64,000 nucleotides of DNA. Source: Miscanthus floridulus. Its lineage: Eukaryota > Streptophyta > Magnoliopsida > Poales > Poaceae. Made by a program: the position numbers and the translations under genes. Within the stretch, counting starts at the first letter, position 1; each line of letters starts with the position of its first letter. The stretch spans positions 80,109,922-80,173,921 of the forward strand of contig NC_089584.1 of the NCBI RefSeq assembly GCF_019320115.1. The letters run 5' to 3'. Below the pieces are notes generated by a model. It did no database searches. It was not told the DNA's origin and was given only the letters and a program-made list of their open reading frames with translations. This document shows, piece after piece, positions 1-64,000 of this stretch.

Positions 1-831
1 TCCTTGCTGCCGCGGTTTGACTCTAACGTCCCGTCTTACCCTATTCCTGTCATCATGGAGGGGCAGGGTGAGGGTGTCAGGTGAGGTGATGTTTAGCCCT
101 TGTTGGCCAGACAAGTGAGGCTAGCCCTTGGTTGTTGGATGGGGCGGAGCCCGCCCTCAGACATCGGGTGGGGCGGAGCTAGCTCCAAGACATCAGGCGG
201 GGTGAAGTCTGGTCCTAGGGGGTCAGACAAGGCAAAGTCTGGCCCTCGGGGGTTAGGTGAGGTGCAGTCTGGTCCTCGGGGGCCGGGCGAGGCAGAGTCT
301 GGCCCCTGGGGGTCGAGCGAGGTGGAGCCTAGCCCCTGAGGGTCGGGCGAGGTGGAATCGATCTCTCCTGGTCTTGGGCGAGAGGCATTGTTGCGCTCCT
401 GTCCGATTAGAAGTGTCAACGGTGTTTATCCATTCTCCCTCATTGGGTACCCCAGTATTAGGTCCCCAACACAGGGTGTCCCATGGATGGGACTCGACTC
501 TCGACTCGAATCGATCGCATTGAAACACATCACCCCGATTCAGACTCGAACCCCGAACTGATTAGAACGCACAAGCACATAGCCGAGAGGCGACTAAGCT
601 CTCGGCACCCCTTCGTTCCTCTCACTAGAGACTTGGGACCTATCCTTCGCTCGACCATTTGTATCCCCTACTATGAACTTTTAGTGCTAGTAACACGAGC
701 AGCAGCAATGAACTGGACATAGGGACATTCTACCCGAACTAGTATAAACCTCGTCTCCTCTTAGCACACCATCCAAGCCAGACGCGTAATATTAGAAATT
801 TACTTGTTGGTGGCAACTCGAAACACCGACA
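1..831 (+). mobile_element. Probable 3' part of a gypsy-type LTR, begins outside the window
   Basis: The stretch is GC-rich on the left, holds a 30-bp tandem repeat, and ends with the motif ACACCGACA at about 823-831. That motif resembles the 3' terminus of grass gypsy LTRs that are normally followed by a GTTGGCGCGCC primer-binding site. Here no primer-binding site follows, so it would be the downstream or solo LTR copy. No second copy and no target duplication can be seen in the window. The orientation and family are inference from the terminal motif alone; several short open frames here show no family resemblance. Confidence 0.35.
137..356. repeat. 30-bp GC-rich tandem repeat
   Basis: From about 206 to 356 the unit AGTCTGGYCCTCGGGGGNNR (first 20 positions shown) repeats every 30 bp about five times, with more degenerate copies back to about 137. 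Because 30 is a multiple of three, all copies keep the same reading frame and produce artificial proline/glycine-rich decapeptide repeats on the minus strand. No function is suggested. Confidence 0.75.
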
Positions 832-1362
832 GTCGCGTTTAGAGCTTTCCTTCTTTGGGTTGTGGACTTGTCTTTACTTGTGTTGTATTGGGTCACATTG
901 TCCGAGCTTTTTTGAACCCCCATGTGATCCAATGTGGTGAACAAGGCCTCCCATGGGCTCCTGGGTGAGTGTAGAGGCTCTGGACAAAGTTTGGTGGCCA
1001 TTGGACACAAGTCAAGGCCGGCCGGTGTCAAGTGGGGCCGCCAGGCGTCCATCTGTGCCCAAATTTAGCCTGACCCATCTTGCGTTCTTCTAGAAGGCAT
1101 AGCTTTGTCATCTGAACTATGAATTGGGTGAATCAAAACTCAATTTCGTGTATCTCGATGAGCTCTTCAAAATGGTGTAGTCAAAATGGTCATTTGATGA
1201 AGTGTTTTTGCATGTATGTAACCTTCTTGCTCTTACACCCACATAGTCATCACAACTTGTGGAAATAGCTAGAAATAAGCCCTATGACTATGGTTTATGT
1301 CATTTATATGACCAAATTAGGCATGGTTGATGGTCTAAAATGAGGTGTTAAGGACCATCAAC
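832..1362. other. Unassigned sequence between two LTR remnants
   Basis: No open frame with family resemblance, no inverted repeats and no second copy elsewhere in the window were seen. It lies between the LTR end at 831 and the point (about 1363) where similarity to the 55330-57235 Copia LTR starts. It is probably older repeat DNA. Confidence 0.4.
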
Positions 1363-2100
1363 AAAGGCTCTACTAGCCGTTAGACCTCGGATAGGGCCAT
1401 CGGACCCAACTCCATGGGGCGTCAGACCGTTCGACGTAGGGTCCGACGCCCTACCGTGGCCACTCTAGAGCTGCCACATGACTCGTTTGAACAAGACGGC
1501 CATTGCCGCCAAAGAGTGCACCGTCGGACTTAGCTAGGAGCCACCGTCGGACCTGCCGATGCCCTAAGTCCGACACCTACAAAAACTACACCGAGAGGGT
1601 CCAGAGCTAGTTTTTTGGTCAAACCCTAGTCCCACACCTGCCATTGGACCTAGGCAAATGGTCCGATGCCTCCACATGTCACGCTCGTGTTAACCTCCTC
1701 ATTAGCTAGCCACTGTCGGACCCGAGGAACAGTGTCCCCATTGCGTCTGACGCCTCCTTGCGTAGTTCGATGCTGCTGTGCCCATGCCTGAGAGTTAGGG
1801 TTGGCAGTCAGACCCAGCCAGGTAGGGTCCAATGCCTCCTGAGCCAGGGTCCAATGCCCCTGCTCCTTCTCCTTTCCTTTCTCTAACACTTCAACCACTT
1901 TACCCTTGCTTCTAAGTTGCTAACCACAAAGTGTAGAACTTGTGTGCACGTGTGTTAGCATTTTTCAAAGCATTTTACAAGGGTTAATTGTTAGCACACT
2001 AGGTCCCTAATGCATATGCAAGAATCATGTCACCTAGTGGCACTCGATAACCGCTTAGCCAAATATTTCCCCTCTTTATAGTACGGCTATTGATCCTAAA
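1363..2100 (-). repeat. Element E, 3' LTR, outer piece (truncated)
   Basis: This matches 56251 to about 56976 of the right-hand LTR, starting at AAGGCTCTACTAGCCGTTAG and running to the CCTAAA where element B is inserted. It contains the same cluster of GTCGGAC/GTCCGAC motifs. The similarity stops abruptly at about 1363, roughly ten bases from the TATA box of the intact copy, so the R-U5 part is absent. Confidence 0.88.
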
Positions 2101-3069
2101 TGTAACATAATCGTCCAATTTATAAGAGCACAAGTACAATAGCAACCACCGAGGCAGTCAAACCATCACACTTGAGCCCATATAAATCCGATAGTCCCTC
2201 GAGTATCATGAAGGATCTCGAATCAACTAACATACAAGCCAAGATCGTACATGATTCAACATACAAGCCATATGTTACAACAAGTTCACAAATAGTTTGT
2301 CATACATCGGAGTTCCAACATAGTTATTTCAACATCAGTTTAACAGTAGCAGAAGCAACATAGTTCTAAATGATATCAACAGTAGTTTAGATACATAGCC
2401 AGTTTTCATAGTCATCTCCAACAAAAGCACAAGGGTGAGATGATATATAATGACCATGCCCATGGTCCTATTCCTCATCCACTGCAGGAGCGAAGCAGTG
2501 CTTATAGTAGCCGTGGTACATCATGTTATCTGCAACAACAGGGAAATAAACCCTAAGTACGAGAAGGTACTCAACTAGACTTACCCATCATAAACCAAAA
2601 ATAAGAGACACCAAGGATCATGCAAGGCTTATAAGTGGAGCTGGTTGACATCCTTTGCCTACAAGCCAATATTTATCTAGTATCTTTTAACTTTGAAATA
2701 ACAAGTTTATTATTCCTGTCCTATTCTAGATTAGCATCTATCCTATGCCAAACTTGTTGGGTACCATTAAATCATCACAATAGTAACCATATCAAGTTGA
2801 GCGTTTCCATAATCCACATAACCATTACTTTCATCAATTACTACGATGAAGGGGGGCTCATGTCAAGTTCTCACTATCCGGGAGAGATGATGATTCGAAT
2901 TGATTCCTACCCAGCTAGGGAATTATTCCTAACACACACCCATACTCCCCCCTGTCAGGGTCGCATCGGGTCACCTTTGGTACAACTCAAGTCCAAATCA
3001 TGAGTAAGACCAGCGCCGCACCCTCAAAGATACTACCAATCTGCCAGGAGGCTCGGGACTTGAACCCGT

Positions 3070-3445
3070 TGTGGGGGTATGGCTCCCAAGACATGGGCCG
3101 CACCATCGGAGGTGGCCCGGCCCACAAGATCAAGGCGTGCACGGCGCTGCTCGGCGTGCACCGCAAGACATTGTATAGTACCAAATAGGATACTTTACTT
3201 GTAACCCTGCCCCTCTAGAGTATATAAGGAGAGGCAGGGGTCCTCTACTCGACATCATGTATTCAATACAATACACCAAAGACACAGGACATAGGGTATT
3301 ACGTCGATCAGACGGCCTGAACCTGTCTAAATTGTTGTCTCTACGCCTTGTGTCACCTTCCGGTTCCTGATCACGCGCTCCTCTACCGATCAATCTACCA
3401 TCATGGGATACCCCTCGGTGGACTGCTGAGCATATTCTGTCGACA
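3070..3445 (+). repeat. Element A 5' LTR (376 bp)
   Basis: It is nearly identical to 21981-22356 and of exactly equal length, with TG...CA termini. A TATA box (GTATATAAGG) lies at about 3222-3231 and a downstream AATACAATACACC stretch could hold the RNA 3'-end signals. Confidence 0.93.
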
Positions 3446-3447
3446 GT

Positions 3448-3465
3448 TGGCGCGCCAGGTAGGGG
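3448..3465 (+). promoter_or_regulatory. Element A primer-binding site
   Basis: Two bases after the 5' LTR the sequence is TGGCGCGCCAGGTAGGGG. It starts with TGG, as expected for pairing with a tRNA 3' CCA end. I do not assign the tRNA. It differs from the initiator-Met sites of elements B to E. Confidence 0.75.
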
Positions 3466-3689
3466 TGTACGCTTGATCCATGGCGAGCCAGATGGATCTC
3501 AAATCAACAACGCGTTCTCGTCGTCAATATCATGGAGATCCATCCTGGTCCATGACGACGATTCATCGCTGCTACACCAGCCCCTACGACAGCAGATCCG
3601 ATCTCAGAACCAACAACTCGTCGCCGATGCTCTCGTCAGCCCTCGTCGACAACTCGCCGCCGCTGCCCTCATCGATGACTCGCCGCCAC

Positions 3690-4560
3690 TGCCCTCGGCG
3701 GCCCTCACCGACAGCCCTCACCGACATCTTTCACCGATGTCCCTCGCCGTCGACTCATCGTCACCGCTCGGCGGCCTTCACCGACATCTTTCGCCAACGT
3801 CCCTCGTCGATGACTCGCCGCCGCTGCCCTCGTCGACGACTCACCACCGCTGCCCTTGGCGGCCTTTGCCGACAGCCCTCATCGATGACTCACCACCGCT
3901 GCCCTCATCGACGACTCGCCGCCACTGCCCTCGGCGGCCTTCGCCGACAGCCCTCGCCGACATCTTTCGCCGACGTCCCTCGCCGTCGACTCATCGTCAC
4001 CGCTCGGCGGCCTTTGCCAACATCTTTCGCCGACGTCCCTCGTCGATGACACGGCGCCGCTGCCCTCATCAACAACTCGCCGCCGTTGCCCTCGGCAGCC
4101 TTCGCCAACAGCCCTCGCTGACATCTTTCACCGACGTCCCTTGCCATCGACTCGTCGTCACCACTCGGCGGCCTTCATCGACATCTTTCGCTGACGTCCC
4201 TCGCCGTCGACTCATCGTCACCGCTCGGCGGCCTTCGCCGACATCGTTCACCGACGTCTCTTGCCATCGACTCGTCATCACCGCTCGGCGGCCTTCGCCG
4301 ACATCTTTCGTCGACGTCCCTCGCCGTCGACTCGTCGTCACCGCTCGGTGGCCTTCGCCGACATCGTTCACTGACGTCTCTCGCTGTCGACTCATCGTCA
4401 CCGCTCGGTGGCCTTCGCCGACATCTTTCATCGACGTCCCTCGCCATCGACTCGTCGTCACCGCTCGGCGGCCTTCGCCGACATCGTTCACCGACGTCTC
4501 TCGCCATCGACTCATCGTCACCGCTCGGCGGCCTTCGCCGACGCCCCTTGCCGTTGTCTC
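3690..4560 (+). repeat. 60-bp tandem repeat array inside element A
   Basis: From about 4141 to 4560 the sequence repeats every 60 bp (core TCGTCACCGCTCGGCGGCCT). Neighbouring units alternate between ACATCGTTCACCGACGTCTC and ACATCTTTCGTCGACGTCCC endings, giving a 120-bp higher-order period. From 3690 to 4140 the same words recur less regularly. Since 60 is divisible by three, long stop-free frames arise on both strands; they carry no recognisable domain. Confidence 0.88.
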
Positions 4561-5099
4561 GTCGTCATTACTCGGCGGCCCTCACTGACATCCCTTGTCA
4601 CCATCGAGCTGCAAGCGAGCTGCCCGCGTCGCCGACCAGATAACGCCATACGCCGCTGACCAGACATTCTGTCTAAAGCTAAGTCACATTTTAATATTCT
4701 TCTAAATATATTTTCACGCCAACTGATCACCGAACTGCATACGCCGTTTCATCACCATTGCTGATTTTTCTCCTAAGTTTATTTATTTGTGCATCATGTA
4801 CTACCCGTTCTATATGCTTGTATTGCAGGATCATCGTCCAAGTGATCGAACCACCTGGTGCTCGGACTTCTCCACCGATCAACTGGTCGGACCGCTTGGT
4901 TCATGGACTCCGTCGCCGACCAGTTGATCGGACTGTTCGCCGATCATTTCTACTCAATGTTCACTTCGCCGCCGACCAATTGACCAGACTGTTCGCCGCT
5001 CATGCTTCATCGCCAGCTACGCCGGTTACTCCTCAGCGCTCGGATTCTTCATGCTCGAGGACTAAGTGGGCACACTTCACCGCACGGACGTCGTTAGCT
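4561..5099 (+). other. Element A spacer between repeat arrays, with an inverted repeat
   Basis: This part is not repetitive apart from a perfect 16-bp inverted repeat, CCGATCAACTGGTCGG at 4875-4890 and its complement at 4916-4931, which could form a hairpin with a 25-base loop. CTCGAGGACTAAGTGGGCAC at about 5054-5073 recurs as a close variant near the 3' end at about 21823. No coding capacity was recognised. Confidence 0.6.
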
Positions 5100-5691
5100 A
5101 CGTTGGTGCTCGGACCTCGCCGCCTACGTCGGGGACTCCTCGGTGCTTGATCATCGCCAATGACGCCGGAGACTCCTCGCTCCTCGGTGCTCGGTCATCG
5201 CCAGCGACGCCGGGGACTCCTCGCTCCTCGGCGCTCGGTCATCACTACCTACGCTGGGGACTCCTCGGTGCTCGGTCATCGCGAGCGACGCTGGGGACTC
5301 CTCGCTCCTCGGTGCTCGGTGATCACCGCCTACGCCAGGGACTCCTCGCTCCTCGGCGCTCGGTCATCGCCGCCTACGCCGGGGACTCCTCGCTCCTTGC
5401 TCCTCGGTGCTCGGTCATCGCCAGCGACGCTGGGGACTCCTCGCTCCTCGGTGCTCGGTCATCGCCGCCTACGCCAGGGACTCCTCGCTCCTCGCTCCTT
5501 GACGCTCGGTCATCGCTGTCTACGCCGGGACTCCTCGCTCCTCGCTCCTCGGTGCTCGGTCATCGCCGCCTATGCCAGGGACTCCTTGGTGCTCAGTCAT
5601 CGCCAGCGACGCCGGGGACTCCTCGCTCCTCGGTGCTCGGTCATCGCCGCCTACACCGGGGACTCCTTGCTCCTCGGTGCTCGATCATCGC
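5100..5691 (+). repeat. 44-bp tandem array, left half
   Basis: The unit is about GACGCCGGGGACTCCTCGCT continuing to 44 bp and is repeated roughly 13 times with small length variants. The array is split by element D, whose ATCGC target duplication lies inside one unit. Because 44 is not a multiple of three, every frame cycles through all three phases and all three stay open, which explains the overlapping long frames here. Confidence 0.9.
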
Positions 5692-8600
5692 TGTCGCAGA
5701 ACCGACCAATTTATAAGAATACAAGTATAATGGCAATCCGCAAGCGGTCGCACTGTCATACTTGAACCCATATAAACCCGGTAGTCCGTCGAGTACCACG
5801 ACGGGTCTCGATAAACGATTTACAACAACCAAGATCGTACAGGATTCAACATTCATGCCACATATTACATAAAGTTCACAGATACTTTTCATCATCAGAG
5901 TACGAATAGAAAGTTATTACAAACCAAGTTTGATAATTAAAGCGGAAGCAAATAAGTTCAAAGATAAGTTTCCAACGTAGTTTGATACAGTGCCATGCCA
6001 GATCACGGTCCACAAAAGCAAAGATAGGAATTACTAAGGAAGCCTGCCCAAGGCTTACTCCTCATCCACAGCGGGATAGAAGCAACTCTTGCAATAACCA
6101 TGATACACAGTGCCATCTGCAACAATGGGAAAATAAACCCTGAGTACAAGAAGGTACTCAGCTAGACTTACCCGTCATGAACCAGAAATAAAATGACTCC
6201 AAGGATTATGCAAGGCTGTATAAGTGGACGTAACTTGACAACATTTTTGCGAAAAAGGCAATTAATCTTTGTACACTTGGGATTCCTTTATCAAGTTAAT
6301 CATAACTATCCATTTCTAGATTAGCAACTACCCTGTGCCAAACATGTGGTATATTATTTAGAATCATACAATAGTAACCATAGCAGGTAATATAATTCCA
6401 TATTCATCCGAACCATCATGTTTCATAACACAGTTACTACGATGTTGGGACTAGCCAAGTTTCTCACTATCCGGGAGAGACGGCGATTCGAATCGATTTC
6501 AACCAGCTGGGAATTTATTCCTAACACAAACCCAGATCTACCAGCCACGATAGTCTTAGGTCACCTTTGGTACAACTCCGGTACACATTTTGCGGGTTCG
6601 TACTGCGCCGCACAATCTGGAACACCAGATGCCAGGATGCTCAGGCCAAGCCTGCCCTTGGGCTCAGTCTGATCGTTCCCCGGAAGGAGCGCACAACAGA
6701 ATGATTCCCGGCCTGAGTTGAATTACTCGGCTTCGCGGTCGGAACGAGTTATCCGGCCAGCTAAGTGAGAGGCATGCGTTCAATCTTGTCAGAAGCGCCA
6801 ACAACGGTACGGTCCTTAATCGACACAGACGGGGATAAGTCCACACCCAAGACCTCCATGCCTTGTTGCTTCCCTATCGACCTCCCGTCCGGTCTCAATT
6901 TACTTTTACCTCATGGTTCTGTTCCACGATAGCAGATATAGCCAACTGTGCTCCGGTATCCACCTATATCTCGCAGGTGACAGGACATCACCCGACTTCT
7001 ACCGGTCTAAGCATGGCTAAGCATATATATATTCGATCCTGGACCTATACCGGTTAAAGGTGTAATATCTGGACAAGGAATGTACATGCATCAATTGGTT
7101 TCATTCAACTCTTATAACCTAATGCATCAACCATAAATACGTAAGTAAACATTCGTAAATTACTGGGAGACTTATAATGCTCCGGGGCTTGCCTCGCAGA
7201 AAGGAAGTAGGACGATGGTCAGGGCACTCCGGAAGCTCTTCAGGGTTCTGCTCCACGCCTTCGGGAGCTGTGGCTTGCGGATCCTCCTGCGGGTTCCTTT
7301 CCTCTGCTTCTTCGAATTCCAGCAACGTGATTTCTTCCTCCGATCCTAGATGCATGAGTATGGTTTGAGTATTACGAATGCATAATGTTAACAAGTGCAT
7401 CACGTTGTTTGAGTAGGTGCATATCTCTTCTCGCTTACTACTTAACTACTTCTACAATGCATCGACTATGCCATAAACAGTATCTACTTGTTTCACTCAT
7501 AACTGGAGTTCTAAATTTCCAAATCTAGTGATCCTAGACTTTCTGGAAAGCTTATCAAATTTTCTACAACTTTGTTATTAACCATTTTTACAGTCTATAT
7601 CAGTTTCAACATGCAACTCATCATATTCTAGAATCAGTCCGGGAATGACTTAACATGCGATATAAAGTAATAACACCTCTACTTCATGTCGTTATTCACA
7701 AATTGACAACCTAAAACCTACCAACAGTTTAAGCATACCAAACATAGTTAGGATAATATAATGGCAAAGCCCAAACTATTTATTAAATTGCCTTTATTAT
7801 TTTATTTAGATATCTAGGTTAAATAATAATTATATATCAGATGTGCTTAATAAATTCTCAGAAATTTACAGAGCCTTGATAATGCTATCAAATGACTACT
7901 ATAAAAATTTCAGGTCATTTTACTAAGTAAAACATCCTATACAAAAATGATAAGGAAGCAAGGCTCGAAATAGCATAAATGGAAAATCCTATTGAAAAGT
8001 GTCAAGCAACAGATTTCTTATTTTTCCTAACATCCATATGGTACTAGTATCACCTCCAACAAATTTCATGAATTTTGGACTCATAATTAATTTATAAAAA
8101 TTCATGCAAGGATTAACTATTTATAAAAGAAAAATCTATAACTATAGATCTACACATGCACTGGTCCTCAAATTTTTATCCAAGCTTAGGTATGACAAGA
8201 ATAGCCTACCACAAAAATTTCATAATTTTTGGAGCACAGGAACTCTAGATATAAAATAAACAAATTTGAATGCATTCAAAAGCACATTGGAAATCCCTAT
8301 TTAAATCTCCAAAAATTTCTACTGTTGAAGCCAAGAACATATTTTTCCTAAATACTACACTTCCTAAGGAACACAACCATATTTATTTCAACATTTTTGG
8401 AGCTACCAATCAGCAGACACAAAAATAACAAAACCACTCAAAAACTGGATTCAAAATGGTTTAGCCTACACTACTGCTGTCGCTGACAGGTGGGACCCGC
8501 TGGTCAGGGGACCCCACATGTCATCGACACAGAGCAGAGCAGCGGCGCTGCTGGGCAATGCGCGGCTGCGGCTCGACGACGGCGAGCTTCGCCGGCGGTG

Positions 8601-10089
8601 AGGTCATCAGGGTAGGACCTACATGACCTGGTGAACCTATTGAGCTACTTGGCCGGCCCTATTGCTGACCCTAGAGCTAGCGGCGGCGGCTATGGCGGAA
8701 CGACGAGGCTGGACGTCGGCGGGACGCCGGTGACGACCTCGGCGGCTCACTCAAACGCGCGGACAAGCATCTACGAGCTACTGGAAACCTAGCGCATCAA
8801 CTAACGCGTGGAATGGTAGACTAAAACGGCGTGGCCACGACGACGAGGTTGGCGGCGGAGCTCCGGCGAGCTAGCGCACGGCGCTGGGGCTTACCGAGTG
8901 CTAACAGCGGGCACGGTAGGGCGCAGGGGGTTGCTGGGAAGACGGTGGAGGGTTGCGGTGGGGATGGAGGAGCTAGGCGCGAGCTGGCGCCTCCAACGGC
9001 GATGGCGGGCTCTCGTCACCGGGGTTGCAGCGGCTGCGGCGAGGTGAGTGGCGAAGGAGAGCCGGGAAAAGCGAAATGAGGGCGCGGACAGGAGCGGGCG
9101 GGTGCTTGCGACTTGAAGGCGCGCCCAGGCGCGGCGTGGCCTGGCTGGGCAGAGCAGAGGCGACGCGCGGCCGTTCTCCCTTCCACGCGGCGGCCAAGGC
9201 CTGACGGCGGTCGGCCATGAACATTTGATTCAGCTCGTTCAGACACCCAAAGCCGAGCCTGACGCCGAGTTTTCACGATGATACAACGGCTAATCCAAGG
9301 CTCCAAAGCGTAAACCATCTTAGCAAAAATCCTAGCCCTATGTACCAGCTTCAACTTTTATTAAGAGAGTAAGCTCTGATTCGCAACAGAAACGTGGAAA
9401 AATCGTGCTCAAGGTGGGCTTGTCAGGCTGTCAGGGATCCAGACTTAGAAAATTTTTCTTAAGTGATGAAAACAGTGAAAAGCTGATTTTTGTGAGTCCA
9501 ATTCAAGCATGTTAGAAGCTAAATCAGTCAAAGGCCCAAAAATCAAAGTTGTTCCTTATGTCAAACTCTACAACTTTGCTTTAGTGAACACCTCCATGCA
9601 AGGTCTCTAACACCTAGTTCAACTTTAGTCAAACATGTCACTTTGAAACCAAGATACACATTCCAACTATGGCTAAATGACCACTTTAGCCCTAGCCCTA
9701 AATACCAAAGTTGTTCATGATGATACTCTAAGCATGTTAAAACAATTTGCAAGGTCATTCAAGCATTTCATGAAGTAGTCACACATATAGCCATTCAGGT
9801 CAACACATGAAATAACACTTAAATGCTTGATCAAGAAATGTGGTCTTCATGAACAAGGTTCCTTTTGTTAACCTAAGTGTAGCTAAGGTGTTATAGTGAC
9901 CAACATTACACACTAGCATTTAGTTGCACATGATCATATGCATATGTTACCAGGAACATGAAATAACAAGCAATGTTTCATATGTTTCGATTAGATGTTT
10001 CAATTGTAAATGATGACTTATGAATGCTTGATGCTCATGCTTATGTTATGCAAGTCAAGTTATGCAAGGCCAACACCCGAGGTGTTACA
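5692..10089 (-). repeat. Element D 3' LTR (4398 bp)
   Basis: It begins TGTAACACCTCGGG on the minus strand at 10089 and ends GGTTCTGCGACA at 5692. The interior is AT-rich except for a GC-rich block at about 8480-9250, equivalent to a GC-rich block in the element B LTR. It carries a small open frame at 7119-7403 that is conserved in element B. Confidence 0.95.
7119..7403 (-). CDS. Small LTR-borne ORF (94 aa), conserved between two element families
   Basis: The frame encodes 94 residues with an acidic centre and the block FLRGKPRSIISLP. A frame at 41103-41408 in the LTR of element B shares EEITL, a P/E-rich centre, a C-DH pattern and FLKGKPRSILSLP. It has no known domain that I recognise. It could be a short expressed peptide or one exon: an acceptor-like ATCTAG precedes the conserved part in D and CAATAG precedes it in B. 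Being in an LTR it is present twice per element. Translation is not shown; the claim rests on similarity between two diverged families. Confidence 0.4.
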   Translation of the reverse strand: MMHLLTLCIRNTQTILMHLGSEEEITLLEFEEAEERNPQEDPQATAPEGVEQNPEELPECPDHRPTSFLRGKPRSIISLPVIYECLLTYLWLMH

Positions 10090-10103
10090 GCCCCTCCCCC
10101 CTT
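10090..10103 (-). promoter_or_regulatory. Element D polypurine tract
   Basis: On the minus strand AAGGGGGGAGGGGC lies directly before TGTAACA of the 3' LTR. It serves as the plus-strand primer in reverse transcription. Confidence 0.9.
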
Positions 10104-10133
10104 ATAAAAATCTCGTCCCGAGATTTGCAAGAC

Positions 10134-13100
10134 CTACCATTCTTGGAAAAAGGCGGGATAAACTTCTTGCAGATAATCTTCTCTTTCCCATGTAGCATCT
10201 TGTTCACTGTGATTGTTCCACACCACCTTATAGAACTTAATGATCTTACTCCTTGTTACTCTCTCCATCACTTCTAATACTCGAATTGGCTTTTCTTCAT
10301 AGGTCAGATCCGATTGGAGCTGCATGTTGGTGGGTGCAATAGCTTCTTCCGGTACTCGAAGACATTTCTTTAGCTGAGACACATGGAACACATCAAAGAT
10401 TGCACTCATCTCTGGTGGTAGTTGTAGCTTATACGCAACATTTCCTTTTCGTTCCAAGATTTTGTATGGCCCTACATATCTTGGTGAAAGCTTCTTTTTC
10501 ATCCCAAATCTCTTCACACCTTTCATGGGTGATACTCTCAAGTATACATAGTCACCCACTTCAAACGTTAGTGGTCTTCTTCTTCTATCAGCGTAACTCT
10601 TCTGTCTTGATTGAGCTGCCTTCATGTGTTGTTGGATGATACGTACTTGTTCTTCGGCTTCATTGACAAAATCAATACCAAAATATCTCCTTTCACCGGG
10701 CTCAATCCAATTCAATGGAGTTCTGCATTTTCTGCCATATAAGGCTTCAAATGGAGCCATTTTGATACTCGCTTGATAACTGTTGTTATAGGAGAATTCA
10801 GCTAAAGGTAACCATTTCTCCCATGAACCTTTTGAAGATATAACACAAGCTCTAAGTAAATCTTCTAGGATTTGGTTCACTCGCTCTGTCTGTCCTGACG
10901 TTTGCGGATGATAAGCTGAACTTCTTATTAGCTTGGTTCCCAAAGCTTGGTGTAAGTGTTCCCAGAAACGAGCTATGAACTGTGGTCCTCTATCTGAGAT
11001 TATGGTCCTGGGTACTCCATGCAATCTCACGATCTGGGCAACATATATTTCAGCGTATTTCCCAACTATATACCGCGTGTTCACGGGTATGAAGTGTGCT
11101 GACTTGGTGAGACGATCAACAATGACCCAGATTGAATCGTGACCTTGTGGTGTTGTTGGAAGGCCTGTAATAAAGTCCATACTGATTTCCTCCCATTTCC
11201 ATCCTGGAATAGGCAATGGCTGAAGTAATCCAGCGGTTTTCATATGGACGGCTTTCACTCTACTGCAGTTATCACACCTTGCAACATAGGCTGCGATCTC
11301 TTTCTTCATCTTAGTCCACCAAAAATGGGTTTTCAAATCTTGATACATCTTACTACTACCCGGGTGGATAGACAATTTGGAGGAGTGAGCTTCTTCTAAA
11401 ATCTGATTCCTTAGCTCACGGTCTTTTGGCACCACTAGTCGGTCCTCAAACCATAATACACCTCTTTCGTCCAATCTAAAATGTTTGGTCTCTTGCTCTT
11501 GCATTTTTCTCTTGATGTGACTTATTCCTACATCAGTCTGCTGTAGCTCTATGATTCTGCCCTCAAGCGAACAACTGATTGTGATATTGTGTAGTACAGC
11601 AGGATGTAGCAAGTTGAATCCATCTTCCAATAGCGCCTCCACTGTGTTGCAATGGGGCTTTCGACTAAGTGCATCGGCTACTACATTAGCTTTACCCGGA
11701 TGGTAATGCACTTCTAAATTATAGTCCTTAATCAATTCTAACCACCTTCGTTGTCTCATGTTTAATTCTGGCTGGGTAAAGATATACTTGAGGCTTTTAT
11801 GGTCAGTATAGATATGACATACATTGCCCAACAAGTAATGTCTCCATATCTTCAATGCATGGACAACGGCTGCAAGTTCCAAATCATGGGTAGGGTAGTT
11901 GACTTCATGTTTCCTCAACTGCCGAGAGGCATAAGCAATTACTCTCCCTTCTTGCATAAGTACACATCCCAAACCTATTCCTGATGCATCACAAAATACA
12001 TCAAAAGGCTTTTCAATGTCTGGTTGTGCCAGCACAGGTGCTGTAGTCAACAAAGTTCTGAGGGTGTGAAAAGCTGTTTCACATTCTGGTGTCCACTTGT
12101 ATTTCTCATCTTTCTGAAGTAGTCTGGTCATAGGCTTAGCTATCTTTGAGAAGTCTGGAATAAACCGACGATAGTATCCTGCTAACCCTAGGAAACTCCG
12201 AACTTCATGCACCGAAGTTGGGGCTTTCCAATCCATGACCTCCTGTACTTTTGATGGGTCTACTGAGATTCCATCTCTGGATAAAATGTGACCTAAAAAT
12301 GGTACTTTGCTTAACCAAAATTCACATTTGCTCAACTTGGCATATAGCTTATGTTCCCTGAGTCTGGATAGGACAATCCTCAGATGCTCTTCATGATCTG
12401 ACTCATTTTCTGAGTAAATCAATATGTCATCGATAAACACGACCACGAACTTATCCAGTTCGGGCATGAATACCGAGTTCATTAGGTACATGAAATAGGC
12501 TGGAGCATTTGTTAGTCCGAAAGACATAACCAAGTACTCGTATAAGCCGTACCTAGTAGAGAAAGCCGTTTTAGGTATATCCTCCGGTCTGATCTTTATC
12601 TGATGGTAACCTGATCTTAAGTCAATTTTGGAGAATACTTTTGCCTTTGCTAGCTGATCGAACAAGATGTCGATGCGGGGTAACGGATATTTGTTCTTGA
12701 TGGTCACAGCATTGAGCGGTCTGTAATCTACACACATCCTTAGTGACTTATCCTTCTTTTTCACAAACAGTGCTGGACATCCCCACGGAGATGAACTAGG
12801 TTGGATAAGACCTTTGTCCAATAGATCTTGCAATTGAACCTTGAGTTCTGCTAACTCATTGGGTGGCATTCTATATGGCCTTCTGGATATGGGTGCGGTA
12901 CCTGGCACTAATTCAATCTTAAATTCCATGTCCCTATCCGGTGGTAGACCTGGTAATTCCTCTGGAAATACATCCGGAAACTCACAAACCACGGGAATAT
13001 CACATATGGTGGTGGCTTGGATAGCACAGGCTAAATGTTGGGGTTCGAATTCGCGGGAGAGTGGGACTAGAAAAGCATTCCCTCCCGTGGGTTCTCTCAA

Positions 13101-14546
13101 CATAATGGTACGGGTGCTAGTGTCAATAAGAGCACCATGATACTTCATCCAATTCATGCCTAAGATTACACTTATCGACAATCCCGGCAATATTATCAAA
13201 TCTGTTGTGTACTCCCTCCCTTGTATCAAAATGAGTACATTTTTTACTATCTTTTTGGTAGTAACTGTTCCCCCTGCTGAACTTATGTTAAAACCCCCTT
13301 TACTTACTTCTATTATTTCTTGATCATGTCTAGATGCAAATGTTTGACTCATAAATGAATGAGAAGCTCCCGAATCAAATAAAACAACAGCGGGGTGCTT
13401 GTTGACAAGAAACATACCAGCCGTGACAACTTCTCCAGCGGGCACTTCCTCCACAGCAGTATAATGCACTTGTCCCTGTCGTGCCCTGGCATTCAACTGC
13501 CTCTGATTGTTCTGCGTGGGGTTGCCATTCCTCTTGGGGTGGGGGCACTCTTTGGACCAATGACCCAGTTGGTTGCAGTTGAAACAGGGTTGATTACTTC
13601 TGAATCCTGTGGAGCTGTCCTGATTGCCATTTCCTTTTGGTAAGGCAATAGTGAACGCCTTACGAAATGGTTTCTGTGGCCTGTTATTCTGAGCTTTTGG
13701 TGGTGGAGGCCTGAACTTGGGTGCAGGTGGACGGAATTGTGGCCTAGCTGGGATAGGCGCTTTCGACTGGAAAGATCCGGATGCACCGGCCTCATATGCC
13801 CTCTTGCGACCTTTAGCAACAGCATGCATGTTGTTGTGATTTTCTTGGGTCAAGGCATCACTAATGAATTCATTGTACGTGGCACATCGGGAGTTTGCCA
13901 TAGTCTTCATTAATTTGGTACCCAGACCTCGCTTGAAACTCTCAATCTTTTTCTCTTCTGTATCCACGAAACTGGGAGCATACCTTGACAAGTTATTGAA
14001 TGCGTGCATATATTCTGTGAGTGACTTGGTTCCCTGAGTGAGCCTCATAAATTCTGCTGCCTTCATGCGCATCAGGCCTAGGGGAATATGGTGTCCCCTA
14101 AAAGCCAATTTGAATTGATCCCAGGTCACTCTCGCATTAGCAGGCAGAGACGACAGAAAGTGCGTCCACCAGATTCCTGCTGGTCCTTGCAATTGATGAG
14201 AAGCGTATTCTGCTTTCAGGTGCTCTGTGACTCTTAGCAGACGAAATTTCTGCTCGATGGTATTCAGCCACTCATCGGCCTGCAGTGGTTCCTCAGCCAC
14301 CTTGAAGATGGGCGGCTTCGTGTCCAGAAACTCCTTGAATGAACTGTGCTGATTTGGCTCGGCCCCTGGTTGCTGTGGGTGGCCACGAGCAGTGTTTTGC
14401 GCGATGAGGCGCAAAGCTTCTTCCATTGTCCTCTGGCTACCCAAGAACTGGGCAAAGAATTCCTGAGCAGACGGCGTGGGTGGGGGTGGCAAGTCATCAT
14501 GGTTGCCATCCTGGCTGCTACTAGCTCCTGCACGGGTGCGCGTCAT
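10134..14546 (-). CDS. Element D Gag-Pol polyprotein (1470 aa, intact)
   Basis: This single uninterrupted frame encodes the structural and enzymatic proteins of a Ty3/gypsy chromovirus. Approximate positions are: retrotransposon gag domain at 70-220; CCHC knuckle [14 protein letters not shown] near 322-335; aspartic protease [10 protein letters not shown] near 388; reverse transcriptase with FIDDILIYS near 700; RNase H from [10 protein letters not shown] near 853; integrase zinc region ending CDNC near 1090; and the integrase catalytic core with D in MDFITG, D in SDRGPQF and E in GQTERVNQ. A chromodomain-like end (about 1415-1465) contains [16 protein letters not shown]. The chromodomain keeps one aromatic cage tryptophan, but the other cage positions are not aromatic, as in group II plant chromodomains. 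The ATG follows a splice-acceptor-like GCAG. Gag and Pol share one frame, as usual in this lineage. Confidence 0.95.
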
Positions 14547-14898
14547 CTGCGAAGTTGCAACAATAAGTGATTATTGGTTGATGCCCAGAGATTGCAGATG
14601 AATTAGATACTCATGCCAAACTGAAATTACTTGGAGAAAATTCTCAAAATCACAATAAAAACAGAGGCATAATAATTCTTTCTCGCAACATGACATCACC
14701 AATTTGACCACTTATTGTGCTCATAACGCATGAAATTTTAGAGCGTGATTACCGACAAAGAACGGAAATTGCATTGACGTTCGTCCAAACATGCGATTAA
14801 CATTACATGATAGTTTGGTTACTAATGCCAACTTCAACTACATGTCCATTACATAAATAGAGGTGATACATTAGTCCTTCCACTAAATGCAAAGCGAT
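14547..14898 (-). other. Element D spacer between extra ORF and gag
   Basis: The spacer is AT-rich and non-coding. Its gag-proximal end reads CACTTATTGTTGCAACTTCG then CAG directly before the gag ATG. This is a pyrimidine-rich tract and 3' splice-site consensus that is closely conserved in element B at 30992-31030. No other feature was seen. Confidence 0.6.
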
Positions 14899-15822
14899 CT
14901 ACTCCTCATCATGATCACTATCGAGGTCAGACGCAGAATCATTTCCTTCATCAGGTTCGACTTCCTCTTCAGGTGCCACTTCTTCTTCTTCTTCGTACCC
15001 TTCTAGATCCATTTCTGCGGCTCCAGGTGGTACATAAGGGTGGAGCTGATTGTGCAGTAGATGAACCTCTTCATGCAAATTATCATTGTATTCTTCCGCA
15101 TTGGCCAGCTGCTGTTCCAGCTCAAACTGTCGAGCTCTTAGGACATCTTCCCTGGACCAAGCTGCATTCCGTTGGTGAGTTAACCGAGTCATCTCTTCGG
15201 TGAGCCTCTCAACCTCGATGTCGTGCTCCCTCTGAAGCTGACGTCGGTCTTCACGGGCATGACCAAGAGCACCAGACACACGTCTGAGGCTACCCTCAAC
15301 TCCATCTAACACTCTCATCATTGCGAACATGGCGCTCATTGCAGGGTTATCACTGTTCTGCCCTTCTGCTGCACCAATTTCTAAGGGTCTTCCTCTTGCC
15401 TGCTGCCATGAGTCAGTGGATGGGTTACCTCTGGGAAAGACTCCAACCAAAGCGGCTGCCAGCTCTTGAGGAAAACGATCCATGATATCCCTCAAGATTC
15501 CAAAGGCTGCCCTGCCAGCTGCTTCTTCAGCAGTCCTGCCAGTCGACTCATAACACCAGCCTGTCCACTCAGAATCGTCACCTCGGGGACGAACAACGGC
15601 CTCCACAGTAACTAAGAGACCTTCTCCCAACCGCTCATTCGCCCAGAAGTAGCGGGGTTCCATTCCATCAGGATAGCCTACATAGCTGAGCACTCTCCAT
15701 AAGAGTGTAGGCATCCCAAACTCTCCAAGGAACGTGTGACGTTGGCGGGTACGTGGAGCAAGCTGACGGCTAGGGGCTCTTCCTCCAGTGGACTTACGAG
15801 CAGTCTGCTTGGTGCGTGCCAT
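14899..15822 (-). CDS. Element D extra protein: histone H3-tail mimic, dsRBD-like domain, coiled coil, acidic tail (307 aa)
   Basis: The frame extends five codons upstream to 15837. I chose the Met at 15822 because a splice-acceptor-like GTGCAG abuts it and because it gives a protein beginning M-ARTKQTARKSTGG, identical to mature H3 residues 1-13. The next residues, RAPSRQLAPR, follow H3 14-23 with K14R, R17S, K18R, T22P and K23R. No histone fold follows. Residues 36-125 form a compact domain (PTLLWRVL helix, three strands, then a GRTAEEAAGRAAFGIL helix) whose order resembles a dsRNA-binding domain but without the basic helix patch. About 185-262 is a coiled coil and 271-307 is strongly acidic. 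A broken homologue without the H3 tail sits at 31370-32391. Function is unknown; chromatin mimicry is inference. Confidence 0.85.
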   Translation of the reverse strand: MARTKQTARKSTGGRAPSRQLAPRTRQRHTFLGEFGMPTLLWRVLSYVGYPDGMEPRYFWANERLGEGLLVTVEAVVRPRGDDSEWTGWCYESTGRTAEEAAGRAAFGILRDIMDRFPQELAAALVGVFPRGNPSTDSWQQARGRPLEIGAAEGQNSDNPAMSAMFAMMRVLDGVEGSLRRVSGALGHAREDRRQLQREHDIEVERLTEEMTRLTHQRNAAWSREDVLRARQFELEQQLANAEEYNDNLHEEVHLLHNQLHPYVPPGAAEMDLEGYEEEEEVAPEEEVEPDEGNDSASDLDSDHDEE

Positions 15823-16300
15823 CTGCACCATCAACATGTACCCTTTGGTGAGACAATGCCATAATGGATAAGAGTTACATAAACGAGTAAGAATTTTATA
15901 AGGGGAGGAACAATGTAGTTATGTGAATGGTATTTTACATGATGCATGCTCGTGCCGTACGTCCTTACAAACTTAGAAAAAATTTGCTTCTAACGGTAGA
16001 CACAGTGGCATACATACGTTCTCTCATATATATCGTAACTAGTCGAGCTACACGTTTCGTTGTTAGTGTACCTGCATAAAATTTCATTTCAGCCCTAAAC
16101 CCATAATGAAATATGCAGAATGTAATTGTAAATACTTCCATATATGTATACCCATACACATACTTCCGTATCAATCTACCCGATAAGAATTTAAACCCAC
16201 AATTAAATACGTACCATATACATATGCAAGCATGCATACATGGCCGTACCAAACTAACTCATCCCGACCGCACGCTCACATCTTGCGGTCATACACTCAT

Positions 16301-16308
16301 CTTACCTT
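16301..16308 (-). promoter_or_regulatory. Putative 5' splice site in element D leader
   Basis: On the minus strand CGCCAAG is followed by GTAAGATG, with the predicted exon end at 16306. The equivalent place in element B (39373) reads TGCCAG then GTAAGAAG. Candidate acceptors are GTGCAG^ATG at 15823/15822 and CGCAG^ATG at 14547/14546. Confidence 0.6.
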
Positions 16309-16574
16309 GGCGTAGAGGCATTTGATCCATACATTACCACTCAAGTGAATGGCATCCATACTATAGCACGCCGTATGGACGACGAAGTAAAAACCCCCAT
16401 GTTAGTACTTAAATAGCCACCTAATAGTCCTTAATTTGGGCATACGGAAAGTGATCAATGGCACACTTTAGATTTCAAATACCTATTATATAACTAATAG
16501 TTGCTAGAGAAGGGTTTTTGGAAAACAAAAACTTTTGTTTTTAAATACACTTGTGACAATTAACGTTGAATCTT

Positions 16575-16586
16575 GCTCTGATGCCA
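16575..16586 (-). promoter_or_regulatory. Element D primer-binding site
   Basis: The minus strand reads TGGCATCAGAGC two bases after the 5' LTR. This is one base different from the standard initiator tRNA-Met site TGGTATCAGAGC. Confidence 0.88.
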
Positions 16587-16588
16587 GC

Positions 16589-19500
16589 TGTCGCAGAACC
16601 GACCAATTTATAAGAATACAAGTATAATGGCAATCCGCAAGCGGTCGCACTGTCATACTTGAACCCATATAAACCCGGTAGTCCGTCGAGTACCACGACG
16701 GGTCTCGATAAACGATTTACAACAACCAAGATCGTACAGGATTCAACATTCATGCCACATATTACATAAAGTTCACAGATACTTTTCATCATCAGAGTAC
16801 GAATAGAAAGTTATTACAAACCAAGTTTGATAATTAAAGCGGAAGCAAATAAGTTCAAAGATAAGTTTCCAACGTAGTTTGATACAGTGCCATGCCAGAT
16901 CACGGTCCACAAAAGCAAAGATAGGAATTACTAAGGAAGCCTGCCCAAGGCTTACTCCTCATCCACAGCGGGATAGAAGCAACTCTTGCAATAACCATGA
17001 TACACAGTGCCATCTGCAACAATGGGAAAATAAACCCTGAGTACAAGGAGGTACTCAGCTAGACTTACCCGTCATGAACCAGAAATAAAATGACTCCAAG
17101 GATTATGCAAGGCTGTATAAGTGGACATAACTTGACAACATTTTTGCGAAAAAGGCAATTAATCTTTGTACACTTGGGATTCCTTTATCAAGTTAATCAT
17201 AACTATCCATTTCTAGATTAGCAACTACCCTGTGCCAAACATGTGGTATATTATTTAGAATCATACAATAGTAACCATAGCAGGTAATATAATTCCATAT
17301 TCATCCGAACCATCATGTTTCATAACACAGTTACTACGATGTTGGGACTAGCCAAGTTTCTCACTATCCGGGAGAGACGGCGATTCGAATCGATTTCAAC
17401 CAGCTGGGAATTTATTCCTAACACAAACCCAGATCTACCAGCCACGATAGTCTTAGGTCACCTTTGGTACAACTCCGGTACACATTTCGCGGGTTCGTAC
17501 TGTGCCGCACAATCTGGAACACCAGATGCCAGGATGCTCAGGCCAAGCCTGCCCTTGGGCTCAGTCTGATCGTTCCCCGGAAGGAGCGCACAACAGAACG
17601 ATTCCCGGCCTGAGTTGAATTACTCGGCTTCGCGGTCGGAACGAGTTATCCGGCCAGCTAAGTGAGAGGCATGCGTTCAATCTTGTCAGAAGCGCCAACA
17701 ACGGTACGGTCCTTAATCGACACAGACGGGGATAAGTCCACACCCAAGACCTCCATGCCTTGTTGCTTCCCAATCGACCTCCCGTCCGGTCTCAATTTAC
17801 TTTTACCTCATGGTTCTGTTCCACGATAGCAGATATAGCCAACCGTGCTCCGGTATCCACCTATATCTCGCAGGTGACAGGACATCACCCGACTTCTACC
17901 GGTCTAAGCATGGCTAAGCATATATATATTCGATCCTGGACCTATACCGGTTAAAGGTGTAATATCTGGACAAGGAATGTACATGCATCAATTGGTTTCA
18001 TTCAACTCTTATAACCTAATGCATCAACCATAAATACGTAAGTAAACATTCGTAAATTACTGGGAGACTTATAATGCTCCGGGGCTTGCCTCGCAGAAAG
18101 GAAGTAGGACGATGGTCAGGGCACTCCGGAAGCTCTTCAGGGTTCTGCTCCACGCCTTCGGGAGCTGTGGCTTGCGGATCCTCCTGCGGGTTCCTTTCCT
18201 CTGCTTCTTCGAATTCCAGCAACGTGATTTCTTCCTCCGATCCTAGATGCATGAGTATGGTTTGAGTATTACGAATGCATAATGTTAACAAGTGCATCAC
18301 GTTGTTTGAGTAGGTGCATATCTCTTCTCGCTTACTACTTAACTACTTCTACAATGCATCGACTATGCCATAAACAGTATCTACTTGTTTCACTCATAAC
18401 TGGAGTTCTAAATTTCCAAATCTAGTGATCCTGGACTTTCTGGAAAGCTTATCAAATTTTCTACAACTTTGTTATTAACCATTTTTACAGTCTATATCAG
18501 TTTCAACATGCAACTCATCATATTCTAGAATCAGTCCGGGAATGACTTAACATGCGATATAAAGTAATAACACCTCTACTTCATGTCGTTATTCACAAAT
18601 TGACAACCTAAAACCTACCAACAGTTTAAGCATACCAAACATAGTTAGGATAATATAATGGCAAAGCCCAAACTATTTATTAAATTGCCTTTATTATTTT
18701 ATTTAGATATCTAGGTTAAATAATAATTATATATCAGATGTGCTTAATAAATTCTCAGAAATTTACAGAGCCTTGATAATGCTATCAAATGACTACTATA
18801 AAAATTTCAGGTCATTTTACTAAGTAAAACATCCTATACAAAAATGATAAGGAAGCAAGGCTCGAAATAGCATAAATGGAAAATCCTATTGAAAAGTGTC
18901 AAGCAACAGATTTCTTATTTTTCCTAACATCCATATGGTACTAGTATCACCTCCAACAAATTTCATGAATTTTGGACTCATAATTAATTTATAAAAATTC
19001 ATGCAAGGATTAACTATTTATAAAAGAAAAATCTATAACTATAGATCTACACATGCACTGGTCCTCAAATTTTTATCCAAGCTTAGGTATGACAAGAATA
19101 GCCTACCACAAAAATTTCATAATTTTTGGAGCACAGGAACTCTAGATATAAAATAAACAAATTTGAATGCATTCAAAAGCACATTGGAAATCCCTATTTA
19201 AATCTCCAAAAATTTCTACTGTTGAAGCCAAGAACATATTTTTCCTAAATACTACACTTCCTAAGGAACACAACCATATTTATTTCAACATTTTTGGAGC
19301 TACCAATCAGCAGACACAAAAATAACAAAACCACTCAAAAACTGGATTCAAAATGGTTTAGCCTACACTACTGCTGTCGCTGACAGGTGGGACCCGCTGG
19401 TCAGGGGACCCCACATGTCATCGACACAGAGCAGAGCAGCGGCGCTGCTGGGCAATGCGCGGCTGCGGCTCGACGACGGCGAGCTTCGCCGGCGGTGAGG

Positions 19501-20986
19501 TCATCAGGGTAGGACCTACATGACCTGGCGAACCTATTGAGCTACTTGGCCGGCCCTATTGCTGACCCTAGAGCTAGCGGGGGCGGCTATGGCGGAACGG
19601 CGAGGCTGGACGTCGGCGGGACGCCGGTGACGACCTCGGCGGCTCACTCAAACGCGCGGACAAGCATCTACGAGCTACTGGAAACCTAGCGCATCAACTA
19701 ACGCGTGGAATGGTAGACTAAAACGGCGTGGCCACGACGACGAGGTTGGCGGCGGAGCTCCGGCGAGCTAGCGCACGGCGCTGGGGCTTACCGAGTGCTA
19801 ACAGCGGGCACGGTAGGGCGCAGGGGGTTGCTGGGAAGACGGTGGAGGGTTGCGGTGGGGATGGAGGAGCTAGGCGCGAGCTGGCGCCTCCAACGGCGAT
19901 GGCGGGCTCTCAGCACCGGGGTTGCAGCGGCTGCGGCGAGGTGAGTGGCGAAGGAGAGCCGGGAAAAGCGAAATGAGGGCGCGGACAGGAGCGGGCGGGT
20001 GCTTGCGACTTGAAGGCGCGCCCAGGCGCGGCGTGGCCTGGCTGGGCAGAGCAGAGGCGACGCGCGGCCGTTCTCCCTTCCACGCGGCGGCCAAGGCCTG
20101 ACGGCGGTCGGCCATGAACATTTGATTCAGCTCGTTCAGACACCCGAGGCCGAGCCTGACGCCGAGTTTTCACGATGATACAACGGCTAATCCAAGGCTC
20201 CAAAGCGTAAACCATCTTAACAAAAATCCTAGCCCTATGTACCAGCTTCAACTTTTATTAAGAGAGTAAGCTCTGATTCGCAACAGAAACGTGGAAAAAT
20301 CGTGCTCAAGGTGGGCTTGTCAGGCTGTCAGGGATCCAGACTTAGAAAATTTTTCTTAAGTGATGAAAACAGTGAAAAGCTGATTTTTGTGAGTCCAATT
20401 CAAGCATGTTAGAAGCTAAATCAGTCAAAGGCCCAAAAATCAAAGTTGTTCCTTATGTCAAACTCTACAACTTTGCTTTAGTGAACACCTCCATGCAAGG
20501 TCTCTAACACCTAGTTCAACTTTAGTCAAACATGTCACTTTGAAACCAAGATACACATTCCAACTATGGCTAAATGACCACTTTAGCCCTAGCCCTAAAT
20601 ACCAAAGTTGTTCATGATGATACTCTAAGCATGTTAAAACAATTTGCAAGGTCATTCAAGCATTTCATGAAGTAGTCACACATATAGCCATTCAGGTCAA
20701 CACATGAAATAACACTTAAATGCTTGATCAAGAAATGTGGTCTTCATGAACAAGGTTCCTTTTGTTAACCTAAGTGTAGCTAAGGTGTTATAGTGACCAA
20801 CATTACACACTAGCATTTAGTTGCACATGATCATATGCATATGTTACCAGGAACATGAAATAACAAGCAATGTTTCATATGTTTCGATTAGATGTTTCAA
20901 TTGTAAATGATGACTTATGAATGCTTGATGCTCATGCTTATGTTATGCAAGTCAAGTTATGCAAGGCCAACACCCGAGGTGTTACA
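16589..20986 (-). repeat. Element D 5' LTR (4398 bp)
   Basis: It has the same length and termini as 5692-10089, with scattered single-base differences and no indel large enough to change the length. It holds the second copy of the small conserved ORF at 18016-18300. Confidence 0.95.
18016..18300 (-). CDS. Small LTR-borne ORF (94 aa), second copy
   Basis: The translation is identical to that of the 7119-7403 copy in the other LTR. See that entry for motifs and the homologue in element B. Expression is not shown. Confidence 0.4.
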   Translation of the reverse strand: MMHLLTLCIRNTQTILMHLGSEEEITLLEFEEAEERNPQEDPQATAPEGVEQNPEELPECPDHRPTSFLRGKPRSIISLPVIYECLLTYLWLMH

Positions 20987-20991
20987 ATCGC

Positions 20992-21650
20992 CGCGTACGC
21001 CGGGGACTCCTCGCTCCTCGCTCCTCGGTGCTCGGTCATCGCTGTCTATGCCGGGGACTCCTCGCTCCTCGCTCCTTGGTGCTCGGTCATTGCCAGCGAT
21101 GCCAGGGACTCCTCGCTCCTCGGTGCTCAGACATCGCCAGCGACGCCGGGGACTCCTCGCTCCTCGGTGCTCGGTCATCGCCAGCGACGCCGGGGACTCC
21201 TCGCTCCTCGGTGCTCAGTCATCGCCAGCGACGCTGGGAACTCCTCGCTCCTCGGTGCTTGGACAACGCCAGCAACGCCGGGGACTCCTCGCTCCTCGGT
21301 GCTTGGACATCACCAGCGACGCCGGGGACTCCTCGCTCCTCGGTGCTCGGTCATTGCCAGCGACGTTGGAAACTCCTCGCTCCTCGGTGCTCGGTCATCG
21401 CCAGCGACGCCGAGGACTCCTTGCTCCTCGGTGCTCGGACATCGCCAGCGACGTCGGGAACTCCTCGCTCCTCGGTGCTCGGTCATCGCCAGCGACGCCG
21501 GGGACTCCTCGCTCCTCAGTGCTCGGACATCGCCAGTGACGCCGGGGACTCCTCGCTCCTTGGTGCTCGAACATCGCCAGCGACGCCGGAGACTCCTCGC
21601 TCCTTAGTGTTCGAACATCGCCAGCGACGTCGGGAACTCCCTTGCTGCTC
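20992..21650 (+). repeat. 44-bp tandem array, right half (element A)
   Basis: This continues the array at 5100-5691 beyond element D. About 15 units alternate mostly between GCTCGGTCATCGCCAGCGAC and GCTCGGACATCGCCAGCGAC variants. Overlapping stop-free frames in all three phases are a by-product. There are no unique spacers, so this is not CRISPR-like. Confidence 0.9.
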
Positions 21651-21980
21651 GAATCTTGCTACGTCTCGTCGGTGTGCTATCAAGCTGCTCCATGCTATTC
21701 AGATCAGGGTGCTGATCTTGGGTAGCACATCTAGGGTCTTGATACGCGCATGTTAGACGACGTCAGCAAGCTTTCAGACTTCTTTGACCCTGCTACAAGA
21801 TTCATTCTTCATCTTCCAGTAGGCTCGGGGACTAAGTGGGCACACTTCACCTTGCGGTGAATGTGCTTGTTCTCATCTCAAGGCTACGCCCGGGGACTAG
21901 CTGCCTGCTCGGCTAGTCTTCTACTTTATGACCCTGGCACCACGTGACTGCGTCACCTACTGTCAGGCTCGAGGACTAAC
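21651..21980 (+). other. Element A 3' non-coding end
   Basis: This holds repeated words of the form CTCGGGGACTA (about 21823, 21890 and 21970), the last ending immediately at the 3' LTR. No typical long polypurine tract is present; GGCTCGAGGACTAAC precedes the LTR. No coding potential was recognised. Confidence 0.6.
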
Positions 21981-22356
21981 TGTGGGGGTATGGCTCCCAA
22001 GACATGGGCTGCACCATCGGAGGTGGCCCGGCCCACAAGATCAAGGCGTGCACGGCGCTGCTCGGCGTGCACCGCAAGACATTGTATAGTACCAAATAGG
22101 ATACTTTACTTGTAACCCTACCCCTCCAGAGTATATAAGGAGAGGCAGGGGTCCTCTACTCGACATCATGTATTCAATACAATACACCAAAGACACAGGA
22201 CGTAGGGTATTATGTCGATCAGACGGCCTGAACCTGTCTAAATCGCTGTCTCTGCGCCTTGTGTCACCATCCGGTTCCTGATTACGCGCATCCCCACCGA
22301 CAAATCTACCATCATGGGATACCCCTCGGTGGACTGCCGATGATAATCTATCGACA
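21981..22356 (+). repeat. Element A 3' LTR (376 bp)
   Basis: It pairs with 3070-3445, with TGTGGGGG start and TCGACA end. It is followed by CCCGC, the right target duplication, and then by the resumption of the element B LTR at CCTTGGACTT. Confidence 0.93.
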
Positions 22357-22361
22357 CCCGC

Positions 22362-23021
22362 CCTTGGACTTACACCATTGGCTCTCTGCACATCCTTACT
22401 GCCTCCAGGGTGCGCACTTTAACTGCTCATGTCCCTGTCCTGAGTTGAGCTACTCGGCTTCGCGGTCGGAATGACTTATCCGGCCAACTATGTGAGAGGC
22501 ATGTATTCAACATGACAAGAGGGCCTCCAACGGCCGGTCCTTCAACGACACAGACGGAATCACTATAAGTCACCACACCTAACATATAAGATTCCACCCG
22601 GTCTCCAATTGTTCAACATCACCAGGTCATGTTCCATGATAGCACAATATAGCCAACCATGATCAAGTCACCACCAATAGCTCGCAGGTTACAGGAAATC
22701 ACCTGACTTCTACCGGTCTAAGCATGGCTAAGCATAAAGGTCGATCCTAGACCTACATAGGATTCAAGATAGATATTTCTAGATAAGGAAAGTATATGCA
22801 ACAAGTGGTTCCAATCAACTCTTATAACCTAATGCATCAAACATAAAGGACTCAAGTAATATTTTGTAAAATAGGGGAGACTTAGAATGCTCTAGGGCTT
22901 GCCTTTCATAAACATGGCCGGCTGGTGGTCAGGGCACTCTAGGAGATGATCAACTTCAGGCTCGCCTTCGCCTGGAGCTTCTTGGTGTTGAGCTTCCTAG
23001 TTCTCCTCTTGTGGATCGATC
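22362..23021 (-). repeat. Element B LTR tail, second piece (left composite LTR)
   Basis: This matches about 40636-41290 of the complete LTR copy and carries the equivalent of the small LTR ORF region in part. It ends at the internal deletion joint, where the sequence switches to integrase. Confidence 0.85.
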
Positions 23022-25475
23022 TGACACAATGCTTTTAGGCACACCATGCAATCATACGATTTGGGCAATGTACAACTTTGCGTACTGATGGGGTCATTAT
23101 CTTTCCTTAACAGGGATGAAATGTGCAGATTTAGTCAAACAATCAACAATTACCCATACAGAATCATGACCCTTTTTAGTGGTTGGAAGCCCAACTATAA
23201 AATCCATACTAATGTCATCCCATTTCCAACTTGGGATGGACAGTGGCTGAAGTAGTCCAGCTAGCTTCAAATGGATGGCCTTGACCCAACAGCAATTATC
23301 GCATCTAGCAACAAATGCTACAATTTCTTTCTTCATTTTTGTCCACCAGAAGCGTGTTTTTTAGATCTTGGTACATTTTACTACTACCTAGGTGAATGGA
23401 CAAATTAGAAGAGTGTGCTTCCTCTAGAATTTGGTTTCTCAATTCTCTATCTTTTGGCACTACAAGCCGATCCTTAAACCATCTTCTCTGCCTCATGTTC
23501 AATTCAGGTTGGGTGAAATTGTATGTGAGGCTCTTGTGATCGGTGTAGATATGGCAAACATTACCAAGCAGGTAATGTCTCCAAATTTTAAGAGCATGGA
23601 CAACTGCTGCTAATTCTAAATCATGGGTTGGATAATCGACTTCATGCTTTCTCAATTGCCGCGAGGCATAAGGAATAACTTGGCCTTCCTGCATTAGAAC
23701 ACACCCCAAACCGGTACCCGATGCGTCGCAAAACACATCAAAAGGTTTCTCAATGTCAGGCTATGCTAAAATAGGAGCAGTAGTTAACAATGTTCGTAAA
23801 GTGTGAAAAGATGCCTCACACTCCAGTGTCCATACAAATTTCTCATCCTTCAGAAGCAACCTAGTCATGGGCTTGGCAATTTTGGAGAAATCCAGAATAA
23901 ACCAACGGTAATATCCTGCTAAGCTAAGAAAACTCTGAACCTCATGAATGGAGGTTGGGGCTTTCCAATCAAGAACCACCTGCACCTTGGATGGGTCCAC
24001 CAAAATTCCATCTTTAGATAAAACATGGCCTAGGAAAGGTACTTTCCTCAACCAGAATTCACATTTACTAAATTTAGCATATAACTTATGCTCTCTCAGC
24101 CTAGACAACACCATTCTCAAGTGCTCTACGTGATCTTCTGCATTCTCGGAATAGATCAAGATATCATCGATAAACACAACCACAAACTTATCAAGCTCGG
24201 GCATGAATACCAAGTTCATTAAATACATGAAATAGGCAGGAGCATTGGTCAACCCAAAGGACATGACTAAATACTCATAAAGGCCATACCTAGTGGAAAA
24301 AGTCATCTTAGGTATGTCCTCAGGCCTGATCTTGATTTGGTGATAACCTGACCTCAAATCAATCTTAGAGTACACTTTTGCTTTTGCCAATTGATCAAAT
24401 AAGATATCAATCTGAGGCAAAGGATATTTATTCTTGATAGTAATAGCATTGAGTGGTCAATAGTCCACACACATCCGCAAAGACTTGTCCTTCTTTTTCA
24501 CAAATATGGCTGGACAACCCCATGGTGATGAACTAGGGCGAATGAGACCCTTTTCTAAGAGATCTTGCAATTTGGTCTTCAATTCTGCTAATTCATTTGG
24601 CGGCATTCTACGAGGTCTTCAGGAGACGGGCGCTGTACCTGGTATTAACTCAATCTTGAACTCTATATCCCTGCCGGGTGGTAACCCGGGCAATTCGTCT
24701 AGAAAGACATCCGGAAATTCACATACTACAGGAATATCAGCAAGGGCCACTGGCTGGATAGCATTGGCCACCTTTCAGAGATCAAACTCCCTAGAAAGGG
24801 GTACTAGAAAAGCATCATTATTCCTGGGGTCTCTCAACATAATGGTTCTAGTCGATGTATCGATAAGGACACCATGGTTCTTCATCCAATTCATACCCAA
24901 GAACACATCTATACCCAATCCCGGTAATCTCTTCCATGGTGGTGTAATGCACATACCCTGGGCGTGCATTTGCAGCTGCTGGCTTCTGATTATTCTTCTT
25001 GGGATAAGGGCACTCCCTCGCCCAATGACCAATCTTGTTCCAATTGAAACATGGTTGATTGTTAGGCGGTGCCTTCGAGTTACCTTGTCCTGCACCACCC
25101 TTAGGTAGTAGAGCAATAGAGTATGCCCGATGATACCCTTTATTTGCTTGGCTTGGCTGGGCCTTCTTCAGAGGTGGCCGGTATTTTGGAGCAGGTGGGC
25201 GGTATTGGGTTCTTGCCACCACTGGAGCTCTCTACTGAGATGCACCAGCTTCAAAGGCCGTCTTGCGGCTCTTGGATGCAGCATAAATATTATTATGATT
25301 CTCTTGTGTGAGCGCATCACTCACAAATTCATTGTAGGTCTCACTCTTGTTATTTGCTACAGTCTTCATCAACTTTGGACCTAGTCCTCTCTTGAAACTT
25401 GCAATCTTCTTAGCATCGGTATTCATAAACCTAGGCACATACCTTGAGAGGTTGTTGAAGGCATGCAAGTACTCA
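23022..25475 (-). pseudogene. Truncated pol-gag inside the left composite LTR of element B
   Basis: From right to left this holds gag (from the HAFNNLSRY region), the CCHC knuckle (25010-25060), the start of the protease region, reverse transcriptase with FIDDILIYS (about 24150), RNase H ([10 protein letters not shown] at about 23730) and part of integrase (CDNC and MDFIVGLP at about 23200). Frames are broken by stops, and the protease and the end of integrase are damaged or missing. The gag end joins LTR sequence at the same breakpoint (GTACTCA/C) as the right composite LTR at about 47534. Confidence 0.85.
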
Positions 25476-26565
25476 CGGCGAGCTAAAAGCACGGTGGTGC
25501 TCCGGTGATGGTGCGGTGGCGGTGAGGCAAAATGGGGCCTTACCAAGGCATGACTTGAGGTAGTAGTGGTTCAGGGAGGTAGAGGTGAAGGTGGCGGAGC
25601 TATTGGCGCGAGGAATCAAGCGGTGGAGCTGCGACGGCGGCGAGCGGGCGCGGCGAAGCGACGGCAATGGCGCGGCGGCACGGTGCTCTGCTTTGCTCTG
25701 GTGTGGGCGAGAGAGAGAAGGGTGCGAGAGCGAAATGGAGCGATCAGTAGAGGCGCGTGCCTTAACCCTCCACGCTGGCCAGACCGGCTAGGCCGGTGCC
25801 GACATACGACCGCCACGCAGCGCGCCTGGCCTGCCCCCAGTTGGCCACTAATGGTGCGGCATCCGCGGCCATCAGGCCCGAAATCAGTGACCGACAGCGC
25901 AAGTTCATCCACCTCTATCTCCTAATCCGTGGCTAGTTAACAAAAACTCCATTACTAAAAGTTGTAGAGCTACATGTAAACTACAACTTTGCTTTAGGGA
26001 CTAACATCTAATTCGCTATAGTTTTCAAATTGCAAAGCTTCAAAGTAGGGTACATCAAATCTAAAACTCAGTTCATGACAATTTTTTCTAAGTTGAAAAC
26101 AATATTTTGTTGATTCTTGTGAGCCCTATTTGACCATGTTAGCTGAATTAGCTCTTGACCCAAAAATAAAAGTTGTTACTCTAGTCAAGTACTACAACTT
26201 TGCTTAAGGGTGCACTGCCATGCAAAGTCTCTAGCGTATAGTTCAACTTAGGTCAATCATACAACTTGAAAATGAAAGCCTACACAATAACCATGACTTA
26301 GAGGCCAAATGGGTCCAAGTCATGAATACCAAAGTTGTTCCACGTGACATTCTAAACATGTTTAAGGTACTCCTAAGGTCCCACAAACATTTTATGCATT
26401 GGTCACATGTAAATCCTACCATATGTAAAGCATTTAGTAACAACACATGTGATATAAGCAATCATAGATATAAAATTTGAGATGCTCATGCTCATGAATG
26501 ATCAATGATGCTTGTGCTCATGCAATGCCAATGCCAAATGCATGCTTAACACCTAGGGTGTTACA
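25476..26565 (-). repeat. Element B LTR head, left composite LTR
   Basis: On the minus strand this begins TGTAACACCCTAGG at 26565 and is the first about 1090 bp of an LTR. It then switches to gag. It matches 47535-48596 and, with gaps, 42927-43908. Confidence 0.85.
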
Positions 26566-26580
26566 GTCCTTCCCCCCTTA
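26566..26580 (-). promoter_or_regulatory. Element B polypurine tract (upstream copy)
   Basis: The minus strand reads TAAGGGGGGAAGGAC immediately before the TGTAACA of the composite 3' LTR. This is the priming site whose use would include the extra gag-pol in the LTR. Confidence 0.82.
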
Positions 26581-26588
26581 AAGAAATC

Positions 26589-29500
26589 CTATCCCAAGAT
26601 TTGCACGACTAACCATCTCTTGTAGAAAACCGGATAGACCTCACCAAGATAATCCTCTCGCTCCCACGTAGCATCTTGCTCACTATGGTTATTCCATACC
26701 ACCTTGTAGAATTTAATGACTTTGCTACGAGTCACTCTTTCCATTGTCTCTAGCACTAGAATAGGTCTTTCTTCATAGGTTAGATCCGACTGGATCTTGA
26801 CACTAGCGGGTTCAATAGCTTCTTCAGGCACACGAAGACATTTCTTGAGTTGGGAGACATGGAAAACATTGAATATAGTTCTCATTTCTGGAGGTAGCTA
26901 GAGTTTGTAGGCTACTGGTCCCCTTCGTCCAATGATGTTGTATGGGCCTACATACCTAGGTGCAAGCTTTTGCTTAACACCAAACCTTTGAACTTTCTTC
27001 ATGGGAGACACCTTCAGATGTACAAAATCCCCAACTTCAAATGTAATGAGACTTCTCCTTTTATCTACATAACTCTTCTATCTCAATTGAGCAGCGTCAA
27101 TATGTTATTGAATAATTCAAACTTGTTCTTTAGCTTCTTTGACAAAGTCAATCCCATAATACCTTCTTTCACTAGGCTCAATCCAATTCAGAGGAGTCCT
27201 ACACTTTCGACCATAAAAAGTTTCAAAAGGAGCCATCTTGACGCTTTCTTGATAGCAATTGTTGTAGGAGAATTTGGCCAAAGGTAGCCATTTCTCCCAT
27301 GAACCCATAGAAGAAATCACACAAGCTCTCAACATATCCTCTAGAATCTGATTCACCTGCTCAGTCTGACCAGCTGTCTAAGGGTGGTAAGTAGAGCTAT
27401 GGATCAATTGGGTACCTAACTGCTTATGTAAATGTTCCCAAAAATAATTAACAAACTACGGCCCTCGATCTGACACAATGCTTTTAGGCACACCATGCAA
27501 TCATATGATTTGGGCAATGTACAACTCTACGTACTGATGGGGTCGATATCTTTCCTTAACAGGGATGAAATGTGCAGATTTAGTCAAGCGGTCAACAATT
27601 ACCCATATGGAATCATGACCCTTTTCAGTGGTTGGAAGCCCAACTATAAAATCCATACTGATGTCATCCCATTTCCATCTTGGGATAGATAGTGGCTGAA
27701 GTAGTCCAGCTGGCTTCAAATGGATGGCCTTGACCCGACAGCAATTATCGCATCTACAACAAATGCTGCAATTTCTTTCTTCATTTTTGTCTACCAGAAG
27801 CATGTTTTCAGATCATGGTACATTTTACTGCTACTTGGGTGAATGGACAAATTGGAAGAGTGTGCTTCCTCTAGAATTTGGTTTCTCAATTCTCTATCTT
27901 TTGGCACTACAAGCTGATCCTTAAACCATAGCACACCCCTCACATCTAGCCGAAAATGTTTGGTTTCTTCCTCTTTCATCTTTCTTTTGATATGGAATAT
28001 ACCCTCATCGGTCTTTTGGAGCTCAATGATCTTAGACTCAAGAGAGCAACTAACAGTGATATTGTGTAAGATTGCCGGATGCAATAAGTTGAAATCATCT
28101 TCCAACAAGGGATTACACTGATACTTCCGGCTTAAGGCGTCTACAACCACATTGGCTTTTCTCGGATGATAATGTACTTCTAGGTTGTAATCCTTGATCA
28201 ATTCCAACCATCTTCTCTACCTCATTTTCAATTCAGGTTGGGTGAAATTGTACTTGAGGTTCTTGTGATTGGTGTAGATATGGCAAACATTACCAATGAG
28301 GTAATGCCTCCAAATTTTAATAGCATGGACAGTTGTTGCTAATTCTAAATCATGGGTTGGATAATTGACTTCATGCTTTCTCATTTGCCATGAGGCATAA
28401 GCAATGACTCGGCCTTCCTGTATTAGAACACACCCCAAACTGGTACCCAATGCGTCGCAAAACACATCAAAACGTTTCTCAATGTCAGGCTATGCTAAAA
28501 CAGGAGCAATAGTTAGCAACGTTCGTAAAGTGTGAAAAGCTGCCTCACACTCCGGTGTCCATACAAATTCCTCATCCTTCAGAAGCAACCTTGTCATGGG
28601 CTTGGCAATTTTGGAGAAATCTGGAATAAACCGATGCTAATATCCTGCTAAGCCAAGAAAACTCCGAACCTCATGAACGGAGGTTGGGGCTTTTCAATCA
28701 AGAACCTCCTGCACCTTGGATGGGTCCACCAAAATTCCATCTTCAGATAAAGCATGGCCTAGGAAAGGTACTTTCCTCAACTAGAATTCATATTTACTAA
28801 ATTTAGCATATAACTTATGCTCTCTCAGCCTAGACAACACCACTCTCAAGTGCTCTATGTGATCTTCTGCATTCTCAAAATAGATCAAGATATCGTCGAT
28901 AAACATGACCACAAACTTATCAAGCTCGAGCATGAATATCGAGTTCATTAAATGCATGAAATAGGCAGGAGCATTGGTCAACCCAAAGGACATGACTAAA
29001 TACTCATAAAGGCCATACCTAGTGGAAAAAACCATCTTAGGTATGTCCTCAGGCCTGATCTTGATTTGGTGATAACTTAACCGCAAATCAATCTTAGAGA
29101 ACACTTTTGCTTTTGCCAATTGATCAAATAAGATATCAATGCGAGGCAAAGGATATTTGTTCTTGATAGTAATAGCATTGAGTGGTCGATAGTCCACACA
29201 CATCCACAAAGACTTGTCCTTCTTTTTTCACAAATATGGCTAGACAACCCCATGGTGACGAACTAGGGCGAATGAGACCCTTTTCTAAGAGCTCTTGCAA
29301 TTGGGTCTTCAATTCTGCTAATTCATTTGGCGGCATTCTATAAGGTCTTTGGGAGACGGGCGATGTACCTAGTATTAACTCAATCTTGAACTCTATATCC
29401 ATGTCGGGTGGTAACATGGGCAATTCGTCTGGAAAGACATCCGGAAATTCACATACTACAGGAATATCAGCAAGGGCCACCGGCTGGATAGCATTGGCCA

Positions 29501-30991
29501 CCTTTTGGAGATCAAACTCCCTAGAAAGGGGTACTAGAAAAGCATCGTTATTCCTAGGGTCTCTCAACATAATGGTTCTAGTCGATGTATCGATAAGGAC
29601 ACCATGATTCTTCATCCAATTCATACCCAAGATCACATCTATAGCCAATCTTGGTAATATCACTAAATTTGCAGTATACTCTCATTCTGTTATTTGGATA
29701 AATACATCTTTAACTATCCGATTGGTAGAAATGTTACTCCCAGTTGCACTTATATAATAACCACCTTTGTCTACTACAAATATTTTCTGATCATACTTGG
29801 ATGCAAATGTTGGACTCATGAATGAATGCGAATCCCTAGAATTAAACAGAACAACTGCAGGGTAATGGTTCATAAGAAACATACCAGCTGTGACAACCTT
29901 GCCAGAGGGAATCTCTTCCATGGTGGTGTAATGCACATACCCCGGGCGTGCATTTGCAGCTGCTAGCTTCTGATTATTCTTCTTGGGGTAAGGGCACTCC
30001 CTCGCCCAATGACCAATCTTGTTGCAATTGAAACATGGTTGATTGTTAGGCGATGCCTTCAAGTTACCTTGTCCTGCACCACCCTTCGGCGGTAGAGCAA
30101 TAGAGTATGCCCGATGATACCCTTTATTTGCTTGGCTTGGCTAGGCCTTCTTCTAAGGTGGCCAGTATTTTGGAGTAGGTGGGCGGTATTGGGTTCTTGC
30201 CACCACTGGAGCTCTCTGCTGAGATGCACTAGCTTCAAAGGCCCTCTTGTGGCTCTTGGATGCAGCATAAATATTATTATGATTCTCTTGTGTGAGCGCA
30301 TCACTCACAAATTCATTGTAGGTCTCACTCTTGTTATTTGCTATAGTCTTCATCAACTTTGGACCTAGTCCTCTCTTGAAACTTGCAATCTTCTGAGCAT
30401 CGGTATTCATAAACTCAGGCGCATACCTAGAGAGGTTGTTGAAGGCATGCAAGTACTCAATGAGACTTTTGGTGCCCTGAGTAAGCTTCATAAACTCTGT
30501 ATGTTTCATGCTCATAAGACTTGGGGGAATATGATGTCCCCTGAAAGTAGTCTTAAACTCATTCCATGTAACCTGAGCATTAGCAGGGAGGGTAGACAGG
30601 TAATGAGTCCCCCAAATGCCTACTAGACCATGCAACTGATGTGAGGCATATTCAGCCTTCATATGCTCTGTAACTCTCAAGAGACGAAACTTCTGCTCAA
30701 TGGTATTGAGCCATTCATCAGCTTGCAATGGCTCCTCTGCCTCCTTAAAGATAGGAGGTTTAGTGTCCAAAAAGTCCTTGAATTCACTGTACTGATTTGG
30801 TTCAGGCCCCTGGTGTTGGTCCCATCCCCGTCCACGACCGGTGTTCTGTGCAAGCCTGCATTGTACTTTCCCCATAGACCGTTGGGTCTCCAGGAGCTAG
30901 GCCATCATTTCCGCTGGCATGGGGTACGGTGGTGGTGGGAGATCATCATCACCCTCACGACGGGTACCGGCCCTCCGCGAGTGCGAGTCAT
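26589..30991 (-). pseudogene. Element B gag-pol, degenerate
   Basis: This is homologous to the element D polyprotein along its length. The gag start is at 30991 after TTTTGCAG; gag body 30153-30875; CCHC near 29990-30040; protease about 29800; reverse transcriptase with FIDDILIYF near 28890; RNase H about 28220-28465; integrase with CDNC and MDFIVGLP about 27620-27740; and the chromodomain-like end 26589-26885 with [12 protein letters not shown]. At least ten breaks (stops and frameshifts) divide it, for example an early gag stop, a frameshift near 29220 in the reverse transcriptase, and stops near 27380. It is not functional as it stands. Confidence 0.92.
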
Positions 30992-31369
30992 CTGCAAAAT
31001 TGCAACAACAAGTGATTATTGGATGATGTCAAGATATTGCAAAAGAATTGTATAATCATGCCATACAGTAATTACTGGAGAGAATCTTAAATTCATACAA
31101 TAACACAAAGGCGCAATAATTCATTTTCACAACATAACATCACCAATAGGACCACTTATCGTACTCGAACGCATTCCGTACATGCAAAAAAAATTCTTGC
31201 CAAAAACAACTGGGAATTCATTAAAAAGTGCAATCACCACATGTATTACATGCACGGTTCCAATGATATCAAAAGGGATCAATCATGAAATCGAAACCTA
31301 CATTATGAGTTCATTACATAAGGATCGAAGATAAAGAGCTAACGCATCTAGCTAGATATTGTAGCTAAG
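30992..31369 (-). other. Element B spacer between extra ORF and gag
   Basis: This is AT-rich non-coding sequence conserved with 14547-14898 of element D, including the acceptor-like TTGTTGCAATTTTGCAG before the gag ATG. Confidence 0.6.
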
Positions 31370-32391
31370 CTACTCCTCAAGGTGGTCGCTGTCGATGTCG
31401 GACACACCATCATCGTGGTTGTCCTCAAAAGGCTCAATCTCCTCCTCTTTAGGCTCATCCTCGGCGTCCACCTCCATGCCATCATCCTCAGCAATCAACA
31501 CATTGGGATCATCTTCCACCACTAGAGCTGGAGGAAGAATTGGGTTCACCATGTTATTGAGACGATGAACATCTAGCTGAAGCTCCTCAATCTGGCGTAT
31601 GAGTTTCTACTCTCTATGATCAAACTCCATTGCCTGCCTAGCAGCCTGTAACACAGTCTAGATCCTAGCTATCTCCCTATTCTCAGTAAGGCGAATAACC
31701 TTGTCCCTCTCAGCATGGACGTCCTATAACTTAGCTCTAGCTGCATCTCTTTCAGCAACAGCATGGACAAACTACCCCGACGAGCTTCTAAGGCTGTCAT
31801 ATAATTACCTATCTCATTCTAAGCTACTCTAACTACCATTCGGTGCCTACGCACATGTCCTTGCATCCTGCACTATGTAGCCTATGCTCTTTAGAGTTCT
31901 TGCATACAACTGATGTAACTATCTTGGCGAGAGTAAAACATCTTCATAACTGCATATAGGGCACTCATGGCAGCATTACTACTTCCTGCTCTTTCATCCC
32001 GTTCTCTTACCAAAGCATTACCGCCTGGCTGGGTCCAAGCGGTCTATGATGCATCAACTCAAGGGAAAGATCCAACGGGCCCATTGACAAGCTCATCACC
32101 AAATTCCTGACAGATTTCGCTAAGAACTTCAAAAGCAGCCACTTGGGCACCCTCCCAAGGGGTCTGTCCATCTGACTTGATACTCCATCCTTGCCACTGA
32201 GGGTTGTCCACATGAGCGGCGATAGTGACCCGCACGTCGTACCACCGTTGTCCCTCAGTTACCACTTTGCTCCAAAAATAGCGAGGTGGTTCAGCATACC
32301 AGACAGAGTGCAGTACCCTCCACAATAAAGTGGGAGTCCCAAACAGTGCCAAAAAGGTGTCGCTTGCAATAGGGGCTCCTGGGGCTACCAT
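31370..32391 (-). pseudogene. Element B extra ORF, degenerate homologue of the 14899-15822 gene, without the H3 tail
   Basis: The start at 32391 follows CTATAG and gives MVAPGAPIASDTFLALFG, then PTLLWRVL and YFW, a VRVTI strand, GWSIKSDG and AAFEVL. These align with residues 30-130 of the element D protein. After a readable 110 residues the frame is broken by stops and a frameshift. The C-terminal acidic tail is recognisable at 31370-31552, ending SDIDSDHLEE compared with SDLDSDHDEE in D. The H3-like first 29 residues of the D protein are absent, replaced by about ten unrelated residues. This shows that the core domain and acidic tail are the family's constant parts. Confidence 0.85.
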
Positions 32392-32580
32392 CTATAGCAA
32401 ATGTTACAATTTAGTGAGACACATGATTATAGAAAAGAGTTACTTAACAATAAGATCTTGCAAGGGGGAGGAACAATGCAATGATATGAATGAATGATGT
32501 ATCATGATGTATGCTCGTTCCATACATCCTCACAAACTTAGAGAAATAAATCCTAACGACATACGCGGTGGCATACATAC
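32392..32580 (-). other. Element B leader, part downstream of element C
   Basis: This continues the leader found at 39016-39667, split by element C. It aligns with 15823-16010 of element D, including GTCTCACTAAA upstream of the putative acceptor. Confidence 0.6.
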
Positions 32581-33992
32581 TGAAGGGGACCATGACACCT
32601 AAGAGGGGGGGTGAATTAGACAACTTAAAAATCTAACTCTAAACTATGGCCTCTTTTTCTAACCTTAGCAAAACCTATGCAAAAGATAAATTATCTAAAT
32701 GTGCAACTATGGTTTTCCTAGTATGTTGCTATCTCTACCGCAAAAGGAGTAATGCAATCAATGTAAATGCGGAAGCTAAAGAGCAAGGTAGAGATATGCA
32801 AACTCCCATCGATGACTCCGGTATTTTTACCGAGGTATCGAGAAGCGCGCAAGCTTCCCCCTAGTCCTCATTGGAGCCCCTCACAAGGAATCCCTCGCAA
32901 GGGCCAAGCTCCTGGTCAGGTAACTCCATGGATAGCCTCGGGCCTTCCCTATGCACAAGTGGGTCTCTAACGCGTCTTCCGGCAAGCCTCTCCCGAATGT
33001 TCCTCGCCGTCTTCACTATCAAGCTTCCGGCTGAAACGCCGCAGGCCTTGTTCCCTTCGGTACACGGTGGCGGCCACACCACAAACACGGTTGGTGTGAT
33101 CTCGTAAGACTACAAGCCCCTCCAATGTACAACAATGGTGTGCGCAAGCACCGAGTGGTAAGAGGTATGCAAACCTCACTAAACACTAGGCCTAAACCTA
33201 GAGCAAGCACATAAGCAGTGGTCTAATCAACCTAAGCACTTTGCAAAGCACCTATGCTAATCACCTAATGAATCACTAAGCACTATGCAAGTGGAGATCA
33301 CTAAAATGGTGTATCAACACCCTTGATATGTTTCCTTAGCTCCACACCTCTCATTTGGCTGATTGGGGGTTGTATTTATAAGCCCCACTAAGAAAGTAGC
33401 CGTTGGGGAGGAAATCCCGCTTTTCTGCTACTGACCGGACGCTGATCACGCCTGACCGGACGCGTCTGGTCGTCCCAACTATTGGAGCCGCGATCAACAG
33501 ATCGGACACTACTAGCGTCCGGTCACATGCCACCGGACGCATCCAGTCACATTTTCGCCGCTCTAGAACCTCTCTATACTCGACCGGACTCTGTAGTCCT
33601 GCATCCGGTCGATCTGCCGCTAGCGTCCGGTCTAGCGTTTGGTCGCTGCTGCTGCCGATCCTCGTGATCAGGGCGTCCGATCACTGTGCTACCAGCGTCC
33701 GGTCCAGCGTCCGGTCACTTCTGTGAGCTTGTTTCTTCATGATCTTGCGTATGACTTGGTTCCTATCTTCATGCTTGGACTTTGCTTGATATATTGGATC
33801 TTCTCTTATGCTTCTAATGTCTTGCTTATGGTGTTGATCATCGGATCATCACGTCGCCTTCGTCCAAGTCACGTCTTGCATCATATTGAACTACAAAACA
33901 ATCACTTGTAAATTCATTAGTCCAATTTGATTGTGTTGGTCATCAAACACCAAAATCCAAAGTAAATGGGCCAAGGGTCCATTTTCCTTACA
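32581..33992 (-). repeat. Element C 3' LTR
   Basis: It pairs with 37596-39010. A cluster of GCGTCCGGTC / GACCGGACGC motifs lies at about 33430-33720. A TATA box (TTATAAATAC on the minus strand) lies at about 33371-33382, just downstream of the cluster in element orientation. Confidence 0.93.
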
Positions 33993-34015
33993 ATCTTCCC
34001 ATTTTTGGTGATTGA
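33993..34015 (-). promoter_or_regulatory. Element C polypurine tract region
   Basis: The minus strand reads ACCAAAAATGGGAAGATT directly before the 3' LTR TGTAAGG, the usual Copia polypurine pattern. Confidence 0.7.
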
Positions 34016-35372
34016 TGACAACACGACCAAAGCAAGCAAATAATAAAAATTTGAGATTTAAAAACTATCTACTTGCTAGGATGTAATGCAAGGGGCAAGG
34101 TATATGATGCTAAAAGATACTACTTGTAAGACTAAAAGATACTACATAAAAACTTATCTTGCCCTTGCAAATGTCCCCATGTGGCATTATGGATTTAAGC
34201 CTTGCTTCCTACAAATTCTCCCCATTACATTGGCAATCCATAATCCACTATCCTCCCTTTCTTGGACCGTTACCACTTGTAGACACCACTTGTAGGCCAT
34301 TACCACTTGTAAATTATCATGATCTAGCTTTTGGTCCTACAAATTAGTGCTTGCTTTTGGTCCTCTAAATTCTCCCCCTTTGGAATCAAACACCAAAAAG
34401 GAAGACATTAGTAGCACAAGGGAGGGTCAAACTTTGTGAACCTTTGTGTGTAGAGTGAAATAGGTCACAAAATTTGACTCTCACATTATATAGATTAAGC
34501 TCCCCCTAAATATATGCATACATATGGTAGAAGGCAAAGTATATGCATAATTAGTAAATTATTGCTCAAGGGAATTTTAATCTATATAATGTATGGAGAA
34601 AGCATATAAATGTCAAAATGAAATCAACATAATGATATCAGTTTAGAAATACCACATGTGGAAACCAATTTGATTTCTACCACTTGCAATAGGTGGTGGA
34701 TATTTGAAGTATGATGCTTAACTCTGGGGACTCCATTTTCCTTGCAATGAGACTACTACACACATGATAAGCTTGAAAAGGTGTTAGTCTCAAAGCATCC
34801 AACTTGTAGAGTAACCTCCCCCTAAATTTGTACACACAAGTATGGAATACTTGTAGGAAACATGCACATTGATTTTAGAATCAATAATACCACTTGAAAG
34901 ATGACATCACATGAATGTGAGAATCATTTTTGAAGATGATATTCGGGAGAGATTATCTACAATTTCGACTTTGGCACATATTAGATGAACAATTATAATG
35001 CAAGCTATGTGCCATGCTCCTAAACAATTTTAAACCATGTAGGTTTGCACCAAGGAATAAGAATGAAACCGAGCAAGCCTACCATAAGATATACCTAGTG
35101 TATGCATGACAAAAGATATGCAAATGCAAACATAGGCATGAAAAGTAACTAGATGCTTAAAGATACCAATTTGTAAGAAATACCACTTGTAGGAAATACA
35201 AATTGATACTACTTGAAGGAAATTGAATCTAGTTACCTAGCATGGGAAGGGGAATTTGGGTCCATAGTATTCACTAACCCACTTGGCAATGATCTTGTCC
35301 ATCATGATGCACCCCATGAAATGCACCCATACTTTGCCAAGTCTCCAAATTCCCTAAAGTCCATCGGACTTC
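34016..35372 (-). other. Element C 3' non-coding part where pol would be expected
   Basis: This is AT-rich sequence with many short repeats of ACCACTTGTA and related words. No integrase, reverse transcriptase or RNase H motif was found in any minus-strand frame. A short readable stretch just after the gag stop (about 35213-35372) may be a gag extension. Confidence 0.6.
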
Positions 35373-37594
35373 TCACTTCCCTTTTGGGATCCAAACCTTC
35401 TTGGTGCTCTTCATGCTGGAAATAATTTCTTTTGGCACCCAAAAGCGTTTGACTCCAATGTTGGCTTGCTTGTTTACCTTGATGGCCACCACCTCATCAT
35501 TTTTCTTTTTCTTTAACAAGTATGGTGTGGAGGCCTTCTTGTCCACCTTGTTGGTGTAGGTGTTGGAGAGCTTGCTTGTTTGCTTCTTCTCTTTCTTCTT
35601 TGCTCCTCCCCCATTCTTCACCTTGCACTCATACGACTTGTGACCTTCCTTGTGGCACACGTAGCAAACCATGGTTTGTCCTTCATCAAGCTTCTTCACT
35701 CCCTTCACGGTGTTATCTTGATGAAGTTGGGCTTGCTTTGCCTTGCCTTTTACTTGAGTCAAGTCCTTGGTGAGGCGAGTTACTTCTTGCTTGAGTTGCT
35801 CATTCTCCTTTGCAACCTCTTGTGTGCATGTATCTACAACAACTTTCTCAACACAAACTTGGTTGCACAAAGATGAGTCCAAACATAAATCATTACAAAA
35901 AGTAGAGGCATCCTTTTTAGACATGTTAAAGATAGAACTTTTCTTTTTAGATACCTTGGTGGGGGTTGTACTAATGGCTTCAAGATTAGCAACTTTATTA
36001 GTTAGCTCATCACAATGTTTGCACATGGTTTCCATTTTAGCAAGCAAACTTTTATAAGCACCTTGTGAGCTAGCTAACTTTTCTTTTAATTCTTAATTTT
36101 TCTTTACAACTTGCTCATCTTTGATTGTGCATGCATTTGTTGTTGCACTAGCCTTAAGTTGCTTAATTTTAATAGATAGTTCAACATTGAGATTAGCAAA
36201 GTTCTCATATTGTTCAAGCAAAGTTTTATATGCTTTTTGTGAACTATCTAGCTTTTCTTTTAATTTTTCGAGCTTCTTTTGTTGACTAGTGCAAACTTTA
36301 GCATAATTAAGATTTTGTTGCACAATTTCATCATAAGAAGGCATTTCATCATCACTATCACTCTCACTAGAGGATGAGCTTTCGTTACCTCGTGCCATAA
36401 GGCACATACGAGAAGAGCTTGATGATGAGTGCTTGCGCCCTCGCCTCTTGTGATGATGTTCTTCTTCACTTGAAGAATCATCCCATGACTTTATTGATGT
36501 GAGGGCTTGGTTCTTGCATGCCTTTTTCTTTGTTTTGGGTGTGGGCTTGTTTGGACAAACTTCCACAAAGTGCCCCAACTCGCCACATCCATAGCATCCT
36601 CTCTTTCTTTGCTCATTTCTTTGATTGGTGAAAATGAGATCTTGGATTTGGATGGGCACACCCTTGACATTGAGCCTTTGGATCATCTTCTCCACCTTGT
36701 TGATAAGTTTGATTGATTCTTCATCAAGGTCAAAGGTGGAGGAGGAAGATTGATCATCATCACTTGATTCATCATCATCATCCTCATCCTCATCTTCTTC
36801 TTCATCTTCACTTGAGGAGCTTGAGCTTAAGCTTGTCTCAACTTGCTTGCCCTTCATCTTCTTTTTCTCGCTACATGCGAGAGCTTTGCCCTTGCTTGAT
36901 GAAGAGGCTTCTTCTTGACCCATCTTATGTGGTATTTCAAATGCCACTATCTTGCCAATGACTATGCCCAGGGTCATGGTGCTCAAGTCCTCCATGTTGT
37001 GAAGGATGGTGATGATGCTTGCATATTTCTTTTGTGGTAGCACAGAGATGATCTTCCTCATGATGTCCACATCATCTAGCTTTGTTAGTCCTATTGAATG
37101 GAGCTCATTGATAATTAGATTCAAACAAGAATACATATCACGAACAAGCTCATCATCATTCATTGTAAAGGAATCATAATTTTGTTTAGCTAGACAATAT
37201 TTTTGCTCACGGACATTTGATGTGCCGTCATGGAGCTCTTGAAATTTTAACCAAATTTCATGTGCCATATTTAAAGTGAACACTTGGTTAAACACATCCA
37301 TACTAAATGATTCAAACAAGCAATTTTTAGCTCTAGCATTGTAATAAATTTCCTTTTCTTCACTCTTCATGGGTTTATCAGGATTCTTAATGGGTTTTAT
37401 CCCATCACAAGTGATCTCCAAACTCCCAAATCAACCGCCTCAAGATAGCAAGCCATTCTAGCTTTACAATAGGGGAAGTTAGTGCTGTCAAAGTGTGGAG
37501 GCCTAGAGGTATCTATCCCAACCACTCTAAATGGTGTTGGCTCAACGACGGTTAAGCCAAAGGTCCAAATTGAGCCAACCGGCTCTGATACCAA
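35373..37594 (-). pseudogene. Element C gag (Copia UBN2-type) with two distant CCHC knuckles; one frameshift, one stop
   Basis: The N-terminus reads RPPHFDSTNFPYCKARM (normally a W in place of the C), then shifts frame near 37420. The UBN2-like body covers about 36940-37421. Next come a serine/aspartate-rich segment, CYGCGELGHFVEVC (about 36560-36600), a second low-complexity block, and coiled-coil stretches. An in-frame TAA near 36080 precedes another coiled coil and a second knuckle, CYVCHKEGHKSYEC (about 35625-35670). Without these two lesions it would be roughly 730 residues. The words LKEKLDSSQKAYKTLL and LKEKLASSQGAYKSLL occur about 58 codons apart and indicate an internal duplication. 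No ATG is visible at the expected start beside the primer-binding site. Confidence 0.85.
37581..37593 (-). promoter_or_regulatory. Element C primer-binding site
   Basis: The minus strand reads TGGTATCAGAGCC two bases from the 5' LTR, matching the complement of plant initiator tRNA-Met. Confidence 0.92.
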
Positions 37595-37595
37595 T

Positions 37596-39010
37596 TGAAG
37601 GGGACCGTGACGCCTAAGAGGGGGGGGGGTGAATTAGGCGACTTAAAAATCTAACTCTAAACTATGGCCCCTTTTTCTAACCTTAGTAAAACCTATGCAA
37701 AAGATAAACTATCTAAATGTGCAACTACGGTTTTGCTAGTGTGTTGCTATCTCTTCCGCAAAAGGAGTAATGCAATCAATGTAAATGCGGAAGCTAAAGA
37801 CCAAGGTAGAGATATGCAAACTCCCGTCGACGACTCTGGTATTTTTACCGAGGTATCGAGAAGTGCGCAAGCTTCCCCCTAGTCCTCGTTGGAGCCCCTT
37901 GCAAGGAATCCCTTGCAAGGGCCAAGCTCTCGGTCAGGTAACTCTGTGGATAGTCTCGGGCCTTCCCCACGCGCAAGTGGGTCTCCAATGTGCCTTTCGG
38001 CAAGCCTCTCCCGGATGCTCCGCGCCGTGTTCACTATCAAGCTTCCTGCTGAAACGTTGTGGGCCTTGTTTCCTCCGGTACACGGTGGCGGCCACACCAC
38101 AAACGCGGTTGGTGTGATCTCACAAGACTACAAGCCCCTCCGACGTACAACAATGGTGCGCGCAAGCACCGAGTGGTAAGAGGTATGCAAACCTCACTAA
38201 ACACTAGGCCTAAACCTAGAGCAAGCGCATAAGCGGTGGTCTAATCAACCTAAGCACTTCGCAAAGCACCTACGCTAATCACCTAATGAATCACTAAGCA
38301 CTATGCAAGTGGAGATCACTAAAATGGTGTATCAACACCCTTGATATGTTTCCTTAGCTCCACACCTCTCATTTGATCGGTTGAGGGTTGTATTTATAAG
38401 CCCCACTGAGAAAGTAGCCGTTGGGGATGAAATCCCGCTTTTCTGCTACTGACTGGATGCTGATCACGTCCTGACTAGACGCGTCCGGTCGTCCCGACCG
38501 TTGGAGCGCTATCAACTGATCGGACGCTGCCAGCGTCCGGTCACATGCCACCGGACGCGTCCGGTCGCATTTTCGCCGCTCTGGAACCTCTCTGTACTCG
38601 ATCGAACTCTGCTATCCTGCGTCCGGTCAATCTGCCACTAGCGTCCGGTCCAGCGTCCGGTCGCTGCTGCTGCTGAGCCTTGTGATCAGGGCTTCCAGTC
38701 ACTATGCTACTAGCGTCCGGTACAGCGTTCGGTCACTTCTATGAGCTCGTTTCTTCATGATCTTGCGTACGGCTTGGTTCCTATCTTCATGATTGGACTT
38801 TGCTTGATATCTTGGGTCTTCTCTGGTGCTTCTAAGGTCTTGCTTATGGTGTTGATCATCGGATCATCACATCGCCTTCGTCCAAGTCACGTCTTGCATC
38901 CTATTGAACTACAAAGCAATCACTTGCAAATTCATTAGTCAATTTTGGTTGTGTTGGTCATCAAACACCAAAATCCAAAGTAAATGGGCCAAGGGTCCAT
39001 TTTCCTTACA
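37596..39010 (-). repeat. Element C 5' LTR
   Basis: 1415 bp, paired with 32581-33992. It includes the GCGTCCGGTC cluster (about 38450-38735) and a TATA box at about 38390-38400 in minus orientation. Many single-base differences from the other LTR suggest an older insertion than element D. Confidence 0.93.
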
Positions 39011-39667
39011 CATACGTTCTCTCAATATAATCGTAACTAAATGAGCTACATGTTTCGTTGTTAGTGTACCTGCAGAAGATTCATTTCAGCCCAACCCAAC
39101 AGTTATATGTACATAAGGGTAAATCTGGGCTCTAAGTTGAATATCAAGGATAGCATGCTATATAAGAAAGCAGTAAACTAAATACTTCCATATATATATA
39201 TCCCATATATATACTTCTGTATCAAAGCTACCTGATGATCAATTACACTACCCACAATTAAATATGCACCATACACACATGCAAGCATGCATATACAACC
39301 GTATCAAAGCTAGCTCTCCCCGACTGCACTCTCGCATCTTGTAGTCCTGCCACTCATCAACTTACCTTCTTACCTGGCATAGAGGCATTTGATCCATACA
39401 TTACCACTCAAGTGAGTGGCATCCATACAATAGCATGCCGTATGGACGACGAAAGTAAAAAAACCCCATGTTAGTACTTAAATAGCCACCTAATAGTTCT
39501 TAACTGGGCATAAAGGAGATGACCACTGGCACACTATAGTTTTAAGTTCAATCTTCAACACTCTAAACTTATTACTACAGTTGTAGAAATTAAGTTTATA
39601 AAACAAAAACCTTTGTTTTAATTACACATGTGACAAGTTTAGTGTTGAATCCTGCTCCGATGCCAGC
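39011..39667 (-). other. Element B untranslated leader, upstream part
   Basis: This is non-coding. It has the primer-binding site TGGCATCGGAGC (minus, 39665-39654) two bases from the LTR and two tandem donor-like sites (GTAAGAAG at 39373 and GTAAGTTG at 39365). It aligns with 16010-16588 of element D. Confidence 0.7.
39654..39665 (-). promoter_or_regulatory. Element B primer-binding site
   Basis: TGGCATCGGAGC on the minus strand differs at two bases from the initiator-Met consensus TGGTATCAGAGC. Confidence 0.8.
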
Positions 39668-42600
39668 TGTAACAGAACCATCCAATTTATAAGAGCACAA
39701 GTACAATAGCAACCACCGAGGCAGTCAAACCATCATACTTGAGCCCATATAAATCCGGTAGTCCAATGAGTATCACGAAGGATCTCGAATCAACCAACAT
39801 ACAAGCCAAGATCGTACATGATTCAACATACAAGCCACATGTTACAACAAGTTCACAAATAGTTTGTCATACATTAGAGTTCCAACATAGTTGTTACAAC
39901 AGCAGTTTAACAGTAGCGGAAACAACATAGTTCTGAACGACATCAATAGTAGTTTAGAAACATAGCCAGTTTTCACAGTCATCTCCAACAAAAGCACAAG
40001 GGTGAGATGATATATAGAATGACCATGCCCATGGTCCTATTCCTCATCCACTATAGGAGCAAAGCAGTGCTTATAGTAGCCGTGGTACATCATGTTATCT
40101 GCAACAATAGGGAAATAAACCCTGAGTATGAGAAGGTACTCAGCTAGACTTACCCGTCATAAACCAAAAATAAGAGACACCAAGGATCATGCAAGGCTTA
40201 TAAGTGGAGCTGGTTGACATCCTTTGCCTACAAGCCTGTATTTATCTAGTATCTTTTAACTTCGAAATAACAAGTTTATTATTCCTGTCCCATTCTAGAT
40301 TAGCATCTATCCTATGCCAAACATGTTGGGTACCATTAAATCATCACAATAGTAACCATATCAAGTTGAGCATTTCCATAATCCACATAACCATTACTTT
40401 CATCAATTACTACGATGAAGGGGGCTCATGTCATGTTCTCACTATTCGGGAGAGACAGCGATTCGAATCAATTCCTACCTAGCTGGAGAATTATTCCTAA
40501 CACACACCCATACTCCCCCTGTCAGGGTCGCATCAGGTCACCTTTGGTATAATTGAGGTCCAAATCACGGGTAAGACCAGCGCCGCACCCTCAAAGATAC
40601 TACCAATCTGCTAGGAGCTCGGGACTCGAACCTGCCCTTGGACTCATGCCATTGGCTCTCCGTACATCCTTACTACCTCCAGGGTGCGCACTTTAACTGC
40701 TCGTGTCCCCGGCCTAAGTTGAGCTACTCGGCTTTGCAGTCGGAATGACTTATCCAGCCAACTATGTGAGAGGCATGCGTTCAACATGACAAGAGGTCCT
40801 CCAACGGCCGGTCCTTCAACGACACAGATGGAATCACTATAAGTCACCACACCTAACATATAAGATTCGACCCGGTCTCCAATTGTTCAACATCACCAGG
40901 TTATGTTCCACGATAGCACAATATAGCCAACCATGATCAAGTCACCACCTATTGCTCGCAGGTGATAGGAAATCATCCGACTTCTACCGGTCTAAGCATG
41001 GCTAAGCATAAAGGTCGATCCTGGACCTACATATGATTCAAGATAGATATTTCTGGACAAGGAAAGTATATGCAACAAGTGGTTCCAATCAACTCTTATA
41101 ACCTAATGCATCAAACATAAAGGACTCAAGTAATATTTTGTAAAATAGGGCAGACTTAGAATGCTCCGGGGCTTGCCTTTCAGAAACATGGCCGGCTGGT
41201 GGTCAAGGCACTCTAGGAGATGATCAACTTTAGGCTCGCCTTCGCCTGGAGCTTCTTGGTGCTGAGCTTCCTGGTTCTCCTCTTGTGGATCGGCTTTGAG
41301 TTCCACCAACGTGATTTCTTCCGCTGCACCTATTGCATGCATATGCATAAAGCAAGTATCATGAATGCATAAGAAGAATTGTGAATGATATGACATGAGA
41401 ACATGCATGATTCTATGCTGATGATTATATCAAGTTACTTAGATGATAACCAAGTTAAATTCGTATTTACTGCGTAGGTGCATATCTCTTATCTAGAAAT
41501 TTCAGGAATCCACACTAAGTCCATTTCTGGACCACAACACAGCAGCTACAAGTTTAGATCATAATTGGAGTTTTAATTAACCAATTGCTGTGATCTAGGA
41601 CTTTCTAGAAAGCTCAAAAAATTTCCTACAACTTTCATTTAGTCATCACAAGATGATTTAATAGCTATCTAGGTTCAACAATTCAATCATCTAGATCTGT
41701 CCAGTAGATAAGCAAATTCTGACAGCAGACTTCTAACAGCTATAACTCCCAAACCACTTAGTCTATTACCATGAAAATTTGACACAAGTAAGATCAGTAA
41801 GTTATCTACAACTTTGTTAATAACAAGTTTCACAGGAAATGTAATTATCATCATGAATTTACCAATACAACAGAAACTACTCCTGCAGCCATCTAGCGGA
41901 ATTATAAAGCAATAATTAAGTAGCTGCTTATAACCAATCAACTTAAAGCACAACTACCATTATCAGTAGATCATATGCATCACAAGGACTACAGAAAACA
42001 TTATGTTTATGCCAAACTAATGCATTTAGATACCATTATTAATTTCTTTATACAATAAGGTGATTTATGAGATAAATATTTCTAGTGCTCCATAAAGTCA
42101 GAGAAAATTATAGTAGCATACATATGACCCCAAAAATCTACTGTGCAAATTTCATGCCAATTGGATAAGTATAGCCCACTATACAAAAATGACAAGTTGC
42201 TTAGGTTTATTTTAGCAAAAATAGTTTAGCCTATTGAAAAGTGTCAAGCAATAGATTTCATATTTTTCTTAGCTTCCCTAAAACCCATTAATAGTGTAAT
42301 AAAATTTCATGGCAATATCTTACTTATTTTTATCCTTATGAATTTCCTCAGAAAACACCATTTATTAAAAGATAAATAGAAATACCTTACTCCAATAAAG
42401 TTTACTGCAAGTTTAGTATTTTCCTAGCTAGAGAACGTCAACACAAGACCAGCAAAATTGGAATCACAATTTTATCACTTGCCTAGCTCAAGTTATGTAT
42501 TTTACAAGATTGCAAACAATTTAAAAGCACTTATTTAGCTCCATTTAATTCTCCTAGAAAAATACTAGACACAGTGCATTTCATATTTTTATCAAATACT

Positions 42601-43908
42601 ACACTTCATGATGAATCCAACAAAATTTGGTTCACCAAAATTAGACACTCCTAGCTTGAGATATGCATTTTTGAAACATACATTCAAATCTAGAAAATAA
42701 ATCAGAAAATCAAAATATACATAGGCTGGCAGCTAGGGCCCGCGGTCAATGGGACCCACCCGTCAACGAAACAAAATAGAGGACGATGTTTGACCGGCGA
42801 TAGCTTGCCGACGGCGAGGTCTCCGGCGGTAGCGTCTAAACGGACGATGGGTTAAGATGCTAGAACCTACGGCGAAAGACCAGATGAGGGAGAGAGAGCG
42901 AAGGTGCTTCTGTGTAAGCTGGCCATGGCGAGCCAAAAGCGCGGTGGCGCTCCGATGATGGTGTGGTGGCGGTGAGGCAAAATGGGGCCTTACCAAAGCG
43001 TGACATGAGGTAGTAGTGGTTCGGGGAGGTAGAGGTGAAGGTGGCGGAGCTGTTGGCGCGAGGAATCGAGCGGTGCAGCTACGACAATGGCGAGTGGCCT
43101 TAACCCTCCACGCTAGCCTGACTAGCCAGGCCAACGCCAGCGTACGGCCACCACGTGGCATGCCTGGCCTGCCCCCGGTCGGCCACTGACGGCGCGGCGT
43201 CCGTGGCCATCAGGCCCAAAATCAGTGACTGACAGCGCAAGTTCATCCACCTCTATCTCCTAATCTGTGGCGAGTTAACAAAAACTCCATTACTAAAAGT
43301 TGTAGAGCTACATGTAACCTACAACTTTGCTTTGGGAAGTAACATCTAATTCGCTATAGTTTTCAAATTGCAAAGCTTCAAAGTAGGGTACATCGAAACT
43401 AAAACTCAGTTCATGACTTAGCAAATTTTTCTAAGTTGAAAACAGTATTTTGTTGATTCTTGTGAGCCCTATTTGACCATGTTAGCTGAATTAGCTCTTA
43501 ACCTAGAAATAAAAGTTGTTACTCTAGTCAAGTACTACAACTTTGCTTAAGGGTGCACTGCTATGCAAAGTCTCTAGAGTATAGTTCAACTTAGGTCAAA
43601 CATACAACTTAAAAATGAAAGCCTACACTATAACCATGACTTAGAGGCCAAATGGGTCCAAGTCATAAATACCAAAGTTGTTCCATGTGACATTCTAAAC
43701 ATGTTTAAGGTACTCCTAAGGTCCCACAAACATTTTATACATTGGTCACATATAAATCCTAGCATATGTAAAGCATTTAGTAACAACACATGTGATATAC
43801 GCAATCATAGAGATAAAATTTGAGATGCTCATGCTCATGAATGATCAATGATGCTTGTGCTCATGCAATGCCAATGCCAAATACATGCTTAACACCTAGG
43901 GTATTACA
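39668..43908 (-). repeat. Complete element B LTR unit (4241 bp)
   Basis: It has TGTAATACCC...TGTTACA ends on the minus strand, flanked on one side by a primer-binding site and on the other by a polypurine tract (AAGGGGGCGAAGGGC). It serves as reference for the LTR pieces at 2101-3069, 22362-23021, 25476-26565 and 47535-48596. Confidence 0.88.
41103..41408 (-). CDS. Small LTR-borne ORF in element B (101 aa), homologue of 7119-7403
   Basis: The frame encodes AAEEITLVELKADPQ, a glutamate-rich centre and FLKGKPRSILSLP, ending with CLMH compared with WLMH in element D. The reading frame has stayed open in an otherwise old and broken element, which hints at past constraint, although short length makes chance plausible. 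No known domain. Confidence 0.35.
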   Translation of the reverse strand: MHVLMSYHSQFFLCIHDTCFMHMHAIGAAEEITLVELKADPQEENQEAQHQEAPGEGEPKVDHLLECLDHQPAMFLKGKPRSILSLPYFTKYYLSPLCLMH

Positions 43909-43923
43909 GCCCTTCGCCCCCTT
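43909..43923 (-). promoter_or_regulatory. Second polypurine tract inside the composite LTR
   Basis: The minus strand reads AAGGGGGCGAAGGGC before TGTAATACC, equivalent to 26566-26580. Confidence 0.7.
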
Positions 43924-43932
43924 AAAGAAATC

Positions 43933-46900
43933 TCATGCCAAGATTTGCATGACTGACCATCTCTTGTAGAAAACCAGATAGACCTCACGAAGATAATCCT
44001 CTCGCTCCCACATAGCGTCTTGCTCACTATGGTTATTCCGTACCACCTTGTAGAATTTAATGACTTTGCTATGGGTCACTCTTTCCATTGTCTCTAGCAC
44101 TCGAATAGGTCTTTCTTCATAGGTTAAATCCGACTGGATCTTGACACTAGCGGGTTCAATAGCTTCTTCGGGCACATGAAGACATTTCTTGAGTTGGGAG
44201 ACATGGAAAACATTGAATATAGTTCTCATTTCTAGAGGTAGCTAGAGTTTGTAGGCTACTGGTTCCCTTCGTCCAATGATCTTGTATGGGCCTACATACC
44301 TAGGTGCAAGCTTTCGCTTCACACCAAACCTTAGCACTTTCTTCATGGGAGACACCTTCAGATATACAAAATCCCCTACTTCAAATGCAATGGGACTTCT
44401 TCTTTTATCTGCATAACTCTTCTGTCTCGATTGAGCAGCTTCAATATGATGTTGAATAATTCAAACTTGTTCTTTAGCTTCTTTGACAAAGTCAATCCCA
44501 TAATACCTTCTTTCACCAGGCTCAATCCAATTCAAAGGAGTCCTACACTTTCGACCATAAAAAGCTTCAAAAGGAGCCATCTTGACGCTTTCTTGATAGC
44601 TATTATTGTAGGAGATTTTGGCCAAAGGTAGCCATTTCTCCCATGAACCCATAGAAGAAATCACACAAGCTCTCAACATATCCACTAGAATCTGATTCAC
44701 CCGCTTAGTCTGACTAGCTATCTGAGGGTGGTAAGCAGAGCTATGGATCAATTAGGGTACCTAACTGCTTATGTAGATGTTCCCAAAAATGATTAACAAA
44801 CTATGGTCCTCGATCTAACATAATGCTTTTAGGCACACCATGCAATCGTACGATTTGGGCAATGTACAACTCTGCATACTGATGGGGTCGATATCTTTCC
44901 TTAATAGGGATGAAATGTGTAGATTTAGTCAAGCGGTCAACAATTACCCATATGGAATCATGACCCTTTTCAGTGGTTGGAAGCCCAACTATAAAATCCA
45001 TACTGATGTCATCCCATTTCCATCTTGGGATAGACAGTGGCTGAAGTAGTCCAGCTGGCTTCAAAGGGATGGCCTTGACCCGACAGCAATTATCGCATCT
45101 AGCAACAAATGCTGCCATTTCTTTCTTCATTTTTATCTACCAGAAGCGTGTTTTCAGATCATGGTACATTTTATTGCTACTTGGGTGAATGGACAAATTG
45201 GAAGAGTGTGCTTCCTCTAGAATTTGGTTTCTCAATACTTTCAGCTTAAAGGCATCTGCAACCACATTGGCTTTTCCCGGATGATAATGTACTTCTAGGT
45301 TGTAATCCTTGATCAATTCCAACCATCTTCTCTGCCTCATTTTCAATTCAGGTTGGGTGAAATTGTACTTGAGGCTCTTATGATCAGTGTAGATATGGCA
45401 AACATTACCAAGCAGGTAATGTCTCCAAATTTTTAGAGCATGGATAACTATTGCTAATTCTAAATCATGGGTTGGATAATTGACTTCATGCTTTCTCAGT
45501 TGCCGCGAGGCATAAGCAATGACTTGGCCTTCCTGCATTAGAACACACCCCAAACCGGTACCTGATGCATCGCAAAACACATCAAAAGATTTCTCAATGT
45601 CAGGCTATGCTAAAACAGGAGCAGTAGTTAGCAATGTTCGTAAAGTGTGAAAAGCTGCCTCACACTCCGGTGTCCATACAAATTTCTCATCCTTCAGAAG
45701 CAACCTAGTCATGGGCTTGGCCATTTTGGAGAAAACCCCGAACCACATGAACGGAGGTTGGGGCTTTCCAATCAAGAACCTCCTGCACCTTGGATGGGTC
45801 CACCAAAATTCCATCTTCAGATAAAACATGGCCTAGGAAAGGTACTTTCCTCAACCAGAATTCACATTTACTAAATTTAGCATATAACTTATGCTCTCTC
45901 AGCCTAGACAACACCACTCTCAAGTGCTCTACGTGATCTTCTGCATTCTCAGAATAGATCAAGATATCATCGATAAACACGACCACAAACTTATCAAGCT
46001 TGGGCATGAATACCGAGTTCATTAAATACATGAAATAGGCAGGAGCATTGGTCAACCCAAAGGACATGACTAAATACTCATAAAGGCCATACTTAGTGGA
46101 AAAAGCTGTCTTAGGTATGTCCTCAGGCCTGATCTTGATTTTGTGATAACCTGACCTCAAATCAATCTTAGAGTACACTTTTGCTTTTGCTAATTGATCA
46201 AATAAGATATCAATGTGAGGCAAAGGATATTTGTTCTTGATAGTAACAGCATTGAGTGGCCGATAGTCCACACACATCCGCAAAGACTTGTCCTTCTTTT
46301 TCACAAATATGGCTGGACAACCCCATGGTGATGAACTAGGGCGAATGAGACCCTTTTCTAAGAGCTCTTGCAATTCGGTCTTCAATTCTGCTAATTCATT
46401 TGGCGGCATTCTATAAGGTCTTTGGGAGACGGGCGCTGTACCTAGTATTAACTCAATCTTGAACTCTATATCCCTATCGGGTGGTAACCTAGGTAATTCA
46501 TCTGGAAAGACATCCGGAAATTCACATACTACATGAATATCAGCAAGGGCCAACGGCTGGATAGCATTGGCCACCTTTTGGGGTTCAAACTCCCTAGAAA
46601 GGGGTACTAGAAAAGCATCGTTATTCCTGGGGTCTCTCAACATAATGGTTTTAGTTGATGTATCGATAAGGACACCATGGTTCTTCATCCAATTCATACC
46701 CAAGAACACATCTATACCCAATCCCGGTAATATCACTAAATTTGTAGTATACTCTCATTCCCTTATTTGGATAAATACATCTTTAACTATCTGATTGGTA
46801 GAAATGTTACTCTCGGCTGCACTTATATAATAACCACCTTTGTCTACTACAAATATTTTCTGATCATACTTGGATGCAAATGTTGGACTCATGAATGAAT

Positions 46901-47534
46901 GCGAATCCCTAGAATCAAACAGAACAACTGCAGGGTAATGGTTCACAAGAAACATACCAGCTATGACAACCTCGCCAGAGGGAATCTCTTCCATGGTGGT
47001 GTAATGCACATACCCTGGGCGTGCATTTGCAGCTGCTGGCTTCTGATTATTCTTCTTGGGGTAAGGGCACTCCCTCGCCCAATGACCAATCTTGTTGCAA
47101 TTGAAACATGGTTGATTGTTAGGCGGTGCCTTCGAGTTACCTTGTCCTGCACCACCCTTAGGTGGTAGAGCAATAGAGTATGCCCGATGATACCCTTTAT
47201 TTGCTTGGCTTGGCTGGGCCTTCTTCTGAGGTGGCCGATATTTTGGAGTAGGTGGGCGGTATTGGGTTCTTGCCACCACTGGAGCTCTTTGCTGAGACGC
47301 ACCGGCTTCAAAGGCCCTCTTGTAGCTCTTGGATGCAGCATAAATATTATTATGATTCTCTTGTGTGAGTGCATCACTCACAAATTCATTGTAGGTTCTC
47401 ACTCTTGTTATTTGCTACAGTCTTCATCAACTTTGGACCTAGTCCTCTCTTGAAACTAGCAATCTTCTTAGCATCGGTATTCATAAACTCAGGTGCATAC
47501 CTAGAGAGGTTGTTGAAGGCATGCAAGTACTCAC
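43933..47534 (-). pseudogene. Truncated gag-pol inside the right composite LTR of element B
   Basis: The gag is cut at the HAFNNLSRY region and lacks its first about 170 residues. The CCHC knuckle (about 47070-47110), protease (46860-46930), a long readable reverse transcriptase (45705-46736, with FIDDILIYS), RNase H, integrase (CDNC, MDFIVGLP) and the chromodomain-like end (43933-44229) follow. Deletions are seen near 45735 (about 43 bp, start of the thumb region) and near 45235 (about 240 bp between RNase H and integrase), besides stops. Its gag end joins LTR sequence at GTACTCA/C, identical to the joint at 25475. Confidence 0.88.
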
Positions 47535-48596
47535 AGCGAGCCGAAAGCACAACGGCGCTCCGGTGATGGTGCGGTCACGGTGAGGCGAAATGGGACCTTA
47601 CCAAGGCATGACATGAGGTAGAGGTGAAGGTGGTGGAGCTGTTGGCGTGAGGAATCGAGCGGTGGTGCTGCGACAGTAGCGAGCGGGCATGGCAGAGCGA
47701 CGGCAATGGTATGGCGGTGTGGTGCTCCGCTTTGCTCTGGCGTGAGCGAGAGAGAGCGAAATGGAGAGAGCAGTAGAGGCGCATGCCTTAACCCTCCACG
47801 CTGGCCTGACCGGCTGGGCCGGCGCCGGAGTATGGCCACCACACGGCGCGCCTGGCCTACCCCTGGTCGGCCACTGACGGTGCGGCGTCTGTGGCCATCA
47901 GGCCCGAAATCAGTGACTGACAGCGCAAGTTCATCCACCTCTATCTCCTAATCCATGGCGAGTTAACAAAAACTCCATTACTAAAAGTTGTAGAGCTACA
48001 TGTAAACTACAACTTTGCTTCGGGGAGTAACATCGAATTCGCTATAGTTTTCAAATTGCAAAGCTTCAAAGAAGGGTGCATCGAAACTAAAACTCAGTTC
48101 ATGACTTAGCAAATTTTTCTAAGTTGAAAATAGTATTTTGTTGATTCTTGTGAGCCCTATTTGACCATGTTAGCTGAATTAGCTCTTGACCCAGAAATAA
48201 AAGTTGTTACTCTAGTCAAGTACTACAACTTTACTTAAGGGTGCACTGCCATGCAAAGTCTCTAGAGTATAGTTCAACTTAGGTCAATCATACAACTTGA
48301 AAATGAAAGCCTACACTATAACCATGACTTAGAGGCCAAATGGGTCCAAGTAATGAATACCAAAGTTGTTCCATGTGACATTCTAAACATGTTTAAGGTA
48401 CTCCTAAGGTCCCACAAACATTTTATACATTGGTCACATGTAAATCCTAGCATATGTAAAGCATTTAGTAACAACACATGTGATATAAGCAATCATAGAG
48501 ATAAAATTTGAGATGCTCATGCTCATGAATGATCAATGATGCTTGTGCTCATGCAATGCCAGTGCCAAATGCATGCTTAACACCTAGGGTGTTACA
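47535..48596 (-). repeat. Element B LTR head, right end
   Basis: This is the first 1062 bp of the LTR in element orientation, ending outwards in TGTAACACCC and flanked by the CTAAA duplication at 48597-48601. Confidence 0.88.
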
Positions 48597-48601
48597 CTAA
48601 A

Positions 48602-48866
48602 CACATTCACACCCTCTATGGTGTCTTGAGTGCCAAAACAAAAACTTATTTGATACCTTTGTGTTGATCTCCTTAATTTTTATTTTTCTCTTTCTTCCTT
48701 TTCAAGTTGGAGCTTGATCACTATCATGACATGTCCATCTCCACCTCCATGGACATCCAACTTGCTCCATCACTTGGTGTGTACCGACCTAGCTCATGAT
48801 CACACTATATGACATAGGTTAGTACTTAGGTTTCATCAATTATCCAAAACTAAACTAGGACTTTCA
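48602..48866 (-). repeat. Element E 3' LTR, inner piece
   Basis: This continues the LTR after the CTAAA duplication and matches about 56977-57235, beginning on the minus strand with TGAAAGTCCTAG at 48866. Confidence 0.9.
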
Positions 48867-48881
48867 ATCTCTCCCTTTTTG
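48867..48881 (-). promoter_or_regulatory. Element E polypurine tract
   Basis: The minus strand reads AAAAAGGGAGAGATT directly before the 3' LTR. Confidence 0.82.
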
Positions 48882-49989
48882 GTAATTGATGACAACCTTT
48901 TCACAAAGATTTTTAATGAAATATTTTTTTGGATTCATGTTGCTTGCCCAAGCATTTTACCATGTGTAAAGGATATGGACAAGTTTCATAAACCTGAATT
49001 GGTAGCATTAGCTCCCCTACATATGTGCTAAGAGTTTGGATTTGAAAGCTTGCACATATGCATGGATTACGAAGTGTGGGAGAGTAATGACTACCAAATG
49101 ATGCTAAGGTGTAAAGAATGGACCTTTGAAGCGTGATACCAATCGGAGTTGCCAATAATACCATCCTTAGAACCATGGTTAGTTGGATAGCACTTGCAAA
49201 ACACAAACACTAGATACCTCGTGAGATCAACATTAAAAGCAAGGCTCTAGTACCACTAGAAAAGTGAGCAAGGCACATCTAACTTTCATCCTATGCATGC
49301 TAGTTTTGCATTTCTTCAATCAATCCTACAACTAGCATACACCACACAAGCATGGATATAGAATTTAAAAACTTGTGCTATGCAAGCAAACATATGTAAT
49401 GCACATACAAACGCATCAAACAAGTTTATGAGCTTGCTCCCCCCTACTTGTGTGCTTCAAATTTTAATTGATCCCCTTCCACTACCATTTCATTTTGTTT
49501 GCTCTTCCTATCTTACTATCTTTGTGAATTACTTTTCCCCTTTTGGCATCAAATACCACAAAAGGTGAGCTCAAATTTTAGATAGGTTGGGGTGAAACCA
49601 TGTTAAGAGAGGATCATTTTCCCATAATTGGTTCAATCTAGATCACTTGCAAAAGATATTTAACTTGGTTTGATCTAAGGGCAAGCTTCTTCACACCTCA
49701 TTTCAAGGGTTATCTTGACCATGTTGAGTTAAACACTTATAGCTCATTTTCTAGATTAAACACTAGGTTCATAAGACCACAAACATGTCATATGCTACCA
49801 CTAGATCATTTCCAACATAGAAGCAATAGTGGTACCAAGCATCAAATCCATTTGATTTTCATGAATGAGCCTAAGACATGATAGGAATAACTAGATGCAC
49901 TAAACAAGTCCTTAGCAAAGGATGAATGACATGTTAATCAATTTTACCTTGCTTTGCTCGAAGGAGAGGCATGTCATATAATGGGGTGC
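48882..49989 (-). other. Element E 3' untranslated region
   Basis: About 1.1 kb of AT-rich sequence lies between the RNase H end and the polypurine tract. No open frame has family resemblance. Confidence 0.6.
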
Positions 49990-52900
49990 ATCAACACATA
50001 TTTGAGAAGTCAAGTATGTTCAATTCATTCCTTAGCTTGCAAAACCTCTTCTCATCAAGTGGCTTGGTGAAAATATCAGCAAGTTGATCATCGGTGCCCA
50101 CACTTTCAATGCAAATGTCCTCTTTTTATTGGTGATCTCTAATGAAAAGATGACGAACATCAATATGCTTTGTTCTTAAATGTTGAACTGGGTTGTTGGT
50201 GAGCTTCACGGCACTCTCATTGTCACATAGCAATGGCACTTGTTTGAATTTGGTTCTAAAATCACTTAGTAGCATTCATTTAAAGTAATTAAGCACAACA
50301 ACTACCGGTCAAAATGTACTCCGCTTTAGCAGTTGAAAGTGCTACACTATTTTGTTTCTTTGATGACCAAGACACAAGTGATCTTCCCAATAGTTGACAT
50401 GTGCCCGATGTGCTCTTTCTCTCAACTTTGCATCCTGCATAATCGGAGTCCAAATATCCAATCAACTCAAATCTAGCTCCTTTGGGATACCACAATCCAA
50501 TATTTTGTGTATACTTCAAGTACCTCAAAATTCTCTTTGTTGCCTTCAAATGACTTTCTCTTAGTGAGGTTTGAAATCTTGCACACATGCATACACTAAA
50601 CATCACATCTGGCCATGTTGCGGTCATATAGAGTCAATCATAGTCCGATACATCTTTTGATCCACTATATTACCACTAGCATCACTATCCAAGCTTCCAT
50701 TTGTCCCCATTGGTGTACTAATAGCTTTAGCATCATCTATTCCAAACTTCTTGAGAATGTCTTTGATGTACTTGACTTGACTCACAAATGTACCATTCTT
50801 CATTTGCTTGAATTGAAGACCAAGAAAGTAACTAAGCTCTCCAATCATGGACATCTCAAACTCATTGGCCATCATCTTTCCAAACTCCTCACAAAAATCT
50901 TGATTGGTTGATCCAAAGATAATGTCATCAACATAGATTTGCAACACAAACAAGCCATTGCCTATCTTCTTGGTGAAGAGAGTGGTGTCAACCGTGCCAT
51001 CTTGAATCCCTTAGAGAGTAGAAAATCCCTCAACCTCTCATACCATGCTCTTGGTGCTTGTTTCAATCCATACAAAGTCTTCTTCAACTTGTAGACATGG
51101 TTGGGTTTCTTATCATCTTCAAATCCAGGTAGTTGCTCAACATAGACAAGCTCATTGATGTACCCATTGAGAAATACACTCTTCACATCCATTTGGTACA
51201 ACTTGATGTTGTGGGCACAAGCATAGGCTAACAAGATCCTAATTGCTTCTAATCTTGCAACCGGGGCATAAGTTTCTCTAATGTCAAGACCTTTAACTTG
51301 AGTGTAACCTTGAGCCACTAATCTTGCTTTGTTCCTTACTACTATCCCATCTTAATCTTGCTTGTTCCAAAAGACCTATTTTGTTCCAATCACATTATGA
51401 TCCTTACGCCTCTCAACTAACACCCATACTTGATTTCTTATGAAGTTGTTTAGCTCTTCATGTATAGCATTCACCCAATCAACATCCTTCAAAGCTTCAT
51501 CTCTTCTTTGGTTCAATGGATGACACAAATGAGAAATGTTCACAAAATGATGCCAATCTTGATCTTGTTTACACACCTCTTGAGATATCACCAATTATAG
51601 AGTCCAATGGATGATCTCTTGCAACATTGGTTGGTTGGAGCACTTGAACTTGATTGCTTGCACTTGGTTGATTATTTGGTTGAGGTGATGTACTAGCCAC
51701 TTGTTGTTGATCTTGCTCTTTGTCATTACTTGCACTAGCTTGATTTTGATCATGAGAACCACTAGCTTGCACATTTGAGAGTACTTGATTCTTGTCATCT
51801 TCAATATCAATCACCTCTCTAGGCCTTATATCATGAAAATATCCATCTTCTTCATTGCATTGACTAATTGAGTGCCTCTTACATCATCTAGATTCTCATC
51901 TTCCTCTTGAGAACCATTGGTTTCATCAAATTCAACATCATGCACCTCCTCAAGAGTACCACTAGCTAAATTTCAAACTCTATAAGCCTTACTAGTAGTA
52001 GAGTAACCAAGCAAGAAGCCTTCATCGTATTTCTTCTTAAACTTGCTCAATCTAGTGCCTTTCTTCAATATATAGCATTTGCAACCCAAAAACCCAAAAA
52101 TATGCAATATTGGGCTTTCTACCATTTAAGAGCTCATATGGTGTCTTCTCCAACATTAGGTGATAATAGAGACGGTTGCTATAGTAGCATGCGTGTTGAT
52201 TGCTTTGGCCCAAAATAAATGACTAACATTGTACTCACTTAGCATTGATCTTGCCATGTCAATCAAGGTTCTATTCTTCCTCTCAACAAGGCCATTTGAT
52301 TCTAGAGTATACTTAGCCAAGACTTAATGTCTAATTCCAAATTCAGCACATAGCTCATCAATTCTAGTATTCTTGAATTCACTACAATTGTCACTTCTCA
52401 CTTTCTTGATGGTTATTTCAAACTCATTGTGTATTCTCTTGATGAATGTTTTGAAGGTTGCAAATACATCACTCATGTCAACAAGAAAGAACACCCATGT
52501 ATATCTAGTGAGATCATCCACTATCAAAAATCCATATTTGTTTTCACCAATGCTAGTATAAGTTGTTGGCCCAAACAAATCTATGTGCAATAACTCAAAT
52601 GCTCTAGATGTGCTCATGATGCTTTTCTTAGGATGTGTGTTGCCAACTTACTTTTTGGCTTGACATGCACTACATAACTTATCCTTCTCAAATGTGACAT
52701 CCTTCAAGCCCCTTACTAGATCATTCTTAATCAATTTGTTCAATTGTTTCATTCCAACATGACCAAGCCTTCTATGCCATAACCAACCCATGCTAGACTT
52801 AGAGAGCAAACATGTTAACAATTGAGTTTCACTAGCATTGAAATCAACCAAAGTATAGATTCTCATATCTAAAGCCTTTGAAGATTAAGTTAGAGCCATC

Positions 52901-53215
52901 TACAATTATGATATCTACATCATCCACACCAAATATGCACTTGAAACCAAGATCACACAATTGAGTTACTGATAATAGGTTAAAGTTCAATCTCTCTACT
53001 AGTAGCACATTGGAAATGCTCAAATCATTGGATATTGCAATCTTACCAAGCCCTTTGACCTTGCCTTTGCCATTGTCACCAAATGTGATGCTATCATAAC
53101 CACTACTATCATTGGTGTTGATTGAATTGAACATTCTTGAATCATCGGTCATATGTTGTGTGCACCCACTATCAAGCACACAATGCCTTCCTCTGGCTTT
53201 GTAATTGACCAACAA
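49990..53215 (-). pseudogene. Element E pol (protease, integrase, RT, RNase H), degenerate Copia type
   Basis: In order on the minus strand: protease with CVLDSGCTQHMTDD (about 53170-53200); the zinc-type pre-integrase segment (52650-52866, with WHRRLGHVG and CSACQAKK); integrase core (52324-52617, with IDLFGP and SDNCSEFKN); a gap of broken frames; reverse transcriptase (50962-51318 with the QMDVKSVFLNGY block, 50624-50953 with IYVDDIIFGST); and RNase H (to about 49990, with DSDYAGC and HIDVRHLFIRDH-type words in broken frames). At least six frame changes or stops are present. Integrase before reverse transcriptase identifies Copia. Confidence 0.9.
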
Positions 53216-53222
53216 AAGAAGA

Positions 53223-55257
53223 TCAATTCTTTTTAGGTACCCAAACTTGCTTGGGCCCTTGAAGGTTAGTGACTAAGGCCTTTGGCACCCAAATGACTTT
53301 CTTCTTTGAGCCCATAATTGGTGTACCAATGAACTTAGCATGCACACCATTGACACCCTTGGTCAGCATATAACAAGAATCAAATTTAATTGAGGATACA
53401 TTGGTTGGTTTGTTCTTGTAATATTGTTCTATGTGCCCAACTTGCTTGCATCTATTATAAAACCGACCATTGCCCTTCACAAAACTAGTCTTGTGAGTAG
53501 CAAAGGCCACCTTGCCTTTCTTGGGGGTATAGCCTAATCCCTCTTTGTTGAGAGAAAAGCTTTGGCTACCCAAGCACTTTACCAAGCGGGCATCTCCACC
53601 ATAGGTATTGCCTAAGGCACGAGTGAGCTCATTCACCTCCTTCTTGAGAGTCTCATTTTTCACCATTAGTGAGGCATCACAAGTGAAACCATCACTCAAA
53701 GGTGAAGTAGAAGTGAAAGTGATACAAGAAGGGTCAGTAGGAGCAACAACAATGGGCTTGTAGAAAGATTCATCAATAATATCACAAGTCAAGCCCACAT
53801 CACATGATACAACAACCATATGCTTGTCTTGATATAGAAGAGAAGAGTGAGCCTTTTCAAGCTTAGAGTGAGATTTGACAAACTTCTCATGGGCTTCCAT
53901 TAGCCTCTCATGAGTAGCACTGAGCTCATCAAAGGCTTTCTCAAGAGATTTGCATTTCTTGCGCAAGTCTTTGCACTCCTTTCTTTTTAGCTCAAAACAC
54001 TCATGAGCTTGTTCCATCATGTCCATGAGCACCTCTTTGAAGTACTCCTCATCATCATCATCGCTCCTACAATCATCACTTTCACAATCATCACCATCAC
54101 TTTCATTATATTTTACCTTAGAGGACTTAGCCATGAAACATGATGGTGTGTCGAAGAGAGAAGGCTTGTTGTTGATGGCGATACTTGCAAGTGCCTTATT
54201 CTTGGATGTCTTCTCATCATCACTAGACTCATCATTATCCGAAGAAGCATCACTATCCCAAGTCACCACATAAGAGCCACCCTTCTTCTTCTTCTTGAAG
54301 GACATCTTGTTCTCCTTCTTTTCCTTTTTTCCTTCTTCTTCTCATCCTCTTCATTGTCACTATTGTATGGACAATCCACCAAGATGTGATCTTTGCTCTT
54401 GCATCTAAAGCACCTTCTCACTTGGTCTTTGTTCTTGAAATTGTCCCTTCTCTTTCTTGACTTGTAGCCCTTCTTCTTCATAAACTTGCCAAAGTTCTTC
54501 ACAAATAGAGCCATGGATTGTCAAAGTCACTAGTTTCTTCATCATCACTTGATTCTTCTTTCTTTGCTTTGCCCTTGCTCTTGGATGATGTGCTAGACTT
54601 GAATGCCACACTCTTCTTCTTCTTGTCTTCATCCTTCTTCTCATCTCGGTAAACCCTCTCCCTTTCCACATGGTATGTCTCTTGTGTCATGACATCACCT
54701 AGTACTTGGTTAGGGACTATGTCCTTTAATCCTTCTCTTATGATTATCAATCTCAATGTTTCAAACCTTGAAGGTAGGCACATCAAGAACCGATGAGAGA
54801 AATCATCATTTTGTACTTTCTCACCCAAACTCTTGAGATCATTGACAATCACTTGCATTCTATGGAACATCTCCAGAATTCTCTCATTATCCTTCATCTT
54901 GAAGCTTGTCAACTTATCCTTGAGAATGTACAATTTTGCACTCTTGACCACCAGTGTGCCCTCATATGTTTCTTCCAATCTGTTCCACACCTCACTAGCT
55001 CTCTCAAGATCCTTGATTTGCTCAAACACTTTTGAATCAATGGCATTGTAGATGGTGTTGAGCGCCATTGTGTTGCATTGCTTGTTCTCTAGTTCTCTTG
55101 GGGTTGGATTTGTGGGATCAAGAATCACAAAATCATTCTCGGTCACATCCCACACCTTGTCATTGATTGAACCCAAATACATCTTTATTTTTCTCTTCCA
55201 ATAATCATAGCATGTACCATCAAAGTGTGATGGTTTGCCCCTAACATGGTTGAACAC
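53223..55257 (-). pseudogene. Element E gag, degenerate Copia type
   Basis: It starts at 55257 with MFNHVRGKPSHFDGTCYDYW, a UBN2-type gag domain read to about 54500. After a frameshift come the CCHC knuckle CFRCKSKDHILVDC (about 54370-54420) and a lysine-rich stretch. A second frameshift leads into an acidic and coiled-coil segment with a degenerate knuckle-like RCKQVGHIEQYYKNK lacking key cysteines, and lysine/tryptophan-rich repeats (KKVIWVPKA, KQVWVPKK). The frame changes at about 54510 and 54300, and again before the protease. The architecture resembles the long gag of SIRE/Maximus-type elements. Confidence 0.88.
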
Positions 55258-55313
55258 TATTTGAGCTGTATTTTAACACCGAGGTTGTTAAGCCTTTAAT
55301 CAAACGGTGACCA

Positions 55314-55327
55314 CGACTTTGATACCA
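55314..55327 (-). promoter_or_regulatory. Element E primer-binding site
   Basis: The minus strand reads TGGTATCAAAGTCG two bases from the 5' LTR, a variant of the tRNA-Met-type site. Confidence 0.8.
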
Positions 55328-55329
55328 CT

Positions 55330-57235
55330 TGAAAGGTCCTAAATGGCTAGAGGGGGTGAATAGCCTATAAAAATCTCTACAAATTCACTAGAGCAATTGA
55401 TTAGTACACTAAACGGCGTAATGTAGTTTTGCTCTACCTCTACAAGAGTTGTAAGCCACCTATCCAACAATTCTAGTTGCTATGATCACTAAGCACACAA
55501 AAAACTATGTCACTACTCTCTAAGCTAGTGTGCTCTCAAAGACTAACTAAATAGCTACACTAACCAAACTAACAAGCTCGTACAACTAGCTACACTAAAG
55601 AGCTTGACACTAGGCAAGAAAGAAAAGAATGTAAATACAAGAGAGAGTAGGGTGATTATACCGCCGTGGCAAGAGTGATGAACCAATCAATGTGAATACC
55701 AATCAAACACTGGGAGAATGCCAATCACAATAGACATAAGATTTTTCTCCTGAGGTTCACATGCTTGCTGGCACGCTAGTCCCTGTTGTGTCGACCAACA
55801 CTTGATGGTTTGGCGGCTAATTGGCACCGCACCAAGCCTTCACTAGGCACCGCAAGAACCTACCACAAGTGAGGTAACTCAATGACACGAGCAATCCACT
55901 AAAGTTACCTTTTGGCTCTCCGTTGGGGAAGGTACAAGGCCCCTCACAATCACCGGAGATGGCCACAAACAATCACTAACTCATGCCAATCCTCCTCCAT
56001 TGCTCCAAGCCGTCTAGGTGGCAGCAACCACCAAGAGTAACAAGAAATCCGCAGCCACAGCGATCCCCAAGTGCCACTAGATGCAATCACTCAAGCAAAT
56101 GCACTAGGAATCACTCTCAATCTCACCATGATGATGAATCAATGATAGAGATGAGTGGGAGGTGTTTGCTTAGGCTCACAAGGATGTATCACTGATGAAA
56201 ATGTGCAAGAGTGTGAGCCAAAGCCAAGCCAAGTCTATTTATAGAGCCCTCAAGGCTCTACTAGCCGTTAGACCTCAGAAAAAGCCATCGGACGCAACTC
56301 CACGGGGCGTCGGACCGTCTGATGCCCTACCACGACCACTCTAGAGCTGCCACATGTCCCGTTTGAACAAGACAACCGTTGCCACCAAAGAGCGCGCCGT
56401 CGGACTCAGTCAAGAGCCATGTCGGACCCGCCAACGTCCTGAGTCCAACGCCTGCAAAACTACACCGAGAGGGTCCAGAGTTGGTTTTTTAGTCGGACCC
56501 TGGTCCGACGCCTACCGTCGGACCCAGGCGATGGTCTGACGCCTCCATGTGTCATGCTCACGTCAACCTCCTCGTTAGCTAGCCACCGTCGGACCCGAGG
56601 AACAGTGTTCCCGTCGTGTCCGACACCTCCTTTTTGCGCGGTCCAACGCTGCTATGCCCGTGCCTGAGAGTTAGGGTTGGCCGTCGGACCCGGCCAGGTA
56701 GGGTCCGACGCCTCCTGAGCCAGGGTCCAACGACCCTGCTCCTTCTCCTTTCCTTTTTTCAACACTTCAACCACTTTACCCTTGCTTCCAAGTTGCTAAC
56801 CACAAAGTGTAGAACTTATGTGCACGTGTGTTAGCATTTTTCAAAGCATTTTACAAGGGTTAATTGTTAGCACACTAGGTCCCTAATGCATATGTATGAA
56901 TCATGTCACCTAGTGGCACTCGATAACCGCTTAGCCAAAGATTTCCCATCTTTATATTACGGCTATCGAACCTAAACACGCTCACACCCTCTATGGTGTC
57001 TTGAGTGCCAAAACAAAAACCTATTTGATACATTTGCCTTGATCTTCTTGGTTTTTGTTTTTCTCTTTCTTCTTTTCCATGTTGGAGCTTGATCACCATC
57101 ATCACATGTCCATCTCCATGGACTTCCAACTTACTCCATCACTTGGTGTGTACCAACCTAGCTCATGATCACACTAGATAACATAGGTTAGTACTTAGGT
57201 TTTATCCATTATCCAAAACCAAACTAGGGCTTTCA
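55330..57235 (-). repeat. Element E 5' LTR (1906 bp)
   Basis: The termini are TGAAAG...CTTTCA. It contains a TATA box (CTATAAATAG on the minus strand, about 56233-56242). Upstream of it in element orientation (56280-56720) there is a dense cluster of GTCGGAC/GTCCGAC words. It carries the unoccupied target site of element B at 56972-56976. Confidence 0.92.
56233..56242 (-). promoter_or_regulatory. TATA box of element E 5' LTR
   Basis: The minus strand reads CTATAAATAG, a close match to plant TATA consensus, located just downstream of the CCGAC-rich block. Confidence 0.65.
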
Positions 57236-59080
57236 CGCGTCTGCACCACGACGCTACCCCATCTACCGGCCGCCGGCCAGCCACTGCCCCACGCCCATCT
57301 ACCCATGGGCGGTCGGTCACCGCCAGGTGCCCAGGTGCGCCCGCTGAGGAGCAGCCGAGCAGGAGCGGCATCTGGTGATGGACGGAGGAAGAGAGGAGGG
57401 GCGTGAGGTACAGGAACCTAGCGCCGTGACTTGAAGAATTTGACAAGTAATTTTTGTGCAGACTTGAAGAATTATCAGCAAGACACTAATTGATATTCAT
57501 TCAATCTATAGGTTCACCCATTCTTAGTTATTTGTATTTTGCAATGTATGGATCAAATGATCAAGAACTACTAGTTTATTCTTGAAATTTGAGGTAACAC
57601 CTTGTGTTTCTCATATAGTTTTTTGCCATAATTGTTTGATAGCATCGTTTTCGCCATGATTTGTGTGATTGTAGTATGTTAATGCGGTACGTAATGAATA
57701 CGGTGCCTTTTTGCTGGTTCATTTCCATCCCACCTATAATTTTTTTCTGGCTCCGTCACTGATGGAGAATTAGTAGTATGTATTAAAACCCTTAGTATGA
57801 CAATGTACGATTTATTGCTCTCATGTTATCCTTCACGAGTTCACGTAGTGGGACGACACACAGGTGGTGTGCTCCGGGGGATGACTAGGTTAATTAGGTT
57901 CAGCCGAGCGAGTCCAGTAGTTGATATGACAGTCATTTGCATTGAATATATCCACTCTCCGATCGAGCAGACTTTGAGGTCATCTTGTGATGTTATCTGC
58001 CATTTGAAACCACAAGCAAACTTGAGTGTATTCCACTACATTGAATATTTCCACCCTCGGATCAAAGGGACTTTAAAACTTGAGTGTATTCCATTATACT
58101 GAATATTTCCATCCTCGGGTCAAACGGACTTTGATGTCATCTTGTGATGTTATCTGCCATTTTTGCTCAAGAAGCAGGACATGACGGACAGGTTATTTTC
58201 TGCTAGCTGAAAGCTAATGTGTGATTTAAAACTGTATAGGTGCAAAACAGACAAGTACATATATGTGACCACCTTTTTTACAGATCCAGATCCAACATTC
58301 CGATGAACTCCTGCGCTTGAGAATAGATTACAAACGGAACCTACCATTTAACAGTCACTTGACCAATTTGCGAATGGAACATTGTATATCCTCATCAATG
58401 GATCGCCTGGTGCTTGGTAGCTAGGGCCAATTTTCTATTCTAGATTTCCATGCCACAAGATCAATAAGTTTTTAATTATATAACTAACAAATGGATAACA
58501 GCTGCACCGGCAATAGGGTATAACTTTTAGATAATGACAAGAACGGTACAAAGGGAAAATGTAATCTCTAAGTGAAGGCTGGAGATCCTAGAATTTTGGT
58601 TTCGAACAATAATCTTGCATTATAAATCAAGCGAGACAATGTGAATCAATGAAGCTGCATTGTATATATGCTTGTATCTGTAAGAAGGCAATTGAGCCCA
58701 TATCAAGTACTGCATACATTGCCCTCAGGAGCTGAATTTTTAGATCTAGGTTCCTATATAGTACGACCACCTGCAGAGACTGTCAACTTTCATTGTCCCT
58801 TCTGCAACCTGTCGCAGTTAGCTGCTAGAAAAAAGAGCAGAGCAAAGTAATGCACTGAACGATTGCAAATTTCTGCACTACAAACTCCCCTCCCCTTTTT
58901 TTCCCCTCCTCACAGCAGCAAAGTGGATTGTAGAACTACACATGACTCTAGATCGATGGATCTCTTCTCGGCTTTGAGAAGTGTCCAAGATGATAGGGCC
59001 TGCAACATCTACACTGCCCGTTGTAACTCTAAATGCACTTCTTTACCAGCAGAAATCTAAATGTGCTTGAGCTCAGCAGA
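57236..59080. other. Host flank between element E and the GDSL gene
   Basis: A GC-rich piece (57236-57420) is followed by AT-rich DNA. At about 57738-57762 the text TTTTTTTCTGGCTCCGTCAC followed by TG reads on the minus strand as CAGTGACGGAGCCAG..., which resembles a hAT transposon terminus without its partner. At 57938-58161 a segment containing ATCTTGTGATGTTATCTGCC is duplicated with variation. The part nearest the gene would hold the 3' untranslated region. No gene was recognised. Confidence 0.45.
57938..58161. repeat. Local imperfect tandem duplication
   Basis: Three imperfect copies of a unit beginning TTGAATATNTCCACYCTCGG (57938, 58039 and 58098) occur, of which the first and third end with ATCTTGTGATGTTATCTGCC. 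No function is implied. Confidence 0.6.
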
Positions 59081-62000
59081 TCAAATAAAAGAGCTCAAAG
59101 CATCGTATGATACACTGTTTGTTGGATTATCTGTACATTGGTGAAGTTGAGAAACTTTGAATTCCACACCCTTGCAGATTTCTGAGAGAGGAGGTTTGGC
59201 ATACCCCCCTAGTACTCCTTGAATGACAACTTTGTAACTCGCCTCAGTGAAGTGTAGACCATCCCATGAGATGTATTTTGATGGGTCAGGGCACACTGTA
59301 GATCCTGGACGCCCGCACAATATTGAAGGGGAACAGTTGTACGGAGCGTCACTTCCGCAGCACGAATTCAGTGGGACTGTGAAACCTGCAACAGCATCTC
59401 TTGTTGCTTCGTAAATAAAACAAAGGTAAATAGAATAGCTTTGTTTCTCTAAGCCTCTCTACGTAGGTTCGTTGTGCTGGGTTACTGCAGCCTATTTAGA
59501 CATGATTGAGCTTCAGTGCCACTGTTCAATTATGTAATATTCAGATGATGAGATATGCTCAACAGGTGTAGGCAACAAAAAGAAAACCATAGATTCAAGG
59601 ATGAGGATGGTACTGAAATTTATGTCAAATAAGAACACAGAATCAGGCTAAAATTTTGACCAATAATTAGTTACAAAACATGGATTATTTCCGACTATTT
59701 TGGTTTAGGTGCCACTCTAATAAGAGCTAAGCATACGTAATGAAGCACTGTAGAACAGTTCAAAGTTGATTCGAAGCTCTGCCTGTAGGTTGCAGACTGG
59801 ATTGACAAGTAATTGAGCCATGTTAACGTCTAACACAGATAAAGTAGTCCAGTCACATAGCCAAATTATTGCTTAAAGAGTGTAAAGTTTTGAATCTTGA
59901 TATGCGTAAACACCTTATAAACTGGACCAGAGGGAGTAGGTATGAATTATTAAGATGAGTCCATTGCCTATTTACCAAGTTATACAAGCTAATCAATAAA
60001 GTGATAATAATATTATCCACAACCAATTTAGAGGCTCATCCTGTCTCAAGAGAAAGGAGGATCCATAAGATTAAGCAAGACTTGCATATCGTTCACAACT
60101 TATAGCACAAACCAAACAAAAATAAAGGCTATATGCTCTGATTAGCACAAACTATCATGTATATCTTGTGCATAACCAATTAAGCATCAGTTCTCTATAA
60201 CTAAAGGTCATTCATGAACAAAACATAACATGAACAAAACGTAACATAGTTCAAATTCAACTTGGAGATTCATGAACTAAGGCTAAGGTAAATGAACCAA
60301 GCAATACTTGACCTACAGCAAATTGCAAAGCCTTCAACAAAAACAATGCATGTAGGGCATAATAGAAAATGCACATATGTGAATTCCAAACCTAACAAAA
60401 GGATACATATGGCACCATGTGAAACAAAATGGACACGGAACAGTAATAATATATATATAAGGAACATGCTGAATCTTCTTTTGTTTTTTTCCCAAACAAT
60501 GTACTGTGCAATCAAGAAATCTGGAAATTAGATCATGCCAGATCCTTGAACATGTGACAGTATTTTCACTTTTTCAGAATTTTTGAAACATTTCCATGTA
60601 TCAAACAATATGACAGGTGTAATCACCCACTTACAACATAAAGTTAACTTCACTTATATTATTATTTTTTATTTAGTTTGTTTTGATTTGAAAATGGTAC
60701 TTACCAAACTGGAGTGGGGCACGGAATATGTTCAATGCAGCACCATAATAATCAGCATAAATGATGGTCACATCAGGGTGAAGATTCCTGAGTTTCTCCA
60801 ACTCCTCCTGAAGCATCCTATTATGGTACTCAGCAAATTCATTGAGCCACTTAATGCAGCCTGTTTGTTCCTCATAGTAATCCTCCTTTTGGCTCTGAAA
60901 GATTGCAAGATATAATGGGACACACCCTATCGGGAAGTTCCCTGGAACAACTAACTTCTTTGCTCCAAAATTTATAAGATCCTGAAAACATGCAAACTCT
61001 TAATGCAAATGCATACAGGCTCCAAACATTACCTCACTGGAAAGGGGGACACACATACATACCGTGATGGCCGAGCTTATGGCACCAACAACATTAGGAA
61101 CAACTTCATGTAGCTCATCAAGAGATTTCTCCCTAACGATTAAATGGTTGTAATCATTTCCGCCGACCTCTCCCACAAAGAAAAGTGAATTGGACACTAT
61201 TTCCTTTTGCCCTACATACAAGTAAAATTTCAGTGGATTGAGTTTTGAGAACTCCAAATTGTGTTGTGTGTGTTTGATGACAACTAATTCCATGAAACCA
61301 ACTATGGCACACAATCTTGGAGGACGTTTTTGCAATATCATTAATTAATACAGCTAATTGTATTAGCTAAAACAGTCAAATGAGACAACATTCATTTCAA
61401 AACTTGGTAAATATTCTGTGCTTTCCCTTGAAAAAACAGCAAACGATTACTATCTAATTTCTTGACAATTGTAACAAATGTCTTGGTGCTCAAAACAACC
61501 ATAATTCCCACCGCATGCCTGTCATAAGTCCATAGCAAGCCACCAGATCAGATTTCAAACTTAAAAACATACGTTTCACCCCAGGGGCGTCCCTAGGCCC
61601 GTACAGGCTGTGCGACCTCTCGGGCCCCCCAATGCTAATATAAGTACCATAAGTATATATTATGAATTAAGCTTTGTTTTAAGTTTTAAGTATCCAAACT
61701 AAGTCTAATACATAGTTTATTGTGGCGATCAATGGTTTCTACATCCATGCATTGTGCTTCTCGGTTCTCACGAACGGCGAATCTAAGAGATAGTTACTTG
61801 ATGTCTAGTTCTAATCGATTGTTTGCCAATGCATACTATTCTACAATTTTATACAACACATTATATTTTACATTGTTTTTTATTTTGACATTTAATATTT
61901 AGGCCTCATTTAAAGTTTCGCTCAAGGACTCCAAATTCAACGGGACGCCACTGTTTCATCCCAATAGAAGGCTCAACAAAGTAAATTTTGCTTCTCATTT

Positions 62001-63707
62001 ATCAGGTGAATGTTTGCTACAAGTCAACTACAATCTCTATCAACCATAAAATAAGCAAAACACAGTGCTCAGTTACCCAGTTAGCCAGCATGTTTTTCAG
62101 CACGCCTGCCACTACTTTGCCATCTTTATTAGCATAATGCAAAACAACCAATCAGATGTTTCATTAATTCATTGACATTATTACTAAACCTGTTAACAGG
62201 TAATGATTCCATTTCATCAAACACCTTGCAGGAAAAGGAACTGTGACCAAACAGATAACTCAGGAAGTCACTTACCTGTCTCAGACGATGCAATGGATGG
62301 GAGAAGCTTCTGGAACCATTGCATCTGCTCATCAAGGGAATGAGGTGTCCATGTAGGCTCCACGCCACGTTCACGGAAGAACGAGCCATTGAGGGCAGTT
62401 GCCCCGCCGACCGCAAAGTTTGCACCATTCTGGAAGTCCCCGCCGCCAAGGTATGGTGGCACATACGGCAGGCCAAATGCCTCCGCTGCATGTAACAAGA
62501 GAACAAACACATGTCAAGAACACAGTTAGGACAGTGGATAGAACAAGTAATAAGATGTGGAAACATGAAAAGGCCCAGAATGATAAATGAGTGGGAAATG
62601 AAAGGCTGATATAATAAGTGTTGACCACGTGATGAGTGCCACCAATTTAACTGGTAGTTGGAGCTACCAAATGTGTGCTAGTTCAAGGAGATGTTGCCAC
62701 CAGTGTCTAGTGGTTGGGGAGAACTGGGAAAGGCAACCAACTTATGCTGTATAAGCTGGGTATTTGCAGTAGAATGCTTCTTCCCAGCTCTTGAGATCTC
62801 CAGATTTCATTATATGTGACTAGAATATAATATTAGAAAAGGCAGAGAGATGGTTGCAGCTGCTTATAATCCATGAATTCTGAAACCGAGCATGTTCTCG
62901 CATGTGATTAGAAAATATTTCATTGACCCCACATGGACGTTTCCAGCTGCAATTAGAAGGCCTATTTTTGTGCAAACGCCACAGTTAACAAATTCCGAAC
63001 CTCAGTAAGAGGAACATGTTCTAGCTGGAGACAGGGGCCAAAAAAATAGCATAACTGGCCATACTATATTCGCCTCACCACCACCGCACTGGCGGCGCCT
63101 CCTAAAAAGGATCATTGACCAGTCTATTGCTTGAAGAAAAATCAAACGGCGACTTAGCGATTCCCATCCCCTGCCATCATACGGTGGACGAGTACGCGGC
63201 AAGGAAGGAAAGCGAAGAGGAAGGCAACAATCAATCCAATTAGGCAGACTTGACACCACAAATACAGTATATTTCTACAAATTTTTACTATTGCTGTAGG
63301 GACAAAATCCATGGAGTGGTAGTAAGTTTTGAATTCGCACGGAAAAGTCCTGGAGATTCCATCCCCATTAATCAGGACGAACGACGGCGAGGACGAGCAG
63401 CAAGCGCTGATAACAAACACGTAAGGCGAGGAGACAGTTGGAGGTTACCGAAGAAGTCGAGCAGGTTGCGGCCGTCGGAGTATCGGCCGGAGGGGCGGCC
63501 GAAGAAGGTCTGGCCGTAGGGGAGGTTCCGCGCGGGGTCCGGGAAGTCGTCGGGCACGGAGAGCAGGAAGTTGCCGGTATCCGTGAGCGAGTCCCCGAAA
63601 CTGAACACCCGGTCGAAGCAGACGCTCCCTCCTCCCGCTCTCACTACCGCCGCCAACACCACGAGCACCCCCGCGAAGAGCAGAGCCGCCCGCGACGGAA
63701 ATGCCAT
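59081..63707 (-). CDS. GDSL esterase/lipase (SGNH hydrolase), five exons, 399 aa
   Basis: Exons by splice consensus and frame are 63707-63449, 62485-62276, 61211-61063, 60981-60705 and 59385-59081. They sum to 1200 bp, and all introns have GT-AG ends. The product has a signal peptide (MAFPSRAALLFAGVLVVLAA) and the family blocks: GDSL with nucleophile Ser40, GANFAVGGAT (oxyanion Gly, about 107), GGNDYN (Asn175), and DGLH with Asp340 and His343. Length and order are normal for plant GDSL lipases, which are secreted hydrolases of ester or acyl substrates; the substrate here is unknown. The Met at 63707 is chosen because it starts the signal peptide. Another in-frame Met at about 63793 would add 29 residues. 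The gene looks intact despite the retrotransposon stack starting about 1.8 kb beyond its stop codon. Confidence 0.93.
59893..59942. repeat. Possible truncated Stowaway-like MITE end in intron 4
   Basis: GGACCAGAGGGAGTA at about 59925-59939 reads on the minus strand as TACTCCCTCTGGTCC, close to the common Stowaway terminus. No matching opposite end was found, so it is either truncated or a coincidence. Confidence 0.35.
61582..61953. mobile_element. hAT-type MITE in intron 2 of the GDSL gene (372 bp)
   Basis: The left end is CAGGGGCGTCCC and the right end, read inward on the minus strand, is CAGTGGCGTCCC. This is a 12-bp terminal inverted repeat with one mismatch. The flanks are TTTCACCC (61574-61581) and TTTCATCC (61954-61961), an 8-bp target duplication with one mismatch, as expected for hAT. 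It encodes no transposase. It lies well inside the intron, away from the splice sites. Confidence 0.75.
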
Positions 63708-63850
63708 GGCGAAACGACGGGCCGTGCCGATCCGGAGCAGAGGGCGGGTTCCAGAGGAGGGAGACGGAGACGGCGGGGTGGCCGTTGACATGGGTGTGGG
63801 GGAGGAGGGGGAACGGACGAGGGAGGAAGACGGAGGCGGAGGGGCAGCGG

Positions 63851-63857
63851 TTTTAAA
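63851..63857 (-). promoter_or_regulatory. TATA-like element of the GDSL gene
   Basis: TTTAAAA on the minus strand lies about 145 bp upstream of the chosen start codon. It would place transcription initiation near 63820 in a CT-rich leader. This excludes the in-frame ATG at 63890 from the mRNA but not the one near 63793. Confidence 0.45.
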
Positions 63858-64000
63858 GGGAGGGCCGGAGGGGACGGCGGAGCCATCCATTGATCCGCAC
63901 GCTTTTTTCCAGTTTGCTCCTCCTATTTGGAAAACATTTTGTTCGTTTTTTATAGAGTTTTATTTGATAGTGTATCTATTTACTTCCATTTCATGCCACG

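Follow-up and report, generated by a model that had tools for sequence, protein, structure and literature searches.

Results

A grass chromovirus with an extra gene upstream of gag

The window analysed here (the whole stretch of 64,000 nucleotides from Miscanthus floridulus) contains an intact and recent Ty3/gypsy retrotransposon with a chromodomain, element D (5692-20986). Its parts are the following.

5687-5691, no strand: target-site duplication ATCGC, left
5692-10089, minus strand: 3' LTR, 4398 bp, TG..CA in sense (LTR comparison)
10090-10103, minus strand: polypurine tract, in sense AAGGGGGGAGGGGC
10134-14546, minus strand: gag-pol, 1470 aa, uninterrupted (open reading frame list and Pfam)
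10137-10307, minus strand: C-terminal chromodomain region, type II-like (Pfam, PDB profile, sequence)
14899-15822, minus strand: ORF0, 307 aa (read directly from the sequence)
16575-16586, minus strand: primer-binding site TGGCATCAGAGC
16589-20986, minus strand: 5' LTR, 4398 bp (LTR comparison)
20987-20991, no strand: target-site duplication ATCGC, right

ORF0 is located 5' of gag in sense orientation; both its coordinates and its assignment to a retrotransposon agree with the original prediction. Gag-pol comprises, in this order, gag, zinc knuckle, protease, RT, RNase H, integrase and a C-terminal chromodomain. The LTRs are 99.64% identical (16 mismatches in 4400 aligned bases), which at a substitution rate of 1.3e-8 per site per year gives an age of about 0.14 My. 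The traits of Tekay/Retrosat2-type elements found in D include TG..CA LTRs longer than 3 kb, target-site duplication, primer-binding site and polypurine tract, the gag-PR-RT-RH-IN order with C-terminal chromodomain, and a sense ORF0 upstream of gag. By its LTR features, domain order and ORF0 position, element D is an ORF0-bearing grass chromovirus. As far as the accessible text of two papers goes, its ORF0 has the same position and strand relative to gag-pol as in Retrosat2, RIRE3, RIRE8 and Tekay-type grass elements; grass host and long LTRs are common to all of them, and the maize and sorghum proteins are reported to have a long C-terminal helix, a further likeness to D (PMC3485330, PMC11728184).

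Element D is inserted within an array of 44-bp tandem repeats (5085-5690 and 20933-21756), the right part of which is open in three plus-strand frames. LTR and gag-pol pieces related to D lie at 22439-25474, 39010-41372 and 43415-48438, with 69-77% DNA identity (blastn) and up to 88% in short pieces. A second, decayed chromovirus has left gag-pol remains at 26613-30974 and an ORF0 of its own:

31373-32391, minus strand: related decayed ORF0 of the second element, starting MVAPGAPIASDTFLALFG (sequence comparison)

Middle domain and acidic end are present in this decayed frame and the H3 tail described below is absent; TATAG stands directly 5' of its ATG.

ORF0 begins with a histone H3 tail

The ORF0 protein can be divided into four parts.

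15751-15822, minus strand: equivalent of the H3.3 first coding exon, ORF0 residues 1-24, MARTKQTARKSTGGRAPSRQLAPR (PDB match, codon and exon comparison)
15373-15735, minus strand: middle domain (PTLLWRVL..), dsRBD-like by eye (profile not significant)
15013-15282, minus strand: coiled-coil-like region, limits approximate (many of the weak Pfam matches listed being to coiled-coil families)
14902-15012, minus strand: acidic C-terminus, 21 D/E in the last 40 residues

The N-terminus reads MARTKQTARKSTGG, and the 307-residue protein (15822 to 14899, minus strand) starts M-ARTKQTARKSTGG-RAPSRQLAPR. Direct translation bears out the original claim that the 13 residues after Met are those of H3 and are followed by RAPSRQLA. 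The best H3 tail in PDB matches residues 1-24 with E = 2.9e-05. A chance match had been called very unlikely, and with the composition of ORF0 an exact 13-residue H3 match behind an ATG is indeed expected only about 2e-14 times per window, which rules out chance as the origin of the tail. Pfam contains no histone family matching ORF0 up to E = 10; no histone fold follows the tail, as had been stated from the outset, and the protein is not a histone. As in histone mimics, its sequence holds an H3-identical site with a modifiable lysine in context.

The likeness of the middle domain to a dsRBD, seen by eye, did not reach significance in profile comparisons. Against a dsRBD profile, hhalign gave a probability of 0.4%, a value surpassed by 8 or more of 100 column-shuffled controls in one comparison and by 4 of 100 in another. 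Neither of the two PDB matches of the middle-domain profile is a dsRBD, nor is any of the 25 of 105 Pfam families listed for 42 members, and the domain itself found no match among the Pfam families listed. The basic KKxAK-type motif, which we take to be characteristic of dsRBDs, is absent from it. For maize and sorghum ORF0 the comparison with the dsRBD fold is likewise weak in the part of the source available (TM 0.35-0.37; PMC11728184). ORF0 is modular: in one subfamily the middle domain is missing, and tail, coil and acidic end are kept.

The tail is shared by many copies

We searched the assembly of the host, Miscanthus floridulus (2.68 Gb in 2420 contigs), for further copies. The search for D-type ORF0 yielded 40 full-length places, scored from 2081 first-look candidates and all listed at 96% or more; 38 of the 39 places other than the window's own copy were compared. 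The 24-residue tail is identical in 35 of these 38 copies, the remaining three showing two decay-like changes each, and the frame is open over at least 300 residues in 33. The second subfamily, searched with a protein query, gave 150 matches scored from 12064 first-look candidates, and they begin at query residue 1 in 147 cases and at residue 2 or 4 in three. Twenty of the 150 places, hand-picked and mostly among the better matches, were compared. Their protein lacks the middle domain and consists of tail, coiled coil and acidic end. The presence of the tail in 35 of 38 D-type copies and in a second subfamily shows that it is no oddity of a single copy. The original prediction had proposed looking for it in other copies and had named its absence from every other copy, with neighbouring residues conserved, as one outcome that would refute the reading; the exact D-type matches and the second subfamily point the other way.

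The first-look candidates number 12064 for the subfamily without middle domain (protein query) and 2081 for the D type (DNA query), two figures which are not strictly comparable. Two ORF0 copies on one contig (C17) lie 21 kb apart, each 99.78% identical to that of the window. An NCBI predicted protein of Miscanthus floridulus (P0055) joins a C-terminal piece of gag-pol to a C-terminal piece of ORF0; it appears that annotation has merged transposon parts into one gene model here.

Three protein searches, with about 8000 candidates scored in each, listed 62 of 62, the best 120 of 823 and the best 120 of 997 matches. The tail is present in 33 of the 152 proteins from the first two protein searches. 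Among the 269 proteins listed, the window's own excluded, 32 have class I and 29 class II tails; the other 208 are without tail by the rule used, many predicted frames starting further in. The class II tail reads, with variation, MARTKxTPRKSxGPKGVPRHQLAPR: all 29 have K4 and 28 have K9, A7 is replaced by P in all 29, Q5 varies, and every one of the 29 has a lysine near position 14. Viral contigs gave 49 pattern matches, none of them a relative.

The tail matches the first coding exon of H3.3 genes

Next, ORF0 was compared with the H3 genes of the host, of which 97 matches were listed from 150 scored of 3861 candidates. In all nine intron-bearing genes (L077-L085) the first coding exon ends after codon 24, with AAG/GT at the boundary, and the resemblance of ORF0 to H3 ceases at residue 24. 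All nine have T31 and Y41, which we take to be the residues that distinguish H3.3 from H3.1; A31 and F41 are found in 26 of 27 intronless H3 loci, L070 being the only one outside this pattern. These 27 loci, which remain from 30 after L068, L069 and L071 are set aside as having no tail start, entered the codon test.

The best H3.3 gene (L078) uses the same codon as D for 13 of 18 shared residues, where 5.5 are expected from the codon usage of the element (P = 0.0002, uncorrected for 36 genes that include several near-identical pairs). P is below 0.05 for seven of nine H3.3 genes vs none of the 27 intronless loci. All 39 D-type copies are nearer to H3.3 codons (13-14 of 23 identical) than to those of any intronless gene (7-9), and the same applies to 20 of 20 members of the second subfamily (7-11 vs 4-8 identical). 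The run ACT GCT CGC AAG is, with few exceptions, common to both subfamilies and seven of the nine H3.3 genes. From the exon end and the codon match together we conclude that an H3.3 gene supplied its first coding exon to ORF0 by capture. On the question of capture against convergence, raised by the original prediction, these results support capture. Its reading of a retrotransposon protein with an H3 tail stands and is refined, the donor being an H3.3 gene and the piece ending where the exon ends.

Convergence without capture, which would have built an H3-like peptide anew, could appeal to the class II tails, less H3-like than the others. It is already disfavoured and we consider it hardly credible, with a resemblance that stops at the H3.3 exon boundary, codons that match H3.3 genes, and agreement with H3 at G12, G13, A15, P16, L20 and A21, residues without evident reader role.

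Upstream of the exon, tgcag directly precedes the ATG in three of the nine H3.3 genes (L079-L081), as in ORF0. Judging by position alone, a splice site was probably captured along with the exon; the ORF0 leader shares with the sequence upstream of H3.3 genes only chance-level matches of 10-14 nt and nothing longer.

Selection on the tail and its residue pattern

Comparison of the D family with the second subfamily over residues 1-16 gave 0.52 synonymous and 0.084 nonsynonymous differences per site (dN/dS about 0.10); over residues 1-24 the ratio is 0.13. These values come from 39 x 20 = 780 non-independent pairs. Between the subfamilies that have the middle domain, tails are identical at 13-20 of 21 positions and residues 37-110 only at 43-68%. 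D-type and P0022-type proteins share 17-20 of 21 tail residues and 46-55% of residues 37-110; the most diverged tail, that of P0012, is identical at 13-17 of 21. The pattern of substitutions shows purifying selection on the tail between subfamilies.

Among the close copies of the D family, conservation of the tail is nothing out of the ordinary. It has six synonymous and six nonsynonymous variants, a ratio of 0.37 vs 0.18 in the body, and windows of 24 codons are as conserved as the tail or more so in 95 of 284 cases by cells and 179 of 284 by variants; 66 of 260 body windows are likewise without a shared replacement. Each of the six tail replacements is private to one copy and all are C to T or G to A. 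Such ordinary conservation among close copies, with replacements of this kind, is what a passive relic of exon capture would show, or a tail retained merely as a splice site and start codon. This explanation is already disfavoured and in our judgement improbable: between the diverged subfamilies, where synonymous change is ample, dN/dS is about 0.10, and the tail is retained in the subfamily without middle domain. Capture from an H3.3 gene followed by long-term retention of the tail is a well-supported reading of these sequences, held with high confidence.

Among the 33 tail proteins (counts include P0131, whose sequence is offset by one position beyond residue 13), K4 is present in 31, K9 and S10 in 32 each, and R8 in 28, the rest having H or C. 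K14 is replaced by R in 30, K18 by H or R in 33 and K23 by R in 29. G13 is found in 31, R14 in 30, A15 in 28 and R23 in 29. Both classes thus retain the lysines open to methylation, and class I has lost most of those open to acetylation, a sequence pattern that fits a tail read or written at K4 and K9 and kept from acetylation.

ORF0 residues 13-23 are also compatible with an import signal. The main rival to a mimic would be an H3-derived nuclear-localisation signal, kept for import only, which we regard as unlikely. According to the available part of the structural work on Kap123, this importer reads the H3 tail via K14 and K23, small residues flank K14, and K14R has a minor effect on import (PMC5677370); in ORF0 the residues G13, R14, A15 and R23 are kept in the numbers given above and class II retains its lysine near position 14. 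In the Kap123 structure only H3 residues 12-17 and 21-26 are ordered, according to the same partial source (PMC5677370), so import alone cannot explain residues 1-10, which are well kept in ORF0.

Upstream start codons and candidate splice sites

The following features surround the starts of ORF0 and gag.

14547-14549, minus strand: CAG directly 5' of the gag ATG, candidate 3' splice site (37 of 38 other copies, one not covered)
15823-15825, minus strand: CAG directly 5' of MARTK, candidate 3' splice site (sequence; 38 of 38 other copies)
15823-15837, minus strand: two in-frame upstream ATGs (MLMVQ-MARTK), 5 and 3 codons 5' of the tail Met
16304-16308, minus strand: candidate 5' splice site AAG/GT(AAGA), last exon base 16306

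The in-frame upstream ATGs, overlooked by the original prediction, are found in all 38 other D-type copies and could block a free Ala1 end. A free H3-like N-terminus consequently requires either splicing at the CAG or a choice of start site. The putative donor AAG/GTAAG is retained in 35 of the 38 other copies; these are closely related, so the retention of this donor and of the two CAGs is weak evidence of constraint. Where the residue before the tail Met is visible, it is Q in 13 of 13 proteins of class I and R in three of three of class II. In the second subfamily YAG stands directly before the ATG in 20 of 20 places, behind a pyrimidine-rich stretch. Between primer-binding site and ORF0 there are 31 ATGs, seven of which precede the candidate donor. 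When 143 AGs are ordered by a crude acceptor score, the site before ORF0 comes 38th and that before gag 15th. Splicing of D messages would, from these signals, join one leader to two acceptors, producing separate messages for ORF0 and gag-pol, with MARTK placed first in its exon.

Gag itself starts MTRTRAG (14546), and CAG directly precedes its ATG too. Just 5' of ORF0, the apparently noncoding stretch 15844-16017 is 74% identical to 32410-32580 of the second, diverged element; a branch point or some other signal may lie there.

The chromodomain of element D

The chromodomain scores 18.8 bits in Pfam, below the Chromo cutoff of 25.1; its best PDB match is 2m2l_A (7.1e-05), followed by Clr4 (0.0022) and MPP8 (0.019). 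In the aromatic cage the tryptophan is kept and H replaces the third aromatic, as expected for type II. Since this domain is encoded by the same element, the ORF0 tail might be its ligand and either connect ORF0 with the integration complex or mask it. Two sources, in their accessible parts, state that the partner of type II plant chromodomains is not known (PMC6317226, PMC3350952). The H at the third cage position makes methyl-lysine reading by the D chromodomain doubtful, and we think such self-recognition rather improbable.

Discussion

We propose that an ancestor of these chromoviruses took the exon with codons 1-24 of a host H3.3 gene, probably together with the preceding 3' splice site, and that this exon became fused to ORF0 upstream of gag. 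The resulting protein starts with an H3-like tail and finishes with a coiled coil and an acidic stretch, with a middle domain between them in some members of the family. It would enter the nucleus, where a coiled-coil oligomer could present several H3.3-like tails at once. These tails might engage host readers and writers of the K4/K9 end of H3. Acting as soluble decoy or substrate, ORF0 would then blunt the H3K9-linked silencing of the element; alternatively, it would tether products of the element to chromatin. Splicing, oligomerisation, nuclear action and either effect are inferences.

Our favoured reading, in line with the bait or tether suggested by the original prediction and one on which our confidence is evenly balanced, is that ORF0 may be an H3-tail mimic, decoy or tether, that followed capture of the H3.3 exon. 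Its most specific form, a multivalent H3.3 decoy which resists acetylation, can be methylated and protects the element by sequestering or misdirecting readers and writers of H3K9 methylation, with alternative splicing yielding either ORF0 or gag-pol, is tentative, though conceivable from the residue pattern. Among the points that speak against a mimic, a related element in the window has an ORF0 without the tail, and the A7 to P change of class II should weaken HP1-type binding.

Steinbauerova et al. reportedly found that chromoviruses of the Poaceae carry extra ORFs in their 5' region, some of which partly resemble an H3 gene, and are said to have suggested transduction or recombination as the source. 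To our knowledge, the abstract of that work makes no statement on H3.3, an exon boundary, a splice site, K4/K9 or selection. Those ORFs are very probably of the same kind as ORF0 of element D, and the H3 similarity of extra ORFs in grass chromoviruses is thus probably already in print. In the part of the open-licence literature covered, we found no report of an H3.3 exon captured by a retrotransposon, of selection on such a tail or of a mimic function. Neither of two papers on grass ORF0 uses the word 'histone' in its main text (PMC3485330, PMC11728184); the H3.3 tail, its exon-exact capture and the selection on it are described here.

ORF0 resembles histone H3.3 in residues 1-24, codon choice and exon end, and differs from it in having no histone fold and in the replacement of K14, K18 and K23. 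We know of no histone tail in the VANDAL anti-silencing proteins. They too are extra transposon proteins that counter silencing, as the accessible text describes them (PMC11728184); unlike D, VANDAL is a DNA transposon, and its protection is sequence-specific. Histone mimics recognised by H3K9 methyltransferases carry, in the part of the source available, the ARKS word in a non-histone protein, as ORF0 does (PMC10611923). Unlike them, ORF0 has the tail from Ala1 on and is a transposon protein, and it is a candidate substrate only.

The function of ORF0 in grass chromoviruses is given as open in the accessible text of one study (PMC3485330). A selected, exon-bounded H3.3 tail offers a hypothesis for this function at the level of a peptide, and perhaps a partner for the type II chromodomain. 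In grass proteomics, the tail might also interfere with anti-H3K4me or anti-H3K9me signals. If the mimic reading is true, ORF0 would be a transposon counterpart of histone mimicry, present in very many genomic copies, and the mimicry would take place within H3K9 methylation, the very pathway that silences such elements.
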